Of a DNA stretch of 64,000 bases, positions 1-64,000 are shown one piece after another; positions within the stretch are counted from its first letter, which is position 1; each line of letters begins with the position of its first letter. The notes beneath the pieces were generated by a model that saw only the letters and a list, made by a program, of their open reading frames with translations, did no database searches and was not told the origin of the DNA. Position numbers and translations under genes: made by a program. Origin of the DNA: Candidatus Gastranaerophilales bacterium (GTDB taxonomy: Bacteria; Cyanobacteriota; Vampirovibrionia; Gastranaerophilales; Gastranaerophilaceae); NCBI GenBank assembly GCA_028693235.1, contig JAQUVW010000004.1, forward strand, positions 1-64,000. The letters are read 5' to 3'.

Positions 1-232
1 ACATATTTATCAATAAAGTTTCTAATTTTTTTTTAATATTATCATTATTAATATCTAAAATATTTTGTTTTATTTCACTTATCAAAAAATCCTTATTATC
101 AAATAAAATAATCCCTCTTGATTGAATAGTTCTAAATAATAATATTATTTGATTTAATTTTAATTTTTGTTCAAGATCTTTTAATTCATCAAAATTAAAT
201 ATTGTAGGAGCTAATACACATGGAATTAACAT
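1..232 (-). CDS. Hypothetical protein, partner of DUF3696 ATPase (partial)
   Basis: An open frame begins at the ATG at 230-232 and runs off the left edge, giving 77 visible residues (starts MLIPCVLAPTIFNFDEL). The start overlaps the stop of the upstream ATPase gene by one base (TAATG), so the two are almost certainly translationally coupled and work together. The visible part is rich in Leu, Ile, Asn and Lys and shows no motif I recognise. ATPases of this kind in defence islands are often followed by a nuclease or an effector gene, but nothing visible here proves that role. Confidence 0.6.
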   Translation of the reverse strand, partial: MLIPCVLAPTIFNFDELKDLEQKLKLNQIILLFRTIQSRGIILFDNKDFLISEIKQNILDINNDNIKKKLETLLINM

Positions 233-1923
233 TATCCAAAAATCTCCTCAAAACTTTCTTCAAAAAAGCCGTTTGGCCATTTATCAATAAAATTACCATT
301 TTCATCAAGTTCTAGACTTAAGCAGGTAGCTCCAGTAGTATCTTTATCAACATATATAACAGATACATCTTCTGATGTTATGATTTTTTTTCTAATTAAT
401 TTTTGTAACCTTAAAATAATGTTTTCACTGTGTGTTTCTATAATAAAGTTATTATTGTATGGCTCTTTTATACATTCCGCAAACAAGGTTCCTAATTCAG
501 CTTGTAATTTAGGGTGAATATGAATTTCAGGCTGTTCAATAATAATAGTTTCATTTTTAGAAAGCATACTTTGTACTAAAATTGGCAATATTTGACTAAC
601 TCCGAAACCAATATCATTCAAAGAAACTGTTATTCCAGAATCTTTTTCTTTTAGCAAAAATAAGTAAATATCTTCATTGGGTATTTTTCGAGGGACTAAA
701 GTATATCCAATATTTAAAGCCTCTAATTGTTTATTTATTTTATTTTTGAAAGTAATATTATGAGCTATTATATCTATTGTATTTTTACCAGATTTACCCA
801 CATAATTTTTTGTACCTGGGTTTGATAAATAGTATCTTTCTGGATTATCCCTTAACGCTCCAAGATATTTCATATTCGTAAGATATTGTTGCATTAAACG
901 ACAACTGAGGTACAACATATCAGAAATTTCTTGATTTAAATTTAAATTTAAATCAAATTCATTTTCATAATAAACAGGTCTTAATCTTGTTCTAAATAAT
1001 GTATTTAATATGCCATCTTCGTTTTCTGAACTATTATATTCATCAAAAAATAATAAATTAACAAATAAAAACAGATTTGTTTCATAATATTTATTAAATA
1101 TATTTTTAAATTTATTTTTGCATTCTACATTATCAGATAAAAATTCATCAATCTCTGTATATATTTCTAGTTTTTTCTTCAAAACATCTAAATGGTCACC
1201 AAACAAATCCATTTGACTAGAATTTTTTTGACTTTGTTTTTTAATGTTATTTTTCACTGAGATAATATTGTCTTTAACTTTGTCAATAATTTTATTTTTT
1301 TTAATTTTTTCTTCTGCCGATTTCCAGAAAGCCTTAAAATAATCACTTTCCCAGTTTATATAATCGAGTACAAATATACTGTTTAAATCAGACTCTTTTT
1401 TTAATGCTTGTAAAGAACGAATTCTTATTTTTTTAAAGTTTTGTGACTCTAATTTTTTTGAACTTTTTTTGAATTTTAAAAAAGGTTCTGTTAAATTATT
1501 TAAATATAATTTAATTTCAGATAAAACGCCATTTTTGATATCATTATAACTATAAACATACTCAATAGATAAATAATTTATATTTTTTATTCTATTATAT
1601 CTATAATTAGGCAACCTTATAAACTTATTTTTTTCATTTGTAGATGATATATCAAAATTAAATTTAATTGAAAAATCTTTAGTTAAATCTTGTTTATTTA
1701 TAAAATCCTTATAATTACCTACATCAACAAAGTGTCCCTTTGTTGTTAAATTTGAATTTATATTCGTAGTATCTTCCAAAGACTGTTTCATTAATAATAA
1801 AGATTTTAATATAGAACTTTTTCCAACTGAATTTGCTCCATATACAAGAGTTATTGGTTTTATGGGGATGTTTTGAATATCTTCAAAACTTCTAAAATTA
1901 CTTAAACATATATTTTTAATCAT
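232..1923 (-). CDS. AAA family ATPase, DUF3696 type
   Basis: About 563 residues from the ATG at 1921-1923, which opens MIKNICLSNFRSF as is typical of OLD/RecF-like ATPases. An upstream-extended frame has no plausible start signal, whereas AAGAGG precedes this ATG. Walker A is GANSVGKSS near residue 30. The C-terminal part carries a signature-like stretch (NDIGFGVSQILP), a Walker B-like segment (IIIEQPEIHIHP) and a switch His (IIETHSE). The end (FIDKWPNGFFEESFEE) is characteristic of the DUF3696 C-terminus. The middle is a charged, helix-rich insertion. It is the first gene of an operon with the partner at 1-232. Genes of this class are common in anti-phage islands, so an anti-phage role is inferred from family and context. 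Confidence 0.8.
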   Translation of the reverse strand: MIKNICLSNFRSFEDIQNIPIKPITLVYGANSVGKSSILKSLLLMKQSLEDTTNINSNLTTKGHFVDVGNYKDFINKQDLTKDFSIKFNFDISSTNEKNKFIRLPNYRYNRIKNINYLSIEYVYSYNDIKNGVLSEIKLYLNNLTEPFLKFKKSSKKLESQNFKKIRIRSLQALKKESDLNSIFVLDYINWESDYFKAFWKSAEEKIKKNKIIDKVKDNIISVKNNIKKQSQKNSSQMDLFGDHLDVLKKKLEIYTEIDEFLSDNVECKNKFKNIFNKYYETNLFLFVNLLFFDEYNSSENEDGILNTLFRTRLRPVYYENEFDLNLNLNQEISDMLYLSCRLMQQYLTNMKYLGALRDNPERYYLSNPGTKNYVGKSGKNTIDIIAHNITFKNKINKQLEALNIGYTLVPRKIPNEDIYLFLLKEKDSGITVSLNDIGFGVSQILPILVQSMLSKNETIIIEQPEIHIHPKLQAELGTLFAECIKEPYNNNFIIETHSENIILRLQKLIRKKIITSEDVSVIYVDKDTTGATCLSLELDENGNFIDKWPNGFFEESFEEIFG

Positions 1924-1944
1924 GATTAACCTCTTTTGATTATT

Positions 1945-1958
1945 ATTATAATACAAAA
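1945..1958 (-). promoter_or_regulatory. Promoter -10-like element of the DUF3696 ATPase operon
   Basis: On the minus strand this reads TTTTGTATTATAAT, with a consensus -10 box (TATAAT) 22 bases before the ATG. It matches 12 of 14 bases of the element found in front of both divergent operons at 11.5 kb. No convincing -35 box was found. Confidence 0.45.
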
Positions 1959-2041
1959 ATTTGACATATTTATGAACACACCCCAACACATTTCCGACTA
2001 AAAGAGTTCCATTCATTCTCGTTTCGAGTGATGTATGGAGT

Positions 2042-4138
2042 ATGAATATTAATAATGAAATCTTAAAGACCTTTGATACCACTAATGTTTGGCTTAGTGT
2101 AGATATTATTGCTAAATTAAAAAATATCTCAAGCCGGGCTGTTAGGTTAGCTTTGAAAAAAGAAAATCAAAGCTCTCAAAATCGATACGTTTATCAAACA
2201 GAAAAAGTTAGAGGTGGAAAATCGTATAAAATACTTTTATCAAGCATTGAAGAAGAATTACAAATTAAATATATAAAAAAATATTATGCTGAGCTTAAAT
2301 TCACAAATGATGTGATTAAACTCGAAACGCTTCCGATTAAAAAAGAAAAAATCATTTCAGAGAAACAAAAAAATCTTGCTTTATCTAAATATGATTTGGT
2401 TAAATCGTGGGAACGATATAGGGAGGAACAAAAAGCCTTAAAAATATCAAATAGAACTTCAGACAAAGTATTTTTGGGAAATTATAATACTGGCTTACTT
2501 TATCCCGATATTTATAAAACACTCAATCACGTTGGGATTGGTGCAATTTATCGTTGGAAAGCCACAATAGATAAAACAAAAGATTGGACTTCATTAGTTG
2601 GAAATTACAAATATTCTTCAAGTGGAACTTATCGTACTAAATTATCAGAACAAGAAATTTCAATCTTTTTAAAAATATTACTTTCACCAAATCGCTTTTC
2701 CATCGGAAAGGCGATTTCTTTAACTAAGCATATTTTAAAAGAAAAAGGAGTTGAAAATCCGCCAAATGACATAACCTTTAAACGATATGCTGATTGGTAT
2801 AAAGCAAATAATTTTGATAAATGGACACTTGCACGTGACGGGTTTAAAGCCTTAAAAGATAAAGTTGAACCATATATTTTAAGAGATGTTAGTATGCTTG
2901 AAGTCGGACAAGTTCTGATTGCTGACGGTCATACTTTAAACTTCCAAGTAATAAATCCATTTACAGGAAGACCAACTCGTGCAACCTTAATAGGCTTTTT
3001 GGATTGGAAGTCTGGCGGGCTTGTAGGTTATGACATTATGCTTGAAGAGTGCAATCAAAGTATCATGTCGGCTCTACGAAATGCAATTTTAACGATGAAC
3101 CACATTCCCGACTATGTTTATCAAGATAACGGCAGGGCCTTCAAAAGCAAATTCTTTAACGGGGATAAAAAGTTTGAAGAACTTGGGTTTACAGGAATTT
3201 ATGAGAAACTCGGGATAAAACCTGTGTTTGCAACACCTTATAATGCAAGGGCAAAAGTGATAGAACGATTTTTTCTTGAATTTCAAGAGAGTTTTGAAAA
3301 ACTGATTCCAAGCTATATAGGTACAAGTATTGAGAATAAACCTGCGTATATGAATAGGAATGAGAAGCTACATAAACAAATACACCAAGAAAAAGCAAAT
3401 TTTATTCCGACTATTGAGCAAGCATTGAAACTTGTTGAAGAGTGGTTGAAATTTAGACATTCACAACCTTGTCCTAATAACAGGACAAAATCAATTCAAG
3501 AAATGTTGGACACAATTCCTAAACAAAATATTGATGAAAATATTCTTGATGATTTGATGATGGCACAAGAAGTAAAACATATTGGCAGAAACGGAATAAG
3601 GTTCTTAAAAGCTGATTACTTTAATGACGAACTTTACGGAATCAGAGGGAAAGCCATTGTTAAATACAATTTAAACGATTTATCCTACATCAAAGTTTAT
3701 TCACTAAAAGGCGAGTTTTTATGCAGAGCGGATAGAGTTACAGGTACTCATCCGCTTGCAAGTCAAATGGGAGATATTAAAGACATTGAAGATTATAAGC
3801 AAAAAGTCAGAAAACAAGGTCAGCTAAGAAAACGTACAATTGATGCCGTTAAAGAACATTTTAAACTTGAAGACGTTGAGTTGATTAAGGCAGAACTTAT
3901 TCAAAATGAGATTGAAAAACAAGAACAAATTGTTGAAATTAAGCCAATTGAGACAAAAAAAGAAATTAAAGAAAAGCCTCAAGAAAATTATGTTCAAAAT
4001 AGAAAGCGACCTTTGTTTAAAGAAAACTACGAACGCTACGAATGGCATATGAAAAACGGCTGCATCGGTAATGAAGACCGTCAATGGCTGAGTGATTACA
4101 TAAAATCAGAGGAGTATAAAACAATATATGAAGAATGA
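2042..4138 (+). CDS. Mu-type DDE transposase (MuA-like)
   Basis: 698 residues. Residues 1-80 look like the Mu-type HTH domain (WLSVDIIAKLKNISSRAVRLALKK, then a YKILLSS segment). The RNase H-like core follows, with candidate catalytic Asp295 (LIADGH), Asp362 (YQDNGRAF) and Glu408 (AKVIERFF). This matches the DDE spacing of MuA. The remainder is a Mu transposase C-terminal region ending in a charged tail, where MuA binds MuB. The next gene overlaps its end by 11 bases. It catalyses strand transfer of the element's ends into target DNA. All three acidic residues are present, so the enzyme could be active. Confidence 0.9.
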   Translation: MNINNEILKTFDTTNVWLSVDIIAKLKNISSRAVRLALKKENQSSQNRYVYQTEKVRGGKSYKILLSSIEEELQIKYIKKYYAELKFTNDVIKLETLPIKKEKIISEKQKNLALSKYDLVKSWERYREEQKALKISNRTSDKVFLGNYNTGLLYPDIYKTLNHVGIGAIYRWKATIDKTKDWTSLVGNYKYSSSGTYRTKLSEQEISIFLKILLSPNRFSIGKAISLTKHILKEKGVENPPNDITFKRYADWYKANNFDKWTLARDGFKALKDKVEPYILRDVSMLEVGQVLIADGHTLNFQVINPFTGRPTRATLIGFLDWKSGGLVGYDIMLEECNQSIMSALRNAILTMNHIPDYVYQDNGRAFKSKFFNGDKKFEELGFTGIYEKLGIKPVFATPYNARAKVIERFFLEFQESFEKLIPSYIGTSIENKPAYMNRNEKLHKQIHQEKANFIPTIEQALKLVEEWLKFRHSQPCPNNRTKSIQEMLDTIPKQNIDENILDDLMMAQEVKHIGRNGIRFLKADYFNDELYGIRGKAIVKYNLNDLSYIKVYSLKGEFLCRADRVTGTHPLASQMGDIKDIEDYKQKVRKQGQLRKRTIDAVKEHFKLEDVELIKAELIQNEIEKQEQIVEIKPIETKKEIKEKPQENYVQNRKRPLFKENYERYEWHMKNGCIGNEDRQWLSDYIKSEEYKTIYEE

Positions 4139-4817
4139 ATTTATTAAAACAAAAAATGTGAAACGATTTATTTCACTTATGGACAATTTACAAAAAGCAC
4201 CGCCGAGTATTTCAAAAATGGCACTTGTATATGGAGAATTCGGGCTTGGCAAATCTCAAACAATAATGTGGTGGGTAACAAATAACGATGCGATTTACGT
4301 CCGCTGTAATCACAAAATTTCAACAAGGTGGCTTCTGACAGAAATTGTCAAAGAGTTAGACGAAGAGCCTTGTTATTGCTCACAAAATTTATTTAGGCAG
4401 ATTGAGGAAAAACTGAAATACAATCCAAAAGTAATCGTGGTTGATGAGATTGATTATCTTTTTACAAACACGCATACGATTGAAACCTTAAGAGATATCC
4501 ACGATAAACTCGGAGTTCCGATATTACTTGTAGGTATGGGTTTAGCTGATAAGAAACTTCAAAAATACGGACATATCAATGACAGAATTTTTGCAAAGCT
4601 AAAGTTTGAAAAAATATGTAAAGACGATTTTAAAGAAATTATAGAAACCTTGTCTGAGGTCAAGTTTACAGCTGATGCCATAAAATATGTAACGATGCGA
4701 AATTTACAATTCCGACAATTGGTAAAAATAATTAGTAAGGCAGAATCACTTGCAAAAACTAACAAATTAAGCGAAATAACGGATGAAATAATTAAGGAGA
4801 TAATTAGTGAAGAATAA
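4128..4817 (+). CDS. MuB/TnsC-like AAA+ transposition ATPase
   Basis: 229 residues, overlapping the transposase gene by 11 bases. Walker A is GEFGLGKS at residues 36-43 and Walker B is VIVVDEID at about 102-109. A sensor-type segment (PILLVGMG) and a small C-terminal helical domain (NLQFRQLVKIISKAE) follow. Length and layout fit MuB/TniB-type ATPases, which coat target DNA, recruit the transposase and give target immunity. It lacks the longer N-terminal HTH domain of Mu MuB. The pairing with a MuA-like gene makes the assignment firm. Confidence 0.88.
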   Translation: MKNEFIKTKNVKRFISLMDNLQKAPPSISKMALVYGEFGLGKSQTIMWWVTNNDAIYVRCNHKISTRWLLTEIVKELDEEPCYCSQNLFRQIEEKLKYNPKVIVVDEIDYLFTNTHTIETLRDIHDKLGVPILLVGMGLADKKLQKYGHINDRIFAKLKFEKICKDDFKEIIETLSEVKFTADAIKYVTMRNLQFRQLVKIISKAESLAKTNKLSEITDEIIKEIISEE

Positions 4818-5475
4818 ATTACTTAAACTTTGCAAACGCTTAAATAAAGTAGCTATTGAGGAAATCACTCCAATATTACAGGCGACACGAGGCGAAATTT
4901 GCCCCGTTTTAGAGGAGCTGGTTATAGAAGGACGTCTTAATTTGAGAGAAGACGGTGTTTATTTCTACAAAGAAAAACAAACCAAAAAGCAGGAATTACC
5001 ATTGTTTTTTGAATTCAGAACAAAAGAAGAATTGGATTTAATAATAAGGTGTTTTTGTGCTGATTTACCTTGTACTAAGACAGCTCAAATATTAGACTTA
5101 AGTAATGGTATAATTGAAAAATTTAATCAGTTTTTTAGAAAACAAATTTATGAAAATCAATTTGCAGAATTGAGCAATTTATATTTTTTGCAGCCTCAAA
5201 CTCCAAGAATAAGGAAGTTTTTCGATATACCTGTGTATTTTTACTTTTACGATAACAGAACTTTTGTATCGGGAGAAGCTTTAAAGACAAATTTAACACC
5301 AAAAACATTAGCAAAAAGTGAAGACTTAAAGTTTCGAAAAACATATTTGAAATTAACAAGAAGAATAAATCATCATAGTATGATAAGTTTTCTATCTTAT
5401 TACATTGCCGAAGAAATTTGGAGGATTGATAAAGATTTTGAAGAATTATATGAAAATATTAATCGTCTTCATTAA
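4807..5475 (+). CDS. Third gene of the Mu-like unit, winged-helix protein of unknown function
   Basis: 222 residues from a GTG at 4807 that overlaps the end of the MuB-like gene by 11 bases, so it belongs to the same transcript. Residues 1-55 look like a winged-helix domain (IEEITPILQATRGEICPVLEELVIEGRL, then a beta wing ending GVYFYKE). A second HTH-like stretch follows (FCADLPCTKTAQILDLSNGIIEKFNQFF). This part and the C-terminus faintly resemble IS1595/ISXO2-type transposases. I see no intact DDE triad and no zinc-finger cysteine pattern of TniQ/TnsD. It may be a target-choice or regulatory subunit. Function is unknown. Confidence 0.6.
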   Translation: MKNKLLKLCKRLNKVAIEEITPILQATRGEICPVLEELVIEGRLNLREDGVYFYKEKQTKKQELPLFFEFRTKEELDLIIRCFCADLPCTKTAQILDLSNGIIEKFNQFFRKQIYENQFAELSNLYFLQPQTPRIRKFFDIPVYFYFYDNRTFVSGEALKTNLTPKTLAKSEDLKFRKTYLKLTRRINHHSMISFLSYYIAEEIWRIDKDFEELYENINRLH

Positions 5476-5507
5476 TTCAGCATAACATATCTGGGCAGAA
5501 GTCATTA

Positions 5508-5530
5508 TTTTTATGATATAATCATAAAAA
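5508..5530. promoter_or_regulatory. Palindromic operator over the -10 box of the Mrr gene
   Basis: TTTTTATGAT, three bases, then ATCATAAAAA: a perfect inverted repeat with 10-base arms. It contains TATAAT and ends just before an AGGAG ribosome-binding site; the ATG follows at 5542. The overlap of palindrome and -10 box suggests a repressor or autoregulatory site. Confidence 0.5.
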
Positions 5531-5541
5531 AGGAGTACGGA

Positions 5542-6414
5542 ATGGCTATACCTGATTTTCAAACTTTAATGTTACCAGTATTACAAAATCTAAATGATAA
5601 TAAAGAAAAAACTACTGTAGAACTGGCACAATTGCTTGCAGATCAAATACAACTTTCAGAAGAAGACCGTGTGCAACTTTATCCGCATAGTCATCAAAAA
5701 ATTTTTAAGGATAGAATTTCGTGGGCATTGTTATACTTATCTAAAGCAAATCTTGTAAATCGTCCTCAACGTGGATTTTATAAAATTTCAGAAATTGGTC
5801 AAAAAGTTTTGCGTTCAAATCCGGAAGTTATAAACAATAAATATTTAAAGCAATTTAATTTAGATGTTGTAAATCCTAAGAAAAAAGATAATCACGAAAT
5901 GACAGAATCCTCTCAAACTCCTGATGAAATGATAGCAAAGGCTCAAGAACTATATTCTAAAAATTTGCAAAGTGAACTTTTGTCAAAATTAAAAACAGTT
6001 GATCCGATAAGATTTGAGCAGATTGTGTTGGATTTAATGGAAAAAATGAATTACGGTATCGGGCAAATGACAAAAATAAGTCATGATGGCGGTATTGACG
6101 GAATTATAGATGAAGATGAATTGGGATTAGGAAAAATTTATCTTCAAGCTAAAAGATATTCAGACAATAAAGTTAATGAAAAAGAAATGCAAAATTTTGT
6201 CGGAGCACTTGGTTGCTCAACTGTTCGCAAGGGCGTTTTCATTACAACAAGTTTTTTTGATGAAAGAGCAAAAAGAAAAGCCGAATCAGTGCAAGGAAAA
6301 ATTTTACGTTTGATTGACGGACAAGAATTAACAAAATTAATGATTAAGCACAATGTTGGAGTCCAAACAAAAACTAAAATTGAAATCAAAAAACTTGATG
6401 AAGATTTTTTTTAG
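5542..6414 (+). CDS. mrr: Mrr-type restriction endonuclease (probable type IV)
   Basis: 290 residues. The N-terminal 95 residues form the Mrr winged-helix domain (FKDRISWALLYLSKANLVNRPQRGFYKIS). Residues 150-275 are the Mrr catalytic domain. It starts at the DPIRFEQIVLDLMEKMNYG helix and continues with the PD-(D/E)xK-type residues Asp in HDGGIDGII (about 182-190) and Gln-Ala-Lys (about 202-204, in YLQAKRY), then GVFITTSFF. Enzymes of this family cut DNA carrying foreign modification, mostly methylated bases. AGGAG lies 7 bases before the ATG. A Ymh-family gene follows after 23 bases in the same direction. It may be cargo of the Mu-like element. Confidence 0.92.
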   Translation: MAIPDFQTLMLPVLQNLNDNKEKTTVELAQLLADQIQLSEEDRVQLYPHSHQKIFKDRISWALLYLSKANLVNRPQRGFYKISEIGQKVLRSNPEVINNKYLKQFNLDVVNPKKKDNHEMTESSQTPDEMIAKAQELYSKNLQSELLSKLKTVDPIRFEQIVLDLMEKMNYGIGQMTKISHDGGIDGIIDEDELGLGKIYLQAKRYSDNKVNEKEMQNFVGALGCSTVRKGVFITTSFFDERAKRKAESVQGKILRLIDGQELTKLMIKHNVGVQTKTKIEIKKLDEDFF

Positions 6415-6437
6415 CGAAGAGGATTAAATACAAACCA

Positions 6438-7088
6438 ATGAATAAGAAAGAATATTTAAAAGAAATTATAGATGATGCAAATTACATACTCAACAAATAT
6501 CAAGGGAGCTATATTGTAAATCCATTATCAGGACAACGAATTTTAAATGTAAGTAAATATGATTATGAAAAATGGATTACAAAGACAAATAAATTTTTGA
6601 AAAAATACAATTATACTGATTGCCAAGTTAATATTAACGGAAATGTTCCTTATAGCGAAGTGGTACTTACAAAATTGGCAATGATTACTGCTTTATATGA
6701 ATCTTTCGAATTAGATGATGATTGTATTAACAATTTAAACTTTTTGTCAGAAGATATTAAGAAGTTATATAAAGATGAACATTACTCTCAATCCGTTTTT
6801 GATGCTTTTAAATTTATTGAGGTTCAAGTTAAAAATAAAAGTGGCTTGAAAGATTTGTTTGGGGTTTCATTAATGAGACAAGCTTTTAGCAAACAAGATG
6901 GCCCTTTAAAAAATATAAATTTGCCGGACGGAGAACAAGTTGCACAAATGGAATTATTTGCAGGAGCAATAGGTTTTATAAAAAATCCGAAAAGCCATAA
7001 TATGATAAGTGTTTCTAAAGAAAAAGCAACTGAATTATTGCACTTGGCTAATTATTTACTCAGAATTCTTCAAGAAAATAATTTATAA
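6438..7088 (+). CDS. TIGR02391/Hypoth_Ymh family protein
   Basis: 216 residues. The C-terminal 110 residues carry the Ymh signature: HYSQSVFDAFKFIEVQVK, then GVSLMRQAF, LFAGAIGFIKNPKSHN and a closing LLHLANYLLRIL helix. The N-terminal part is variable and helical. The family is usually found on mobile or defence DNA; its biochemical role is not settled. The KNPKSH motif (182-187) recalls the R-x4-H motif of HEPN ribonucleases, but with Lys in place of Arg. A paralogue with RNPKAH sits at 26190-26894. Here it follows mrr by 23 bases and is probably co-transcribed. Confidence 0.82.
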   Translation: MNKKEYLKEIIDDANYILNKYQGSYIVNPLSGQRILNVSKYDYEKWITKTNKFLKKYNYTDCQVNINGNVPYSEVVLTKLAMITALYESFELDDDCINNLNFLSEDIKKLYKDEHYSQSVFDAFKFIEVQVKNKSGLKDLFGVSLMRQAFSKQDGPLKNINLPDGEQVAQMELFAGAIGFIKNPKSHNMISVSKEKATELLHLANYLLRILQENNL

Positions 7089-7174
7089 TTTTTCAATAAT
7101 CCGAATTGAATTGCAAAAACTGTTAAAGTTATATTTGATTCAAAAATAAGAATTCTAAAGTTTCACGAGTTCTT

Positions 7175-7369
7175 CTATTTTTTAGAATCATCATAATCCT
7201 CCAACGGCACAATATTATCAAGTTCGGTGTTGTACCGCTTCCCGTTTTTATCAACACAAGCAGCAAAATCGACAACGCCATCTGCAAATTTATTTTTCCA
7301 AATTTTGATTAATAATCCGATTTCTTTCGTTTTACTGTTAAAAATTTTTGTGCCGTAACATAAATCCAT
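7175..7369 (-). CDS. Small hypothetical protein
   Basis: 64 residues from the ATG at 7367-7369, which has AAAGGA about 9 bases upstream; a longer frame to 7426 lacks such a site. The product (begins MDLCYGTKIFNSKTKEIGLLI) looks like a small beta-rich fold with one short acidic tail. No family recognised. It is convergent with the Ymh gene and lies between it and the AlwI-like system. Confidence 0.5.
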   Translation of the reverse strand: MDLCYGTKIFNSKTKEIGLLIKIWKNKFADGVVDFAACVDKNGKRYNTELDNIVPLEDYDDSKK

Positions 7370-7577
7370 AGTAAAAATCCTTTCGTTTACAATCACATTA
7401 ATTGATTGCAAACGAAAGAAAATCAACTCTTTGTGTCAGAACAGAAACAAATGTCAGAAAGGGTTTTAAGCCAAGTTGCTATGCTAAAAGACAAACAATA
7501 CCTAACTTACTACAAAATGTAAAATTAAAACGAGTTAAAGAGGTTTTAAAACGATTCTGAAGACAGATTGTCATTAT

Positions 7578-9377
7578 TTATGCTACAAGCAAATTATTCA
7601 TTTCAATTTTCCAGTTATTTAATGCTTCTGGAATTTTTTCTAACCATGATTCTGAATTATTTTCTAAAGCAATATCTATAATTTTGTCATATAAAGTTCT
7701 AATATATGCGTGTTTAAATTCAATATTTGTTTGCCTAAATATCGCAACGGTTTTAAGTATTTCGATTAATTGTTTAATTGTAATAGGAATAATTTTTTGT
7801 TTTGCTCCGGCATATTCGTATTTAATACTTGTATAATAGGTGTTTATTGTATCAGTATGCAAAGATGGTGCAACAAATAAGCAATAACAATCTTTATCAG
7901 TGTGAATATTTTCAAATTCTCTTAAATGCCTCATTACAGGCTGTCCTTCATTAAACCACTGATCTCTACTTGCTAACATTGTTACTTCGCAAGTTGCATT
8001 AAAATCAGAATAAAAACATTCAATATCTGGTACTCCGGCAGGAGCTGTAAAAGTCGGTTCATTATCATCACCTACTATACTGTTCGGCTTTATCAATAAA
8101 GAATCATTGATAATATTTAATGCAACATTAACCCATTTTTCGAGTGCTATTGAAGGTTTTAAATCTAATTTTCTAATATTTAGTAAAGAATCAATTGTTT
8201 CATTGATTTTTAAAATATCATTGCTGTAATCAAACTTTATTTCTAAATTTTGCAATTTTACACGTTTTGCACGTAAATCAGCAATAGTTGATTTTATTTC
8301 TGTTTTTGTTGCAGGGCAAGATTGAACCGTTTTAGTAAAATTTAGTTTTTCTTCCAATTTGTTAATATCAGATAAAACTTCATTAAAAATTTCTTGTAAC
8401 TTTTCAACCGTATCAAACGGTAAATTATAAGTACCGTAAGTCGTAAAATATTTAATCCAATCTTCTTTTGAAAAATCTTTTGCTGCACCATTGTCATTTT
8501 CAATTATTGAATTTATTTCAACCATTCTTCTTGGTTCCAAATCCACACAAGCGTTTCCGTATTTACCTCTAATGTAGATATATTTCGTTATTCGCATATA
8601 TCGGATTACATTATCTGTATATTCTTTAGTATTTTTCTCTGGATTATTAAAAGTTGAAAGATATTGTGCTATATAACTTTTTCTATAAATTTCCTTTTCT
8701 GCATTTGATGGTAGCGTTTCATAGTGCTTTCTAAATTCAATTACTTTTAGGGCAATGTCATCAACATCAGAGTAATTTTTAATTGAAAGTGCAAAAATGC
8801 CAAATTCAATTTTTGTTAATCCCTTTTCCTTCATATTATTTTGTTGGCACAATTCATTAACTTTCTTAATTAATCTCAGAGCATTAATAAAAGGCTTTGA
8901 ATTCCAATCTCTACGCTCACTTTCAATTTGATTCGGATATTGTAATTTTAGTAGTGATTCAAACATAAACTCATCAAAAGTAATTTCTTCATTCAGAAGT
9001 TTATTACCAACATCTGTTATAATTATTTTTTCGGTGCTTCTATCAACTAAGCCTAATTTTTCAAGAGGGGACATTGACTGACGACCTCTCATAGGAGCAT
9101 CTTCATATTGTTTTGTTTCAAAAATTTCTTTAGCTTGTGCATATGTCATATTAATAGTTTTATCCTTTAATAAATTTATTTGTTCGGCATTTAATTTATT
9201 AAAGGTTTGTGTACTATCTGTATTTAGATATTCCCTGTTTTTAATTAACAAAGTTTGAAATTTTATTTGTGCCGCTTCGTCCCAAACATCATTCTCCATT
9301 TCTTTTGCAGTTTTTAAAAATGCGGGGATTCTTTCAGCCTCTCTAATTGTAGTTGTCATACTCCAAAGTGTATCCAA
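7578..9377 (-). CDS. AlwI-family type IIS restriction endonuclease
   Basis: 599 residues from a TTG at 9375-9377, chosen because AAGGAG stands about 8 bases upstream. The N-terminus (WSMTTTIREAERIPAFLK, then QIKFQTLLIKNREY) is the hallmark of the AlwI family, which also includes MlyI, PleI and the BspD6I/BstNBI enzymes. The acidic residues of the C-terminal half (PDIECFYSDFNATCEVTM, about 450-475) fit a PD-(D/E)xK core. AlwI cuts beside asymmetric GGATC. The target here is unknown but is likely asymmetric, given two methyltransferases. It is the last gene of a three-gene operon, 13 bases after a methyltransferase. Confidence 0.88.
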   Translation of the reverse strand: MDTLWSMTTTIREAERIPAFLKTAKEMENDVWDEAAQIKFQTLLIKNREYLNTDSTQTFNKLNAEQINLLKDKTINMTYAQAKEIFETKQYEDAPMRGRQSMSPLEKLGLVDRSTEKIIITDVGNKLLNEEITFDEFMFESLLKLQYPNQIESERRDWNSKPFINALRLIKKVNELCQQNNMKEKGLTKIEFGIFALSIKNYSDVDDIALKVIEFRKHYETLPSNAEKEIYRKSYIAQYLSTFNNPEKNTKEYTDNVIRYMRITKYIYIRGKYGNACVDLEPRRMVEINSIIENDNGAAKDFSKEDWIKYFTTYGTYNLPFDTVEKLQEIFNEVLSDINKLEEKLNFTKTVQSCPATKTEIKSTIADLRAKRVKLQNLEIKFDYSNDILKINETIDSLLNIRKLDLKPSIALEKWVNVALNIINDSLLIKPNSIVGDDNEPTFTAPAGVPDIECFYSDFNATCEVTMLASRDQWFNEGQPVMRHLREFENIHTDKDCYCLFVAPSLHTDTINTYYTSIKYEYAGAKQKIIPITIKQLIEILKTVAIFRQTNIEFKHAYIRTLYDKIIDIALENNSESWLEKIPEALNNWKIEMNNLLVA

Positions 9378-9390
9378 AATAAAATCTCCT

Positions 9391-10332
9391 TTAGTAATTA
9401 ATAATTAAAACTTCTTCCGTCACGGCTTCTTTGTTTTTTGTCTGATAATTTGAATTTTTATAGTCATAATTCAAATTAATAACTTTATATTTGTCAGAAT
9501 TTTTTTCTGCCCAATTTATTAGTATTGAATTTTCTTTGCCTTTACTTCTAAGCACATTTGATAATGCAAATTTTATATTTTTTTCATGTAACTTGTCCAA
9601 GAATATTAGCAAATCATTTTCATCGGTACTATTCCAACCGCCTTGTTCATTGTAGGTAGCACAAGTGATTAAATACGGAGGATCTGCATATACAAAACTA
9701 CTTTCATTTAGTTTTGAAATATCAAATTTTCTGAAATCCAAATTTGAAAATTCAAAGTTTTTACCCTCCAAACGTTCAATAAAATTTTTCAATTTCAAAC
9801 GCATTTTTTCGTTAAAATCACGCTTGCCGACAGGTAAATTAAATCTACCTTGAGAATTAAATCTTATTTGATTATTAAAAGAATAAATAATTAAGACGTA
9901 AAGCAAAGTATAATAGTAATAATCTATATTTTTAATTTTGTTAAAATCTTCACGCAACCTTAAAAATTTGTCTTTGTTATAAGGTGCTAAACCTGTATTG
10001 CTATTGCATTTATAATACTCATATCCGTATTTATCGCTTTGCGATAAACCGTATTTTTCAATAACTTCGTCAATCATATTAAGGAAATCATTACCCAGAT
10101 TTTTAAAAGTATTGAAAAGATAGGTTAAGTTATCGTCAGTATCATTAAATATTGTTCTGTTGCTCTGAACGTTTATTCCGACATTTCCGCCACCACAAAA
10201 CAAATCTACAAAAATATCAATATTTTTAGGAAATAACGGTAAAATCTGCGGAAGTAATTTGAATTTACCGCCGGTATAATTTAATGGAGATTGTATTATT
10301 TCTAAACTTTTTTCTTCGCACAACATTTGCAT
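9391..10332 (-). CDS. DNA adenine methyltransferase, D12/Dam class (second modification enzyme)
   Basis: 313 residues. Motif X is SPLNYTGGKFKLLPQI near residue 15. Motif I is FVDLFCGGGNVGIN near residue 41. The catalytic motif IV is DPPY (ADPPYLITC) near residue 218. This order marks a D12-class N6-adenine methyltransferase related to Dam. Its start overlaps the end of the preceding methyltransferase gene by 31 bases, so expression is coupled. With its neighbour it would protect the two different strands of a non-palindromic site from the AlwI-like nuclease. Confidence 0.9.
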   Translation of the reverse strand: MQMLCEEKSLEIIQSPLNYTGGKFKLLPQILPLFPKNIDIFVDLFCGGGNVGINVQSNRTIFNDTDDNLTYLFNTFKNLGNDFLNMIDEVIEKYGLSQSDKYGYEYYKCNSNTGLAPYNKDKFLRLREDFNKIKNIDYYYYTLLYVLIIYSFNNQIRFNSQGRFNLPVGKRDFNEKMRLKLKNFIERLEGKNFEFSNLDFRKFDISKLNESSFVYADPPYLITCATYNEQGGWNSTDENDLLIFLDKLHEKNIKFALSNVLRSKGKENSILINWAEKNSDKYKVINLNYDYKNSNYQTKNKEAVTEEVLIINY

Positions 10333-11438
10333 ACAAACAATCTCTCTGCATTTTCTTCAATTAAAGATTTACCTGTTGAAAATGCTTTATAACTTTTAGA
10401 AAACACTTTTACTTTACCTTTATTATTTAAAATGCGCAAAATTTCTTCATCAGGAAGTTTTGCATTTGACCTTTCGTTGCCCTTTTCTGCCATATTATTA
10501 TAAGAAAGAACAATGTATTTAGCATTAATATTGGTAATTAAATCTTCAAATGCTTTAACCGCACTTTGAGTGCAATAATCACTTTTCAAAGAAGTTCTAT
10601 CCATTTTTTTGGCAACGCCAATAACTTTGGGCTTTTCCCACTTCGCAACATTTTCTAATAAATGATACGCATCGCAATATTGTCTTGAATTATATGGAGG
10701 GTCAAGATAAACCACATCAGCACTTACAACTTTCACAAGGTTATTAATATCTTCATTGTATATTTCATTATGAAAATTTGTATTTTCTATATTTGGAACG
10801 GCTAATTCTAATTTTTTATCTAATTCCCCATTTTTACGATAAGCATCATAATGTCCACAAGTATTAGCAATTTTGTCCATGGCATACAGTAAAGATGTTA
10901 TAAGAATACACTTTTCACGATTATTCAAATTGTCAGATTTAAAATTTTTCTCAATATCTTCTCTTATAAACCCGATTTTTTTACAATTTTTTTTGCTAAA
11001 ATATGTATCAGCATAGTTTTTTGACATATAATTATCGGCAGTAACCGAAATTTGATTATATCTATTTATGAAATTAATAATTTTATCTTTTGAATAATAT
11101 TCATATCCAAACCAAGTTTGATGGCAAACATAATTGCTGTAAAGAATATCATTTACAATTAAATGCTTTTCTTGAAACATTGAAGCAACTGCTCCTGTAC
11201 CTGCAAATAAATCTGCAAACGTTTGAAATTCGCCACATTCTTTATTTATTATACTTTTTATAAATTGGTTTAATTTATATTTATTGCCAAGATAACGGCG
11301 ATTATTAATAGAAAAAGTTGCATATTTTTTATCGTCAATAATTGAACTATGAACCAATTTCAAATTCGTTTCTGAAAATTTAGGTTTATCTTCATTTGTT
11401 CTTGTATTCTTATGTTTGAGCAATTCTTGTACAGACAA
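10302..11438 (-). CDS. DNA adenine methyltransferase, D12 class (first modification enzyme)
   Basis: 378 residues from TTG (11436-11438), with AGGAGG about 10 bases upstream. Motif X is RRYLGNKYKLNQFI, motif I is FADLFAGTGAVAS, and motif IV is YLDPPYNSRQYCDAYHLLE. The latter two closely recall the methyltransferases of FokI-like type IIS systems. It is the promoter-proximal gene, so the modification genes are transcribed before the nuclease, a common safeguard for a newly acquired system. Divergent from the PHP-ATPase gene, with a shared 14-mer in the intergenic region. Confidence 0.9.
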   Translation of the reverse strand: MSVQELLKHKNTRTNEDKPKFSETNLKLVHSSIIDDKKYATFSINNRRYLGNKYKLNQFIKSIINKECGEFQTFADLFAGTGAVASMFQEKHLIVNDILYSNYVCHQTWFGYEYYSKDKIINFINRYNQISVTADNYMSKNYADTYFSKKNCKKIGFIREDIEKNFKSDNLNNREKCILITSLLYAMDKIANTCGHYDAYRKNGELDKKLELAVPNIENTNFHNEIYNEDINNLVKVVSADVVYLDPPYNSRQYCDAYHLLENVAKWEKPKVIGVAKKMDRTSLKSDYCTQSAVKAFEDLITNINAKYIVLSYNNMAEKGNERSNAKLPDEEILRILNNKGKVKVFSKSYKAFSTGKSLIEENAERLFVCKCCAKKKV

Positions 11439-11462
11439 AAGTTACAACCCTCCTATTGTGAT

Positions 11463-11476
11463 ATTGTAATACAAAC
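11463..11476 (-). promoter_or_regulatory. Promoter-like 14-mer for the restriction-modification operon
   Basis: Minus strand GTTTGTATTACAAT, ending in a -10-like TACAAT, 24 bases before the TTG start. It is an exact inverted copy of the element at 11554-11567, which serves the divergent gene. A common regulator is possible. Confidence 0.5.
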
Positions 11477-11553
11477 AAGAATTTTAGGCATTTTGTTTCG
11501 GGTTGTTAAGAATAAATATTTAAATACCCATGTGTCTAATATCCAATAGGTGT

Positions 11554-11567
11554 GTTTGTATTACAAT
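11554..11567 (+). promoter_or_regulatory. Promoter-like 14-mer for the PHP-ATPase operon
   Basis: GTTTGTATTACAAT on the plus strand, identical to the element at 11463-11476 in inverted orientation, 18 bases before the ATG at 11586. An AAAGGGGAAG ribosome-binding stretch follows. Confidence 0.5.
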
Positions 11568-11585
11568 AAAAAAAGGGGAAGAAAA

Positions 11586-14357
11586 ATGAATAATGTTTTT
11601 GAAAGAGGCTCAGAATGGAGAAGATGGGATTTACATCTGCATACACCAGGAACACTTAAAAATGATCAATTTGATGGAAGTAGCCTTGATGAAAAGTGGG
11701 AGAAATTTTATCAAGATATTGATTCATATATTGGAGATTCTGCAAATTCTTTAAAAAATATAGCCGTGGTTGGAATTACTGACTATTTATCAATTGATAA
11801 TTATAAAAAAATAGTTGCCGAAAATAGATTACCAGATTCAATTAAGCTTATTCTTCCAAATATAGAAATGCGATTGCAACCAATTTCTGGAGATTCTCCA
11901 ATAAATATACATTTTATTTTCAATCCTAAAATTATAGATCAACTAGAAAGTAGATTTTTCTCTAAATTAAAATTTCCATATGATAATACTAATTTTAATG
12001 CTTCTAAAGTAGATTTAACAAGATTAGGAAAAACTTTTGATAACACTTTAGATGAGCAAAATGCATATAAAAAAGGCATAGAAATGTTTGTCGTTTCTTT
12101 TGATTCTATAAAAAATATTTTCGATGAAGATATGGATCTAAGGGAAAATGTAGTAATTGGAGTATCAAATAGTTCCTGTGATGGTGCCAGTGGAATCGTT
12201 AATCATTCAGATTATATGATAGGCAAATCTTCACAATTGATAGCTGTCAGACAAGCAATTTATAAATTTGTCGATATAATCTTTTCAGCAACACCTAGTG
12301 ATATAAATTATTTTTTAGGTAAAAAAGAAACATGTTCAATAGAAAAAGTTATCAAAGAATGTGGTTCTTTAAAACCATGCTTGCATGGCTCAGATGCCCA
12401 CACAAATACAAAAATATTCGAGCCTGATGAACAGCGGTATTGTTGGGTAAAGTCAGATCCCACCTTCAATGGTTTAAAACAGATAAAATATGAGCCAGAA
12501 GAGAGAGTTCGAATATGTTCTTCCAAACCAGAGACAAAGTCAGATTATTTTGTAATTGATAGGGTTGAATATAATGATTCCAATTTCCAAACAGAGCCAA
12601 TATATTTTAACGATAAACTAACTTGTATCATTGGAGGGAAATCTACTGGTAAATCAATTTTAATTCAGAACTTAGCGATGGCAATTGACAAAAATGAAGC
12701 TGAAAAATGTCTTGAAAAATCAAAAAATAAAACATTGCAGGTAAATAATATAAAAGTTTTTTGGGCAGATAAAACGGAAGAAAATCGCAAAATAATTTAT
12801 ATTCCACAAACATATTTGAACAAATTAACTGATGAGCAACAAGAAAAAACAGAGATTGATAGTTGGATTCAAAATATAATTCTAAATAAGCCGGAAATAG
12901 GAGCTGCACATGAAACATTTTTATTAAGAATTAAAGAATATAAAGGTAATTTAGAAAAAAATATACTTGATTTGTTCTCAAAACACGAAGAATATATAAA
13001 TTTAAAAGAGCAAATAGATAACCTTGGAACTAAAACTGGAATAGAGAAAGAAATAAAAAAATTAGAAGCAGAGAAAAATTTACAATCAAAAGATGTGGAG
13101 TTTTATTCTGAGGATGCAACTCTTTATGAAGAAAGTTTATCAAAACTTGATAGTAAAAAACAAGAAAAAGAAAATTTATTATACACAAAAAATAAAATTT
13201 CAAATATAGAAAATCTAATTGAAGTAAAACAATTAGATTTTAATATTTCAAATGAATTCATAAATACAATAATTGAAAAACAAAAAGAAATTGTTGATAA
13301 TGCTAAAGCTCTTTGGACAGAACAAAAAAAATCTACACTTACAATTATTGAAAAATCTTTGGAGTGTATTGAGAAAGAAATAAATGACCATGAATCACTA
13401 ATAAAAAAGTTAGAAGAAAAAATTAAAACTAATAATGCTGTATTAGAATGTGCAAGAAAAATTCAATTGGAGAAAACAAAACTAAGTGAGTATTTAAAGA
13501 AAGAAGAAATTCTTGCTCTAAATAAAAAGGGTATGGATGATTTTTTATCTAAACTTATTGAATCTATAGATTTTTATAAATTAGAGCACCAAACATTTGC
13601 AAGTTTAGTAAATAAAGATAAAATTGTAGATGATGGATTGGAATTTTATGTTGAAAATCCTTTCCGCAAAGATACTTTTACTGAAAAACTTCTTGCCATT
13701 TTCAAAAATAATAATGCAAAATTTAAAAGTTTAATTGATATAGAAAATTTTGATGAAACTAGTTATACAAAAGACAAAATTAAAAGCTTAATAAAAGAAA
13801 TTATTGAAAATCCTTCTGTTTTAAAAGCTGATTATACTCCAGAGTCAGCTTTAAGAGAAATTTTAAGTGATTGGTATAATACTGTATATAGAGTAAAAAT
13901 GGATAATGACTCGATAGATAAAATGTCTCCTGGGAAAAAGGCTTTAGTGCTATTAAAAATTTTAATAAGTTTAGCCGAAACCCAGTGTCCAATTTTAATT
14001 GATCAGCCAGAAGATGATTTAGATAATCGTTCAATATATGATGATTTAGTTAATTATATAAAAAAGAAAAAGAAAGAACGCCAAATTATTATAGTAACTC
14101 ATAATGCTAATCTTGTTTTAGGTTGTGATGCTGATGAAATCATTATTGCAAATCAAGATGGAATCACGTCACCAAATAAAAAATATAAATTCGAGTACAG
14201 AAGCGGTTCAATTGAAAACCATTTACCTTTATACGATGCCAAGGGAAATATTGAATCTGGAATTTTAAATAAACAGGGAATTCAACAGCATATATGCGAT
14301 ATTCTTGAAGGTGGTGAAATAGCATTTGAAAAGAGAAAAAATAAATATAATATTTAA
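11586..14357 (+). CDS. PHP domain plus SMC-like ATPase (TrlF/Ppl-like)
   Basis: 923 residues from the ATG at 11586, placed after AAAGGGGAAG; an upstream ATG at 11550 overlaps the promoter element. The PHP metallo-phosphoesterase domain fills about residues 10-300 (RRWDLHLHTPG, VVGITDY, HGSDAH). Walker A is GGKSTGKS at about 350-357. A long coiled coil spans about 440-660. Walker B is ILIDQPEDDLDN near 803-814 and the switch is VTHNANL. This is the architecture named TrlF in protein databases and resembles the PHP-ATPase defence protein called Ppl. PHP domains often cleave phosphodiesters, so nucleic-acid cleavage gated by ATP is a fair guess. The next gene follows after 2 bases. Confidence 0.85.
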   Translation: MNNVFERGSEWRRWDLHLHTPGTLKNDQFDGSSLDEKWEKFYQDIDSYIGDSANSLKNIAVVGITDYLSIDNYKKIVAENRLPDSIKLILPNIEMRLQPISGDSPINIHFIFNPKIIDQLESRFFSKLKFPYDNTNFNASKVDLTRLGKTFDNTLDEQNAYKKGIEMFVVSFDSIKNIFDEDMDLRENVVIGVSNSSCDGASGIVNHSDYMIGKSSQLIAVRQAIYKFVDIIFSATPSDINYFLGKKETCSIEKVIKECGSLKPCLHGSDAHTNTKIFEPDEQRYCWVKSDPTFNGLKQIKYEPEERVRICSSKPETKSDYFVIDRVEYNDSNFQTEPIYFNDKLTCIIGGKSTGKSILIQNLAMAIDKNEAEKCLEKSKNKTLQVNNIKVFWADKTEENRKIIYIPQTYLNKLTDEQQEKTEIDSWIQNIILNKPEIGAAHETFLLRIKEYKGNLEKNILDLFSKHEEYINLKEQIDNLGTKTGIEKEIKKLEAEKNLQSKDVEFYSEDATLYEESLSKLDSKKQEKENLLYTKNKISNIENLIEVKQLDFNISNEFINTIIEKQKEIVDNAKALWTEQKKSTLTIIEKSLECIEKEINDHESLIKKLEEKIKTNNAVLECARKIQLEKTKLSEYLKKEEILALNKKGMDDFLSKLIESIDFYKLEHQTFASLVNKDKIVDDGLEFYVENPFRKDTFTEKLLAIFKNNNAKFKSLIDIENFDETSYTKDKIKSLIKEIIENPSVLKADYTPESALREILSDWYNTVYRVKMDNDSIDKMSPGKKALVLLKILISLAETQCPILIDQPEDDLDNRSIYDDLVNYIKKKKKERQIIIVTHNANLVLGCDADEIIIANQDGITSPNKKYKFEYRSGSIENHLPLYDAKGNIESGILNKQGIQQHICDILEGGEIAFEKRKNKYNI

Positions 14358-14359
14358 TT

Positions 14360-15475
14360 ATGACACAAATTACTCAAAAAACGATAATAGATAAATCTGG
14401 AATCAACAAATTAAGAAGCCTAGTAGAAAATAAAGGTTCAATTTTTCGAGAAATAAATAAACAAGATGATATTGGTTTTGATGCCAATATTGAATTCTGC
14501 AAAATGGCTAATTGTAAATACTTACCAAGTGGTATAGAAATAAAAATTCAAGTAAAGTCAGGTGAATCATACTTTAATAAAATAGGATCTTTCATCAAAG
14601 GTGATAGAGAACATTTTGCATATTGGAAAAATTTTAATTTACCAGCTTTTGGTATCACATATAATCCGAAAACAGAGACTTTATATTGGGTAAATATAAC
14701 AGAATTTTTATTAAATAATCATACAAAAGGTTACAATATCCCAGTTAATAATAAAAATATTCTGAATAAAGATACTTTTGATTATTTTATGCAATATTGT
14801 ATAGATTACTGTATAAAAGATAAAAACCGTTTTTCAATAACAAAAAAGCTAAATGATTTATATGATACAGATACAGATACAGAGTTATCATTGGGAAGTT
14901 TATCAAGCCTATTCTTATCTGAACGAAATGAAAATTTTTTTTGGAATATTATTTTAAATTATTTATACTTTTGTAATGATAAAAATGTTTTATATCATAT
15001 CGTTTATTATCTTACAATTGCAATGGGAGAGCAGGTAGATGTCTTTTGGCATGAAAATAATATAATAAAGACTTCAATTTCTATTTGGTTAAAAAATAAA
15101 TTCAATGAAATTGTTGATGAAGTTATATTGTATAAAGTTTTATCAGTTATTGGTCCTAATGAAGGCATTGACAGAGGTACGATTGGTAATTTAATTATTA
15201 TTATGATTAAACAAATCCAGAATAGAAACTTTTTACTTTTGGATATTTTCAAAAATAAAAAATATGAATTTTACATAAGAGATATCGCATTAATGTATTA
15301 TTTAAGTGAGATAAAACCTAAAGATGCTATTGATTTTTTGAATCAACAATTAAATCGGATAAATAATGAACAATTGCCACTAAATATCGATTTACCATTA
15401 TATAAAGAATTTGAGGATGAATTTATATTATATAAATCACTTATTGAAAGAGATTATGGAATATTTCTTTTTTAA
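14360..15475 (+). CDS. DUF4365 domain protein, partner of PHP-ATPase
   Basis: 371 residues, starting 2 bases after the ATPase stop, so translation is coupled. Residues 20-150 are a DUF4365 domain: GSIFREINKQDDIGFDANIEF, then the EIKIQVKSG strand and PAFGITYNPKTETLYWVNI. The Asp in DDIGFDANIEF and the Gln-Val-Lys are placed like the acidic residue and Gln-x-Lys of PD-(D/E)xK nucleases. The C-terminal 200 residues are helical with no known family. Probably the nuclease or accessory effector of a two-gene defence system. Confidence 0.75.
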   Translation: MTQITQKTIIDKSGINKLRSLVENKGSIFREINKQDDIGFDANIEFCKMANCKYLPSGIEIKIQVKSGESYFNKIGSFIKGDREHFAYWKNFNLPAFGITYNPKTETLYWVNITEFLLNNHTKGYNIPVNNKNILNKDTFDYFMQYCIDYCIKDKNRFSITKKLNDLYDTDTDTELSLGSLSSLFLSERNENFFWNIILNYLYFCNDKNVLYHIVYYLTIAMGEQVDVFWHENNIIKTSISIWLKNKFNEIVDEVILYKVLSVIGPNEGIDRGTIGNLIIIMIKQIQNRNFLLLDIFKNKKYEFYIRDIALMYYLSEIKPKDAIDFLNQQLNRINNEQLPLNIDLPLYKEFEDEFILYKSLIERDYGIFLF

Positions 15476-15496
15476 TAAAAATTTAAATTTTTATTA
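15473..15496. terminator. AT-only palindrome at the end of the DUF4365 gene
   Basis: A perfect 24-base palindrome (12-base arms, TAATAAAAATTT and its complement) that includes the stop codon. It could act as a weak terminator hairpin, but it has no GC pairs and no T-run after the stem. Confidence 0.3.
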
Positions 15497-15673
15497 ATGC
15501 CTGATATTTAAAACGATAAATCTTCTAACTAAAAATACATGAATTTATAATTTATGCTTTTATGTGTCAGACATTATTCTTTTGTCTGTCAAAGCACATT
15601 TTAAACCCATATATAGACATTCAACAATAAATGATTTTTTACAAAACTTTTATGCACTGAAAATTTGACATTA

Positions 15674-15700
15674 AAAAAGCCAGACATAAACTGGCTTTTT
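15674..15700 (-). terminator. Intrinsic terminator, native to the tRNA gene
   Basis: AAAAAGCCAG, loop ACATAAA, CTGGCTTTTT: a strong stem with a T-tract on either strand. It stands 5 bases beyond the truncated tRNA 3' end on the minus strand, where the chromosomal tRNA transcript would have ended before the element inserted. Confidence 0.8.
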
Positions 15701-15704
15701 AAAA

Positions 15705-15751
15705 TTGGGCCCGGCAGGATTCGAACCTGCGACCAAAGGATTATGAGTCCT
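15705..15751 (-). repeat. attL: 47-bp direct repeat, tRNA 3'-end remnant
   Basis: Identical to 27043-27089. It holds the acceptor 3' strand, T-arm, variable region and part of the anticodon arm of the tRNA, but no D-arm or 5' acceptor strand follows, so it is a non-functional remnant left by integration. Confidence 0.92.
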
Positions 15752-15875
15752 TTGGTAATTAAAAATTTAAAAAACATTCTAATAATTTTTTGTACGCAAA
15801 ACCCAATAATATTTGACATTTTATAATTCTTGTTTTAAAATTGATTTGTAATTTTTATAATTTTTTTACATTTTA

Positions 15876-15894
15876 TTACGACAAAATTACGACA
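15876..15894. promoter_or_regulatory. Putative integrase arm-type sites, left end
   Basis: Two direct copies of TTACGACA at 15876-15883 and 15887-15894, 11 bases apart start to start, upstream of the integrase ATG. The same pair with the same spacing occurs at 26952-26970 inside the right end. No stretch this similar was noticed between them. Confidence 0.6.
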
Positions 15895-15927
15895 ATTTTA
15901 AATAATAAAACTTACAAAGGAATTTCT

Positions 15928-17037
15928 ATGGCAGAAATTAAAAAAAGACGGCGCAAAAATGGCGACTTTAGCTATACTGCAAGTATAAGAATTAAAGGTT
16001 GTCCAATTATGACTGCAACGTTTTCTCGATTAACTGATGCAAAAGAATGGATTTCTGAGAATGAATTGCCATTAAAACGTGGAAAGCATATTAAAAATTC
16101 AAACGCACAAAAGCATACAGCAGGTGAATTAATTGATAGATATATTGAATATGAACTAAAAAATCGCAAATCCGACAAAGATAAATACAAAATGCATCTT
16201 GCTTGGTGGAAAAAACAAATCGGAGCATATTTATTATCAAGTATTGATAATATCATGCTTTCAGAATATAGGGATAAGTTGTCAAAAGAAAAATGTTTAA
16301 TTCCTCGAAAAAATATGTCACCAAAAATTAGTGATAAAACTCGTTCAAATTCTACTGTAAATCGTTACATGGCTTCACTCTCTACGGTTTTAAGTTTAGC
16401 GGTAAAAGAATATGGCTGGCTTGACGAAAACCCAATGTTAAAAGTGATAAAGAAAAAAGAACCCAGAGGTCGTGTTAAATATTTAACTGATAAAGAAGTT
16501 GAAAAGCTTTTGTCTGCATGCCTGCAACAATCAAATGAATTATATTTATGTATTTTGATTGCACTTTCTACCGGTGCAAGATATAGCGAAATAACTAATT
16601 TGTCGTGGAAAGATGTAGATATGGAACACAAGCAATTCCATTTTCTAAATACAAAAAATGGCGATGATAGAGGTGTGGCTATAACTTCTAATGTATATGC
16701 CGAATTGTTAAAGTTTCAAAAAATACGCAACATTAATTCAGATTTATTATTTGCGACAAAAGACGGCAGAAAAACCTTGTATATTCGGGGGCAATTTGAA
16801 AATGCTCTAAAAACAGCAAAAATAAAAGATTTTCATTTTCACGATTTGCGCCATACTGCTGCAAGTTATTTAGCAAAAGGCGGAGCAAGTTTACTTGAAA
16901 TAGCGACAATTTTAGGACATAAAACACTTGCTATGGTTCAGCGCTATTCGCATTTAACCAAAGGACATACGGCAGAAGTTTTAGAGAATATGAATATTCA
17001 AATGTTTAAAAATGTACATATTGGAAGGGAGGCATAG
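15928..17037 (+). CDS. int: Tyrosine recombinase / phage integrase
   Basis: 369 residues from the ATG at 15928, preceded by AAAGG; an earlier ATT/TTG frame to 15841 has no ribosome-binding site. The N-terminal arm-binding region is followed by a SAM-like core-binding domain and the catalytic domain. Catalytic residues visible: Arg in STGARYSEI, His-x-x-Arg in FHDLRHTAAS, His in LGHKTLAMV and the Tyr nucleophile in QRYSHLT. Full length for a temperate-phage or island integrase. It would recombine the element with the 3' end of the adjacent tRNA-Met gene. The putative arm sites overlap its promoter region, which allows autoregulation. Confidence 0.95.
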   Translation: MAEIKKRRRKNGDFSYTASIRIKGCPIMTATFSRLTDAKEWISENELPLKRGKHIKNSNAQKHTAGELIDRYIEYELKNRKSDKDKYKMHLAWWKKQIGAYLLSSIDNIMLSEYRDKLSKEKCLIPRKNMSPKISDKTRSNSTVNRYMASLSTVLSLAVKEYGWLDENPMLKVIKKKEPRGRVKYLTDKEVEKLLSACLQQSNELYLCILIALSTGARYSEITNLSWKDVDMEHKQFHFLNTKNGDDRGVAITSNVYAELLKFQKIRNINSDLLFATKDGRKTLYIRGQFENALKTAKIKDFHFHDLRHTAASYLAKGGASLLEIATILGHKTLAMVQRYSHLTKGHTAEVLENMNIQMFKNVHIGREA

Positions 17038-17559
17038 ATGAATGAGTTGCAGACGACTACAATAATTCAAAACAGGATTTTTATAATTCGAGGTCAAAAG
17101 GTTATGATAGACCGTGATTTAGCTGAATTATACAAAGTTAAGACGATGGTATTAAACCAGGCCGTTAAAAGAAATTTAAAAAGGTTTCCCGATGATTTTA
17201 TGTTTAAGCTTACTCCTGAAGAACTAAAGGAACTTATCACAAATTGTGATAGGTTCGAAAAGTTAAAACATTCGCCGACTACACCACATGCGTTTACAGA
17301 ACAGGGTGTTGCTATGCTTTCAACAGTGTTAAATAGCGAAACTGCTATTGAGATAAATATACAAATAATGCGTGTGTTTGCAAAAATGAGACAATGGGCA
17401 ATCGAAAACAAGGAAATGGCTCTGCGCCTACAAGAATTGGAACATTATTTCATACAACATTGTAAAGATAATCAAGCTGATATGCAGAAAATATATGATG
17501 CACTCGGTTTACTTATGGATCGAACCAAACCGACACAAATTGGCTATAAAACCGATTAA
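17038..17559 (+). CDS. ORF6N domain phage protein
   Basis: 173 residues, starting directly after the integrase stop codon. Residues 8-95 match the ORF6N domain (IFIIRGQKVMIDRDLAELYKVKTMVLNQAVKRN, FPDDFMFKLT, FTEQGVAMLSTVL). The rest is a helical tail (RVFAKMRQWAIENKEMALRLQELE) likely to oligomerise. ORF6N proteins of phages and islands are DNA-binding and often act as antirepressors or regulators. Co-transcription with the integrase is likely. Confidence 0.85.
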   Translation: MNELQTTTIIQNRIFIIRGQKVMIDRDLAELYKVKTMVLNQAVKRNLKRFPDDFMFKLTPEELKELITNCDRFEKLKHSPTTPHAFTEQGVAMLSTVLNSETAIEINIQIMRVFAKMRQWAIENKEMALRLQELEHYFIQHCKDNQADMQKIYDALGLLMDRTKPTQIGYKTD

Positions 17560-17589
17560 TTTTCATGCCGGCAAGTAAAAGACTAAAGT

Positions 17590-17645
17590 ATTTTGCGTAA
17601 GCAAAATATACCCCGGCCAAGTGGGGGGGCTTGCCCGGGGTATAT
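17590..17645. repeat. GC-rich double hairpin in an AT-rich context
   Basis: First hairpin: ATTTTGC, GTAA loop, GCAAAAT (17590-17607). Second: 16-base arms 17606-17621 and 17630-17645 (ATATACCCCGGCCAAG with its complement, one mismatch) around a run of eight G after one T. It lies 31 bases after the ORF6N stop, so it may terminate that transcript, though no T-run follows. Its base composition is unlike the neighbourhood. Confidence 0.55.
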
Positions 17646-17738
17646 ACCAAAAACAAACAAATCAAAAATTGTAAAAACAAATTGACAGGCATGGAAACAT
17701 AAAAAGAAAGAATAATTAACCAAAAAGGAACTACAAAT

Positions 17739-17947
17739 ATGAATGTTATTGAGACCATAAAAAAACTATTTCGCAAACCGACCTAAACATAGAAATATTA
17801 AGTGAATGCACGGGGGTAAAAAAGTCCACAATAGAGTCTATTTTGAATAATAAAAAGAGACGATTAAATTCGATTGATTTCATAAAATTGTGCACATTTT
17901 TAAAACAAGATTTATGTAACTTTAATGAGGATGTTATATGTATATAA
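17739..17947 (+). pseudogene. Small XRE-like HTH gene with a frameshift at an A7 run
   Basis: The ATG at 17739 follows AAGGA, but the frame stops after 15 codons. Shifting -1 at the run of seven A in codons 7-9 opens a frame to 17947 (69 residues). Its product (SQTDLNIEILSECTGVKKSTIESILNNKKRRL) reads as a Cro/CI-type helix-turn-helix. A AAA AAA is a plausible slippery heptamer, so programmed slippage, a real mutation and a read error in the homopolymer are all possible. Its end overlaps the start of the next gene (17938). A regulator role is inferred. Confidence 0.55.
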
Positions 17948-18135
17948 ACTTACTAAAAGAAATGAAAAAACAGGAAGTTCCGGTCAATATAATGGCTTAT
18001 TTACTAGGGCTTTCTGTTAAACAATTTACGCAAAAAATTAAAAAAACTGATTTTAATATTGATGAAGCATTAAAAATCAAATATACACTTGGTAATTTGC
18101 CAATCAGTTACTTATTTTGTGAAAATGTTTCATAA
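17938..18135 (+). CDS. Small Cro-like regulatory protein
   Basis: 65 residues, start overlapping the end of the preceding frameshifted HTH gene. The sequence LLKEMKKQEVPVNIMAYLLGLSVKQFTQKIKKTDF contains a helix-turn-helix-like pattern followed by a short helix. Probably a DNA-binding regulator of the element. No family assigned beyond this. Confidence 0.55.
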   Translation: MYINLLKEMKKQEVPVNIMAYLLGLSVKQFTQKIKKTDFNIDEALKIKYTLGNLPISYLFCENVS

Positions 18136-18247
18136 AATAAGCGACAGAATGGGCTATATTGAAAGATTAAGACATCTCTCAAGAACTGATATAATAAAAC
18201 TGAAAAGAAGCCCATACTTTTGAACGTGTGGCGAGTAATAGGTATAA

Positions 18248-19276
18248 ATGGAAAAAGACAATATAAATATATACGAAACTCTTATAAATATAGAAGAATT
18301 AATGCAAAATATAAAAAATGTAGCTACTTCTGCGGATTTATATTGCTTGTTTTTAAAAACAAAAGCTATCATTTGCAAATACGATTGTATAAAAAAAATA
18401 TATGACGAAAAGATTGAAAATTTTAAAAAATTACGAGAAGATAAAGTATATATTTTATTTATGAAAGATTTACTTAGTGAAGCAAAAATATTTACAAGTG
18501 AAGATATAGACAAATTTAATTTTACCGACTCAAATAGTGAAAAATATTGTGATTTATTTTGTCCTAATACTGTCTATATTGACGAAAATTGGGGTATTGA
18601 ACAAAGTAATCATTTAAAAATACAACAAAAATTATTCAAGAATAATCATGAAAAGGCTCAAGACTATGCATCTTCTATGGGATTTGGATTGCTATTTTAT
18701 TACTCTTCGTTAGTCTCAAAAAATGGCGATGTGAAGATTTTAGCCCCTGTATTTACATTTAAGCCAACAGATGAGCAATGGAAAGAAATGGAAAAAAGGG
18801 GCATCTATCCACCAATGAAATTTGATGTAGTTGAAAATGGTGCAGATGAATATTTTATACATAAACTGTCACCTGATGATATTGAATTTATTAAGAATGA
18901 TGAAAATATGTGTATTCTTTTAAAAATAGCACTATATACAACTTTATTCCATATTAAAAATGGAGTTGAATACGGATATAAAAATAATATGGATGCTCCA
19001 GATAAAATAATGGAACTTTTAAAACTTAATAAGCACAAGATAACCTTTCAAAATATTGACTTATTAGAAAAGTTTACATCCATTGATGTTAAAAATATTG
19101 CCCAAAAAGAGGTTGTAGAAGATAATGCAATTCATCAAAGAGTGGCTCGATTAATTAGCAAATTCGAAGGTTTAGGAATCCTTGAATTGCTTCAAATAGA
19201 TGTATCTAAAAGAAAAGATAAAAAAAGAATTTGTACAAAAATTTTGCCATATTTAAAACGGCTAAAAAGCGAATAA
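18248..19276 (+). CDS. Hypothetical protein of the integrated element
   Basis: 342 residues, no family recognised. The first 130 residues are helical and lysine-rich. The middle (YASSMGFGLLFYYSSLVSKNGDVKILAPVFTFKP) is mixed alpha/beta. The C-terminus is helical and basic (RVARLISKFEGLGILELLQ). There is no signal peptide and no membrane segment. The upstream 112 bases hold no gene; a 6-base inverted pair (TGGGCT at 18150 and AGCCCA at 18209) could form a weak long-loop structure. Codon use is as AT-rich as the rest of the element. Confidence 0.65.
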   Translation: MEKDNINIYETLINIEELMQNIKNVATSADLYCLFLKTKAIICKYDCIKKIYDEKIENFKKLREDKVYILFMKDLLSEAKIFTSEDIDKFNFTDSNSEKYCDLFCPNTVYIDENWGIEQSNHLKIQQKLFKNNHEKAQDYASSMGFGLLFYYSSLVSKNGDVKILAPVFTFKPTDEQWKEMEKRGIYPPMKFDVVENGADEYFIHKLSPDDIEFIKNDENMCILLKIALYTTLFHIKNGVEYGYKNNMDAPDKIMELLKLNKHKITFQNIDLLEKFTSIDVKNIAQKEVVEDNAIHQRVARLISKFEGLGILELLQIDVSKRKDKKRICTKILPYLKRLKSE

Positions 19277-19372
19277 ATCGTTCAAATATCATACATATTT
19301 AATCTACCGATTTATAAAAAACCTTACTATTATAGAAAAGTACAAAGACATTACAAATAATAGGAGGTTTAA

Positions 19373-19609
19373 ATGACAAATTTAGCAATTACTGAAAACA
19401 AAAACTTAATCCCAGAACTTATTCCGGTTAGTAAGTGGAATGAATACTTTCCATATCCATCGGTGGCTTCAATTAGACAATATATATTTTATAAGCGCCG
19501 TAACGGATTTGACAAGGTTTTGCGATGGATGGGCAAACGACAATATATTTGCGTTGCAGCGTTTAACGAATGGGTGGAAAATGGCACCGGTGAGAAAGCT
19601 GCGTGTTAG
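19373..19609 (+). CDS. Small helix-turn-helix / excisionase-like protein
   Basis: 78 residues after an AGGAGG site. The core VSKWNEYFPYPSVASIRQYIFYKRRNGFDKVLRWMGKRQYI has the pattern of small phage DNA-binding proteins: a helix-turn-helix that chooses a partner, then a wing with an aromatic DNA-facing strand. It may serve as excisionase or as a regulator. The next operon follows a palindrome at 19629-19649. Confidence 0.55.
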   Translation: MTNLAITENKNLIPELIPVSKWNEYFPYPSVASIRQYIFYKRRNGFDKVLRWMGKRQYICVAAFNEWVENGTGEKAAC

Positions 19610-19628
19610 TTATGAATATAAATAGAAA

Positions 19629-19649
19629 AGCTGTGCAAATTGCACAGCT
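19629..19649. promoter_or_regulatory. Perfect palindrome AGCTGTGCAA-A-TTGCACAGCT
   Basis: Ten-base arms around a single A, between the small HTH gene and the replication-type gene. The one-base centre is too tight for a good hairpin loop, so a dimeric operator or a replication-protein binding site is more likely than a terminator. Confidence 0.45.
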
Positions 19650-19730
19650 AAATAATAAAACTTATACTTCCATTCTACCTAAAAAGATTGTTGGGAACAA
19701 GTCCCTCCATATAATTATGGGGGTATATAA

Positions 19731-20492
19731 ATGGATATAAAAGAAAAAGATCCTGCATTTTTGTTTTACAGTAGTGATTTTTTAACAGGTTGCGCCGGAC
19801 TTACTATGGAAGAACGTGGACAGTATATCACAATGATGTGTTTACAGCACCAACAAGGACATCTGTCCGATAAAACCATAAGGTTATCTGTAGGAAACTT
19901 GTCGGATGATATTTTATCTAAATTTTTAAAAGATAAAAATGGGCATTTTTATAACAAAAGGCTCGATGATGTTATAGAAAAAAGAAAAGCATTTACTGAA
20001 AGTCGTAGAGAAAACGGAAAAAAAGGGGGGCGTCCTAAAAAGAACGATGAAAAAGCAAGTGCGAAACCTAGTGCAAACCTACTTGGAAATGGAAATGAAA
20101 ATGAAACTATAACTGAAGATAAAATTGAAGCTTTTAAAAAGTTATATAATGAGACATGTTCAAATTTACCTGAAGTAACAGAGATTACAGAAACAAGATT
20201 AAATAAAATTATACAAAGGTTAAAAGAAAAAGATAACCTTGAATATTGGAAAAAAGTTTTTGAAAAAGCAAATAGGTCTGATTTCTTTATAAAAAAGAGT
20301 TGGTGTAGTTTTGATTGGTTTATCGAAAATGATACTAATTATGTAAGAGTTTATGAGGGAACATTTGTAAATATGCCCGATGTAAGATTGGGTTCCTGTT
20401 CAACATTTAGAAAAGAAGCTAACAGAAACCCTAATAAATACTCTTGTGATAATCTTGAACATTTGCAAGAGAAAGGAATGGCGATACTATAA
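19731..20492 (+). CDS. DUF1376-type phage replication protein
   Basis: 253 residues. The N-terminus (DPAFLFYSSDFLTGCAGLTMEERGQYITMMCLQHQQGHLS) matches DUF1376, found in phage replication regions. It is followed by a basic KKGGRPKK linker and a C-terminal domain (WKKVFEKANRSDFFIKKSWCSFDWFIEN), typical of replisome-organiser or primosome proteins. A TATAAA stands just upstream; no strong ribosome-binding site is visible apart from GGGGGT. It overlaps the next gene by one base. Likely role: origin binding or helicase loading for the element's own replication. Confidence 0.75.
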   Translation: MDIKEKDPAFLFYSSDFLTGCAGLTMEERGQYITMMCLQHQQGHLSDKTIRLSVGNLSDDILSKFLKDKNGHFYNKRLDDVIEKRKAFTESRRENGKKGGRPKKNDEKASAKPSANLLGNGNENETITEDKIEAFKKLYNETCSNLPEVTEITETRLNKIIQRLKEKDNLEYWKKVFEKANRSDFFIKKSWCSFDWFIENDTNYVRVYEGTFVNMPDVRLGSCSTFRKEANRNPNKYSCDNLEHLQEKGMAIL

Positions 20493-20830
20493 TGCATAAA
20501 CAAAATAGTTTAAATAAAATTAGAGCCTTTATTATTCCATCAAATATTAAAAATGATAATAGATTATCTTATGGCGCAAGGCTTTTATATGGCGATATAT
20601 ATGAGCAATCAAGAGAAAATGGCTATACGACAGTCACAAATAAAGAATTTGCGCAAATTTATAATGTGGCTCCTAAAACAATTGGTGTTTGGATTAGTCA
20701 ACTTAAAAAATATGGTTATATCGATACTCAGTTTGAATATACAACGATAATAACTGAAGATTGGTGTAGTGAATTTTATACAAAAAATAAAAAATTTCCA
20801 TTGGTAAAAATACCGATTTCATACTACTAA
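20492..20830 (+). CDS. HTH_36-type winged-helix protein, replication-associated
   Basis: 112 residues, start overlapping the stop of the DUF1376 gene (TAATG). FIIPSNIKNDNRLSYGARLLYGDIYEQSRENGYTTVTNKEFAQIYNVAPKTIGVWISQLKKYGYI is the helix-turn-helix domain common at the N-terminus of phage replication initiators. The short tail has no further domain. It is probably the DNA-binding partner of the preceding protein. Confidence 0.72.
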   Translation: MHKQNSLNKIRAFIIPSNIKNDNRLSYGARLLYGDIYEQSRENGYTTVTNKEFAQIYNVAPKTIGVWISQLKKYGYIDTQFEYTTIITEDWCSEFYTKNKKFPLVKIPISYY

Positions 20831-20854
20831 AATATTTAAAAAAGGGAGGTAAAA

Positions 20855-21199
20855 ATGACAGTAGAAAAATTAGAATTACAAGAACCAATTGTGATTAATG
20901 GCGCAGAGTTAAAAGTTATTGATTATGACATTTCAAAAATTGGTGTTGCAGAAATAGGCAAAGCCGAAATTGAAAAAAGTAAAATTTTTGGCAGAGCTGC
21001 AATTACAAATTTAAAAGTCGCACAAGCGGATTATTTATTGCACTGTTTATTAGGAATGCAAGCAATTATTGCTTGTAATCCTAATATAGATATGGAAGAT
21101 TTAAAACGGATAAAAGGTTATGATATGGTGCAAGTTGCCGCAATAGGAACTCGTTTTTTCGTTGCACCCACAAAGAATGAACAAATAGTTAGGGGGTAA
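20855..21199 (+). CDS. Phage tail-assembly chaperone (E/gp41-like)
   Basis: 114 residues after a GGGAGG site. The pattern QEPIVINGAELKVIDYDISK, then ADYLLHCLLGMQAI and MEDLKRIKGYDMVQVAAIG, fits the tail-assembly chaperone group that includes phage P2 E and Mu gp41. It lies directly before the tape-measure gene, the position such chaperones hold in tailed phages. It would bind the tape measure until the tail tube polymerises. It is one of very few structural genes in this element. Confidence 0.65.
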   Translation: MTVEKLELQEPIVINGAELKVIDYDISKIGVAEIGKAEIEKSKIFGRAAITNLKVAQADYLLHCLLGMQAIIACNPNIDMEDLKRIKGYDMVQVAAIGTRFFVAPTKNEQIVRG

Positions 21200-21201
21200 A
21201 A

Positions 21202-23048
21202 ATGAATGACAAAGTTATGAAAGCAGTTGTTGAACTCGCAGGAACAGTAGATCCGTCATTAGCAAAAAGCATAAGCAACGCAGAAAAAGCTCTCGGAGGT
21301 ATTGATTTAAAAGCCATAGCTACAGGTGCAGCGTTTACCACCGCAGCACTACTTGCAGTAAAAGCTTTTGCTAGTACATCAAAGGGGTTATTTGATTTAG
21401 GCGAAAAGTTTCAATTAGAATTGGAACCGGAGCAACAGGTACTGAATTAGAGAATCTAAAAGATACAATGAACGATGTTTATACTTCAGTTCCGGTATCG
21501 ATGGAAAACGCAGGCAAAGCAATTTCAGATTATAATACAAGACTTGGTTTGACAGGTTCTCAATTATCAGGTTTATCGGAGCAAGCTTTAGCAGTTAGTG
21601 AAATGTTGGGTGAAGATTTGAATACCACAATAGAAGCATCTTCTCAAGCTTTTCAACAATGGGGGATTAGTAATCAAGATATGGGCAAATCTATGGATTA
21701 TATTTTTAAAGTCCAACAAGCTACTGGTATCGGTTTTAATGCTTTAATGTCAAATTTAAAAGACTATGGTCCTCAACTTCAAGCTTTAGGATTTTCTTTT
21801 GAACAGTCTGCAGCGATGATGGGGCAAATGGAAAAAGCAGGTGTTAGAACCGATGAAATAATGGCAGCATTAAAAAAATCTGTTGGAACAATGGCAAAAG
21901 AAGGATTGTCGGCTTCTGAAGGTATAAAAAAATATTACAACGAAATTAAAAATGCGGGCGATATTGCAAAAGCCACCGCAATAGCGAATGAAGTATTTGG
22001 CGCAAGAGCTGGTTCAAGTGTTGCGGATGCAATTAGAAAAGGTACAATTTCAGCAGATGATTTTGCAAATTCAATGTCAAAAAATAATGAAAAAATAATG
22101 AGTGTATTTCAAGAAACAATGGATTTCCCTCAAAAACTTAAACTTGTATGGCACGAACTTGATACTCATTTAGAACCATTGGGTGGTGCGATATTTGATA
22201 ATATGGGTGATTTAATTGAACCATTAAAAGAAGCTTTTGCACCAGTTTTGCCGTTAATAGATAAGTTCGTAGAACTTACAGAACCAATTACAAATGAATT
22301 GTTTTCTAAATTAGCTGATTTTATTAGTAGTTGTGCACCGATGTTTGAGGAGTTTTTCAAAAACATAGAGCCCTTATTGGATGCTTTAATACCTATTATT
22401 CAGCTATTGGCAGGATTAATTGGAGGTGTTTTAGGACAAGCCTTTTTAATAATAATGCCTATTGTCAACGATTTTATTGGTTTACTTACAAATGCGATTG
22501 ATTTTATTGTAAATGTATTTACATTGCAGTGGGGTGATGCGTGGAAAAATGTTGTGGCAGTATTCAGTAGCACATTTGGATTAATTGATGAATTAGCAAA
22601 AGGTCCAATTAATGCCGTTATTGCGATAATCAACTCTGTTGTTTCTGGGATTAATGCTTTGCACATTCAAATACCTGATTGGGTTCCAGGTATGGGAGGA
22701 AATGAATTCGGTGTTAAAATTCCGCACATACCTATGCTTGCAGCAGGTGGATTTACAGACGGAGTAAGTATTGCCGGCGAAGATGGAACAGAAGCCGTAA
22801 TCTCATTTAACCCATCATATAGAGATAAAAATTTATCAATATGGAAAGATGCAGGCGCCATGCTTGGTGCAACAACATCAAATAGTGTTGTAATAGATAT
22901 GGGAGGAATAAATTTTGCGCCAAATATTAATGTTACCAATAGTTCAAACTCCGAAGATATTATGCAACGATTAAAAGAACATGAATCAGAGTTTATGGAT
23001 ATGATTGAACATTCATTAAAACAAAGAACTTTGAAGCGCTATTGTTAA
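21202..23048 (+). pseudogene. Tail tape-measure protein, TP901 type, frameshifted
   Basis: Two frames make one gene. 21202-21450 gives the N-terminus (VELAGTVDPSLAKSISNAEKAL). The frame one base back is open from 21396 to 23048 and gives the TP901 core (IRIGTGATGTELENLKD, then VPVSMENAGKAISDYNTRLGLTG). A -1 shift near 21408-21411 (AAG TTT) joins them into about 615 residues. The body has hydrophobic segments (LLAGLIGGVLGQAFLIIMPIV) and ends with a typical region (AAGGFTDGVSIAGEDGTEAVI). Short for a tape measure. The shift is either decay, a sequencing slip or unusual recoding. Confidence 0.78.
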
Positions 23049-23100
23049 TTATTAAGCGAGCGAGCAATGCGAGTGAGCGCATGGTATAAAAAGATATTTA

Positions 23101-23252
23101 CTCGCACCACGTTGCCCGACAAGGCATGAATAAACTCAATTGGGATATGACTGCATAGAGATAAATAAAATTGGGATACAGGGGCACACATACATTGGAT
23201 AAAATCTCAATAGGTACTTCTGGCAGATTTTATCTCTGTGGTGCTTGCGAGC
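23101..23252 (+). ncRNA. Candidate structured RNA between tape measure and small terminase
   Basis: The 276 bases 23049-23324 hold no gene and are richer in G and C than the surroundings. GCACCAC (23104-23110) pairs with GTGGTGC (23238-23244), extended by CTC/GAG after a four-base bulge. Inside lies a hairpin with 10-base arms (GATAAAATCT 23198-23207, AGATTTTATC 23225-23234). An alternative pairing (AGAGATAAA 23157-23165 with TTTATCTCT 23229-23237) competes. Strand is assumed from the flanking genes. No known RNA family was recognised. Confidence 0.35.
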
Positions 23253-23324
23253 CCAGAAAAGGTATAGTTTTGAGAAAAAAAATTTTAGGCCACTTCCTTC
23301 CGCAGAAAATTTAAGGAGTAAAAT

Positions 23325-23837
23325 ATGACAAATATTGAAATAAACAAAATGCACAAAACAACCGAATTTATAGCTAATTATTTTGGAGTTACTCCTCGTA
23401 GAGTAAGACAATTAGCACAAGAAGGTATAATCCCGGCTATAAAAAAAGACGGATCTTATTATTTCGATCCACCTATTGCCATAAAAAAATATATTGAATA
23501 TCTTCAGGAACGCATAAACATATCAGATTCAGCTTTTGAAGAAAAAGAAAAGCAGAAAATTGAAGCTGAAATAAGAATTATTAATACAAGGGCGGATATA
23601 GCAGAAATGCGATTATCTGATTTGTTAAGTAAAATGCATTGTGCTGAAGATGTTGAAGATTTACTGTACGATTTGGGTAGTACTATAAAAAATTATCTTA
23701 TAAAACTTCCGGAAGATATATCACAAGATATTATGAATAAAAAATCTTGCACCGCTGCAGAAATATCTGAACTTATTGAGAATTATACAAATAATATATT
23801 GGAAAATTTATCAAACTATAAATATTCCTGTAAATAA
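23325..23837 (+). CDS. Nu1-like phage terminase small subunit / DNA-packaging protein
   Basis: 170 residues after AAGGAG. The N-terminus TEFIANYFGVTPRRVRQLAQEGIIPAIKKDGSYYFDPP is the winged-helix DNA-binding domain seen in Nu1-type small terminases. A coiled region (EKEKQKIEAEIRIINTRADIAEMR) and a helical tail follow, as in that family. It would recognise the packaging site. There is no large terminase gene beside it, which fits a satellite redirecting a helper phage's packaging motor. Nine bases separate its stop from the convergent protease gene. Confidence 0.72.
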   Translation: MTNIEINKMHKTTEFIANYFGVTPRRVRQLAQEGIIPAIKKDGSYYFDPPIAIKKYIEYLQERINISDSAFEEKEKQKIEAEIRIINTRADIAEMRLSDLLSKMHCAEDVEDLLYDLGSTIKNYLIKLPEDISQDIMNKKSCTAAEISELIENYTNNILENLSNYKYSCK

Positions 23838-23846
23838 ATCATATTA

Positions 23847-24617
23847 TTAGATTTCATGCTGTGTAAATTGTTCAGCCAATAATTCTGCATCCATAAGTAT
23901 TTTTATTTTATTTATATTGTATCCGTATATTTCGTTTTTATCTACATTACCTCCTAAAACAATGGCAACTACTTCGCCATTTTCGTTTATAATCGGGGCT
24001 CCACTACAACCTTGATATACTTCGTGCCCACGGTGTCCATCCAAAGGTGTAAATATATATATATCATTATCATTTTCATTAGTTTTTTTATATTTAACGA
24101 TTTCGCAAGTCTCAATTCTTTGAAAAATGTAGTGAGGAATTGGCGGCGCCACTATTTGCCCTCTAGTTCCCCCCGCAAAGGAATATTCTTCATTAATAAT
24201 AGGTACATTTGGCGAAATATTTAATATATTATTTTCTACTTCATTTTTTATTTTTGCAGGAAACTTGGAAGCATCTATATCTTGAACATAAGCTTTGTAT
24301 TCCTCTTCAAATTTATCGGTAATATTTTTAAAAGCAACATCTATATGTTTTGGTTCTTTGGGTTCTTCTTTTGAAAATATATTGACTGATATTGCATATG
24401 ATAATTCTTGCAATGGCTTTAATAAAGTTCCGGCAGTAGTATCATATTTCCTTTCAAGATAACTGATTTCATTAGGTTCCGAAACATGTTTGGCCGTTAC
24501 TAAATATATATTATTATTGTTTCTAACAAAACAGCCACTTCCTGAACTTGTTAGTTCATCATTATTATTTTTAGTAATTATTGATAGATAACTAAGTTTA
24601 ATAGTATAGTAATCCAT
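23847..24617 (-). CDS. Trypsin-like serine protease
   Basis: 256 residues with no signal peptide or membrane segment, so probably cytoplasmic. The chymotrypsin-fold triad is visible: His44 in LVTAKHV, Asp93 in HIDVAF and Ser205 in QGCSGAPI, the last followed by a typical GEVVAIVLGG strand pair. It is the third gene of an operon behind a Ymh protein and a Ser/Thr kinase, 31 bases after the kinase. Intracellular trypsin-like proteases are used as effectors in several anti-phage systems. Here the kinase may trigger or target it; that is inference. Confidence 0.82.
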   Translation of the reverse strand: MDYYTIKLSYLSIITKNNNDELTSSGSGCFVRNNNNIYLVTAKHVSEPNEISYLERKYDTTAGTLLKPLQELSYAISVNIFSKEEPKEPKHIDVAFKNITDKFEEEYKAYVQDIDASKFPAKIKNEVENNILNISPNVPIINEEYSFAGGTRGQIVAPPIPHYIFQRIETCEIVKYKKTNENDNDIYIFTPLDGHRGHEVYQGCSGAPIINENGEVVAIVLGGNVDKNEIYGYNINKIKILMDAELLAEQFTQHEI

Positions 24618-24648
24618 AAATTTATCCTTTCACTTTAAAATATAATGA

Positions 24649-26187
24649 TTAACTATTATATTGAATTAAAAAATTTAATAATAAATTTTTATCAAGTTCC
24701 GCAACCTGTGTATTATAAATATGCAATGCATGTATATTGTCAATTTCTGTAATTAAGTCTAAAAAATCAAAGGCAAAAGGTTCAGGAGTTCTTCTCTGAG
24801 TTGATAATCCACTGTTTGTGTTCGTCAAAGTGTACCAAGAACCATATATGTCAGATTCATTCTCTTTTGCAAGTATTAAATTATATCCAGCGCCGGAAGA
24901 ATGGTTTATATACCCCCAAGCTTGTATCACTTTATTGTCTAATTTTGGAGTAAAATTTACTTGTTTTGTTGCTCTTTGACCAGAATGCCAATTTGTATAA
25001 TATTCCTTTTTGTGACATTTCTCAGGCAATACGGTTTGTACTTCAATTCGCAATTCCTTGCGAGATGAGGTTTTAATTGCATAACAAAAATTTTCTGAAG
25101 AAAAAGGTTCTTTGTTAAAGATTATTTGATTACCATCAATATATTGCTGATTATAAGTATTAATAAATTCTTTAATTGGATTTATTATCGACTCTTTCAA
25201 TTGATATTCGACAAGATTATTTATTTCTGTTATTTCTTCTTGTCTCTGCTTTTTCTTTAATTCTTCGGCTTTCAACGTATTGTCTTGCTGAACTTTTACT
25301 CTTAATGCAAAATCTACCATTGAAGAAACTGAATTATTAGCGGTTGCTGTTTTAACCTTTGACAAGTCAGTTATTATATCTGACCAGTTTGCATATCTTT
25401 TGCTAGTATTTTTTTCAAGCATTTTTAATATTACTTGAGACATCGCAAGTGATAATTGTTCATTTATACTTTGAGGGTTTTTTGCTTGTTGATATAGGTG
25501 CATTGATTTGTAATCTTTGTTATCAGGTATGTCATAAGGATACTTCAGTGTTGCTAATTGGAAAAATACTATACCCATTGAATATATATCTATTTGGATT
25601 GTGTTTTTTTGCATTCCCCATGCTTCAGGTGCAAAATATAGCTCAGAGCCATAACCTTTAAATGTTTTTGTCCTTGTTGATTCATCAGCAAATTTTGATA
25701 AACCAAAGTCCGAAATTTTAAACAGTTCTTTATCAATTAATATGTTTTGAGGTTTTATATCTCGATGTACTAATTTTGAATTTATTTCTTTCATTCCTGA
25801 TATCAGTTGTGAAAAAATATCAGAAAGTCGTTGATTTTCAATATAATCGGATTGTTCCTTTATAAACTGGTCTAAAGTTCCGTTATTTGCATATTCCATT
25901 ATGATATACGGAGGCAAATCTTTATAGGTTTGTCCGTCATGAAAATACCAATATTTAATGATGTGGGTATGATTTATTTTAATTGCACTTTTTGCTTCTT
26001 GAATAAATGAATTTAAGGTTGCTTCATTAGGATATTCCGTAGGTAAAGTTTTTAATGCAAATATAGCATTTGTTTTTACATCTTTTATTTTAAACACATT
26101 GCCAAATCCACCACTCCCGATTGACTCGATAACAATATATTCATTTCTATTGTCGTCATAGATTATAGATCCGATTGTAATAATCAT
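24649..26187 (-). CDS. Hanks-type Ser/Thr protein kinase with unknown C-terminal domain
   Basis: 512 residues. Kinase domain at about 15-285: glycine loop GSGGFGNVF (24-32), Lys46 (FALKTL), HRDIKPQN (141-148), DFG (160-162) and APE (FAPEAWG). All catalytic residues are present, so it should be active. A coiled stretch (about 300-325) leads to a C-terminal domain of about 190 residues with no known match (WGYINHSSGAGYNLILAKENES). There is no transmembrane helix, unlike PknB-type envelope kinases. It starts 2 bases after the Ymh gene stop, so the two are coupled. Confidence 0.85.
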   Translation of the reverse strand: MIITIGSIIYDDNRNEYIVIESIGSGGFGNVFKIKDVKTNAIFALKTLPTEYPNEATLNSFIQEAKSAIKINHTHIIKYWYFHDGQTYKDLPPYIIMEYANNGTLDQFIKEQSDYIENQRLSDIFSQLISGMKEINSKLVHRDIKPQNILIDKELFKISDFGLSKFADESTRTKTFKGYGSELYFAPEAWGMQKNTIQIDIYSMGIVFFQLATLKYPYDIPDNKDYKSMHLYQQAKNPQSINEQLSLAMSQVILKMLEKNTSKRYANWSDIITDLSKVKTATANNSVSSMVDFALRVKVQQDNTLKAEELKKKQRQEEITEINNLVEYQLKESIINPIKEFINTYNQQYIDGNQIIFNKEPFSSENFCYAIKTSSRKELRIEVQTVLPEKCHKKEYYTNWHSGQRATKQVNFTPKLDNKVIQAWGYINHSSGAGYNLILAKENESDIYGSWYTLTNTNSGLSTQRRTPEPFAFDFLDLITEIDNIHALHIYNTQVAELDKNLLLNFLIQYNS

Positions 26188-26189
26188 AT

Positions 26190-26894
26190 TTACCCCAATT
26201 CTCGTTTTGAATAATCACCGTCCAATATTCTTAATAAATAATTTGCAAAATATAGAAGTTCAACAGCTTTTTCTTGTTTAATAGTTATCCTATTATGTGC
26301 CTTTGGGTTTCTGATAAAACCTATTGCACCTGCAAACAAATCAGATTGAGCTTGTCGTTCGGCTTCTGGTAATGTAGTATTTATTAATCCCCCGGAATCT
26401 TTATTAAAGGCTTTTCGCATTAAGGCTACACCATTTAAATTGATAAGGTTACTTTTATCTCTAACCTTGACCTCAACATATTTAAAAGCCTCAAATACAG
26501 CCTCCGAATAATGAGTATCTTTAAATAATGATTTTACATTATCAGGCAAATATCCCCAATTCTCATCATTTACGGAAATAATGTCTTCAATAGTTTCATA
26601 TATTGCATTGAGATTGCAAAGTTGGGCTTTTGTTACATCGTAATTTGTACTAAAACGAATAAATTCGCAAAAAGAAGCAGCGTAATTATTTCTATCTAAA
26701 AATAAACGAACTTTTTCATACCAAGTATTAAATAAAGTTTCATCGACAAATGTTTGTATTATTTCATTGTGAGTTTCTTTTTGGTGTAACCATTCATTAG
26801 CTTTAACTGTAATTCCGACATCTTTTTGATAAGCACTTTTTAAAACTGCTTCCCCTTCTGAAATTAATTTTTTAAGCTTTTCTTTTATACCCAA
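26190..26894 (-). CDS. TIGR02391/Hypoth_Ymh family protein, first gene of kinase-protease operon
   Basis: 234 residues from a TTG at 26892-26894, with AAGG about 8 bases upstream. The C-terminal half carries the Ymh signature: HYSEAVFEAFKYVEVKVRD, GVALMRKAF, LFAGAIGFIRNPKAHNR, LLYFANYLLRILDG. Arg195 and His200 (RNPKAH) have R-x4-H spacing as in HEPN ribonucleases. Whether Ymh proteins are true HEPN enzymes is not settled here. A paralogue with Lys in the Arg position stands beside mrr at 6438-7088. Its promoter region overlaps the putative right arm sites of the element. Confidence 0.8.
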   Translation of the reverse strand: MGIKEKLKKLISEGEAVLKSAYQKDVGITVKANEWLHQKETHNEIIQTFVDETLFNTWYEKVRLFLDRNNYAASFCEFIRFSTNYDVTKAQLCNLNAIYETIEDIISVNDENWGYLPDNVKSLFKDTHYSEAVFEAFKYVEVKVRDKSNLINLNGVALMRKAFNKDSGGLINTTLPEAERQAQSDLFAGAIGFIRNPKAHNRITIKQEKAVELLYFANYLLRILDGDYSKRELG

Positions 26895-26951
26895 ATCAAG
26901 ACCTTATTTTTTATAAAATTATTGTAATCATTTTAGGGTTTTACAATCCTA

Positions 26952-26970
26952 TTACGACATTTTTACGACA
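26952..26970. promoter_or_regulatory. Putative integrase arm-type sites, right end
   Basis: Direct copies of TTACGACA at 26952-26959 and 26963-26970, with the same orientation and 11-base phasing as the pair at 15876-15894, 73 bases inside the attR core. They also lie upstream of the Ymh operon start. Confidence 0.6.
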
Positions 26971-26996
26971 ATTTTGCTTTGATGTCCTTTTATAAA

Positions 26997-27029
26997 AAAT
27001 AGCAATACCCCTAAAAGGTTTGCTATTTC
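26997..27029 (-). terminator. Terminator for the tRNA, supplied by the element
   Basis: AAATAGCAATACC, a short loop, then GGTTTGCTATTT: a 12-base stem with one bulged base. On the minus strand it follows the tRNA 3' end by 14 bases, replacing the native terminator that was displaced to 15674-15700. The T-tract on the minus strand (from A-runs before 27000) supports termination. Confidence 0.6.
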
Positions 27030-27042
27030 TATCTTTTAAAAT

Positions 27043-27089
27043 TTGGGCCCGGCAGGATTCGAACCTGCGACCAAAGGATTATGAGTCCT
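27043..27089 (-). repeat. attR: 47-bp direct repeat inside the tRNA gene
   Basis: Identical to 15705-15751. It restores the 3' part of the tRNA from the T-arm through the anticodon arm, so integration leaves the tRNA functional. The boundary falls at the start of the anticodon stem, usual for tyrosine-integrase islands. Confidence 0.92.
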
Positions 27090-27115
27090 CTGCGCTACCG
27101 CTGCGCCACAAGCCC
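27044..27115 (-). tRNA. tRNA-Met (CAT anticodon), elongator or Ile2 type
   Basis: 72 bases without encoded CCA. Acceptor GGGCTTG pairs with CGGGCCC (with two G-T pairs); D-stem GCGC/GCGC; anticodon stem GAGGA/TCCTT around CTCATAA, so anticodon CAT; T-stem GCAGG/CCTGC with loop TTCGAAT; discriminator A. The anticodon stem lacks the three G-C pairs of an initiator, so it is elongator Met, or Ile2 if lysidine-modified. Sequence alone does not separate these. Its 3' half is the integration site of the element to the left. Confidence 0.92.
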
Positions 27116-27180
27116 ATCACTATTTATTATGTTATTAAAATAACATCTAAATATCTTATGGTCAAGTAGTTTAATAGATA

Positions 27181-27216
27181 AAAAGAAACTTCACTATTTA
27201 AGATAATGAAGTTTCA
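27181..27216 (-). terminator. Intrinsic terminator of the 27246-27929 gene
   Basis: GAAACTTCA (27185-27193) and TGAAGTTTC (27207-27215) form a 9-base stem with a 13-base loop. On the minus strand the stem is followed by TTTTT, and it lies 30 bases after the stop. Confidence 0.6.
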
Positions 27217-27245
27217 TCTAATAAAAATATATTATGTATAAATAT

Positions 27246-27929
27246 TTACACGTCTTGTCGTGGTGCAATATTTATAGGTTTGGCTAATGAAGCGATTATC
27301 ATAGCGGGAACTATCCACGGAGTGACTGCTTTGACAGTTTTCGCTATTCCTTGATGGTTTGCTGCAAACTTGCCGGCCTTTTCAACCAGTGGATTAAAGA
27401 CTTTTTGTGCAATTTTTGAAGAATCGATGCCTGCTTGAAGTTTTGATAATTTAGCAACTGTCTTGTCTTTTACCCCTTCAGGAAGTGCCTTAACTGCTTT
27501 AGCAACAATGCTTCTACCAACTTCGTAGGCACCAAACAATGCTGTTAAATCGACTAAAGATTTAGCGACAGGATGTTCTTGTTGCATTTGTTGGAGTTTT
27601 GGTGATTTGGCAGTAATTTTGTCAATACCTTTAGAAAGAAGATTGAATACGCCAAAGAAAACACCCCAAGATGTCATCCTCGCAGCGAATGAGCCCATGC
27701 CTGCACCTAGCGAGGTAATGCCCGCAGCACCAAGTTTTGAAGTTGTTTGCCCAGCTGCAATAAAGGAATCGACAACTGGGATTACTTTTAGAGCTGTGTT
27801 AGAAGCTTGATTATTTTTATATTCACGATGTAAAACAGATGGTTGCTGTTTTTTAGTGTTATCTGCTTGCATATCAATTATTTGCGGAAATTGATTAAAC
27901 GAATTATTTTGAGAAACCATACCAACCAT
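27246..27929 (-). CDS. Hypothetical protein with Gly/Ala-rich hydrophobic segments
   Basis: 227 residues; a nearby in-frame Met four codons in is an alternative start. The N-terminal 45 residues are polar. Two hydrophobic, Gly/Ala-rich segments follow (AAGITSLGAGMGSFAARMTSWGVFFGVFNLL and a C-terminal VTPWIVPAMIIASLA), joined by amphipathic helices. A membrane or surface association is possible. No family recognised. It lies next to the tRNA gene, outside the integrated element, and is the first chromosomal gene to its right. Divergent from mtaB. Confidence 0.6.
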   Translation of the reverse strand: MVGMVSQNNSFNQFPQIIDMQADNTKKQQPSVLHREYKNNQASNTALKVIPVVDSFIAAGQTTSKLGAAGITSLGAGMGSFAARMTSWGVFFGVFNLLSKGIDKITAKSPKLQQMQQEHPVAKSLVDLTALFGAYEVGRSIVAKAVKALPEGVKDKTVAKLSKLQAGIDSSKIAQKVFNPLVEKAGKFAANHQGIAKTVKAVTPWIVPAMIIASLAKPINIAPRQDV

Positions 27930-28028
27930 AACTGCCTCTTCCTATATTTTTAACAATTTGGTATAAACTTTGTAAATTATACTATATTAATACGGAAAAA
28001 TAAAATTTTTTGCTAGTACAATAGTATT

Positions 28029-29327
28029 ATGTCTAAATCGATTAAAAATTTTTTAATAAAAACATTGGGTTGTAAAACGAACCAACTTGAATCTGCCGTG
28101 ATAGAAGAAAGGTTGATTTCAAAAGGGTTTATGCCTGTTGAAACAATGCAAGATGCAAATATCTTCATATTAAATTCTTGCTCTGTAACATCGACAGCAG
28201 ATAGCAAAGCTTTGACCCTCTTGAAACACGCAAAACAAAACAATCCCGAAATAACAACTGTTTTGACCGGTTGTTTTGCACAACTTGCTTATGAAAAACT
28301 TAAAACCAACTCTAATATAGATTTTTTAGTCGGGAACCAAGAAAAAGCTGATATTCCTGAAATATTAGAAAACGACAAAAGATTTGCCGTAAGTGACATT
28401 TTTTTATACAAAGATTTTAGATATGAAAAAATCAATACAATTCACAAAACAAGAGCTGTAATAAAAATCCAAGATGGTTGCAATAATCGTTGCACATATT
28501 GCACAATCCCATTGGCTAGAGGACAAAACAGAAGCAATAAAGCTCAAAACATTATAGAGCAAATTGCTCTTTTGAAATCGCATGGTTTCGAAGAAGTTGT
28601 ACTTACGGGTATTCATATCGGTCAATGGGGCAATGATTTTGAACCGCAAAAACATTTAGTTAATCTGCTCAAAGAAATTGAAAAAACTGAGATTACAAGA
28701 TACCGTTTGGGCTCTTTGAATCCGCTTGAGCTGAATGATGAACTTTTAGATTTTTTGTCACAATCAAAAAAATTCTGTCCCCATTTTCATATTTCGCTAC
28801 AATCTGCTTGTGACAAGACATTGAAAACAATGCACAGATTTTATTCTTACGACTTTGCAGACAATATAATCAATAAAATCAACAAAAATTTCAAACTTCC
28901 TTTTTTAGGCAGCGACGTGATAGTCGGGTTCCCGAATGAAACAGAAAAAGACTTTGAAACGACTTATAATAATCTAAAAAACTCAAGACTTTCCAGAATT
29001 CACGTTTTCCCTTATTCAAGAAGAAAAAACACCCCTGCAGGCGAGATGAAAAACCAAATTCAAGACTCTATAAAAAAAGAACGTGTAAAAATGCTTTTAG
29101 AGCTCTCAGAAAAAAAACTGGAAGAATTTTTAACGAAAAATATAAATACCGAAACCGAAGTCATTATTGAACCTAACAGAGATAAAAAAACAGGATTTTT
29201 AAAAGGTGTTACGCCCAATTATTTAAACGTTTTAATTGATACAAAAGAAAACAAAACAGGTATTACAAAGGTTCATATTAACGGAATAAGCAATGACAAA
29301 AGTCGTTTGATGGGTATTTTAAAATAA
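28029..29327 (+). CDS. mtaB: tRNA (t6A37) methylthiotransferase MtaB
   Basis: 432 residues. It adds a methylthio group to t6A at position 37 of tRNAs that read ANN codons, giving ms2t6A. The N-terminal MTTase domain has cysteines at LGCKTNQLES, NSCSVT and GCFAQL for one iron-sulfur cluster. The radical SAM cluster is Cys151, Cys155 and Cys158 (GCNNRCTYCTIP). A TRAM-like C-terminal domain ends the protein. MtaB rather than MiaB is favoured by the LGCKTNQLESAVIEERL start and by length. tsaC in this window acts earlier in the same pathway. Confidence 0.9.
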   Translation: MSKSIKNFLIKTLGCKTNQLESAVIEERLISKGFMPVETMQDANIFILNSCSVTSTADSKALTLLKHAKQNNPEITTVLTGCFAQLAYEKLKTNSNIDFLVGNQEKADIPEILENDKRFAVSDIFLYKDFRYEKINTIHKTRAVIKIQDGCNNRCTYCTIPLARGQNRSNKAQNIIEQIALLKSHGFEEVVLTGIHIGQWGNDFEPQKHLVNLLKEIEKTEITRYRLGSLNPLELNDELLDFLSQSKKFCPHFHISLQSACDKTLKTMHRFYSYDFADNIINKINKNFKLPFLGSDVIVGFPNETEKDFETTYNNLKNSRLSRIHVFPYSRRKNTPAGEMKNQIQDSIKKERVKMLLELSEKKLEEFLTKNINTETEVIIEPNRDKKTGFLKGVTPNYLNVLIDTKENKTGITKVHINGISNDKSRLMGILK

Positions 29328-29395
29328 CTTAACTTGTAAGCATGTTTTTGCCGTGCTACCGTAATAAAAGACAGGAAAGTGAGTATCAAAGGGAA

Positions 29396-32300
29396 ATGGG
29401 AAAGTACGTTCCACTCCACGTACATACAGAATACAGTTTACTTGATGGTGCCATCAGGAACAAGGACTATTGTAAATTTGCTAAGGAAAATGGCTTTGAG
29501 GCAATTGCAATAACCGACCACGGCAACATGTATGGAGCCATGGAACTTTATCGTACCTGTAAAGATAACGGCATAAAACCCATAATCGGCTGCGAAGTCT
29601 ACGTTTATGACGGAGATATAAAAGAAAAACAACAAGGAAGAAACAAGCTTAACCACTTGGTCTTGATTGCAAAAAACAAAGAAGGTTATCAAAACCTCGT
29701 AAAAATCGTCAGTGCCTCTTATATTGACGGATTTTACTATAAACCTCGTGTCAACCATGAATTGATTGAAAAACACAAAGACGGCTTGATTTGCCTGTCT
29801 GCTTGTATTCAAGGAGAACTCGCTCAAGAAGTTTTAAAAGGAACAAAAGAAAGTGCAAGAGAAATTGCAAAATATTATCTCGGACTTTTTGGCGAAGACT
29901 TTTATATAGAAATCCAAGACCACGGATTAACTGAACAAAAACAATCTAATCCTGAATTGATTGCAATTGCAAAAGAATTAAATGTTAAACTTGTAATAAC
30001 AAACGATAGCCACTATTTAAAAAAAGAAGATGCCCTCTGGCATGACACGCTTCTTTGTATTCAAACAAATGCTTTAAAGTCAGACGAGCACAGATTTAAG
30101 TTCCCTAACAATGAATTTTATGTAAAAACTGAAGAACAGTTGCGTGATGCTTTTAAATGGCTTGATGCCGAAACTTTTAATCAAGCGATAGAAAACACAT
30201 CAGAAGTTGCAGAAAAATGTCACCTAATAATAAAAATGGGTGAAAATATATTACCGCATTATGATGTCCCTAAAAACCATACTATTGAATCATATCTTGA
30301 TTTTCTCGTAAGAGAAGGGCTTGAACAAAGATATGGAACTATCACCCCGGAAATTGAAGAGCGACGAAAATACGAGCTTGATATTATTTCAAAAATGGGA
30401 TTTTCCGCCTACTTCTTGATAGTTTGGGATTTTATAAATTACTCACGAGAGCACGGAATTCCTGTTGGACCCGGAAGAGGCTCGGCAGCAGGCAGTTTGA
30501 TAGCATATTCGTTGGGAATTACAGACCTTGACCCGATGAGGCATCACCTGTTGTTCGAAAGATTTTTGAACCCTGAACGTGTAAGCATGCCTGATGTCGA
30601 TATTGACTTTTGTATTGTCGGCAGAGGCAGAGTAATTGAGTACGTAACCGAAAAATACGGAGCTGATAAGGTTTGCCAAATTATCACGTTTGGCTCATTA
30701 GGTGCAAAAAATGCGATAAAAGCTGTTGCAAGGGTTTTAGATATTCCTTTTGCAGAATCAAACCAAATTTCACAGCTTATTCCGAACGGTCCAAAAGTCC
30801 ATATTGATGACGCATTAGCCGAAGGAAGCGAATTAAAAGACCTGTATGACAAAGATGAAAGAATAAGAAACTGGATAGATGAAGCAAAAAGTATTGAAGG
30901 TTTAAAACAAAACATCGGAATGCACGCAGCGGGGGTAATAATCGCCCGTGACCCATTGGATACAATCGTTCCGGTTCAATATACAAAAGAAGGAAACGTA
31001 ATCACTCAATATCCAAAAGAAGATTGTGAAAAAATCGGTCTTTTGAAAATGGACTTTTTGGGCTTGAAGAACTTGACGACAATTCAATCTACGTTGGATA
31101 TGATTAAGGAACGACGAGGGATAGACGTTGAAATAAATAAAATTCCGCTTGATGATAAAAAGACCTTTTCACTTTTAAATGCAGGCGATACTGATGGAGT
31201 TTTCCAGCTCGAATCTGCTGGAATGAAGAGCCTTGTAAAAAGACTAAAACCGTCTGTATTTGAAGATTTAGGTGCGTTAGTGGCATTATTCAGACCGGGC
31301 CCGTTGGATTCAGGAATGGTCGATGATTTTGTTGACAGAAAACACGGACGTCAAAAGGTTACCTATCCGCATCCGAGTTTGGAGCCAATACTAAAAGACA
31401 CATACGGAACTATTGTTTACCAAGAACAAATCATGCAAATTGCACAAGTTCTTGCAGGTTATTCGTTGGGTCAAGCAGATATGCTCAGACGTGCAATGGG
31501 TAAGAAAAAAGTCGAAATCATGCAAGAAAACAAAGCTGGTTTCGTAGATGGTGCAAAGAAAAACAATGTTGACGAAAAAATTGCCTCAGACTTGTTTGAT
31601 ACAATGGCGAAATTTGCCGCATATTGTTTCAACAGGTCGCACTCAGCCGCATACGCTTTTGTAGCATACCAAACAGCCTATTTAAAAGCTCATTATCCTA
31701 TCGAATATTTTTGTGCATTGTTGTCAAGTGTAAAAGATGACCAAGACAAAACCCAAATGTATATTGCAATGGCTCAAAAAATGGGCATAAAGGTTTTGCC
31801 TCCCGATATAAATAAATCTCACGCAGAATTTGCACCTGACGAAAACAATATAAGATTCGGACTAAATTCGGTAAAAGGGATTGGCGGAGCAGTCCTCGAA
31901 ATGCTAGAAGAAGAGCGAAAAGCAAATGGTGAGTTTAAATCCATCGCCGACTTTGCAGCAAGAGTAAATACAAAATGTTTAAACAAAAAGACCCTCGAAA
32001 GCTTAATTAAAGCAGGTGCTTTTACTTGCTTAGAGCCATCACGCAAAAAAATGTTTAATAATATCGACAATATTATTACAGCGGCAACGAGAGAAAGCCA
32101 AGCTCGTGAGCTCGGTCAAGTCAGCCTTTTTGCAGCATTAGGTGGTGGAGGAGAAGCGACGGCAACAGCCAGCTATCAGATGCAGTCGTTTGAACTTTAT
32201 GGAGATGATGAGGACTTTTCTGATTCAGAAATTCAAGCATTTGAAAAAGAATACCTTGGATTTTATGTAACCAGCCACCCGCTTGAATCAATTAGAGATA

Positions 32301-32845
32301 AGCTTCCATTTTTGACAACTCACAACATTTGTGACCTTGTAGAAATGCCAAATGACAAATATATTACAATCTGCGGACTTCTTACTCAAGTAAGACAAAT
32401 CCCTCTAAAGAAAGACCCCACTAAGTTTCTAAAGGCAGGGATTATTGAAGACCTTACAGGAAAATTGGAATTTGTTGCTTTTCACAAGACTTTGCAAGCA
32501 TATAATTCATTGATGCAAGCTGAAAGCAAAGTTATATTGTCAGGTAAATTTCAACGAAAAGATGAAGACCGAACGCAAATAATTGTTGAAAGCGTAAAAC
32601 CTGTAGATAACAGCAATATAATTACGCTAAATATACTTGATGAAATGAAATTTGAAGAAATTGTTCAACTTAAAGATTTGCTGTGCAAATTCAAAGGAAC
32701 CGACCCTATAATGTTTAAAATAAATGGCACAAAAATATTGGGCTCAACAACTTTTTGGATTGAAGCATCAAACGATATGACTCAAACAGTCGAAAAAGCT
32801 TTTGATGGAAAAATCAAAGTCGAGATAAAATCATTGGACAGCTAG
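29396..32845 (+). CDS. dnaE: DNA polymerase III subunit alpha
   Basis: 1149 residues from the ATG at 29396; a frame open to 29342 adds an unlikely basic leader. Order: PHP domain (YVPLHVHTEYSLLDG, ITDHGNM), polymerase core with the catalytic Asp residues in MPDVDIDFC, the PRGRGSAAGSL-type motif (VGPGRGSAAGSLIAYSL), tandem helix-hairpin-helix, and an OB fold (YITICGLLTQVRQIPLK). This is the standard DnaE1 layout and length of the replicative polymerase. Its last four bases overlap the convergent HD-GYP gene. Confidence 0.97.
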   Translation: MGKYVPLHVHTEYSLLDGAIRNKDYCKFAKENGFEAIAITDHGNMYGAMELYRTCKDNGIKPIIGCEVYVYDGDIKEKQQGRNKLNHLVLIAKNKEGYQNLVKIVSASYIDGFYYKPRVNHELIEKHKDGLICLSACIQGELAQEVLKGTKESAREIAKYYLGLFGEDFYIEIQDHGLTEQKQSNPELIAIAKELNVKLVITNDSHYLKKEDALWHDTLLCIQTNALKSDEHRFKFPNNEFYVKTEEQLRDAFKWLDAETFNQAIENTSEVAEKCHLIIKMGENILPHYDVPKNHTIESYLDFLVREGLEQRYGTITPEIEERRKYELDIISKMGFSAYFLIVWDFINYSREHGIPVGPGRGSAAGSLIAYSLGITDLDPMRHHLLFERFLNPERVSMPDVDIDFCIVGRGRVIEYVTEKYGADKVCQIITFGSLGAKNAIKAVARVLDIPFAESNQISQLIPNGPKVHIDDALAEGSELKDLYDKDERIRNWIDEAKSIEGLKQNIGMHAAGVIIARDPLDTIVPVQYTKEGNVITQYPKEDCEKIGLLKMDFLGLKNLTTIQSTLDMIKERRGIDVEINKIPLDDKKTFSLLNAGDTDGVFQLESAGMKSLVKRLKPSVFEDLGALVALFRPGPLDSGMVDDFVDRKHGRQKVTYPHPSLEPILKDTYGTIVYQEQIMQIAQVLAGYSLGQADMLRRAMGKKKVEIMQENKAGFVDGAKKNNVDEKIASDLFDTMAKFAAYCFNRSHSAAYAFVAYQTAYLKAHYPIEYFCALLSSVKDDQDKTQMYIAMAQKMGIKVLPPDINKSHAEFAPDENNIRFGLNSVKGIGGAVLEMLEEERKANGEFKSIADFAARVNTKCLNKKTLESLIKAGAFTCLEPSRKKMFNNIDNIITAATRESQARELGQVSLFAALGGGGEATATASYQMQSFELYGDDEDFSDSEIQAFEKEYLGFYVTSHPLESIRDKLPFLTTHNICDLVEMPNDKYITICGLLTQVRQIPLKKDPTKFLKAGIIEDLTGKLEFVAFHKTLQAYNSLMQAESKVILSGKFQRKDEDRTQIIVESVKPVDNSNIITLNILDEMKFEEIVQLKDLLCKFKGTDPIMFKINGTKILGSTTFWIEASNDMTQTVEKAFDGKIKVEIKSLDS

Positions 32846-33972
32846 CTTGCAATAGATTTAACTTCATCGGTCAAATATTTACGCAAATAGCTGTATTTAT
32901 TATAGAATTCTTCCGGATTTTCTTTAGCAGCTTTGATAGTGTCTTGTAAGCTTACGAACATTTCAGCCAGTTGCGGGTCAAACTGAGTGCCTGAACATTT
33001 TTGTATTTCGGCAATAGCGACTTCATGAGGCAAAGATTTCCGATAAGGACGAGTAGACGTCATCGCATCATAAGTATCAGCTAGAGCTATAATACGGGCA
33101 GAAATAGGAATTTCTTCACCTTTAAGCCCCAAAGGATAGCCTTTTCCGTCCCATCTTTCGTGATGGGTTTTTAGCCAATTTGCAATAATCTTCAATTTTT
33201 TTATATTCATAATCATTTTTTCACCTTGTTCAGGGTGTTTTTTCATGATTTCGAATTCTTCATCAGTAAGTTTACCGGGCTTGCACAAGATATTGTGAGG
33301 GATACCTATTTTCCCGATATCATGCAAAAGACCTGCAGTTTCAATTTCTTCTAAAACTTCATCGCTAAGGTTCATGTTATTTGCCAAAATCAATGAATAC
33401 AAAGTCACACGAAGGGAATGCCCGTTAGTATAAGAATCTTTAGCGTCAAGAGCCAAAGAAATAGACTTTATTGTTTTGTAGAAAAGTTCTTTCAAATCAC
33501 GCATTATAGTGACACGATTGCTTGAAAGCTCATATTTTTTCAAACCGTTTTTAATTGACACCTTGAGTTCTTCAGGCTCAAAAGGTTTCAAGATATATTG
33601 ATAAAGCTGGCAATCATTGATTGAAGCCACAATAATATCCGTATCTTGGTGACCGGTCAAGAGAATTTTGACGATGTCAGGATTTATTTCATTAACATGC
33701 TTTAAAAACTCAGTGCCTTCCATTTCGGGCATTTTTTGGTCACTAACGACGAGCGAAATATTTTCGCCATCATTTTTAATAATTTCGAGGGCATCTTTGC
33801 CGTTTGTAGCGGTTTTGATGTTATAAGAACCTCTCAAGGTCCTTTTTAATAATTGCAAATTATTCTCCTCGTCATCAACGAGTAAAATAGTTTGCTTGAT
33901 GCTTTCGAGGTCATTTTCGATAAGCGTATTTAGACTATGAGAAATTTCGTTCATACCAACTTTTCGCCACAC
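32842..33972 (-). CDS. Response regulator with HD-GYP phosphodiesterase domain
   Basis: Up to 376 residues; the frame can start at GTG 33972 or ATG 33954, neither with a clear ribosome-binding site. REC domain at about 27-145 with phospho-acceptor Asp78 (LVVSDQKMP) and Lys129 (YILKPFEP). HD-GYP domain at about 160-360 with His217-Asp218 (LLHDIGKIGIP) and Gly278-Tyr-Pro (GKGYPLGL). It should degrade cyclic di-GMP under phosphorelay control, linking a signal to surface or motility behaviour. No histidine kinase lies beside it. Confidence 0.9.
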   Translation of the reverse strand: MWRKVGMNEISHSLNTLIENDLESIKQTILLVDDEENNLQLLKRTLRGSYNIKTATNGKDALEIIKNDGENISLVVSDQKMPEMEGTEFLKHVNEINPDIVKILLTGHQDTDIIVASINDCQLYQYILKPFEPEELKVSIKNGLKKYELSSNRVTIMRDLKELFYKTIKSISLALDAKDSYTNGHSLRVTLYSLILANNMNLSDEVLEEIETAGLLHDIGKIGIPHNILCKPGKLTDEEFEIMKKHPEQGEKMIMNIKKLKIIANWLKTHHERWDGKGYPLGLKGEEIPISARIIALADTYDAMTSTRPYRKSLPHEVAIAEIQKCSGTQFDPQLAEMFVSLQDTIKAAKENPEEFYNKYSYLRKYLTDEVKSIAS

Positions 33973-34100
33973 TCACATTATTACGTATATAATATTTCGG
34001 ATTTTTGTAAAAGGAACTTGAGGGAAAGAACCGATTTCTTTACAAAAGTTCAAAGTAAAATTATTATAGTTTATTTTTTGCTAATTGCCAATACATTACC

Positions 34101-34129
34101 TTGATTAAATTATATTTTTTGACTAATAT
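34101..34129 (+). promoter_or_regulatory. Probable promoter of tpiA
   Basis: TTGATT (34101-34106), a 17-base spacer and TAATAT (34124-34129), 35 bases before the tpiA ATG. Near-consensus sigma-70 geometry. Confidence 0.5.
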
Positions 34130-34164
34130 CATTTTGTGACAGTACATAAAAAGAGGATAATATT

Positions 34165-34941
34165 ATGACAAGAAGACCCGTTATTGCAGGAAACTGGAAA
34201 ATGAACAAATTGCAAGCTGAAGCTGTTGAATTGGTCAACGGAGTAATGGCTGAGCTAAAAGATGAAGATAAAAACAAGTTGCCGGAAGTTGTAGTTGCAC
34301 CTACTGCTACATCTTTGCATGTTGTAGACAAAGCTCTTAAAGATTGTGGCTGTGGAAAAGTTAAACTTTCAGCACAAAATTGTTTTTATGAAACATCAGG
34401 TGCTTTCACAGGTGAAATTTCTGTAGAAATGGCAAAAGATACAGGCTGCGAATACATTATCATCGGACATAGCGAACGCCGTCAATATTTTGGTGAAACA
34501 GATGAAATGATTAACAAAAAAGCTAAGAAAATTTTATCATTAGGTTTGATTCCTATTATTTGCTGTGGCGAAACTTTGGACCAAAGAGAAGCCGGTATTA
34601 CAGATGAACATATCGCATCTCAAATCAAACTTGCATTAGCAGGATTGACAGAAGAAGAAATTGCAAAATCAATCATCGCTTATGAACCTATTTGGGCTAT
34701 AGGTACTGGCAAAACTTGTGATTCAGCTGAAGCAAATAGAGTTATTGGAATGATTAGAAACACAGTTAAATCAGTTTCTAGTGCAAAAGCAGCGGACGCT
34801 ATCAGAATTTTATACGGCGGAAGCGTAAAACCAAACACAATAGTTGAACAAATGGCTCAATCAGATATTGATGGAGCTTTGGTTGGCGGTGCAAGTTTGA
34901 AAGCTGATAGCTTTGCACAAATCGTTAAAGGTGCTATGTAA
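34165..34941 (+). CDS. tpiA: Triose-phosphate isomerase
   Basis: 258 residues, usual length. It interconverts dihydroxyacetone phosphate and glyceraldehyde 3-phosphate in glycolysis. Catalytic residues visible: Asn-x-Lys in AGNWKMNKL (about 10-12), His in IIGHSERRQYFGE, Glu in AYEPIWAIGTG, and the phosphate-binding YGGSVKP. Start preceded by AGAGGA. A strong bidirectional terminator follows. Confidence 0.97.
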   Translation: MTRRPVIAGNWKMNKLQAEAVELVNGVMAELKDEDKNKLPEVVVAPTATSLHVVDKALKDCGCGKVKLSAQNCFYETSGAFTGEISVEMAKDTGCEYIIIGHSERRQYFGETDEMINKKAKKILSLGLIPIICCGETLDQREAGITDEHIASQIKLALAGLTEEEIAKSIIAYEPIWAIGTGKTCDSAEANRVIGMIRNTVKSVSSAKAADAIRILYGGSVKPNTIVEQMAQSDIDGALVGGASLKADSFAQIVKGAM

Positions 34942-34974
34942 TTTATTTTTAAATTCATAACAACTGACAAATTT

Positions 34975-35006
34975 AAAAAGTCACCCCTAGACAGGGTGGC
35001 TTTTTT
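34975..35006. terminator. Bidirectional intrinsic terminator
   Basis: AAAAAGTCACCC, loop CTAGACA, GGGTGGCTTTTTT, between the convergent tpiA and outer-membrane protein genes. T-tracts on both strands. Confidence 0.85.
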
Positions 35007-36087
35007 ATAGCTTAAAAGAGGCGGAGAACTTAAATCTTTGCTTATCGACTTGAGATGGAGAGTGAGTATTTGCGGCATTCAATTCAAGCTCAAAATCTCT
35101 CGAATTATTTTTCCAAGGCTTGTATGTTAACCCGATTTCACCTTGGTTTGTATTTTGAGAAATGTTTTTGACAACTCTAGTCTTTAAGGATACGGATTTC
35201 GTAAGTTGCAGCTCCGGAACCAAATATATACCTGTTTCCAAGTTATCAGCGTTAGAATATTGAGATTTGGAAACAGAAGCATTCAGTTTTAGCCTGTCAA
35301 ACTTGTATTGAGCGAAAAGTCCGCCTGTATTTTTGCTGGCAGCATCATATTCATTTGAGTAAAATCCGCCACCTACTAAAAAGCTCCCGAGATTTTTAGG
35401 CAAATTAATCGAGTTAGAAGAAAGTACGGCACCGCCTGAAAGCAATTGATTAAGGGTTGAAGTGTAGGTGCCTGCTGAAAATTTAACTTTGTCACCTTGT
35501 TGAATAATTTTAGCCCCAACATCATAAGTAGTTATGTTAGAACGAATAAAATCAACAGTAACTCCGTCAAAACTTGATAGAGCTTCTTGCCCTACATAGA
35601 CAGATGTCCCTGCACCCAAATCACGTTTTAGGACTGATGAATTTATGGTTGATGGCATAAACATTAAATTTTTATAATCTTGAAAAAAGACGTTTGTAAA
35701 ATTCTTAGAATTATCCCAAAACATATTAGAGGCTTCAATGTCAGCGTATGGCGACTCTTTTTCGACTCCCAATTTGAAAATTTTATTGGAACGTTCTTCA
35801 AATTTTTCTTCGCCAGTTTGTTGATTTAGATTTAAAGTGACGGCATTTTGCTCATCAGTTTCATCAATAGAGGCATATTTTTTTGTCAAATCCCTTTTTT
35901 TGTCGGCAGGGTCTATGCCATAGCCCATATTTTGGATATCTTCTTCATTAAGAGCTGAGTCATCGGCGGAATTAAAAGAATCATTAATTTGGTTAATTTG
36001 CTCGGCAGTGTCTGAATCTACTCCCTTTGCAATTGCATTTGTTGTAGATAAAAGCAAAATTAAACTAATTAAAAACCAACGCTTCAT
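35005..36087 (-). CDS. Probable outer-membrane beta-barrel protein
   Basis: 360 residues. Signal peptide MKRWFLISLILLLSTTNAIAKG with cleavage likely after AIA. A polar linker of about 90 residues is followed by about 250 residues rich in alternating strands (VYVGQEAL, YDVGAKIIQQGDKVKFSAGTYTSTL, LNASVSKSQYS) ending in RFKFSASFKL, typical of barrel strands. No named family. Export to the outer membrane is inferred from the signal and the strand pattern. Confidence 0.65.
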   Translation of the reverse strand: MKRWFLISLILLLSTTNAIAKGVDSDTAEQINQINDSFNSADDSALNEEDIQNMGYGIDPADKKRDLTKKYASIDETDEQNAVTLNLNQQTGEEKFEERSNKIFKLGVEKESPYADIEASNMFWDNSKNFTNVFFQDYKNLMFMPSTINSSVLKRDLGAGTSVYVGQEALSSFDGVTVDFIRSNITTYDVGAKIIQQGDKVKFSAGTYTSTLNQLLSGGAVLSSNSINLPKNLGSFLVGGGFYSNEYDAASKNTGGLFAQYKFDRLKLNASVSKSQYSNADNLETGIYLVPELQLTKSVSLKTRVVKNISQNTNQGEIGLTYKPWKNNSRDFELELNAANTHSPSQVDKQRFKFSASFKL

Positions 36088-36179
36088 AATTATATTATGC
36101 CCTATTTTTTGATTAAAACAATATCCATAATATAATTCATAGAAGAAGTATAAAAATCATCAATCAGAACGAATATTTT

Positions 36180-36785
36180 ATGAAAAACAAAGAAATACAG
36201 CTTAATATCGCAAATTATTGGCAAATTCAATTTATATTGGAAGATTTGAGCACCCAATTTCCAAAAAATGAACTAAAAGAGAAGATGGAATTTGATAAAC
36301 TAATCGCTAAAAAGAAACTTGTTCCATATGTCGCAACGTATGGCGATGATATTGTAGGATACGTTATTTTTGCACAAACGGACAACAAAGATTTTTTGTG
36401 GCTTGATTACTTTGCTGTATTAAAAAAATATCATTCACATGGATTTGGGGCGAAAATACTTGAAAAAATGAGTAAAATTGAAAGCGAAAAAAAGGGCGTT
36501 TTCTTCGAAATAGAAATCCCGACAAGTGAAGCCCCTCATACGATAAGACGTCTTAATTTTTATAAAAGACAAAATGCAGAGATTATGGATTTCAAATACC
36601 TGTATCCGACTCAAGAGGATTTTATTGAAATGAAACTTTGTTTTCTTCCTTTCAGCTCAAAACTTCCCGATAAAAAAGCATCATTTAATGTAATAAAAAA
36701 TGTTTTTTCAAATATTCACGCAAACCTTTTTCATCTTCAAAGGATTATTGAAAAAATGGAAGAAATAAATGCCCTAAAGCCTTGA
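36180..36785 (+). CDS. GNAT-family N-acetyltransferase
   Basis: 201 residues. The fold is seen in YVATYGDDIVGYVIFAQ (beta strands 2-3), LWLDYFAVLKKYHSHGFGAKILEKM (strand 4 with the acetyl-CoA loop, here HSHGFGA instead of the usual Q/RxxGxG/A) and LNFYKRQNAEIM (the strand-helix near the C-terminus). Substrate unknown. A 45-residue helical tail follows the domain. Convergent with the YkgJ-type gene, with one base between stops. Confidence 0.78.
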   Translation: MKNKEIQLNIANYWQIQFILEDLSTQFPKNELKEKMEFDKLIAKKKLVPYVATYGDDIVGYVIFAQTDNKDFLWLDYFAVLKKYHSHGFGAKILEKMSKIESEKKGVFFEIEIPTSEAPHTIRRLNFYKRQNAEIMDFKYLYPTQEDFIEMKLCFLPFSSKLPDKKASFNVIKNVFSNIHANLFHLQRIIEKMEEINALKP

Positions 36786-36786
36786 T

Positions 36787-37374
36787 TTACCAGAAATCGG
36801 CACCGTATTTTTTCCAAGGAAGAATTTTTTCTTCTATGCGTTTTTTCAACTCTGAAACGGTCTGTCCGTCAGCCGTCACAACTTCATCGTCTTTAGAGAA
36901 AGACAATTCATACAAAAGTTCTTTAAGACCTCTTACAAGCTTTTTTGCCCGTTCTTTTTGTTCAAACTGCCACCCCTTATACCCACAGGATTGGGGAGTA
37001 ACAGACCAAGCATTTTTAGGATAAATTTTGCATTCCTCCTCACGATTTTGATAAATACTGCAAGTGTTTTGAGAGGAAAGGTGCATGCAATAGTAGAAAT
37101 AGATCTGCTTAGTGTCATTATTTTCATCATTTAAGACGTAATTTTTTAACGCCTCAAAAAAGCCCTCATCAACTGATTTTGCGAGCTCATCTGATTCATA
37201 AGGCATATATTTTTGAATAAAATCTTTTGCAAAGGCATTGCCACTTTCAGCCTGTTTTTTAAATTCATCAAAAGAAGCTTTCATAGCAATTAATTTGCAG
37301 CATTTTCCGCATTTCAAGCAAAGCAACGAATCTTCATCAGGTTCATACATATCAATCATTTTATCCATTGTCAC
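36787..37374 (-). CDS. YkgJ-family cysteine cluster protein
   Basis: 195 residues. The zinc- or iron-binding cysteine pattern is visible: CLKCGKCCKL near residue 20, then YYCMHL, NTCSIYQNREEECKIYPK and SCGYKG. This is the YkgJ/UPF0153 pattern (CxxCxxCC ... C ... CxxY ... C). Family function is poorly known, with metal binding likely. The initiating ATG at 37372-37374 is followed closely by two other Met codons, so the exact start is uncertain. Confidence 0.82.
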   Translation of the reverse strand: MTMDKMIDMYEPDEDSLLCLKCGKCCKLIAMKASFDEFKKQAESGNAFAKDFIQKYMPYESDELAKSVDEGFFEALKNYVLNDENNDTKQIYFYYCMHLSSQNTCSIYQNREEECKIYPKNAWSVTPQSCGYKGWQFEQKERAKKLVRGLKELLYELSFSKDDEVVTADGQTVSELKKRIEEKILPWKKYGADFW

Positions 37375-37613
37375 ATTATAAATTAAGATAAAAAAATAAT
37401 CAAAAATATAAAAAATAAACTTTACAATAACCTAAAATTATGCAAAAATTAGCATTGGCTATAAAAATTAGATAAATATTCTATACAATATTAAGAAATC
37501 GTTACATATTCCATAATAGCTAAAGCTATTTATAATAAAAGGATTGCCCTTATACTATAAAAACAATTTATAAAAAATAGTATATATTTACAGGTTTACT
37601 AGCAAAAAAAAAT

Positions 37614-37643
37614 TTGCCAAGGGTTTTATACGAAAGATACAAT
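37614..37643 (+). promoter_or_regulatory. Possible promoter in the 311-base gap before 37686
   Basis: TTGCCA (37614-37619), an 18-base spacer, TACAAT (37638-37643). The rest of the gap 37375-37685 is very AT-rich and holds only a small inverted repeat (AATAGCT, AA, AGCTATT); no gene is seen. Confidence 0.35.
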
Positions 37644-37685
37644 TAACGATTTATGAATGAAAGATAAACACGGAGAAAATTTAAT

Positions 37686-38036
37686 ATGTCAGAAATTAAT
37701 AACATGCCTAATATAGGCACAAAGGTTGATGCTATTCAGCCTAAAAAAATCGAACAACCGGAAGTTAAACCTCAACCGGAAGAAACTCAAGCGGAATGTC
37801 CTAATTGCGATATACCGGCTGGTTTGGGAGTTGCAGGACAGTCACAAGTTAAGCAACCTGAAAATATCTTAACTGATATTGATTTTGCAAAAAAGCACCC
37901 TGAATTGGTAGAAAAAGCAGACAAATACTTTGATATAACATTGAATGGATTGTTAGCAAAAGGTGAGCCTGACGCTTACGAAAAGGCATGCCAGTTAACA
38001 AAAGCTTTTACAGAAGAATTTGCCCAACAAGGTTAA
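37686..38036 (+). CDS. Hypothetical protein with proline-rich N-terminus
   Basis: 116 residues. Residues 1-60 are disordered and rich in Pro, Glu and Lys, with one CPNC pair (ECPNCDIPAG). Residues 62-112 look like a small helical domain (FAKKHPELVEKADKYFDITLNGLLAKG, YEKACQLTKAFTEEF). No family recognised; probably lineage-specific. GGAG precedes the ATG and a terminator follows at once, so it is monocistronic. Confidence 0.65.
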   Translation: MSEINNMPNIGTKVDAIQPKKIEQPEVKPQPEETQAECPNCDIPAGLGVAGQSQVKQPENILTDIDFAKKHPELVEKADKYFDITLNGLLAKGEPDAYEKACQLTKAFTEEFAQQG

Positions 38037-38053
38037 GTTATAAAAATCAAAAG

Positions 38054-38089
38054 AAATAGCGAAGACAGCAATGTTCTCGCTATTTTTTT
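38054..38089 (+). terminator. Intrinsic terminator
   Basis: AAATAGCGA pairs with TCGCTATTT, followed by TTTT; 18 bases after the stop of the hypothetical gene. Confidence 0.8.
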
Positions 38090-38211
38090 GTGAGAAATTA
38101 ATTAGGATAACAAATTTTCGGATAAGAAACTCAAATATGTAAAAATCTTGCTAAGATGGCGAACTGGTGTTAATATAATTGAGCATTTAAATAGAGGATA
38201 TTGCACTTAAT

Positions 38212-38985
38212 ATGACATTAAATAAACCTACAGAAGCTAAAGACCGAATAATCTTAGCATTAGATGTTGACACACTTGAAGAAGTTGAAAAATACACAGT
38301 TATGCTGAAAGACTATGTAGGCTACTTTAAAGTCGGATTGCAGCTTTATACTTCTTGCGGCTACAAGGCGATTGAACTTATAAAAGAGCATGGTGGTAAA
38401 GTCTATTTCGATGGAAAATTCCATGATATTCCTAATACTGTCGCAAAAGCCAGCGTAAACCTCTTAAAAAGAGGCATAGATTTTTTCAATATAAATGCAA
38501 GCGGTGGCTCAAAAATGATTTCAACCACCGTTAAATTATGTCGAGAAACAGCCAAAAAGCTTGATTTGCCGGTTCCTACGATTTTAGGCGTGACATTGCT
38601 ATCTAGTTTTGGACAAAGAACGCTTACTGAAGAATTAAATGTTAATGAAAATATAGATGAATATGTTACTCATATTGCAAAAATAGCCAAAGAAGCGGGC
38701 ATAAGCGGGGTAATTGCATCTGCAACAGAAGCTAAAAGAATTCGTCAAGAAATAGGCGAAGATTTTATGATAATGTGCCCTGCGATAAGACCGACTTGGT
38801 CAGTTGTAAATGACCAAATCAGAGTTGTTTCACCCTCTGATGCAATTGAAGCGGGGGTCGATTATATGGTTATAGGAAGACCAATCACCTCAGCTGATGA
38901 CCCTGTTGCTGCTGCAAAATTGATTATTAACGAAATAGAAGAAGCACTTGCTCAAAAAGAAGCAAATGAAAAAGAAACTATTTAG
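38212..38985 (+). CDS. pyrF: Orotidine 5'-phosphate decarboxylase
   Basis: 257 residues. It makes UMP from OMP, the last step of pyrimidine synthesis. ILALDVDTLEEV opens the barrel. The catalytic motif is DGKFHDIPNT near residue 67, and the phosphate-binding end is DYMVIGRPIT with the preceding CPAIRP. The signature follows the shorter group I bacterial enzyme. It lies 9 bases before ald, so the two may share a transcript. The last 15 residues are a polar extension. Confidence 0.95.
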   Translation: MTLNKPTEAKDRIILALDVDTLEEVEKYTVMLKDYVGYFKVGLQLYTSCGYKAIELIKEHGGKVYFDGKFHDIPNTVAKASVNLLKRGIDFFNINASGGSKMISTTVKLCRETAKKLDLPVPTILGVTLLSSFGQRTLTEELNVNENIDEYVTHIAKIAKEAGISGVIASATEAKRIRQEIGEDFMIMCPAIRPTWSVVNDQIRVVSPSDAIEAGVDYMVIGRPITSADDPVAAAKLIINEIEEALAQKEANEKETI

Positions 38986-38994
38986 GAGAATTTT

Positions 38995-40116
38995 ATGAGA
39001 ATAGGTGTTCCCAAAGAAATAAAAAGCGGTGAATACCGTGTAGCCTTGGTGCCTGCAAATGTCCAGGCTTTAGTTCAAAACGGACATGAAGTTTTTGTAG
39101 AAAAAAATGCAGGAATAAATTCTGATTTTGATGATGAGTTATACAAAAGTCAAGGTGCTGTAATTCTTGATTCAGGGGCAGATGTTTATAAAGCATCTGA
39201 CTTAATTATAAAAGTTCAAGAGCCACAACCCAGTGAATACGGATATTTGCAAGAACATCAAATACTATTTACCTATTTGCATCTTGCAACGGATAAAGAA
39301 CTTACAAATATTTTGTTAAAGAAAAAGATTACGGCAATAGCCTATGAAACAATAGAAACATCAGACGGAAGCCTTCCATTGTTAGTACCGATGAGCGAAG
39401 TTGCAGGTAAAATGTCTGTTCAAATCGGAGCTAATTTGCTTGAAAAGCAAAATGGCGGAGCTGGTGTGTTGGTAGGTGGAGTTGCAGGAGTCCCACCCGC
39501 TAAGATAGTTATAGTAGGAGCAGGAGTAGTCGGTGTTAATGCGGCACGAGTCGCTGTAGGGCTCGGAGCTGATGTTAGAATGTTAGATTCTAATATAACA
39601 AAACTCCGTTATGTAGAGCGAATTTTCGGGGCTAATGTCAAGACTTATATGTCTAACGAATATAATTTAACAAACCAAATAAAAAAAGCTAACATTGTTA
39701 TCGGGGCGGTTTTGGTTCCCGGGAACAAAACGCCGAAGATTGTTTCGGAAAAAATGGTAAAAGAAATGAAGAAGGGCTCTGTAATTGTAGATGTAGCGAT
39801 AGACCAAGGCGGCTGCGTCGAAACGATGGACAGAATAACTTCTCATACAAATCCGACATTTGAAAAATACGGTGTAATTCACTATAGCGTCGCCAATATC
39901 GCAGGAGCTGTATCAAAAACATCAACTGTTGCTTTGACAAACGCTACCCAAAGTTATTTGTTGAACCTTGCAGATTTAGGATTGATAGAGTCTGCTAAAA
40001 AGTCACCATCATTGGCTAAAGGTATAAATACTTATGAAGGGAAAGTGACTAATAAGGCGGTGGCAGAAGCTTTAGGGCTAAAATATTCTGAAATTTCTAT
40101 GCAAATCGGTTTTTAA
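38995..40116 (+). CDS. ald: Alanine dehydrogenase
   Basis: 373 residues, standard length. NAD-dependent interconversion of L-alanine and pyruvate plus ammonia. N-terminal catalytic domain: RIGVPKEIKSGEYRVALVP, KVQEPQPSEY with its substrate Lys, and the YLHLATD His. The Rossmann fold is at VVIVGAGVVGVNAARVA (about 170-185). The C-terminal signature is NIAGAVSKTSTVALTNAT. AGGAG precedes the ATG. Consistent with an amino-acid-fermenting lifestyle. Confidence 0.96.
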   Translation: MRIGVPKEIKSGEYRVALVPANVQALVQNGHEVFVEKNAGINSDFDDELYKSQGAVILDSGADVYKASDLIIKVQEPQPSEYGYLQEHQILFTYLHLATDKELTNILLKKKITAIAYETIETSDGSLPLLVPMSEVAGKMSVQIGANLLEKQNGGAGVLVGGVAGVPPAKIVIVGAGVVGVNAARVAVGLGADVRMLDSNITKLRYVERIFGANVKTYMSNEYNLTNQIKKANIVIGAVLVPGNKTPKIVSEKMVKEMKKGSVIVDVAIDQGGCVETMDRITSHTNPTFEKYGVIHYSVANIAGAVSKTSTVALTNATQSYLLNLADLGLIESAKKSPSLAKGINTYEGKVTNKAVAEALGLKYSEISMQIGF

Positions 40117-40117
40117 A

Positions 40118-40858
40118 TTATTTCGCAATGCTTAAATATTTTCTGAAAGCTTTACCTGATTCTAAAGTTTGAAATGCCGCAATTATGGCTTTTTCAATAG
40201 ATGGAGCAATTTTTGTCGCATAAAACATTAATGCCATATTTAGAGCAATCGCATTAAATTTTGCATCTTTTGTTTTGCAAGACAATATATCTTTTGCCAA
40301 ATTTGCGTTGTAAAGAGGCGTTGCCCCTGTAAGTTTTTTTGCTTCTACTTGCTCTATCGTGTAGTCGGTCGGGTTAATTACGTAGTTTGAGATTTTACCA
40401 TCTCGTAACTCAAATATTTGAGTGCCGGAAGTGACAGAAACCTCATCGAAAAGAGGGTCTATTGAGCAAGCTATGATTGCATTTTTGACGTTTTTATTTT
40501 TAAGTTCAAACATATATTGCATAGCGAATTCTGTAGAATTGAGCCCTATAAAATAAGAGAAATCCGAACCGAGAGTCAATATAGGGCACAAGTTTTCAAG
40601 AACGAGTTGAGGTTCAGCTTCAATAAACGCTATCCCATTCTTTGCGAGATATTTTTCAACGTCAGAAATATTGTTTGCAATTTTTACATTTACAAAATCC
40701 AAAAAATGACCTGCATTACATTTTTTCAACCCGTTGAAATCTGTATGTTTAATAATTTGAAGCCCGACAGAAGAAGCGGCAATAGCTGCCAAAGTCGAAA
40801 TATTAATGGCATTGGGGCTCAAGCCACCACCACCTGTCACATAAAGAACCTTATTCAT
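40118..40858 (-). CDS. Truncated TrpD-like (anthranilate phosphoribosyltransferase family) protein
   Basis: 246 residues, against about 340 in TrpD. TGGGGLSPNAINISTLAAIAASSVG corresponds to the phosphoribosyl-pyrophosphate loop region of family 3 glycosyl transferases (TGGxG...N.ST). PTDYTIEQVEAKKLTGATPLYNANLAKDIL and NAIALNMALMFY match the C-terminal part (GG...ENA...LNA). The N-terminal helical domain of TrpD is missing and the loop is altered. It may be a TrpD paralogue with another substrate. No other tryptophan genes are near. Convergent with ald. Confidence 0.65.
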   Translation of the reverse strand: MNKVLYVTGGGGLSPNAINISTLAAIAASSVGLQIIKHTDFNGLKKCNAGHFLDFVNVKIANNISDVEKYLAKNGIAFIEAEPQLVLENLCPILTLGSDFSYFIGLNSTEFAMQYMFELKNKNVKNAIIACSIDPLFDEVSVTSGTQIFELRDGKISNYVINPTDYTIEQVEAKKLTGATPLYNANLAKDILSCKTKDAKFNAIALNMALMFYATKIAPSIEKAIIAAFQTLESGKAFRKYLSIAK

Positions 40859-41019
40859 AAGGTAATTATTTCACATATTCAAAGAACCTGCAATCATGCA
40901 TGTTTACGAATATATTTACATATTGTAACAATCATAATAAAAAGGCAATTTTCGCTCTCCGAATTTGTTTATATTAATACAAGGGGATTTTAAAAACTTA
41001 ATTATTGGGGGAACATATT

Positions 41020-41265
41020 ATGGCAGTAGGACCAAAGGATTCAATAGACAGATTACTTGTAAAGAAGTATCAAGCAGAAAAAGTTGATAATCCGACAATG
41101 ACAAAATTAATTGATTCACAAAAAATGTTGGAAACAATGAATGATTACGCTTTAATGCACAGAAATATGCTTGCATTGAACGATACTTTACAAAAAGCAT
41201 GTGCAGCTATAAATTCAAAAACAGCAGTTTATAAAACAAGAAAAAGAGTTTCAGCAGCTAGCTAA
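41020..41265 (+). CDS. Small hypothetical protein
   Basis: 81 residues from the ATG at 41020, after GGGGGAAC. Helical: DRLLVKKYQAEKV, MTKLIDSQKMLETMNDYALMHRNMLALNDTLQKACAAI, ending basic (TRKRVSAAS). No family recognised; possibly lineage-specific. Its promoter region also carries the start of the divergent TrpD-like gene. Confidence 0.6.
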   Translation: MAVGPKDSIDRLLVKKYQAEKVDNPTMTKLIDSQKMLETMNDYALMHRNMLALNDTLQKACAAINSKTAVYKTRKRVSAAS

Positions 41266-41334
41266 TTAAAGTAATAACTGGATTTAAAATTATATTTGAT
41301 TTACGATACAAAACGGAAAAAAGGAAGTATCGTA

Positions 41335-41904
41335 ATGAAAAAAATAATACTCGCATCGACCTCTCCAAGACGCCAAGACCTTTTAGCAGGTTTGGGTTTG
41401 GTTTTTGAATGTATTTCCCCCTCTTTTGAAGAAAACATTCTTAAAGAAAATTTCAGCTACGAAGACATTGAGCAAACTGCCCTCGGGAAAGCTCGCTCAG
41501 TTGCAATAGAAACAAAAGACTCCGCTCTGATAATCAGTGCGGATACAGTTGTAATTGAAAACAATTTTGTTTTAGGAAAACCAAAAGACAAAACAGAAGC
41601 ATTTAAAATGCTTAATCAATTAAGCGGAAAAACACATACAGTAGTAACAGCAATAGCGGTGGTTGATACGGATAAAAAAAGAGAAATTCTTGAGTCAACT
41701 ACAAGCTTTGTAACATTTAAAAATCTTTCAAATGAGCTTATAAATTATTATGTTGAAGAATATTCACCTCTTGATAAGGCAGGAGCTTACGGTATTCAGG
41801 AATTACCTGATGGCTTTGTTGAAAAAATCGAGGGCGATTTTGATAATATAATGGGGCTTCCGACAAAAACCTTAATAAAAATGCTTACAACTATAAATAA
41901 TTAA
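41335..41904 (+). CDS. maf: Maf family nucleoside triphosphate pyrophosphatase
   Basis: 189 residues from the ATG at 41335, after AAGGAAG; a frame to 41296 is open but without a site. It hydrolyses non-canonical or modified nucleotides (dTTP/UTP-type group) to monophosphates. Motifs: ASTSPRRQDLLAGLGL, then ISADTVVIENNFVLGKPKD, SGKTHTVVTAIAV and a final GAYGIQELPDGFVEKIEGDFDNIMGLP. Followed within 53 bases by apt. Confidence 0.93.
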   Translation: MKKIILASTSPRRQDLLAGLGLVFECISPSFEENILKENFSYEDIEQTALGKARSVAIETKDSALIISADTVVIENNFVLGKPKDKTEAFKMLNQLSGKTHTVVTAIAVVDTDKKREILESTTSFVTFKNLSNELINYYVEEYSPLDKAGAYGIQELPDGFVEKIEGDFDNIMGLPTKTLIKMLTTINN

Positions 41905-41956
41905 CCCCGTTTATAGTAATATATTTGTATATGAAAACATTGATGGAGAAAAAGTA

Positions 41957-42481
41957 ATGACAAACCAGTTAGTCAAAGAAAAAATAAGAGACGTTTTAGA
42001 CTTTCCAGTTAAAGGAATTGTGTTCAAAGATATAACAACAGCAGTTAGAGATCCTCAAGCACTTAGAGATATGATTCATTTTTTGACAGACAAATTTGCT
42101 GATAAAAAAATCGACTACGTTGCAGGTATTGAATCAAGAGGATTTATTTTCGGAGCAGCTGTTGCCGCAAACTTGAATGCCGGATTTATTTTAGTAAGAA
42201 AACCGGGCAAATTGCCTGCAGAAACAATAAGCCAAGAATATTCGCTTGAATACGGTACAGATAAAATTGAGATTCATAAAGACGCAATAGAACCCGGTAA
42301 AAACGTACTTATCATTGATGACTTACTAGCTACAGGAGGAACAGTAGCTGCTACCTGCCAATTGATTAATAAAACAGGTGCAAAAGTAGTAGGGGCTGCA
42401 TTTATTATTGAACTTGAAGCTTTAAAAGGCAGAGAAAAACTACCTAAAGACCTTGAAATAGTTTCAATGGTCACATATTAG
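41957..42481 (+). CDS. apt: Adenine phosphoribosyltransferase
   Basis: 174 residues, standard length. It salvages adenine to AMP with PRPP. The PRPP-binding motif is VLIIDDLLATGGTVAA near residue 115. The N-terminal FPVKGIVFKDIT and the AGIESRGFIFG stretch are typical of Apt. GGAG precedes the ATG. Confidence 0.96.
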   Translation: MTNQLVKEKIRDVLDFPVKGIVFKDITTAVRDPQALRDMIHFLTDKFADKKIDYVAGIESRGFIFGAAVAANLNAGFILVRKPGKLPAETISQEYSLEYGTDKIEIHKDAIEPGKNVLIIDDLLATGGTVAATCQLINKTGAKVVGAAFIIELEALKGREKLPKDLEIVSMVTY

Positions 42482-42562
42482 ACAAAATTATAAATAAAAA
42501 CGTTAGACTTTAAAAAATTAAATATTAAATAATAATTACAAAAATCCAAGGCTATATAGAAC

Positions 42563-43651
42563 ATGGGTGATGAAGACAAGCAGTTTGAGGCAAGTCAGCA
42601 AAAACTGCAAAAAGCAAGAAAAGAAGGGCAAGTAGTAAAATCAAAAGATTTTTCTATGGCAATTGCCCTTGTCGTAATGTTCATGGCTATTTTTAAACTT
42701 GCACCGTTTATCTGGGACCAAATAACGAAACTTTTTGTTCTTTGTTACGAGCAAATCCCGAATAAGCATCTTGAGCAAATAGGTTATACTTATTTTTTGT
42801 TTATATCGCTGGTCCCTACGCTTTTGATAATCGGACCGATATTATTTTTAGCAGCATTTATAGCGATTATGGGCGATATGATTCAAATCGGACCTTTGAT
42901 TACGATGAGCCCGTTATCCCCTAAGCTTGATAAGCTAAATCCCACAAAATATTTCAAAAATCTAGCCTCCGTAAAGACCTTGTTTGAATTAGTAAAAAAC
43001 ATTGTTAAAGTGGCACTATTAGGGTATATAGGCTGGGTTGTCTATAGTGCTCATTTAGAAACAATTTTGGGTTTGGCTGCAATCGATAACCATTTTGCGA
43101 TAATGATAGAATTCGGCAAGTTGCTGTTGGATTTTATAACAAAAGCCGGAATTGCGTTTTTAATAATAGCTGCAGCCGACTATGGAATGACAAGATGGAA
43201 ATTTCTCCAAGACCAAAAAATGTCCTTTAAAGAAGTAAAAGATGAGTATAAGAACTCAGAAGGCGACCCACATGTTAAAGCCGCCCTACGTCAAAAAAGA
43301 CAACAAATGCTTCAAAAAGGTATGATGGACTCTGTTCCAACAGCAGATTTTGTCGTTACAAACCCGACCCATATTGCCTGTGCTTTAAAATACGACCAAG
43401 AAAAAATGGAATCACCAAAACTTATAGCAAAAGGTACGGAGCTTTTTGCAAAAAAAATTATCGAAATAGCCCGTGAAAACGCTATTCCGGTGGTAGAAAA
43501 TCCACCAGTTGCAAGAGCACTGTTCCGTATGGTAGAATTAAATTCATACATACCACCTGACTTATATAAGGCAGTAGCAGAAATCCTGCTTTTTGTATAC
43601 AATTTGCGTAATCCGCAAAAAAGGTTTAATATAGATAATAAACAGAAATAG
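42563..43651 (+). CDS. flhB: Flagellar export switch protein FlhB
   Basis: 362 residues. N-terminal basic start (QQKLQKARKEGQVVKSKDF), then four membrane segments between about 28 and 210, then the cytoplasmic switch domain with the self-cleaving motif Asn267-Pro-Thr-His270 (VVTNPTHIACALKYD). The later PVVENPPVARALFRM is also typical. The sequence fits flagellar FlhB rather than SctU, although the virulence-type export apparatus shares the fold. It is the only export-gate gene here; fliR, flhA and fliQ are not beside it. A sigma factor gene follows 25 bases later. Confidence 0.9.
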   Translation: MGDEDKQFEASQQKLQKARKEGQVVKSKDFSMAIALVVMFMAIFKLAPFIWDQITKLFVLCYEQIPNKHLEQIGYTYFLFISLVPTLLIIGPILFLAAFIAIMGDMIQIGPLITMSPLSPKLDKLNPTKYFKNLASVKTLFELVKNIVKVALLGYIGWVVYSAHLETILGLAAIDNHFAIMIEFGKLLLDFITKAGIAFLIIAAADYGMTRWKFLQDQKMSFKEVKDEYKNSEGDPHVKAALRQKRQQMLQKGMMDSVPTADFVVTNPTHIACALKYDQEKMESPKLIAKGTELFAKKIIEIARENAIPVVENPPVARALFRMVELNSYIPPDLYKAVAEILLFVYNLRNPQKRFNIDNKQK

Positions 43652-43676
43652 AAACAGATATAGATAAGATTGCTTT

Positions 43677-44339
43677 GTGGTTACAGAAGTGCACTCAAAA
43701 CTAAAAGATTACATAGAAATCATTGAAAAGGTTGCAAAAGTTGAGCAACGTCGTATCCCCTCTCACATGGTGGAATACGAGGAGTTGGTCAGCATAGGTA
43801 TCATTGCGATTCAAGCGATGATAAAAGGCAAATCCGAAGAACAGCTTGCAAGATATAACAATGCTTATATTGCAACAGCTGTCAGATGGGCTATTAGAAA
43901 CGAATTGAGAAATCGTTATAAATGGTATTCATTGAAACATAAAAAAGAAACTGAAGAAGAAGGTAGCTCCAGTGGCGGTGAAAACGGAATTTCTCCCGGA
44001 AAAGTCAGAGAAGCCATTTATGAAACAATTCTTTCAATCGACAGCATAGCGGCAAATTCTTCTGATAACGACTCACCTTTCGATTTTATCAAAGACCCTT
44101 CTGCGTTACCAGACGAAAAAGCTGAAATTTCAGAACTTGGAAGAGTTATAAGAGAAGCAATTGCTACGTTGCCACAAAAAGACAGAACAATTGTTGAATA
44201 TAGATTTTATAGAAACATGCAAGTTAAAGAAATTGCAGAACAAGTCGGCTTGTCATCTTCAAGAATAACAAGAATAGTCCAAGCGTCGCTTAATTACGTC
44301 AGAGAATACTTGAAAAAGCGTGAACATTACGACTATTAA
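43677..44339 (+). CDS. Sigma-28-like RNA polymerase sigma factor (FliA/WhiG type)
   Basis: 220 residues from GTG 43677 (GTG 43689 is possible). Region 2 is seen in HMVEYEELVSIGIIAIQAM and YIATAVRWAIRNELRNRYKWYS, region 4 in LPQKDRTIVEYRFYRNMQVKEIAEQVGLSSSRITRIVQASL. A short region 3-like linker is Ser/Gly-rich. The position after flhB suggests control of flagellar or other late genes. No FliA-type promoter was found in the window. Confidence 0.82.
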   Translation: MVTEVHSKLKDYIEIIEKVAKVEQRRIPSHMVEYEELVSIGIIAIQAMIKGKSEEQLARYNNAYIATAVRWAIRNELRNRYKWYSLKHKKETEEEGSSSGGENGISPGKVREAIYETILSIDSIAANSSDNDSPFDFIKDPSALPDEKAEISELGRVIREAIATLPQKDRTIVEYRFYRNMQVKEIAEQVGLSSSRITRIVQASLNYVREYLKKREHYDY

Positions 44340-44375
44340 GAATTAGTGTAGTGATTAAAAATTAAAAACAGCTTG

Positions 44376-44864
44376 TTATTTGCCATTGAGGTGATTTTGG
44401 ACTGCATAGGCTAAGAATTTGCCCCCGACAAACATTCCTATACCGGCAGCAACACCTGCAGCAACGGGACCTAACAATGCAGCTCCGAGGACACCGCCTA
44501 AAGCACCTACGATAGCACCTGCAGCCACTTGAGATTCTTTTGAGGGCTTGTAGTCTTTTATACTTGATGTATTTTCAGGACTTTTAGCCTTGACAAATGA
44601 ATCCGCAACGCCAGCTGTGGCAGCCGCTTTTTCAGTGTTTTGAACATTTGCGACTTTAGTAACATTGCTTGCTTCGGGTTTTTGTAAACTGTTTACTCTG
44701 CTTTTTATTTCGAATATATCACGAGTCAATCTTGTATCCATGACGACTCTGTCTTGGGAGCGTCTTTCTCTGCCTGAGCGTCTTTCAACATCAACAGGCA
44801 CACTTGATTGTCTTCTGTCGGCAATAGCTTTGTATTGCGGATATAATCGTTGAACTTCTAACAT
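44376..44864 (-). CDS. Hypothetical protein with glycine-zipper C-terminus
   Basis: 162 residues. A basic N-terminal half (RRSGRERRSQDR) and an Ala/Ser-rich linker precede a C-terminal Gly/Ala stretch (AAGAIVGALGGVLGAALLGPVAAGVAAGIGMFVGG), which reads as a membrane-inserting glycine zipper. No signal peptide and no family recognised. It is convergent with the sigma factor gene. Confidence 0.6.
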   Translation of the reverse strand: MLEVQRLYPQYKAIADRRQSSVPVDVERRSGRERRSQDRVVMDTRLTRDIFEIKSRVNSLQKPEASNVTKVANVQNTEKAAATAGVADSFVKAKSPENTSSIKDYKPSKESQVAAGAIVGALGGVLGAALLGPVAAGVAAGIGMFVGGKFLAYAVQNHLNGK

Positions 44865-44944
44865 TTTTTCCCTTTAATAACACTTATTCTTGATTGAATT
44901 AAACCATGTAAAGAATTTTTTTGCTAGTTATAAGGGATATTGTA

Positions 44945-46219
44945 TTACATTTGTGAAGCAATTAGAGCTTGTGAAACGTCGTCAATAATATCGTCAATAT
45001 CTTCTAACCCTACAGAAATTCTTATGAAGCTTTCATCGATACCGCAAGCTTTCATTTGCTCCGAAGATAATTGTCTGTGTGTAGTTAAAGCAGGATAAGT
45101 AACGATAGTTCTTGCATCTCCAATGTTTGTAGCGTGGATTAAAAGTTTCAAATTTTCGATAAATTTTTGTCCTTGCTCTCTGGTTCCTTTAATTCCGAAA
45201 CTCAAAAGAGAAGACGCACCTTTTTTAAGATATTTTTGAGCAAGATTGTAATATTTGTCAGTTTTTAACCCGGGATAATTGACCCATTCAACAGCGGGGT
45301 TACTGCTTAGGAAAGTTGCCAATTTCAACGCAGAATCAGCATGACGTTGCATTCTTAGGTGCAAAGTATCGAGTCCGATTAGGGTAAGATAAGCGTTAAA
45401 AGGACTCATGCAGGTTCCCAAATCTCTTAACAAATGAGTGCGAGCTTTTACAATAAAAGCTGCTTTACCAAAAGTTTTTGTATAGCTTAAACCGTGGTAA
45501 CTTGGGTCTTCATTGACCAAATCGGGAAATTTTCCTGATTTAGCCCAGTCAAAATTACCGGCATCGACAACAGCACCCCCCATTGCGTTCCCGTGACCTG
45601 AAATATATTTTGTTGTGGAGTGAACAACTATGTCAGCACCAAATTCAAACGGGCGTAGGAAGTAAGGACTTGGAACGGTATTATCAACTATTAATGGAAT
45701 TGAATATTTATGAGCAACGTTTGCAAGAGCTTCAATATCAGCGACGTTGATATCGGGATTGCCGAGAGCCTCTGAAAAAATACAAACGGTTTTATCAGTT
45801 ATAACTTTTTCATAATCAGCGATGTCATTTGAGTCGACAAAAACGGTTTTTATTCCAAATTTTTTCAAAGTAACGCAAAGAAGGTTGATAGTGCCGCCAT
45901 ACAAGGTTGAAGAAGCAACAACTTCATCACCGGCTTTTGCAAGGTTTAAAACGGCAGTCAAAGAAGCTGCTTGCCCGGATGAAACAGCTAAAGCCCCGAC
46001 TCCGCCTTCAAGCATAGCCAAACGTTCTTCTAAAACTTGAGTTGTAGGATTTGAAATTCTCGTGTAAATATCGCCACCGCACTTCAGGTCGAATAAATCT
46101 GCAGCATAATCAACCGTATCAAAATCAAACGCAGTAGTTTGGTAAATGGGCACGCTGATGCAATGTCTGTTTTTACCTGCTTTGTGAGCACCTTGAACAG
46201 CAATAGTATCAAATTTCAT
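44945..46219 (-). CDS. metY: O-acetylhomoserine sulfhydrylase / aminocarboxypropyltransferase
   Basis: 424 residues, the length of the MetY subgroup of Cys/Met-metabolism PLP enzymes. It makes homocysteine from O-acetylhomoserine and sulfide. YTRISNPTTQVLEERLAMLEGG opens the fold. The PLP lysine is in VVHSTTKYISGHGNAMGG near residue 207. The C-terminal FIRISVGLEDIDDIIDDV closes it. MetY is favoured over cystathionine synthases by the length and by the inserted region (FDWAKSGKFPDL). No other methionine gene is adjacent. Confidence 0.93.
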   Translation of the reverse strand: MKFDTIAVQGAHKAGKNRHCISVPIYQTTAFDFDTVDYAADLFDLKCGGDIYTRISNPTTQVLEERLAMLEGGVGALAVSSGQAASLTAVLNLAKAGDEVVASSTLYGGTINLLCVTLKKFGIKTVFVDSNDIADYEKVITDKTVCIFSEALGNPDINVADIEALANVAHKYSIPLIVDNTVPSPYFLRPFEFGADIVVHSTTKYISGHGNAMGGAVVDAGNFDWAKSGKFPDLVNEDPSYHGLSYTKTFGKAAFIVKARTHLLRDLGTCMSPFNAYLTLIGLDTLHLRMQRHADSALKLATFLSSNPAVEWVNYPGLKTDKYYNLAQKYLKKGASSLLSFGIKGTREQGQKFIENLKLLIHATNIGDARTIVTYPALTTHRQLSSEQMKACGIDESFIRISVGLEDIDDIIDDVSQALIASQM

Positions 46220-46235
46220 AACTAAATCCTTATTT

Positions 46236-46670
46236 TTATTGTCCTATATTATATTTTATGATGTTTGAAACCCAAGGTATATAGCTAAATTTTCCGTTCC
46301 AAGCACCGGCTGATAAATATATAGTAACAGCCAAAACCAACATTTGTATAATTGTCAAATGAAGCCAAGGCAAGTTAATAATAGCAGCGTTGAAGAAGAA
46401 TACAATTGCTCCGACTAAGACATTTATACCGGGTATATAGCCCAAAATATTAATTATAAATATTAAGAGTTGAGAAACGATGAAGAATCCAAAAGCTAAA
46501 AATATAGCTTGATAGATGTGGAATTTCAAAAAAGGTTTAAGATTTTGTTTCAACAAAGCACCCAAAATAATCCAAATAAACCCGACAAACCCAAAAGTAA
46601 AATAGGATAATATTGCGATAATTTTTTCTGACGGAGAAATATAAGAATTTCTTGAGTAATTGTTAGCCAC
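46236..46670 (-). CDS. Small integral membrane protein
   Basis: 144 residues with about four hydrophobic segments: ILSYFTFGFVGFIWIILGALL, AIFLAFGFFIVSQLLIFIINILG, LVGAIVFFFNAAI and LTIIQMLVLAVTIYLSAGAW. FLKFHIYQA between the first two resembles the core of DUF4870/TIM44-like small membrane proteins, but I could not place it. Three bases separate it from the upstream TPR gene, so they share an operon. Confidence 0.65.
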   Translation of the reverse strand: MANNYSRNSYISPSEKIIAILSYFTFGFVGFIWIILGALLKQNLKPFLKFHIYQAIFLAFGFFIVSQLLIFIINILGYIPGINVLVGAIVFFFNAAIINLPWLHLTIIQMLVLAVTIYLSAGAWNGKFSYIPWVSNIIKYNIGQ

Positions 46671-46673
46671 TTT

Positions 46674-47732
46674 TTATACCTTTTCAAGTTTACTGTTTAT
46701 ATATTCTTCTGCGGTTTCAAGATAGACGAGCTTAATTTCATCATTGTCAGTGTCGATATCGACAGCACGTTTGTAAGAGCTCATAGCAGATACTAAATCA
46801 TTAACCATGACGTAAGTATTACCAAGCAAAGTTAATACATTAGAGGCATTGACATCAATACCGAGAGCTTCTTTGTATAGCTTAATTGCTTCGTTAAAGT
46901 CAGATTCTGCGACATATAAATTAGCTAATAAGGTGTAAGCATTGGTAACATTGGGTGAAACAGCAATAGCTTTTCTGTAATATTCCATAGCTTTTTGAAT
47001 TTCTTTTCTATCGCAAAGAGAAATCGCATAGCAAACATAAGCTTGATAGTAATCATTTTGGAGCCTGAAAGCTTCAGCGAAATAGGAATCTGCATCGTTA
47101 AATTTTTCAGCAGAAGAACAAGCATTTGCACAACAAAGAGCAATTTTTGCATCAGTTGGAGCAAGTATCAAAGCTTTTTTAAACAAATCAGCAGCTTCTT
47201 CAAATTTAAACAATTTCATATAAACGCAAGCCAAGTTCATATAAGAATCTGGGTTTTCAGGTTCAAGCTTCAAAGCTTTTTCATAGTAGACTTTAGCTTC
47301 GACAAAATCGGATTGGTCTTGGAATAACAAACCGATAGCACTGTATATGCAGGCATTATCAGGTTGCAAATTCATAGATTTAACATAATTTTGCATTGCA
47401 CTTTTAAAATTTCCCATCTCAGCGTAAGCGTTACCGAGGTTAAAATATATAGAGAAATTATTAGTTTCAAGCTCGGAGGCTCTGGTGTAATTATTTATAG
47501 CCTTTGAGAAATCGAGCTTATAAAAATAAATACTCCCTGAATTTATAAGAGCCTGAACATTCAAAGGGTCAATATTCAGTAGGCTTTCGTATATATTAAG
47601 AGCCAAATCGTATTCATTATTTACAAGATATAACTTGCCGAGAATAAGATAATTTTCCGGCTCTTGCGGATTCTTCACAATCTTTTTGATTGTTTCTTCA
47701 ATTAAACTTTTTGCTTCATCATTATTATTCAT
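46674..47732 (-). CDS. Tetratricopeptide repeat protein
   Basis: 352 residues built almost wholly of about nine TPR units (for example YLILGKLYLVNNEYDLALNIYESLL, IYFNLGNAYAEMGNFKSAMQNYVKS, AYTLLANLYVAESDFNEAIKLYKEAL). No signal peptide or enzymatic domain. Such proteins scaffold complexes; the membrane protein gene downstream may be the partner. Partner identity is unknown. Confidence 0.85.
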   Translation of the reverse strand: MNNNDEAKSLIEETIKKIVKNPQEPENYLILGKLYLVNNEYDLALNIYESLLNIDPLNVQALINSGSIYFYKLDFSKAINNYTRASELETNNFSIYFNLGNAYAEMGNFKSAMQNYVKSMNLQPDNACIYSAIGLLFQDQSDFVEAKVYYEKALKLEPENPDSYMNLACVYMKLFKFEEAADLFKKALILAPTDAKIALCCANACSSAEKFNDADSYFAEAFRLQNDYYQAYVCYAISLCDRKEIQKAMEYYRKAIAVSPNVTNAYTLLANLYVAESDFNEAIKLYKEALGIDVNASNVLTLLGNTYVMVNDLVSAMSSYKRAVDIDTDNDEIKLVYLETAEEYINSKLEKV

Positions 47733-47896
47733 AAAAATATTTTACTACAATATACAGAAATTAAACAAGCCAAATGAATGATATTTATAAAAAAATAAAA
47801 AAGAAGAGCACAAAAATCCCCCAATCAGGATTGCACGGGGTCAAAAAATATGTTAAACTCAATACATTATTAGTATTTTACGGAGGCAAAATAGAA

Positions 47897-48208
47897 ATGT
47901 CAAAAGAAGACAACTCAGTTTCATTCGGATTGGGCTTATTGGCAGGAGTGATAGGCGGTATAGTGGCAGGCGTATTATTGGCTCCGAAACCGGGAGCTGA
48001 AACCAGAAAAGAAGTTGAAGACGTTGTCGTTGACATCGCTCAAAAACACGCTCCTGAAATCCAAGAAGCAAAGCGTCAAGCTTTAACCTCTATCGATATG
48101 ATGAAATACACTCTCGAAAAAAAATACAATAAAATAAATGACGTGATTAGAGCTCGACAACTTGCAAAAGCTAAAGAGAAGGAATCAACAGACTACGAAC
48201 TTAACTAG
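47897..48208 (+). CDS. YtxH domain protein
   Basis: 103 residues from the ATG at 47897, after GGAGG; a frame to 47774 is open but without a site. An N-terminal membrane segment (FGLGLLAGVIGGIVAGVLLAPKPGAETRKEVEDVV) has the YtxH pattern of a glycine-rich anchor followed by LLAPKPGAETR. A helical cytoplasmic or periplasmic tail follows. First of three adjacent small envelope genes (YtxH, DUF948, YtxH). Confidence 0.8.
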   Translation: MSKEDNSVSFGLGLLAGVIGGIVAGVLLAPKPGAETRKEVEDVVVDIAQKHAPEIQEAKRQALTSIDMMKYTLEKKYNKINDVIRARQLAKAKEKESTDYELN

Positions 48209-48216
48209 GAGATGGA

Positions 48217-48576
48217 ATGTCTACAACACTTGAAGTCAGTATAATCTTTTTAATATTCACAACTATCGTATTGGGAATAATCATAGGCGTATTCTTAATT
48301 AAATTATTAATGGATTTGTCTAAGTTAACAACAAATCTCGATGAAACTACAACTATTGTAAAGCAAGAGATTGAACCTACTTTGCAAGAAATAAAAGATA
48401 CACTAAATAACATAAACTCTATAGCCAAAAGTGCAGATAAACAAGTCGACGTGATTAAGAAAGTATTTACAGGAGTACTTGGAGCAAGTGGCGTTGCTTT
48501 TTGCGGATTAAAAAACATTTCAGGCGGTTTTTTTAAAGGACTTTCTACTGCATTAAAGCTGTTTAAAAAAAAGTAG
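48217..48576 (+). CDS. DUF948-like membrane protein
   Basis: 119 residues. One N-terminal membrane helix (SIIFLIFTTIVLGIIIGVFLIKLL), then a coiled coil (LSKLTTNLDETTTIVKQEIEPTLQEIKDTLNNINSIAKSAD), then a Gly/Phe-rich end (ISGGFFKGLSTALKLFKKK). This is the DUF948 layout, which often neighbours YtxH genes. Eight bases after the first YtxH gene. Function unknown. Confidence 0.75.
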   Translation: MSTTLEVSIIFLIFTTIVLGIIIGVFLIKLLMDLSKLTTNLDETTTIVKQEIEPTLQEIKDTLNNINSIAKSADKQVDVIKKVFTGVLGASGVAFCGLKNISGGFFKGLSTALKLFKKK

Positions 48577-48594
48577 ATTAAAGGAGACAAAAAT

Positions 48595-48861
48595 ATGTCA
48601 GCAGGAAAATTTTTAGCAGGTTTTATAGTCGGTGGCGTTGTAGGTAGCGTTATAGGAATTCTTTTGGCACCTCAATCAGGTGAGGAAACAAGAGAAATAC
48701 TCGCCGAAACCTCAAAAGAGCTTTGTGAAAAAGCAAATTCAACAGTGAACGAAATCCAAGAAAAAGCAGATGACATTGTTTGTGACCTACAAGAAAAAGG
48801 TGATGAACTAATGGAAAAACTTCAAGATTTAATTAATAAACAAAAAGTCACTGAAGAATAA
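48595..48861 (+). CDS. YtxH domain protein (second copy)
   Basis: 88 residues after AAAGGAG. Same pattern as the first copy: FLAGFIVGGVVGSVIGILLAPQSGEETREI, then a coiled coil (VNEIQEKADDIVCDLQEKGDELMEKLQDLI). Last gene of the YtxH-DUF948-YtxH set. The 12-base-arm hairpin at 48889-48950 follows and may end the transcript. Confidence 0.8.
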   Translation: MSAGKFLAGFIVGGVVGSVIGILLAPQSGEETREILAETSKELCEKANSTVNEIQEKADDIVCDLQEKGDELMEKLQDLINKQKVTEE

Positions 48862-48888
48862 CAAATAAAAATTTAATATCTGTACACA

Positions 48889-48950
48889 AAATCCCTCTAA
48901 AAGTATTGATTAATTCTTTTTTATTATAAAATACCTTAGAGGGATTTTTT
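48889..48950 (+). promoter_or_regulatory. Hairpin over the ribosome-binding site of the SpoIID-like gene
   Basis: Perfect 12-base arms (AAATCCCTCTAA at 48889-48900, its complement at 48936-48947), then TTT. The ATG follows directly at 48951. The right arm contains AGAGGG, the only Shine-Dalgarno-like sequence for that gene, so the structure would terminate the upstream transcript and also hide the start. The loop is 35 bases and AT-rich. Confidence 0.55.
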
Positions 48951-50612
48951 ATGTTAAAACGAGTATCAATATTAATAACACTGTTGCTGACAATGATAAT
49001 AGCTCCTATCGCATCAGCAATCGACGATAACGTTATAAGAGTAGGCATAAGCACCAACAACTTTGGAAGCTTAATTTATAGTACAGCAGAATTTGGAGCT
49101 ACAGGACAATTTGAAGCCATTGATATATCTACAGGTTATGCTGTTACAGGGATAGCACCTCAATCCACAATAAAAGTAACCTTCCAAAACGGAACTTTTA
49201 CGGTTTATAAAGATGGAAAAATCGCCAAAAAAGACTTGATTGGTCCTGTGATTATAAAACCAGCACAATCAGGCTTCGTAACGGTTAAAGGACTAACAAG
49301 AGGGGGGAAACCCGCTTTATATAGAGGAGTTCTCGAACTTAGAGCCAGTGAACGAAAACCGACAGCCTTTTCTATAGTAAATGTTTTATCTCTGGAAAAT
49401 TATCTAAAAGGTGTCGTTCCTAATGAAATGCCTGTCCGATTTGGACTTGAAGCTCTCAAGGCTCAAGCTGTTGCGGCAAGAAATTATGCTATAAAACCAC
49501 GAGCAAAATTTTATAAAGAATTTGATGTTTGTGACTCTGTTGCCTGCCAAGTATATTTCGGGGCAAACACAGAAAAAGAACTCGCAAATAAAGCTATCAA
49601 AGAAACTCAGGGAATTGTGGCTTTAAATAAAAATGATGAAATAATTTTAGCTTTATACTCATCTACAGCAGGAGGATACTCTGAAAGCTATGAAAACGCT
49701 TTTTCTGACCCTGTTACAAAAGCATTTCCTCCTAAACCCTTGTCACATCTAAAAGGGCAACCTGATAATAAGAAAACTCCTTGTCTTAATACTGAAGAAG
49801 CAGCCAGAGCCTTCTATACCGGTTATCCTGATACTTTTGATAATGCTTCGCCTTATTTTAGATGGAAAAGAGAATGGACTGAGCCGGAACTTGAAAATGT
49901 GCTAAAACAAACATTGATTGAGCAATCCAAAACCGGATTTGTAAAACCTCAATTAACAAAAGAAAATGCCTCAAATTTTGGTGAAATCAAAAATATAAAA
50001 GCTTTGACCAGAGGCGTGTCAGGCAAAATTGCCTTTTTAGAAATTGAAACAACCAAAAATGATTTTGTCGTAGCTAAAGAATTAACCATCAGAAGAACAT
50101 TTAAAAAAGATGGCAAAGCACTTCCCTCCGGTAATTTTGTCATAGATAAAATCACTGATGACGCAGGCGTAACAAAATATATATTCCAAGGAGGAGGATT
50201 TGGACACGGAGTTGGCTTAAGCCAGTTCGGAGCGGGCGGTATGGCTCAAAAAGGATATGCATACGACGAAATTCTTCAACATTATTATACAGGCATAAAG
50301 TTAGCAACCCCAATTGAAACAATCTCCAGCGACAAAGGACAAAATACTGCTGAGCAAATTTTTTATGCCACAAATAAAAAAGCTTGGCTGAATATTAATA
50401 ATATTGGCAATATCAAAGAAATAACAGTAATTATAAATGGAAAAGAAATCCCCGTAAGTCTTGACTCATCATACTCAAAAAGAACGAGTATTGATATCAG
50501 TGACTATGTAAAAATTGGGCAAAATACAGCAGTATATTATATTCAAAATATAGAAAACAAGAAAAAAATAATGAAAATAAATATCGTATTAAAAGAGGCA
50601 AGAAATGACTGA
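48951..50612 (+). CDS. SpoIID/LytB domain protein with signal peptide
   Basis: 553 residues. Signal peptide MLKRVSILITLLLTMIIAPIASA. The SpoIID domain spans about 110-450: LSLENYLKGVVPNEMPVRFGLEALKAQAVAARNYA, DVCDSVACQVYFG, LYSSTAGGYSESYENAF and GGGFGHGVGLSQFGAGGMA. SpoIID domains are lytic transglycosylase-like and act on amidase-processed peptidoglycan. In a non-sporulating diderm the role is probably wall remodelling or division. The stop overlaps murJ by 8 bases, so both act on the wall from one transcript. Confidence 0.88.
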   Translation: MLKRVSILITLLLTMIIAPIASAIDDNVIRVGISTNNFGSLIYSTAEFGATGQFEAIDISTGYAVTGIAPQSTIKVTFQNGTFTVYKDGKIAKKDLIGPVIIKPAQSGFVTVKGLTRGGKPALYRGVLELRASERKPTAFSIVNVLSLENYLKGVVPNEMPVRFGLEALKAQAVAARNYAIKPRAKFYKEFDVCDSVACQVYFGANTEKELANKAIKETQGIVALNKNDEIILALYSSTAGGYSESYENAFSDPVTKAFPPKPLSHLKGQPDNKKTPCLNTEEAARAFYTGYPDTFDNASPYFRWKREWTEPELENVLKQTLIEQSKTGFVKPQLTKENASNFGEIKNIKALTRGVSGKIAFLEIETTKNDFVVAKELTIRRTFKKDGKALPSGNFVIDKITDDAGVTKYIFQGGGFGHGVGLSQFGAGGMAQKGYAYDEILQHYYTGIKLATPIETISSDKGQNTAEQIFYATNKKAWLNINNIGNIKEITVIINGKEIPVSLDSSYSKRTSIDISDYVKIGQNTAVYYIQNIENKKKIMKINIVLKEARND

Positions 50613-52179
50613 TACAAAACAGCAAAGCCTCTTAAGAGTGGCATGGATAATAGCATTTGTGACAATAATCTCAAAATTCATGGGATTTTTGAGAGATATT
50701 GTAACCGCTAATTTTTATGGAGCAGGCACCACCTCAGATGCCTACTTTTATGCATATCAAATACCTGCTTTAGCACTCATATTACTGGGCGGAGTCGGTG
50801 GACCTTTTCACAGTGCAACAGTTGCTGTATTTGCAAAATTAATCCCGGGTAATGAAGAAACTATCAGCAAAAAAGTTAATAAATTATACAGTACATTTAT
50901 GACTTCGTCGTTTTTAATTTTCGCAGTTTTAACAGCATTTGTGTTTATTTTTGCGGAACCCATTATGGGCTTTATGATTTCAGGAGGCTCTCCTGAACTG
51001 ATACATTTAGCGGGAATTCACTTAAGAATTATGTCACCGATTTTGTTAATAGGTGGCGTAATAGGTATATATTACGGGCTTTTGGTAACATTTAAAGAAT
51101 TTTTACTCCCTAATTTGTCACCTATCGTTATGAGTATTGTCATAATTATCGCAATTTCGCTTGCTAAAACAGATTCCAACGGATTGATTTTGGCTGGAGC
51201 CACTACAGTCGGTGCGTTTTGCCAATATTTGGTACAATTTCCGAAAATCAAAAAACTCGGATTTCAATGGAAGCCAAATTTAGAAATAAGAAATAATGTA
51301 GAGTTTAAAAACGTTATGGAACTCTTGTTTCCCGCAATTTTAAGCTCAACAGTGGGGCAAATTTATGTTTATGTAGATATGTTTTTTGCGTCCCAGCTCC
51401 CATCAGGAGCCTGGTCAGCTATTGGCTATGCAAACCGCATTTTTCAGTTTCCGGTAGGAATATTAGTAACAGCATTTTTGGTTCCGTTATTCCCGATTTT
51501 TTCAAAACTTGCAGGCGAAAAAAATTACGAAGATATTAGATATTACTTCAACAAGGGTGTAGGCTTACTAAACTTCGTTTCTTTCCCAATATTGATAGCG
51601 ATTATTCTTTTATCCTCTGATGCGGTGCAATTAGTATTTCAACGTGGAGCATTTGACGCAAAAGCAACAGCAATGGTAGCTCAGGCATTGATTTTCTTGT
51701 CTATAGCAATAGTACCTTATGTTTTCAGAGATTCCGTCACAAGAATATATTATTCTTTCAACGATTCAAAAACTCCTTTTATCGTAGCTTTTTCGTCAAT
51801 TATATTAAAATACGTTCTCAATTATTTCTTTACAAAACCATTGGGAATAGGCGGTATTACACTATCAACGTCACTTGTAACTTTGTTTAATGCTACAATT
51901 TTGGGTATATTATTGACAAAAAAAATGGATATGGGATACAAAATATATTTCAAAAATATTTTAAAAATGATAATAGCTTCTATTTTTACCTTTGCAATGA
52001 GCTTTATCGTGTATAAATTGTGGGTAATCGACCCTTCTAATTGGTTGCTTTTAGCTATAAAAACCGGAATAATGGTAATTGTTTGCTTTGGTTTTTACCT
52101 GCTCTTTGCGGCTCTATTGAAGCTGTCATACGTAAAAGAACTGTTAGGAAGACTGCATGGATATATTCAAAAACACTGA
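50605..52179 (+). CDS. murJ: Lipid II flippase MurJ
   Basis: 524 residues, about 14 membrane helices. Start overlaps the SpoIID-like gene by 8 bases. FMGFLRDIVTANFYGAGTTSDAYFYAYQIPAL (helices 1-2) and the FRDSVTRIYYSFNDSKTPF stretch mark the MurJ/MviN family, as do QLVFQRGAFDAKAT and the second helical half. It exports lipid II for peptidoglycan synthesis. The pairing with a wall hydrolase-like gene is sensible. Confidence 0.93.
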   Translation: MTDTKQQSLLRVAWIIAFVTIISKFMGFLRDIVTANFYGAGTTSDAYFYAYQIPALALILLGGVGGPFHSATVAVFAKLIPGNEETISKKVNKLYSTFMTSSFLIFAVLTAFVFIFAEPIMGFMISGGSPELIHLAGIHLRIMSPILLIGGVIGIYYGLLVTFKEFLLPNLSPIVMSIVIIIAISLAKTDSNGLILAGATTVGAFCQYLVQFPKIKKLGFQWKPNLEIRNNVEFKNVMELLFPAILSSTVGQIYVYVDMFFASQLPSGAWSAIGYANRIFQFPVGILVTAFLVPLFPIFSKLAGEKNYEDIRYYFNKGVGLLNFVSFPILIAIILLSSDAVQLVFQRGAFDAKATAMVAQALIFLSIAIVPYVFRDSVTRIYYSFNDSKTPFIVAFSSIILKYVLNYFFTKPLGIGGITLSTSLVTLFNATILGILLTKKMDMGYKIYFKNILKMIIASIFTFAMSFIVYKLWVIDPSNWLLLAIKTGIMVIVCFGFYLLFAALLKLSYVKELLGRLHGYIQKH

Positions 52180-52753
52180 TTTTGTACTAGAACTCAATAA
52201 TAGCTTGAAAAACGGAGGAGTAATAACTTTCGTAACTGATACCGTCTGGGGCGTAGGAGCCCTTCCCACAAGCGTTACAGGTGTTCAACGCATATATGAG
52301 CTAAAGGGGCGTGACACCTCTAAGCCGTTAATCCTTATGTCAAATAAGGCCGAAAACCTTATGCCATACGTATCGAAGATACCCGTTACTGCTGAAAAGC
52401 TTATGCGAGAACATTTTCCGGGAGCTTTGACATTAATATTCGAAAAAACATCGCAAGCACCTGATTTCATTAGCTCCGGCAAAAACACTATTGGGATAAG
52501 AGTCCCTAATAACAAGACTTTCCAGAGATTATGCGAGGTTATTGACGGTCACGTTTTGGCAACTACAAGTGCCAATTTATCAAACCAACCCGCTGCAACT
52601 ACTTTTCAAGAGGCTAAAAATTATATCGGGGATAAAGTTGATTATACTTTTGAAGATTTCGGAGAAAAAGCACAAGGTCTTGCTTCTACTGTCGCTTTAG
52701 CTCTTGACGATAATATCAAAGTTTTAAGACAAGGAAGTGTTTATATACACTAA
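52157..52753 (+). CDS. tsaC: Threonylcarbamoyl-AMP synthase (TsaC/Sua5/YrdC family)
   Basis: 198 residues, length of the YrdC-only enzyme. It makes threonylcarbamoyl-AMP for the t6A37 modification of tRNA. KNGGVITFVTDTVWGVGALPTS and YELKGRDTSKPLILM hold the conserved basic residues; FPGALTLIFEKT and TIGIRVPNNKTFQRL follow. MtaB in this window acts on the product. Start overlaps murJ by 23 bases; no Sua5 C-terminal domain. Confidence 0.9.
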   Translation: MDIFKNTDFVLELNNSLKNGGVITFVTDTVWGVGALPTSVTGVQRIYELKGRDTSKPLILMSNKAENLMPYVSKIPVTAEKLMREHFPGALTLIFEKTSQAPDFISSGKNTIGIRVPNNKTFQRLCEVIDGHVLATTSANLSNQPAATTFQEAKNYIGDKVDYTFEDFGEKAQGLASTVALALDDNIKVLRQGSVYIH

Positions 52754-52795
52754 ACATAGTTGCCTAAAAAGTAAAATTACGAGTAAAATTATAAT

Positions 52796-54772
52796 ATGCA
52801 AAAATTTAAAAGTTCTATAATAATTGTAATAATCGCATTTTTATTTGTAGCTTCTATCGCATACATTGTAACAAGCCAGTTTGTCGATAGAAATACTAAC
52901 GACTACGCAATAAAACAAATTACCTACAATCAAAAAAATTATGGCAGCAAAGATGTTGTTCTCGTTGTTATAGATGACAAGTCTTTAGAAACCGTGAGAT
53001 GGCCTTGGGCTAGGTCGCTTTATACTGAAATTTTTGACTTTTTACAAAATCAAGCAGGTGCAAAAGCTATTCTGTTTGATGCAGTTATAACTTCACCTGA
53101 CTCTTATAACCCTAATGCAGATAAAAATTTTTACCAGTCGATTAAATCTATGCCGACGCTTATTGCCGGATTTAACCTTTATGATACAGATAACAACAGC
53201 GGGGATATTTTACCTACTAAATATGATGCAGTTTTTAATCAAAAAACAGGTATAGATATTAAAGATGCCAGAAAAACTAAAATTCCTTCGACTTACACAG
53301 GAATTATTAAATTTCCGAAAGATTATATTGAAGCAATTCCTCAACTAGGCTCGGTTATGGTTCCGGTTGACAAAGATGGCGTCATAAGAAGATACATGCC
53401 TGTTGTCGAATACAAAAATAAATTGTATCCGTCACTGGCATTATCAGGTTTTGCAATGAAAACAGGGATTAAGGATTACATTTTGTATGATAATTTTTTA
53501 TGCTCTGCTGATGATTGCAAAAGTTTGAGAATACCTATTTCACAAAAAAAGTCTAAAAATCCTGCTTATTCAAATTTATCAGGAATTTTTATGAACTACA
53601 ACTGGTACAAGCCTCAAAGTGAATTTTACACTCATGATTCTTATTCAGCGATAGATATTATAAATTCCAACAGGTATATAAAAGCAGGGAAACCACCTGT
53701 TTTAAATCCTGAGATTTTCAAAGACAAAGTAGTTATAGTCGGTGGAAATGCAAACTCGCAAAGTCTTGCAGACCGCAGGAATACCCCCATACTAATCAAA
53801 CATTCGGGAATTGATATTCAAGCGACGGCATTGAATGATATGTTAGACAACAAGTTTGCATTAGAAAGAAACCCTATAGCAACCTTCTTATTTACTTTAT
53901 TCTTCGCTATTATGACCTTTTACATTATTAAAAAATATTCTATTATCATTTCTTTGGCACTAACTACATCAATGACGTGTTTATATGTTATTTTATACAA
54001 TTTGTTAATGGCTAACAATGTTGAGATTTCACTGTTTACGCCAATTGTTATTGAGGTTGTTGTTATTGCTTTCGGCTACTCATACAAATTTATAATTGAG
54101 GGACAAAACAAAGAAAAAATCAAAAATGTTATGGGAAAATATATTTCAAAAGACATTATGCAAAATGTAATGGAAAATATTGACCAAGTAAAAGTAGGCG
54201 GAATAAAATCTGAAGTTACGATACTTTTTGCAGATATAAGAGGCTTTACAGCTATATCAGAAGCTTTGAGTGCTGAAGAAGTCACCGGTATTCTAAACGA
54301 ATATTTCAGCGAAATAGAGCCTATAATAAGAAAATATGACGGTGTATTAAATAAGTTTATGGGTGATGCGATTATGGCTATTTTCGGAGAGCCTATAAAA
54401 AACAAGCAACACGCCATTAATGCTGTAAAATGTGCTCATGAAATACTTCGAAAAGTAAAAGTGCTACAAAAAAAATGGCTGCTTGAAGAAAAACCTAAAA
54501 TTTCAATTGGCATAGGAATCAACACCGGTGAAGTGTTCGTCGGAAATGTAGGTTCAGAAGAAAGACTAGAATATACCGTAATCGGCGATACCGTAAATCT
54601 TGCAAGCAGAATAGAAGCTCATAACAGAATATACAAAACTCAATTTTTAATCAGTGAAAACACCTACAAGCATATTAATAATATTGCTGACGTTATAAAA
54701 ATCAGCAACGTCACTATCCGTGGCAAATCAAGAAAAATTGATATTTACGAAGTCCTTAGAATTACAGAATAA
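52796..54772 (+). CDS. CHASE2 domain adenylate/guanylate cyclase
   Basis: 658 residues. An N-terminal membrane anchor (IIIVIIAFLFVASIAYIVTS) leads to an extracytoplasmic CHASE2 sensor (about 45-360: VVLVVIDDKSLETVRWPWARSLYTEI). Two to three membrane helices follow (about 365-435). The class III cyclase domain begins near 470 (VTILFADIRGFTAISEAL) with the two metal Asp residues (FADIRGF and FMGDAIMAIFGEP) and VGNVGSEERLEYTVIGDTVNLASRIE. Substrate, ATP or GTP, cannot be told from sequence. Coupled to recG by TAATG overlap. Confidence 0.92.
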   Translation: MQKFKSSIIIVIIAFLFVASIAYIVTSQFVDRNTNDYAIKQITYNQKNYGSKDVVLVVIDDKSLETVRWPWARSLYTEIFDFLQNQAGAKAILFDAVITSPDSYNPNADKNFYQSIKSMPTLIAGFNLYDTDNNSGDILPTKYDAVFNQKTGIDIKDARKTKIPSTYTGIIKFPKDYIEAIPQLGSVMVPVDKDGVIRRYMPVVEYKNKLYPSLALSGFAMKTGIKDYILYDNFLCSADDCKSLRIPISQKKSKNPAYSNLSGIFMNYNWYKPQSEFYTHDSYSAIDIINSNRYIKAGKPPVLNPEIFKDKVVIVGGNANSQSLADRRNTPILIKHSGIDIQATALNDMLDNKFALERNPIATFLFTLFFAIMTFYIIKKYSIIISLALTTSMTCLYVILYNLLMANNVEISLFTPIVIEVVVIAFGYSYKFIIEGQNKEKIKNVMGKYISKDIMQNVMENIDQVKVGGIKSEVTILFADIRGFTAISEALSAEEVTGILNEYFSEIEPIIRKYDGVLNKFMGDAIMAIFGEPIKNKQHAINAVKCAHEILRKVKVLQKKWLLEEKPKISIGIGINTGEVFVGNVGSEERLEYTVIGDTVNLASRIEAHNRIYKTQFLISENTYKHINNIADVIKISNVTIRGKSRKIDIYEVLRITE

Positions 54773-57189
54773 TGACGAAAACTTACCTCGAAAATGCAAA
54801 TCTTGACCAAATTAAATTGGCTATTGCTGTTGAAGAAAAACATCAATATATTGATATTCGTGGAAAAGAAACTTCTTTTTCAGGTTTTATGATAAAAGAG
54901 CTCCGAAAAATCTATAAACTATCTAAAAAAAATACTCGCTGGCTCCCTATTATTGAAGCATTTGAGCATTACGCACAAGAGTCTATGCCTCAAAGAAAAA
55001 AAATATTAAGACGCTTCATCACAATTTTAAAGGGGGAATTAAATCCATCATTAATCTCTGAGGAAAAACAATCTTCGAATGAAAATGAAATAAAAAAAAG
55101 TATCTACGAACAAGACGTCACCTACGTAAAAGGAGTGGGCCCAAAGGTCGCATATTTGTTAAACAAACTCGGCATTTTTACCGTTTTTGATTTAATAAAT
55201 TATTTTCCAAACAAGCATATTGACTACTCTAACAGGGTTTTTATCAAGGATTTGAAAGTAGGAGAAGATGTTACAATTTTCGGCAAAATCAAGGCATTGA
55301 AAGCATTTACAACAAAAAACAATTTGACGATTATAAACGTAAGAATATCTGATGAAACTGATATTATGGAGCTCAACTTCTTTTATCAAAAAGCAAACAG
55401 ATTTATGCAAGAAAGATACAAGGCTCAATTTCCCAAAGATGCAAATATTATAATTTCCGGAAAAGTCAAAAAGGACAATTACACCGGTAAATTCACAATA
55501 GACAAGCCTCAATATCAACTTGTGAATAATGACTTTTACGAGGGCGAAAATCTAAATCTCGGTCGCTTGGTTCCGGTTTATTCAATGGTTGAAAATCTTA
55601 GTCCTAAAACGCTCAGACGTGCCATTTATAACGCTTTATTCGATTATAAAAATCAAATCGAAAATCTTATACCTGATAAGATTCAAGCTAAGCATAATCT
55701 TTTAGACAGAAAAGAAGCCATTGAACAAATCCATTTTCCTAAAAGCACTGAGCTTTTAGACCATACCAGATACACCCTTGTATTCGAAGAATTGTTTTTG
55801 CTTCAATTAAAACTTGCCCTTTTAAGAGAGGCTAATGTTAAAGATTTAAAAACAGTTCCCCTCAAAATAAAAGAAAATGGACTTGTAAAAAAGTTTGTGG
55901 ATTCATTGCCTTTCACATTAACAGATGCTCAACAAAGAGCAGTAAATGAAATTTTGAAAGATATAAATTCTGAAACACCTATGCAACGGCTCTTACAAGG
56001 AGATGTCGGAAGCGGAAAGACAGTCGTAGCTTGCATAATGCTTCTTGCTGCTATTGAAAACGGTTATCAGGCTGCAATAATGGCTCCTACAGAAATCCTT
56101 GCCCAACAACATTTCAATAACTTTATTTCTTGGCTTACGCCGCTGGGAATAAGCACTGCACTTTTCACATCTTCAAATAACAAACGTACAAGGACTCAAA
56201 TAGAAAGAAATTTGAGAAACGGACAAATAAATATCGCTGTAGGCACTCATTCATTGATACAAGAAAACATTGAGTTCAGCAACCTCGGAGCAATCGTAAT
56301 CGATGAACAACACAGATTTGGGGTCAAACAAAGAAATGCATTAAGAGAAAAAGCCTCACAGCCGCAAATGCTTACAATGACAGCTACTCCCATCCCTAGA
56401 ACTCTGGCATTGACTGTCCACGGGGATTTGGATTTGACAATTATTGACGAATTACCAAAAGGCAGAAAACCAATCAAAACCGTTCTAATCAACATGAACA
56501 AACGTCAACAAGCATACAACCTTATTAGGCAACAAATTGAACTCGGACATCAGGCTTACATTATTTTTCCGCTTATAGATGAGTCGGAGACGCTTTCAGC
56601 TAAAGCTGCAACAAAAGAAGCTGAAGAATTGAAAAACGGTGAATTTTCAGATTTGAAAATCGGGCTTCTCCACGGAAAAATGAAACCCGATGAAAAAGAT
56701 GAAATAATGAAGGATTTCAAAGACAAAAAATATAATATTCTGGTAAGCACCACCGTTGTTGAAGTTGGGGTAGATGTACCCAACGCAACAGTTATGATGA
56801 TTGAAGATGCCGACAGATTCGGGCTATCTCAACTCCATCAACTCAGAGGACGTGTCGGGCGGTCAAAGCTGCAATCTTATTGCATATTGACATCTGCTTC
56901 CACAACAAAAGAAACTCTCGCTCGTTTAAATATCTTAACTCAAACTAACGACGGTTTTGTAATCGCTGAAAAAGACCTTGAATTAAGAGGTCCCGGGGAA
57001 TTTTTAGGCGTAAGACAAAGCGGGCTTCCAGAGCTCCATTTAACCGATTTAACAAAGGATATCAAAATACTTGAATTAACAAGGGCAGAAGCCTTTTCCT
57101 TCATAAAAGAAAATGATATCAAATCTTTTAAAGCATTAAACAACTATCTTGAAACAACCCTTGCAAGTGCCTCAGATATAGCCGGTTAG
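54772..57189 (+). CDS. recG: ATP-dependent DNA helicase RecG, N-terminally extended
   Basis: 805 residues, against about 690 in E. coli. The first 110 residues are an extension (AIAVEEKHQYIDIRGKETSFSGFM and a helical part), recalling cyanobacterial RecG. Then the wedge domain (KGVGPKVAYLLNKLGI, OB fold at about 155-260) and the helicase core: Walker A GDVGSGKT near 410, DEQHRFGVKQR, TATPIPRTLA, and the C-terminal QLHQLRGRVGRS. It remodels stalled forks. One-base overlap with the cyclase gene gives coupling. Confidence 0.95.
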   Translation: MTKTYLENANLDQIKLAIAVEEKHQYIDIRGKETSFSGFMIKELRKIYKLSKKNTRWLPIIEAFEHYAQESMPQRKKILRRFITILKGELNPSLISEEKQSSNENEIKKSIYEQDVTYVKGVGPKVAYLLNKLGIFTVFDLINYFPNKHIDYSNRVFIKDLKVGEDVTIFGKIKALKAFTTKNNLTIINVRISDETDIMELNFFYQKANRFMQERYKAQFPKDANIIISGKVKKDNYTGKFTIDKPQYQLVNNDFYEGENLNLGRLVPVYSMVENLSPKTLRRAIYNALFDYKNQIENLIPDKIQAKHNLLDRKEAIEQIHFPKSTELLDHTRYTLVFEELFLLQLKLALLREANVKDLKTVPLKIKENGLVKKFVDSLPFTLTDAQQRAVNEILKDINSETPMQRLLQGDVGSGKTVVACIMLLAAIENGYQAAIMAPTEILAQQHFNNFISWLTPLGISTALFTSSNNKRTRTQIERNLRNGQINIAVGTHSLIQENIEFSNLGAIVIDEQHRFGVKQRNALREKASQPQMLTMTATPIPRTLALTVHGDLDLTIIDELPKGRKPIKTVLINMNKRQQAYNLIRQQIELGHQAYIIFPLIDESETLSAKAATKEAEELKNGEFSDLKIGLLHGKMKPDEKDEIMKDFKDKKYNILVSTTVVEVGVDVPNATVMMIEDADRFGLSQLHQLRGRVGRSKLQSYCILTSASTTKETLARLNILTQTNDGFVIAEKDLELRGPGEFLGVRQSGLPELHLTDLTKDIKILELTRAEAFSFIKENDIKSFKALNNYLETTLASASDIAG

Positions 57190-57241
57190 ACTACCAAAGG
57201 GGATATAAGCGTTATTATAAATTTTCATTATGATTTGAATT

Positions 57242-58705
57242 ATGAAAAAACTTGTCATAATACTGTTTATTATGTTCTCTTTCGCAAACCTTGCCTCCGC
57301 TGACGATGACTTGATTTGGAACTATAAAAGTGATGAATTTGTCGAAAATCTTACTCAAGGAAAATCTAACGTCATTCAAGACGAAAAACAAAAGGTTCTC
57401 GACTCTGAATTGAGCAAAAATCTCGGTATCGACTTGGTCTACACAAATCTGGCGGAATGCCTTACTGTCGCCGTTGATAACAACTATACACTAAAAACTA
57501 ACAACAGCTCAAAAGAAGCTAATTATTGGGAAAATAAAAACTCAATTGCTCAATTTATCCCAGATTTAAGCTACGGTTATACAATGCAACAGATAAATGG
57601 TACAGTTTTAGTCGGAAATGTTTTGCCAACTGTTCTGAACGAAACAGCTATTCAATCACAGCTCAAAATCAACTGGGATACTGTTCAACAAGGTAAATTG
57701 TTCTTCCTTTATGCTAAAACTAAGCATACTTACAAAGCCAGTTACGCAGCATTTGAATATTCTCGTGACCAAGTAATTTTAAATACTACTTTAACGTATT
57801 ATGACCTTCTTCAAAAAAAACTTACCTTTGAAGTTTTAAAAACAAACCTCATTGAAAGAGAAGAACAATTGAAACTAACTCAAGCCCGCTATGCTGTTGG
57901 ACTTGGAGATAAGTTCGATATCTCAAGAGCTGAAGCTGAACTAGCCAAAGCAAAACAACAATATATAGCTAATTTCAACAGCTTAAGGCTATCACAAGCA
58001 AAGCTTGCCAATCTAATTGGTATAGAAGTAACAAATGCAATTTACCCCTCTGAAAACGGCATTAATACTCGTGAACTTTTGGAACCTTCTTACGACATAG
58101 AAACACTATATAAAACGGCTCTCGACACCCGTGATGATGTGCGTGAATACAAAGAAAAAATTAAAGCCTTAAAAGCTGAAAGAAGCTCAAACTACATGGA
58201 TTTTGTTCCCCAATTAAATATTTTCTATACAACCGGACAATACGGCACAATCCGCCGTGGGATAGGCGATAACACAACAGTCGGTTTTTCAACAACGGTT
58301 CCTTTGGGCAAAAACCTAGGACTCGGAACCTTCACAAAAGTAAAAGCCTACAACGAAAAAATTGATGCCGAACAATATAAGTTAATAAATTTGACAAGAA
58401 GCGTCAAAGAAGATATCCTAAATTCATACTATGACTCAAAGACAGCTCTTGAAAGAATTGAAGCATCAAAAAAAGAAGTAAGATCTGCCGACTCTAGTTT
58501 ACGTATTGCTATCATGAGAATGAAAGTTGGAGCCTCTACATTTTTAGATGTTATTCAAGCTCAAAGCCTTAAAGTCCAAGCCAGAGAAACTCTAATCAAT
58601 ACAATGATTGAATACAACAAAGCTCAAGCTCAGCTACTCTTCAATTCGGGAATTATTAGCATCGGTAACGTTTTAAATGGGTACAAAATTCCCACACCAC
58701 CATAG
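57242..58705 (+). CDS. TolC-family outer-membrane efflux protein
   Basis: 487 residues. Signal peptide MKKLVIILFIMFSFANLASA. The outer-membrane efflux repeat structure is visible twice: LTQARYAVGLGDKFDISRAEAELAKAKQQYI and AIMRMKVGASTFLDVIQAQSLKVQARETLINTMIEYNKAQAQLL, with coiled alpha-hairpins between strands. It would form the trimeric channel of an efflux pump or secretion system. No inner-membrane or adaptor gene stands beside it, so the partner lies elsewhere. Confidence 0.9.
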   Translation: MKKLVIILFIMFSFANLASADDDLIWNYKSDEFVENLTQGKSNVIQDEKQKVLDSELSKNLGIDLVYTNLAECLTVAVDNNYTLKTNNSSKEANYWENKNSIAQFIPDLSYGYTMQQINGTVLVGNVLPTVLNETAIQSQLKINWDTVQQGKLFFLYAKTKHTYKASYAAFEYSRDQVILNTTLTYYDLLQKKLTFEVLKTNLIEREEQLKLTQARYAVGLGDKFDISRAEAELAKAKQQYIANFNSLRLSQAKLANLIGIEVTNAIYPSENGINTRELLEPSYDIETLYKTALDTRDDVREYKEKIKALKAERSSNYMDFVPQLNIFYTTGQYGTIRRGIGDNTTVGFSTTVPLGKNLGLGTFTKVKAYNEKIDAEQYKLINLTRSVKEDILNSYYDSKTALERIEASKKEVRSADSSLRIAIMRMKVGASTFLDVIQAQSLKVQARETLINTMIEYNKAQAQLLFNSGIISIGNVLNGYKIPTPP

Positions 58706-58760
58706 TTCATAAATCTTTACAAAAGCTAAATAAAATATATTTTATGCCGATATAAAATGT

Positions 58761-59918
58761 ATGAGAAATGATGATAACACAGGGATAATTGCATCTATTA
58801 ATACAAATATCTTAGGATATGTACAATCATTCGTGGTAAGTATGAATAAAAATGAATCTGCTAAAAAAACAAATATGGAACTCGAAATTCAGGAACAGCC
58901 TGATATAGTAACGCATTTAATCGAAAACTATATCACTCCCGAAAACTATATTCTCATAAATTTGCCCTTAAAAATAAAAAAAGTCATTCTCATTGCCAGT
59001 GGTTCATCATACCATTGTGCTTACGCTACTGCTGAATTATTGAAAGATCTCGCTCATTGTGACGCTGAGTGCGTTTATTCGTGTGAATTTAACTATAATC
59101 CAAACCTAGATGTCAATCGAGATACTTTATTTATCTTCATTTCTCAATCAGGCGAAACCTCTGATACATTGGCTGCATTAAAAGAAGTTGCTAAAAAAAC
59201 TGATAATATATTGTGCATTACAAACCACGAAGACTCCACTATTTGGCAACTTTCTAACTATAAAATTAATACTTTAGCTGGCATAGAAATGAGTATTGCT
59301 TCCACCAAAGCTCTTTGTGCTCAATTGATGTGTTGCTACCTATTAGTTTTAAAAATTATGTATTCTAAAAATATTGATATTACGCTAGAACTAAAACAAA
59401 TTAACAATCTCCCCGCTCTTTTGAATGACGTAATCTCTAAAAAAGAGCAAATTAAAGAAATTGCAAAAAAAATATCTAAATTTCAAAATCTTATAATTTT
59501 AGGCTCAAGAGAATTTTATGCTTTGGCTAAAGAAAACGCTCTCAAAGTAACTGAAACCTCTTACATAAATTCTGTCGCTTACCCTCAAGGCGAATTTATG
59601 CACGGGCATTTGGCTGTCTTAAACCAAAAGGCTGCTTTGATTTCGTTTATCGATGAAGAAAATCAAGACTTGTATTTGAACAACCTCAGAAAAATAAAAG
59701 AAGAATACAATCCTTACATAGTTTCAGTTACAGGCAAAAATATCCGTCCTGATATTGATGAAATTGCAGATTTTGCATTTAAAAACAATGCCGAAAGTAA
59801 GATTTTCAATATTTTTGGAACTTTACTATTTGCACAACTTGTAGCTCTTGAAATTGCAAAAGCTTTGCACCGCAATATCGATAGACCGATAGGGCTCAAA
59901 AAAGTTGTTATAAATTAA
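58761..59918 (+). CDS. SIS-domain sugar isomerase/deaminase, GlmS C-terminal-like
   Basis: 385 residues; Met at 58842 or 58875 are alternative starts, since the first 37 residues lack similarity. Two SIS domains as in the isomerase half of GlmS: IASGSSYHCAYATAELL, FIFISQSGETSDTLAALK, STKALCAQL and the later LGSREFYALAKENALKVTE, YPQGEFMHGHLAVL. There is no N-terminal glutaminase domain, so it cannot use glutamine by itself. Likely an ammonia-dependent isomerase or a deaminase of an amino sugar phosphate. Convergent with the MFS gene. Confidence 0.85.
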   Translation: MRNDDNTGIIASINTNILGYVQSFVVSMNKNESAKKTNMELEIQEQPDIVTHLIENYITPENYILINLPLKIKKVILIASGSSYHCAYATAELLKDLAHCDAECVYSCEFNYNPNLDVNRDTLFIFISQSGETSDTLAALKEVAKKTDNILCITNHEDSTIWQLSNYKINTLAGIEMSIASTKALCAQLMCCYLLVLKIMYSKNIDITLELKQINNLPALLNDVISKKEQIKEIAKKISKFQNLIILGSREFYALAKENALKVTETSYINSVAYPQGEFMHGHLAVLNQKAALISFIDEENQDLYLNNLRKIKEEYNPYIVSVTGKNIRPDIDEIADFAFKNNAESKIFNIFGTLLFAQLVALEIAKALHRNIDRPIGLKKVVIN

Positions 59919-61075
59919 TATTCTTCAGGCAAATATTTTACAAAATACGCAAGAGCAAACGGGAACAATGATATACATAGAAGAACATTTAATATCCCGA
60001 ATTTTTCAGCAAGAAGCGTTATCAATGGCAACAACAACCCTACGACGCCCCAACTAAACCCCCCGATAAACCCTGAAATCATGCTGTTATATTGTGGCAT
60101 TGTTTTTTGTGCCATTACCATATTCAAAGGGACGGATAAAAAACTGACAAAACCTATTATAAATAGTGGAATTACTGCGAATACAGGCATTTTGAGCTCT
60201 GCAAAATAAAACAACAGCGACAATGGAAACACAAACATCATCGACAAATAAAATACTCTTTTTGCTCCGTAAAGCTTTTCTATATATGGACTTGCAACAA
60301 TTCCAAGTCCGCCGAGCAACATAAATACAAACAAAATAAATCCAATTTTTGTTGCATTAAAACCTAAATTTTTCCAATAAAACGGTAATATCAAACAAAA
60401 AGAAGATACTATAAGTGATTTAAGTATTGATGTCATTATCAATATTCTTACTGTTCTGTTTTTAAACATATCAGAAAATGCACCAAAGAACGTAAATTCT
60501 GTTTTTTTAGTGCTTACAAGTGATAATTTAGGAATAAAAAAGAACATACTAAAAGCTAAAAGCACACCAAAAATTGCGGCAAAAGGCAATGAATGAAGCC
60601 CAAAATGGTCAGTAATCCCTGATGAAATCAAAGGTCCTATTGCGTATCCGATAGTTCCTGCGGCTATATATTTACTCATTTGAGTGGAATTGTTATCATC
60701 ACCTGCAAAAAATGCTGCAAAACTCGTCGCTTGAGGATGAAAAAATGACACACCCATACTACCTAAAATTATGCACAAAGCTAATATCCAAGGGGTTGGA
60801 GCTATGCCTATTAAAGACAAAAATATTGACGCAAACAACATTCCCCAAAAAATAAAAAATCGTTTTTTCCACTTATCCGCAATAAAGCCAAACAAAGGTT
60901 GAGAAAGTGATGCGGTAAGATTTGAAGCACTCACCATTAACGAAGCTATTGCCATTGATATCCCGAGATTGGCTGCTATAAAAGGTAATATCGGATTCAA
61001 AAAACCTGAATAAGCATCTAAGACAAAATGCCCCGTACTTAACCAATTAACTGCTTTTTGATTTTTATTTCTCAT
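59915..61075 (-). CDS. Major facilitator superfamily transporter
   Basis: 386 residues, 12 membrane helices. GHFVLDAYSGFLNPILPFIAANLGIS starts the first repeat. The MFS motif A between helices 2 and 3 is visible (LFGFIADKWKKRFF), with a counterpart in the second half (PYIEKLYGAKRVF). The layout is reminiscent of the fosmidomycin-resistance group. Substrate unknown. It lies 13 bases after purH, so both may be cotranscribed. Confidence 0.85.
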   Translation of the reverse strand: MRNKNQKAVNWLSTGHFVLDAYSGFLNPILPFIAANLGISMAIASLMVSASNLTASLSQPLFGFIADKWKKRFFIFWGMLFASIFLSLIGIAPTPWILALCIILGSMGVSFFHPQATSFAAFFAGDDNNSTQMSKYIAAGTIGYAIGPLISSGITDHFGLHSLPFAAIFGVLLAFSMFFFIPKLSLVSTKKTEFTFFGAFSDMFKNRTVRILIMTSILKSLIVSSFCLILPFYWKNLGFNATKIGFILFVFMLLGGLGIVASPYIEKLYGAKRVFYLSMMFVFPLSLLFYFAELKMPVFAVIPLFIIGFVSFLSVPLNMVMAQKTMPQYNSMISGFIGGFSWGVVGLLLPLITLLAEKFGILNVLLCISLFPFALAYFVKYLPEEY

Positions 61076-61088
61076 TCTTACCTCAAAT

Positions 61089-62639
61089 TTAGTGTCTGAA
61101 ATGTCTTATGCCCGTTGTTATCATAACTATATTGTACTTATCAGCACAGGCTATAACATCTTTATCTTTGATACTTCCTCCCGGCTGAATAATACCAGCT
61201 ATTCGTCCTTGTGCAGCAGCTTGAATGTTATCTATAGCGGGGAAAAATCCGTCAGAAGCAAGTACTGCACCTTTTGAACCGTCACAAGCTCTATCGAGTG
61301 CTATTTCCACTGCGTCAACCCTACTTGTTTGCCCTTGACAAATACCAAGAGCTTTGAAATCTTTTGCAACAACAATCGCATTTGATTTACAGTGTTTTGC
61401 AACTTTCCAAGCAAAAATCATATCTTCAATCATTTCAGATGTCGGTTTTGCTTTAGAAACTACGTTAAATGTATCTTTTTGCAAATCAGCTTTATCCGCT
61501 TCTTGGACAAGTGTTCCAAATGGAGTAACTCTTATTTCTTTTGATAAATATTTTTTATATTCTTCAAGCGGAGTATTTAGTTTAACTACTCTCAAATTTT
61601 TCTTTGTTTTTAAAATTCCAAGAGCTTTCGGAGTGTAATCAGGTGCAATCAAAACCTCTAAAAACACATCTACCAATTGTTTTGCAAGTTTTTCATTAAC
61701 CACTTGAGTAAATGAAATAATCCCGCCGAAGGCACTTATCGGGTCACAATCGAAGGCTTTATTATAAGCTTCAATAATATCGGCTCCAAGAGCAACTCCG
61801 CAAGGTGTATTATGCTTAACAATAGCAACACAGCAGACATCATAGAATTCACTCGCAATCGCAGTTGCTGCTGTCATATCCATTATATTATTATAAGAAA
61901 GTTCTTTTCCGTTTAAAACATCATAATCCAAGACTTTTTCTGTAGAATACAAGGCTGCCGATTGATGAGGATTTTCGCCATATCTCAAATCTTTTTGTTT
62001 TTTTGCTGAATAAGAATAATAATCAGGACTTGCAACATCCATATCACCAAACCTTAGTGATAACGTATTCAAAATCAAAGAATCCAATGAGGAGGTTTCG
62101 TTAAAAACTTCTAACGCCAATTGTTGTCTAAGTTCAAGAGATGTTTCACCGTCATTTTCTTCTAAATTATCAAGAACTTTGGCATATTGTTCCGGAGAAG
62201 AAACAGCTGTTACTCTTGCACAATTTTTAGCCGCAGCCCTTAGCATTGTAGGTCCGCCGATATCAATATTTTTTATCAACTCTGGAGTTGAAATTCCTTT
62301 TGAGGCAGCTTCTGCAAATGGATAGAAGTTGCCAACAACCATTTCAACAGGTTTTATACCTGCGTTTTCGATTTGTTCCACTTCAAGATTATTATCCGTA
62401 TCAACCAAAATCCCAGCGTGGATATTCGGGTGCAAGGTTTTAACTTTACCATTAAGCATTTCTGAAAAACCGGTAATTTCGCTAACTTCTATCGCATTTA
62501 TCCCGTGTTCTGTTAAGGTTTTATAAGTTGCACCTGTTGAAATAATTTCAAAATCATATTTTTCAGTCAAGATTTTTGCAAATTCTACAATTCCTTCTTT
62601 ATTGAAGACACTGATTAAAGCACGTTTTTGGTTTTTCAT
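61089..62639 (-). CDS. purH: Bifunctional AICAR formyltransferase / IMP cyclohydrolase
   Basis: 516 residues from the ATG at 62637-62639, preceded by GGAG; an open frame to 62702 lacks a site. It performs the last two steps of IMP synthesis. N-terminal IMP cyclohydrolase: ALISVFNKEGIVEFAK, STGATYKTL, VKTLHPNIHAGIL, GGPTMLRAAAKN. C-terminal transformylase: LRYGENPHQSAAL, CVAIVKHNTPCGVA with the catalytic Lys-His, SDGFFPAIDNIQAAAQGRIAGIIQPGGSIKD, and a final TGIRHFRH. Standard length and order. Confidence 0.96.
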   Translation of the reverse strand: MKNQKRALISVFNKEGIVEFAKILTEKYDFEIISTGATYKTLTEHGINAIEVSEITGFSEMLNGKVKTLHPNIHAGILVDTDNNLEVEQIENAGIKPVEMVVGNFYPFAEAASKGISTPELIKNIDIGGPTMLRAAAKNCARVTAVSSPEQYAKVLDNLEENDGETSLELRQQLALEVFNETSSLDSLILNTLSLRFGDMDVASPDYYSYSAKKQKDLRYGENPHQSAALYSTEKVLDYDVLNGKELSYNNIMDMTAATAIASEFYDVCCVAIVKHNTPCGVALGADIIEAYNKAFDCDPISAFGGIISFTQVVNEKLAKQLVDVFLEVLIAPDYTPKALGILKTKKNLRVVKLNTPLEEYKKYLSKEIRVTPFGTLVQEADKADLQKDTFNVVSKAKPTSEMIEDMIFAWKVAKHCKSNAIVVAKDFKALGICQGQTSRVDAVEIALDRACDGSKGAVLASDGFFPAIDNIQAAAQGRIAGIIQPGGSIKDKDVIACADKYNIVMITTGIRHFRH

Positions 62640-62736
62640 ATCCGCTCCATTTTTTGTTATACATAAGTAAAGCTTAGCACAAATATGTTTTAAATAACTC
62701 ACTATTCAGGCATATTTGATGTAAGATATTGGTATT

Positions 62737-64000
62737 ATGAATATTGATGATGAAATAATTGTAAATGTAGAAAAATTGCTTTATGAAGGTCAAGGACTCG
62801 CTCGAGTCGACAACTTCCCGATTTTTATCGAAGATGTCTGCCCTCAAGACAAGGTAAAAATAAAAATTGTAAAGCTCAAAAAAAATTACGCACAAGGTCA
62901 ACTCGTTGAAATAATTGAGCCATCACCTCAAAGAGTAAAACCTTTTTGTGCACTTCACAATGTATGTGGCGGCTGTCAGTGGCAGTTTGTAAGCTATGAC
63001 GAACAAATAAAACAAAAAAAGAACATTGTTGATGAAACATTAAAAAAATTCACGGGCTCTGATATTGAGGTCAAAGATGTCATAAAAAGCCCTGTAACAA
63101 CTGAATACAGGCACAAAATCCAATATCCTATCAGTCAAACAAAAGTTTCTAAAAGACTGCTTTCGGGATATTACAAAAAACACACCCATGAGCTCATCAA
63201 TATTAAACATTGCCCTATTCAACCTGTTGCTATAGATGAACTTATCTGCGAAATAAAGGAAAAAGCTCAGGAATTCAATATTTCCGCTTACAACGAACGA
63301 AAACATTCAGGACTTTTACGTCACGTTGTGTTTAAAAATTCTTGCTCAAACGGCAAAAATCTTATCATATTTGTCATTAATGATGAGGAAATCTCTGAAA
63401 ATATAGACAAATTAGCAACTTATATTTATAAAAATTGCAAAAATATTGCTGGAATTTTAGTCAACTTCAACACGAAAAAAAATAATGTCATTTTAGGTAA
63501 AGAATCAAAACTTCTTATAGGAGAAGCTTTCTATGAAGAAAATTTGGGTGACAAGACCTTCCAAATAAGTGCAAACAGCTTCTTTCAAGTAAATCCGAAA
63601 AGTGCTGAAAAAATTCTCGAAACAACAAAAATTATGATTCAAGAAAACACTACTGAGCCCACAATTTTAGACGCATATGCAGGTGTTTCAAGCTTCGGGA
63701 TATATTTGAGCGATATAGCTCAAACTGTCGTCTGCGTTGAAGAAGTCGAGGGTGCCTCTGAAGATGCCCGAACAAATAAATTTAAAAATAACGCTACAAA
63801 TGTTGAAATCGTAAACGGAGATGCCTCAGCTGAATTCAAAAAAATGCTCGATAACAACAAACAATTTGATGTCGTCATCTTAGACCCGCCAAGAAAAGGC
63901 TGCAGCGAGGAAGCTTTGGATTTCGCTTCAAAATTAAGCAAAAAATTAATTATATATGTAAGTTGCAACCCTGCAACTTTGGCTAGGGATTTGAAATATT
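62737..64000 (+). CDS. rlmD: 23S rRNA (uracil-C5)-methyltransferase, RlmD/TrmA-like (partial)
   Basis: The frame opens at the ATG 62737-62739 and runs off the right edge, giving 421 residues. The N-terminal TRAM domain is VNVEKLLYEGQGLARVDNFPIFIEDVCPQDKVKIKI. The iron-sulfur cysteines are in PFCALHNVCGGCQWQ and IKHCPI. The methylase part shows FFQVNPKSAEKIL, the SAM motif ILDAYAGVSSFGIYL, and the end of the visible frame VVILDPPRKGCSEEAL with VSCNPATLARDL, which carries the catalytic Cys. The exact target uridine (RlmD type or RlmCD type) cannot be told. Confidence 0.9.
   Translation, partial: MNIDDEIIVNVEKLLYEGQGLARVDNFPIFIEDVCPQDKVKIKIVKLKKNYAQGQLVEIIEPSPQRVKPFCALHNVCGGCQWQFVSYDEQIKQKKNIVDETLKKFTGSDIEVKDVIKSPVTTEYRHKIQYPISQTKVSKRLLSGYYKKHTHELINIKHCPIQPVAIDELICEIKEKAQEFNISAYNERKHSGLLRHVVFKNSCSNGKNLIIFVINDEEISENIDKLATYIYKNCKNIAGILVNFNTKKNNVILGKESKLLIGEAFYEENLGDKTFQISANSFFQVNPKSAEKILETTKIMIQENTTEPTILDAYAGVSSFGIYLSDIAQTVVCVEEVEGASEDARTNKFKNNATNVEIVNGDASAEFKKMLDNNKQFDVVILDPPRKGCSEEALDFASKLSKKLIIYVSCNPATLARDLKY

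Follow-up and report, generated by a model that had tools for sequence, protein, structure and literature searches.

A probable lambda-type cos site in a satellite-like island of a Gastranaerophilales bacterium

In a 64,000-nucleotide stretch of DNA from a Gastranaerophilales bacterium (hereafter the window), the right half of one intergenic gap (about 23207-23307) is very probably a lambda-type cos site, carried by what is most likely a helper-dependent satellite integrated in a tRNA-Met gene. A cos site acts like an address label on DNA, marking the place where the packaging motor of a phage cuts it and loads it. The motif shows that some small tRNA-borne islands of the Gastranaerophilales carry a phage packaging signal, and provides a searchable cos signature for a group of gut phages.

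Conserved packaging blocks ahead of terS

The gap (276 bases, 23049-23324) lies, as the original prediction had it, between a tape-measure frame ending at 23048 and a terS frame whose ATG stands at 23325. Its right half presents cosQ-like, cosN-like and cosB-like blocks in this order, directly followed by the Nu1-like terS (Table 1). The name cosQ rests on block order and spacing as set out in excerpts of PMC9026076 (the other cited papers are likewise drawn on in excerpt), and the A/T tract, in the place of lambda I2, would have a role in cos. An alignment of 18 related sites contains 20 invariant columns.

Table 1. Features of the island and of the gap between the tape measure gene and terS (window coordinates; a dot means no strand).
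Feature	Coordinates	Strand	Remarks
attL, 47-bp copy of the tRNA-Met end	15705..15751	.	exact repeat of 27043-27089
Tyrosine integrase	15931..17037	+	PF00589 7e-33 (longer frame from 15841); 78% identity to the integrase of L098/G074
ORF6N/anti-repressor-like protein	17038..17559	+	PF10543 3e-32, phrog_4792
Small conserved island (marker) protein	19373..19609	+	matches in 56/383 family genomes
Two replication-initiation-like frames	19731-20492, 20492-20830	+	phrog_19658 and others
TAC-like frame (tail assembly chaperone, TAC, by position)	20855..21199	+	44% identity to L011 4451-4780
Tape measure gene (TMP), two frames (82 + 526 aa)	21202..23048	+	frameshifted; phrog_991 9e-41 (526-aa frame)
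Left part of the gap, unexplained	23049..23206	.	few matches among related loci
cosQ-like block AGGTACT	23212..23218	+	A-G-G-T and the sixth-place C invariant in 18/18 aligned sites
cosN-like block TGTGGTGCTTGCGAGCCCA	23237..23255	+	13 of the 20 invariant columns of the 18-site alignment
A/T tract TTTTGAGAAAAAAAATTTT, between cosN and R3	23268..23286	+	varied forms in the alignment rows
R3-like putative TerS site CACTTCCTTCCGC (cosB, single R as in N15)	23291..23303	+	
Small-terminase-like gene (TerS), 170 aa	23325..23837	+	winged HTH, Arg28 in the recognition helix; phrog_57 2e-20
Cargo: trypsin-like, Ser/Thr kinase (PD-T4-6-like) and Hypoth_Ymh proteins	23847..26894	-	
attR, within tRNA-Met (27043-27116, - strand)	27043..27089	.	

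The shared motif was first spotted by eye among the blastn matches of the right half in 383 genomes of the family, which precede TerS homologues in G212 and G254 but not in G074 or G192. The G192 copy (L099, 16471-16569) sits in a prophage-like stretch, close to its right-hand end, not directly before terS and some 26 kb away from the terS and terL of the same contig. No close phage relative was found by DNA, and a search with back-translated TerS recovered no TerS relatives in viral contigs; it was replaced by DNA pattern scans, with which the viral relatives were gathered. Two exact pattern scans of IMG/VR returned 16 stretches (nine of which, all of one GC-rich sequence type lacking terS, were put down to chance) and 18 stretches (L052 taken as chance), giving 23 distinct cos-like contigs, several near-identical. 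A TerS-like frame follows the cos in 21 of these 23 (the exceptions being L051, and L061, where the contig ends) and a GpA-like TerL frame was recognised by eye in 16, while the GpA ATPase and nuclease domains were confirmed in both TerL proteins tested. In a third scan, which allowed 15-45 bases between GCGAGCCCA (cosN) and the R3 form TTTCGTTWCG, the distance was 35 or 36 in 87 of 91 sites, a regularity in keeping with lambda, where the distance from cosN to R3 is critical (PMC9026076, PMC4669245).

We use 'lambda-type' in the sense of architecture (order and spacing) and terminase family, since the bases identical to lambda cos number 26 or 24 of 98 for the two nick positions, no more than background (window-wide mean 23.5, maximum 44). 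Counting from 23240, the R3 of the window begins at bp 52 (bp 51/52 over the two nick positions), comparable to lambda (R3 at bp 50-65) and N15 (bp 48-60), and terS starts at about bp 85/86 (bp 89 in N15); block order and placement before a Nu1-like terS also resemble the simple cos of N15 (cosQ-cosN-R3, then terS; PMC9026076). The top strand is predicted to be nicked at 23240/23241 (or 23239/23240) and the bottom strand at 23251/23252, positions at which the window copy would be cleaved; the dyad symmetry of cosN was left out of this prediction because two centres compete and the symmetry is thus ambiguous.

Evidence on the nature of the site comes from the ends of phage genomes. The TerL of the G254 type has matches in 789 phage records, from which we inspected the record ends of six phages, picked for having terL close to the start of the record, together with those of lambda. 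The homologous cosN block holds the record ends of Shimadzu, Lagaffe, nd4, Lily and Lelie: the Shimadzu record (end GTGCTTGCGAG, start GTGCTTGCGAGCCC) has an 11-base terminal redundancy within it, the breaks of the nd4, Lagaffe and Lily records lie there too, and the Lelie and Pioen records are broken at more diverged blocks. Two whole metagenomic contigs (L212, L280) have the Shimadzu start base as their first base, and their ends and those of Shimadzu suggest an overhang of 11 rather than 12 bases. Packaged genome ends at cosN are hence seen at homologous sites (five phage records, two contigs) rather than at the window copy itself.

Shimadzu (a Roseburia phage), Lagaffe, Lelie, nd4 and Lily share with the window the layout of conserved blocks, while their TerL proteins are 63-64% (Shimadzu, Lagaffe, nd4), 42% (Lelie) and 40% (Lily) identical to that of the G254 type. 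Unlike the island, all five are whole phage genomes with TerL, and Shimadzu, Lagaffe and nd4 have TTTCGTTWCG as their R3, unlike the island. That the motif marks the start of headful (pac) packaging instead of a cos is very unlikely: Pioen was called headful by PhageTerm (PMC11792537), but 12-base 5' cohesive ends are described for the Paenibacillus phage Lily (PMC6070908), a cos upstream of termS was mapped by PhageTerm in the Faecalibacterium phage Lagaffe (PMC5883640) and 5' cohesive ends were predicted by the same tool in the Faecalibacterium phage Lelie (PMC11792537), to which the terminal redundancy of Shimadzu inside the cosN block may be added.

Structure and folding of the gap

The gap had originally been read as a possible structured RNA, with a packaging (cos/pac) site among the options because it stands just before the small terminase. 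What had been observed is real in part; the structured-RNA interpretation fails, and the packaging option is backed by the conserved, evenly spaced motif ahead of lambda-type terminase genes and by the sequenced phage genomes that begin and end at its homologues. The base composition of the gap is indeed distinct (G+C 0.39, against 0.35 in the tape-measure frame, 0.28 in terS and 0.31 in the whole island). Its internal hairpin (23198-23207 with 23225-23234) forms 10 of 10 pairs, a length reached in only 3 of 300 dinucleotide shuffles (it is longer than in the other 297), and the competing helix was recovered as a 12-nt inverted repeat (23154-23165 with 23229-23240, 92%). A structured RNA or leader switch controlling terS would draw on these two elements, but we consider it scarcely credible: the folding energy of the plus strand (-58.5 kcal/mol) hardly differs from that of its shuffles (mean -58.2; z -0.07), the minus strand gives z -0.89, no Rfam family matches within the gap, and in 10 related sites inspected the longest inverted repeat measures 4-7 bp. 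None of the five predicted pairs shows a compensatory change across the 18 related sites, whereas the conservation that had been named beside covariation is present, as that of a DNA motif. In G074, moreover, the conserved blocks adjoin att without a terS downstream.

The proposed closing helix stands in part, as CTCGCACCAC (23101) is able to pair with GTGGTGCTTGCGAG (23238), but four bases must bulge; its 3' arm is the cosN block, conserved as DNA, and its partner at 23101 was not found among the related loci compared. The same CTCGCACCAC (23101-23110) is the reverse complement of a shortened cosN, and could be what is left of another cos in inverted orientation, or a coincidence. The near-repeats GCGAGCGAGC are present and have no explanation. 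A blastn-short search of the left half of the gap against related loci gave one 20-bp match and two weaker ones, none convincing. Promoters and terminators were rejected as an account of the gap (promoter-like sites numbered 3, where shuffles gave 4.4, and there was no terminator-like site).

The island, its relatives and its candidate helpers

The gap belongs to an 11.4-kb island in the tRNA-Met gene, which is delimited by exact 47-bp direct att repeats, encodes an integrase and replication frames, and has no large terminase. The host of the island is a gut relative of cyanobacteria, and our literature searches returned no paper joining 'Gastranaerophilales' with 'phage satellite'. The marker protein has no Pfam or PHROG match (the label 'AlpA-like' reflects position and size only), nor has the TAC-like frame a PHROG match; the counterpart of the latter in L011 (4451-4780) is the gene that precedes TMP in a myophage contig, and the tape measure frameshift was established by comparing the frames with L011 by eye.

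The cargo, possibly defence genes, lies directly beyond cos-terS; a defence hotspot near cos is described for P4-like satellites (PMC11364771). To the left of the island (2042-14357), the ORF list shows, by eye, transposase-like and ATPase, restriction-modification-like and PHP/ATPase-like frames, along with a second Ymh-like frame.

We reason that the island cos is most likely the packaging signal of a helper-dependent satellite. P4 is a satellite that carries a helper-type cos in this way. The island would excise and replicate, a helper phage, of a type found as prophages in related genomes, would supply TerL, heads and tails, and the helper terminase would cut at the island cos and package island concatemers. 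SaPIbov5-type cos islands likewise are satellites with a helper-type cos (PMC8569155).

Relatives of the island and of its possible helpers were sought in the 383 family genomes. In G074 (Ca. Gastranaerophilus phascolarctosicola) a 6.2-kb island occupies tRNA-Met between 45-bp repeats; it carries replication-like genes, an integrase that shares 78% identity with that of the window, and the same small marker protein. Its cos sits between the last island gene and att, and nothing in the island matches TerS, TerL, TAC or TMP. G030 holds a similar island (integrase 55% identical to that of the window), but a search around it gave no att repeat. With R1, a model of the cos built on sequence alone, 20 of the 383 genomes matched at E <= 0.01 and 8 at E < 1e-8; six of these eight best genomes had gone into the model, and G030 and G146 were new. 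The GpA terminase (PF05876) is present in G192, G212, G185 and G254, with no match in G000, G074, G030 or G146 (four genomes that include that of the window; G146 is 88% complete), so the genome of the window holds no helper of such a type. TMP relatives at E <= 1e-30 occur in 4 of the 383 genomes, namely that of the window, G212, G254 and, as a fragment, G270; the G212 and G254 prophages have the same kind of cos as the window, plus TerL.

The cos is not general for such islands: over 28 further loci, of which 27 surround the marker protein (some as contig pieces) and one is a prophage stretch, no R1 match went below E 1.2. A looser cos pattern was likewise absent from these 28 loci (L145-L172), and TerS, TMP and TAC had no match in the 27 marker-protein loci. 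Islands with cos are a minority among those with the marker protein, or the others use other signals.

It is a less favoured, though by no means negligible, explanation that the island is an ordinary prophage remnant, which lost most of its genes and kept tail genes, part of terS and cos, the last as a fossil. The frameshifted TMP and the shortened TerS are what it predicts, and they mean that the island may be decaying; strong TMP relatives reside, besides, in the G212 and G254 prophages with the same cos kind and TerL (and in the G270 fragment). Against it speak the identical att repeats and the open integrase frame, and the G074 island, which shares the tRNA kind, the integrase and the marker protein and has a cos while lacking any match to TerS, TerL, TAC or TMP. 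Nor would we expect the order TAC-TMP-cos-TerS to arise by a single deletion from a prophage arranged int-rep-cos-terS-...-TMP. We retain the helper-dependent satellite as the preferred reading.

Among the viral contigs, L051 (6588-10732; IMGVR_UViG_3300017658_000175) has its cos near integrase frames, followed by a 1036-aa tape measure gene whose best phage matches are nd4 and Shimadzu; no TerS or TerL was recognised among the frames of this 14.5 kb stretch.

The small terminase and its recognition site

The nearest relatives of the TerS in the window are phage TerS proteins (54% identity to L035, 50% to L050), and compared with its relatives it stops short of a C-terminal tail: 88 of 89 related frames (66 of 67 distinct) extend at least 12 model positions beyond it, the exception (L228) being cut by the locus end (a cruder regex test gave 84/89). 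By analogy with lambda, where removing the last 30 residues of TerS leaves it with poor TerL binding (PMC9026076), the tail of the relatives would be the part that binds TerL. The structure model of the window protein (pLDDT 89) places Arg28 in the second helix, where the relatives have Gln. The best VIA match is lambda TerS (6hn7_B, Z 7.8 over 69 residues), and RppC (6hlk) gives Z 5.3 over 56 residues; a Z under 8 may reflect a common arrangement, and MerR-like chains score similarly. Searched by profile, the solved structures yielded the TerS chain 6hn7_B at E 0.21 and, up to E 10, no Rpp chain; Foldseek returned no match at E <= 0.001.

The putative R3 has diverged as well: the window has CACTTCCTTCCGC in place of the usual TTTCGTTWCG, and TTCGTTTCG is found in the nearest TerS relatives (L035, L050, L259). 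We surveyed helix residue and R3 in 116 sites, 96 with TerS (near-copies included) and 20 without, 14 of the latter looking like chance pattern matches; the other six are cos-like and either lie close to the end of a contig or locus or are accompanied by other genes. Among the 96 rows, those with R3 TTTCGTTWCG have Gln in 86 cases (two unread), and those with another R3 have Arg in six (L063 and L064 copies) and Gln in two (L043, L059); in the two scans that gave most sites the R3 letters were fixed beforehand and the TerS letters were not. In a quick tree of 65 TerS proteins the window groups with the Gln/TTTCG phages (99 SH-aLRT), and the changes from Gln to Arg and in R3 therefore seem to have occurred on its own branch. 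All four independent contrasts between helix residue and R3 agree (sign test p 0.125; four pairs cannot reach below 0.05). This tie offers a handle on packaging specificity. The window row has a long branch and an odd composition in the tree, which also fit decay.

A close parallel is found in the enteric PICIs (EcCICFT073 and its kin, with cos-rpp), which are integrated islands with an integrase and a replication gene as in the window, and which have a phage-like cosQ/cosN, an R3 of their own and a short winged-HTH gene right after cos (PMC6092414, PMC6739421, PMC9026076). Integrase, replication module and att repeats are all present in the window island. As to an alpA/merR/stl-type master regulator, the marker protein lacks Pfam and PHROG matches, and an ORF6N anti-repressor-like protein is present. 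Unlike the enteric PICIs it also carries a TAC-like frame and a broken TMP (20855-23048), and its host lineage is the Gastranaerophilales; because of these tail genes we did not file it as a PICI, although it may work like one. The protein itself is, as in Rpp, a TerS-like winged HTH next to cos without a C-terminal tail (Rpp proteins fall short of the length of TerS by 30-40 residues; PMC9026076), and its R3 is unlike those of L035, L050 and L259, which are its nearest TerS relatives and not an identified helper. Unlike enteric Rpp, it is plainly a TerS (50-54% to the phage proteins L050 and L035).

By this analogy the tail-less TerS, with its changed recognition helix and R3, might draw a helper terminase to the island cos in an Rpp-like manner, a proposal to which we give somewhat less than even weight; alternatively, it would be a decaying leftover. 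Slightly more tentative is the broader proposal of a redirector in the making, which (having lost its tail, and having exchanged Gln for Arg along with R3) would bind only the satellite cos and reach TerL through the helper TerS. If true, enteric bacteria would not be alone in having an Rpp-like system, and this one would clearly derive from TerS; the adjoining TAC-TMP (with TMP beside cos in L051 too) would mean that cos satellites also take over tail assembly. Should the tail-less TerS work as proposed, it would bear on the origin of Rpp proteins, a question raised in PMC6739421, whose authors hold it more likely that Rpp evolved from TerS; with the window protein, still clearly a TerS, this question would become testable.

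Arrangements around cos vary further among the related loci. In L043 (4645-5900) the cos is followed by an unrelated small frame with TerS pieces beyond it, and terS seems interrupted. Upstream of more distant TerS genes in the same family (L008, L009) we observed other cos-like layouts (GGTACTTCC ... TTTCGTTTTTCG).
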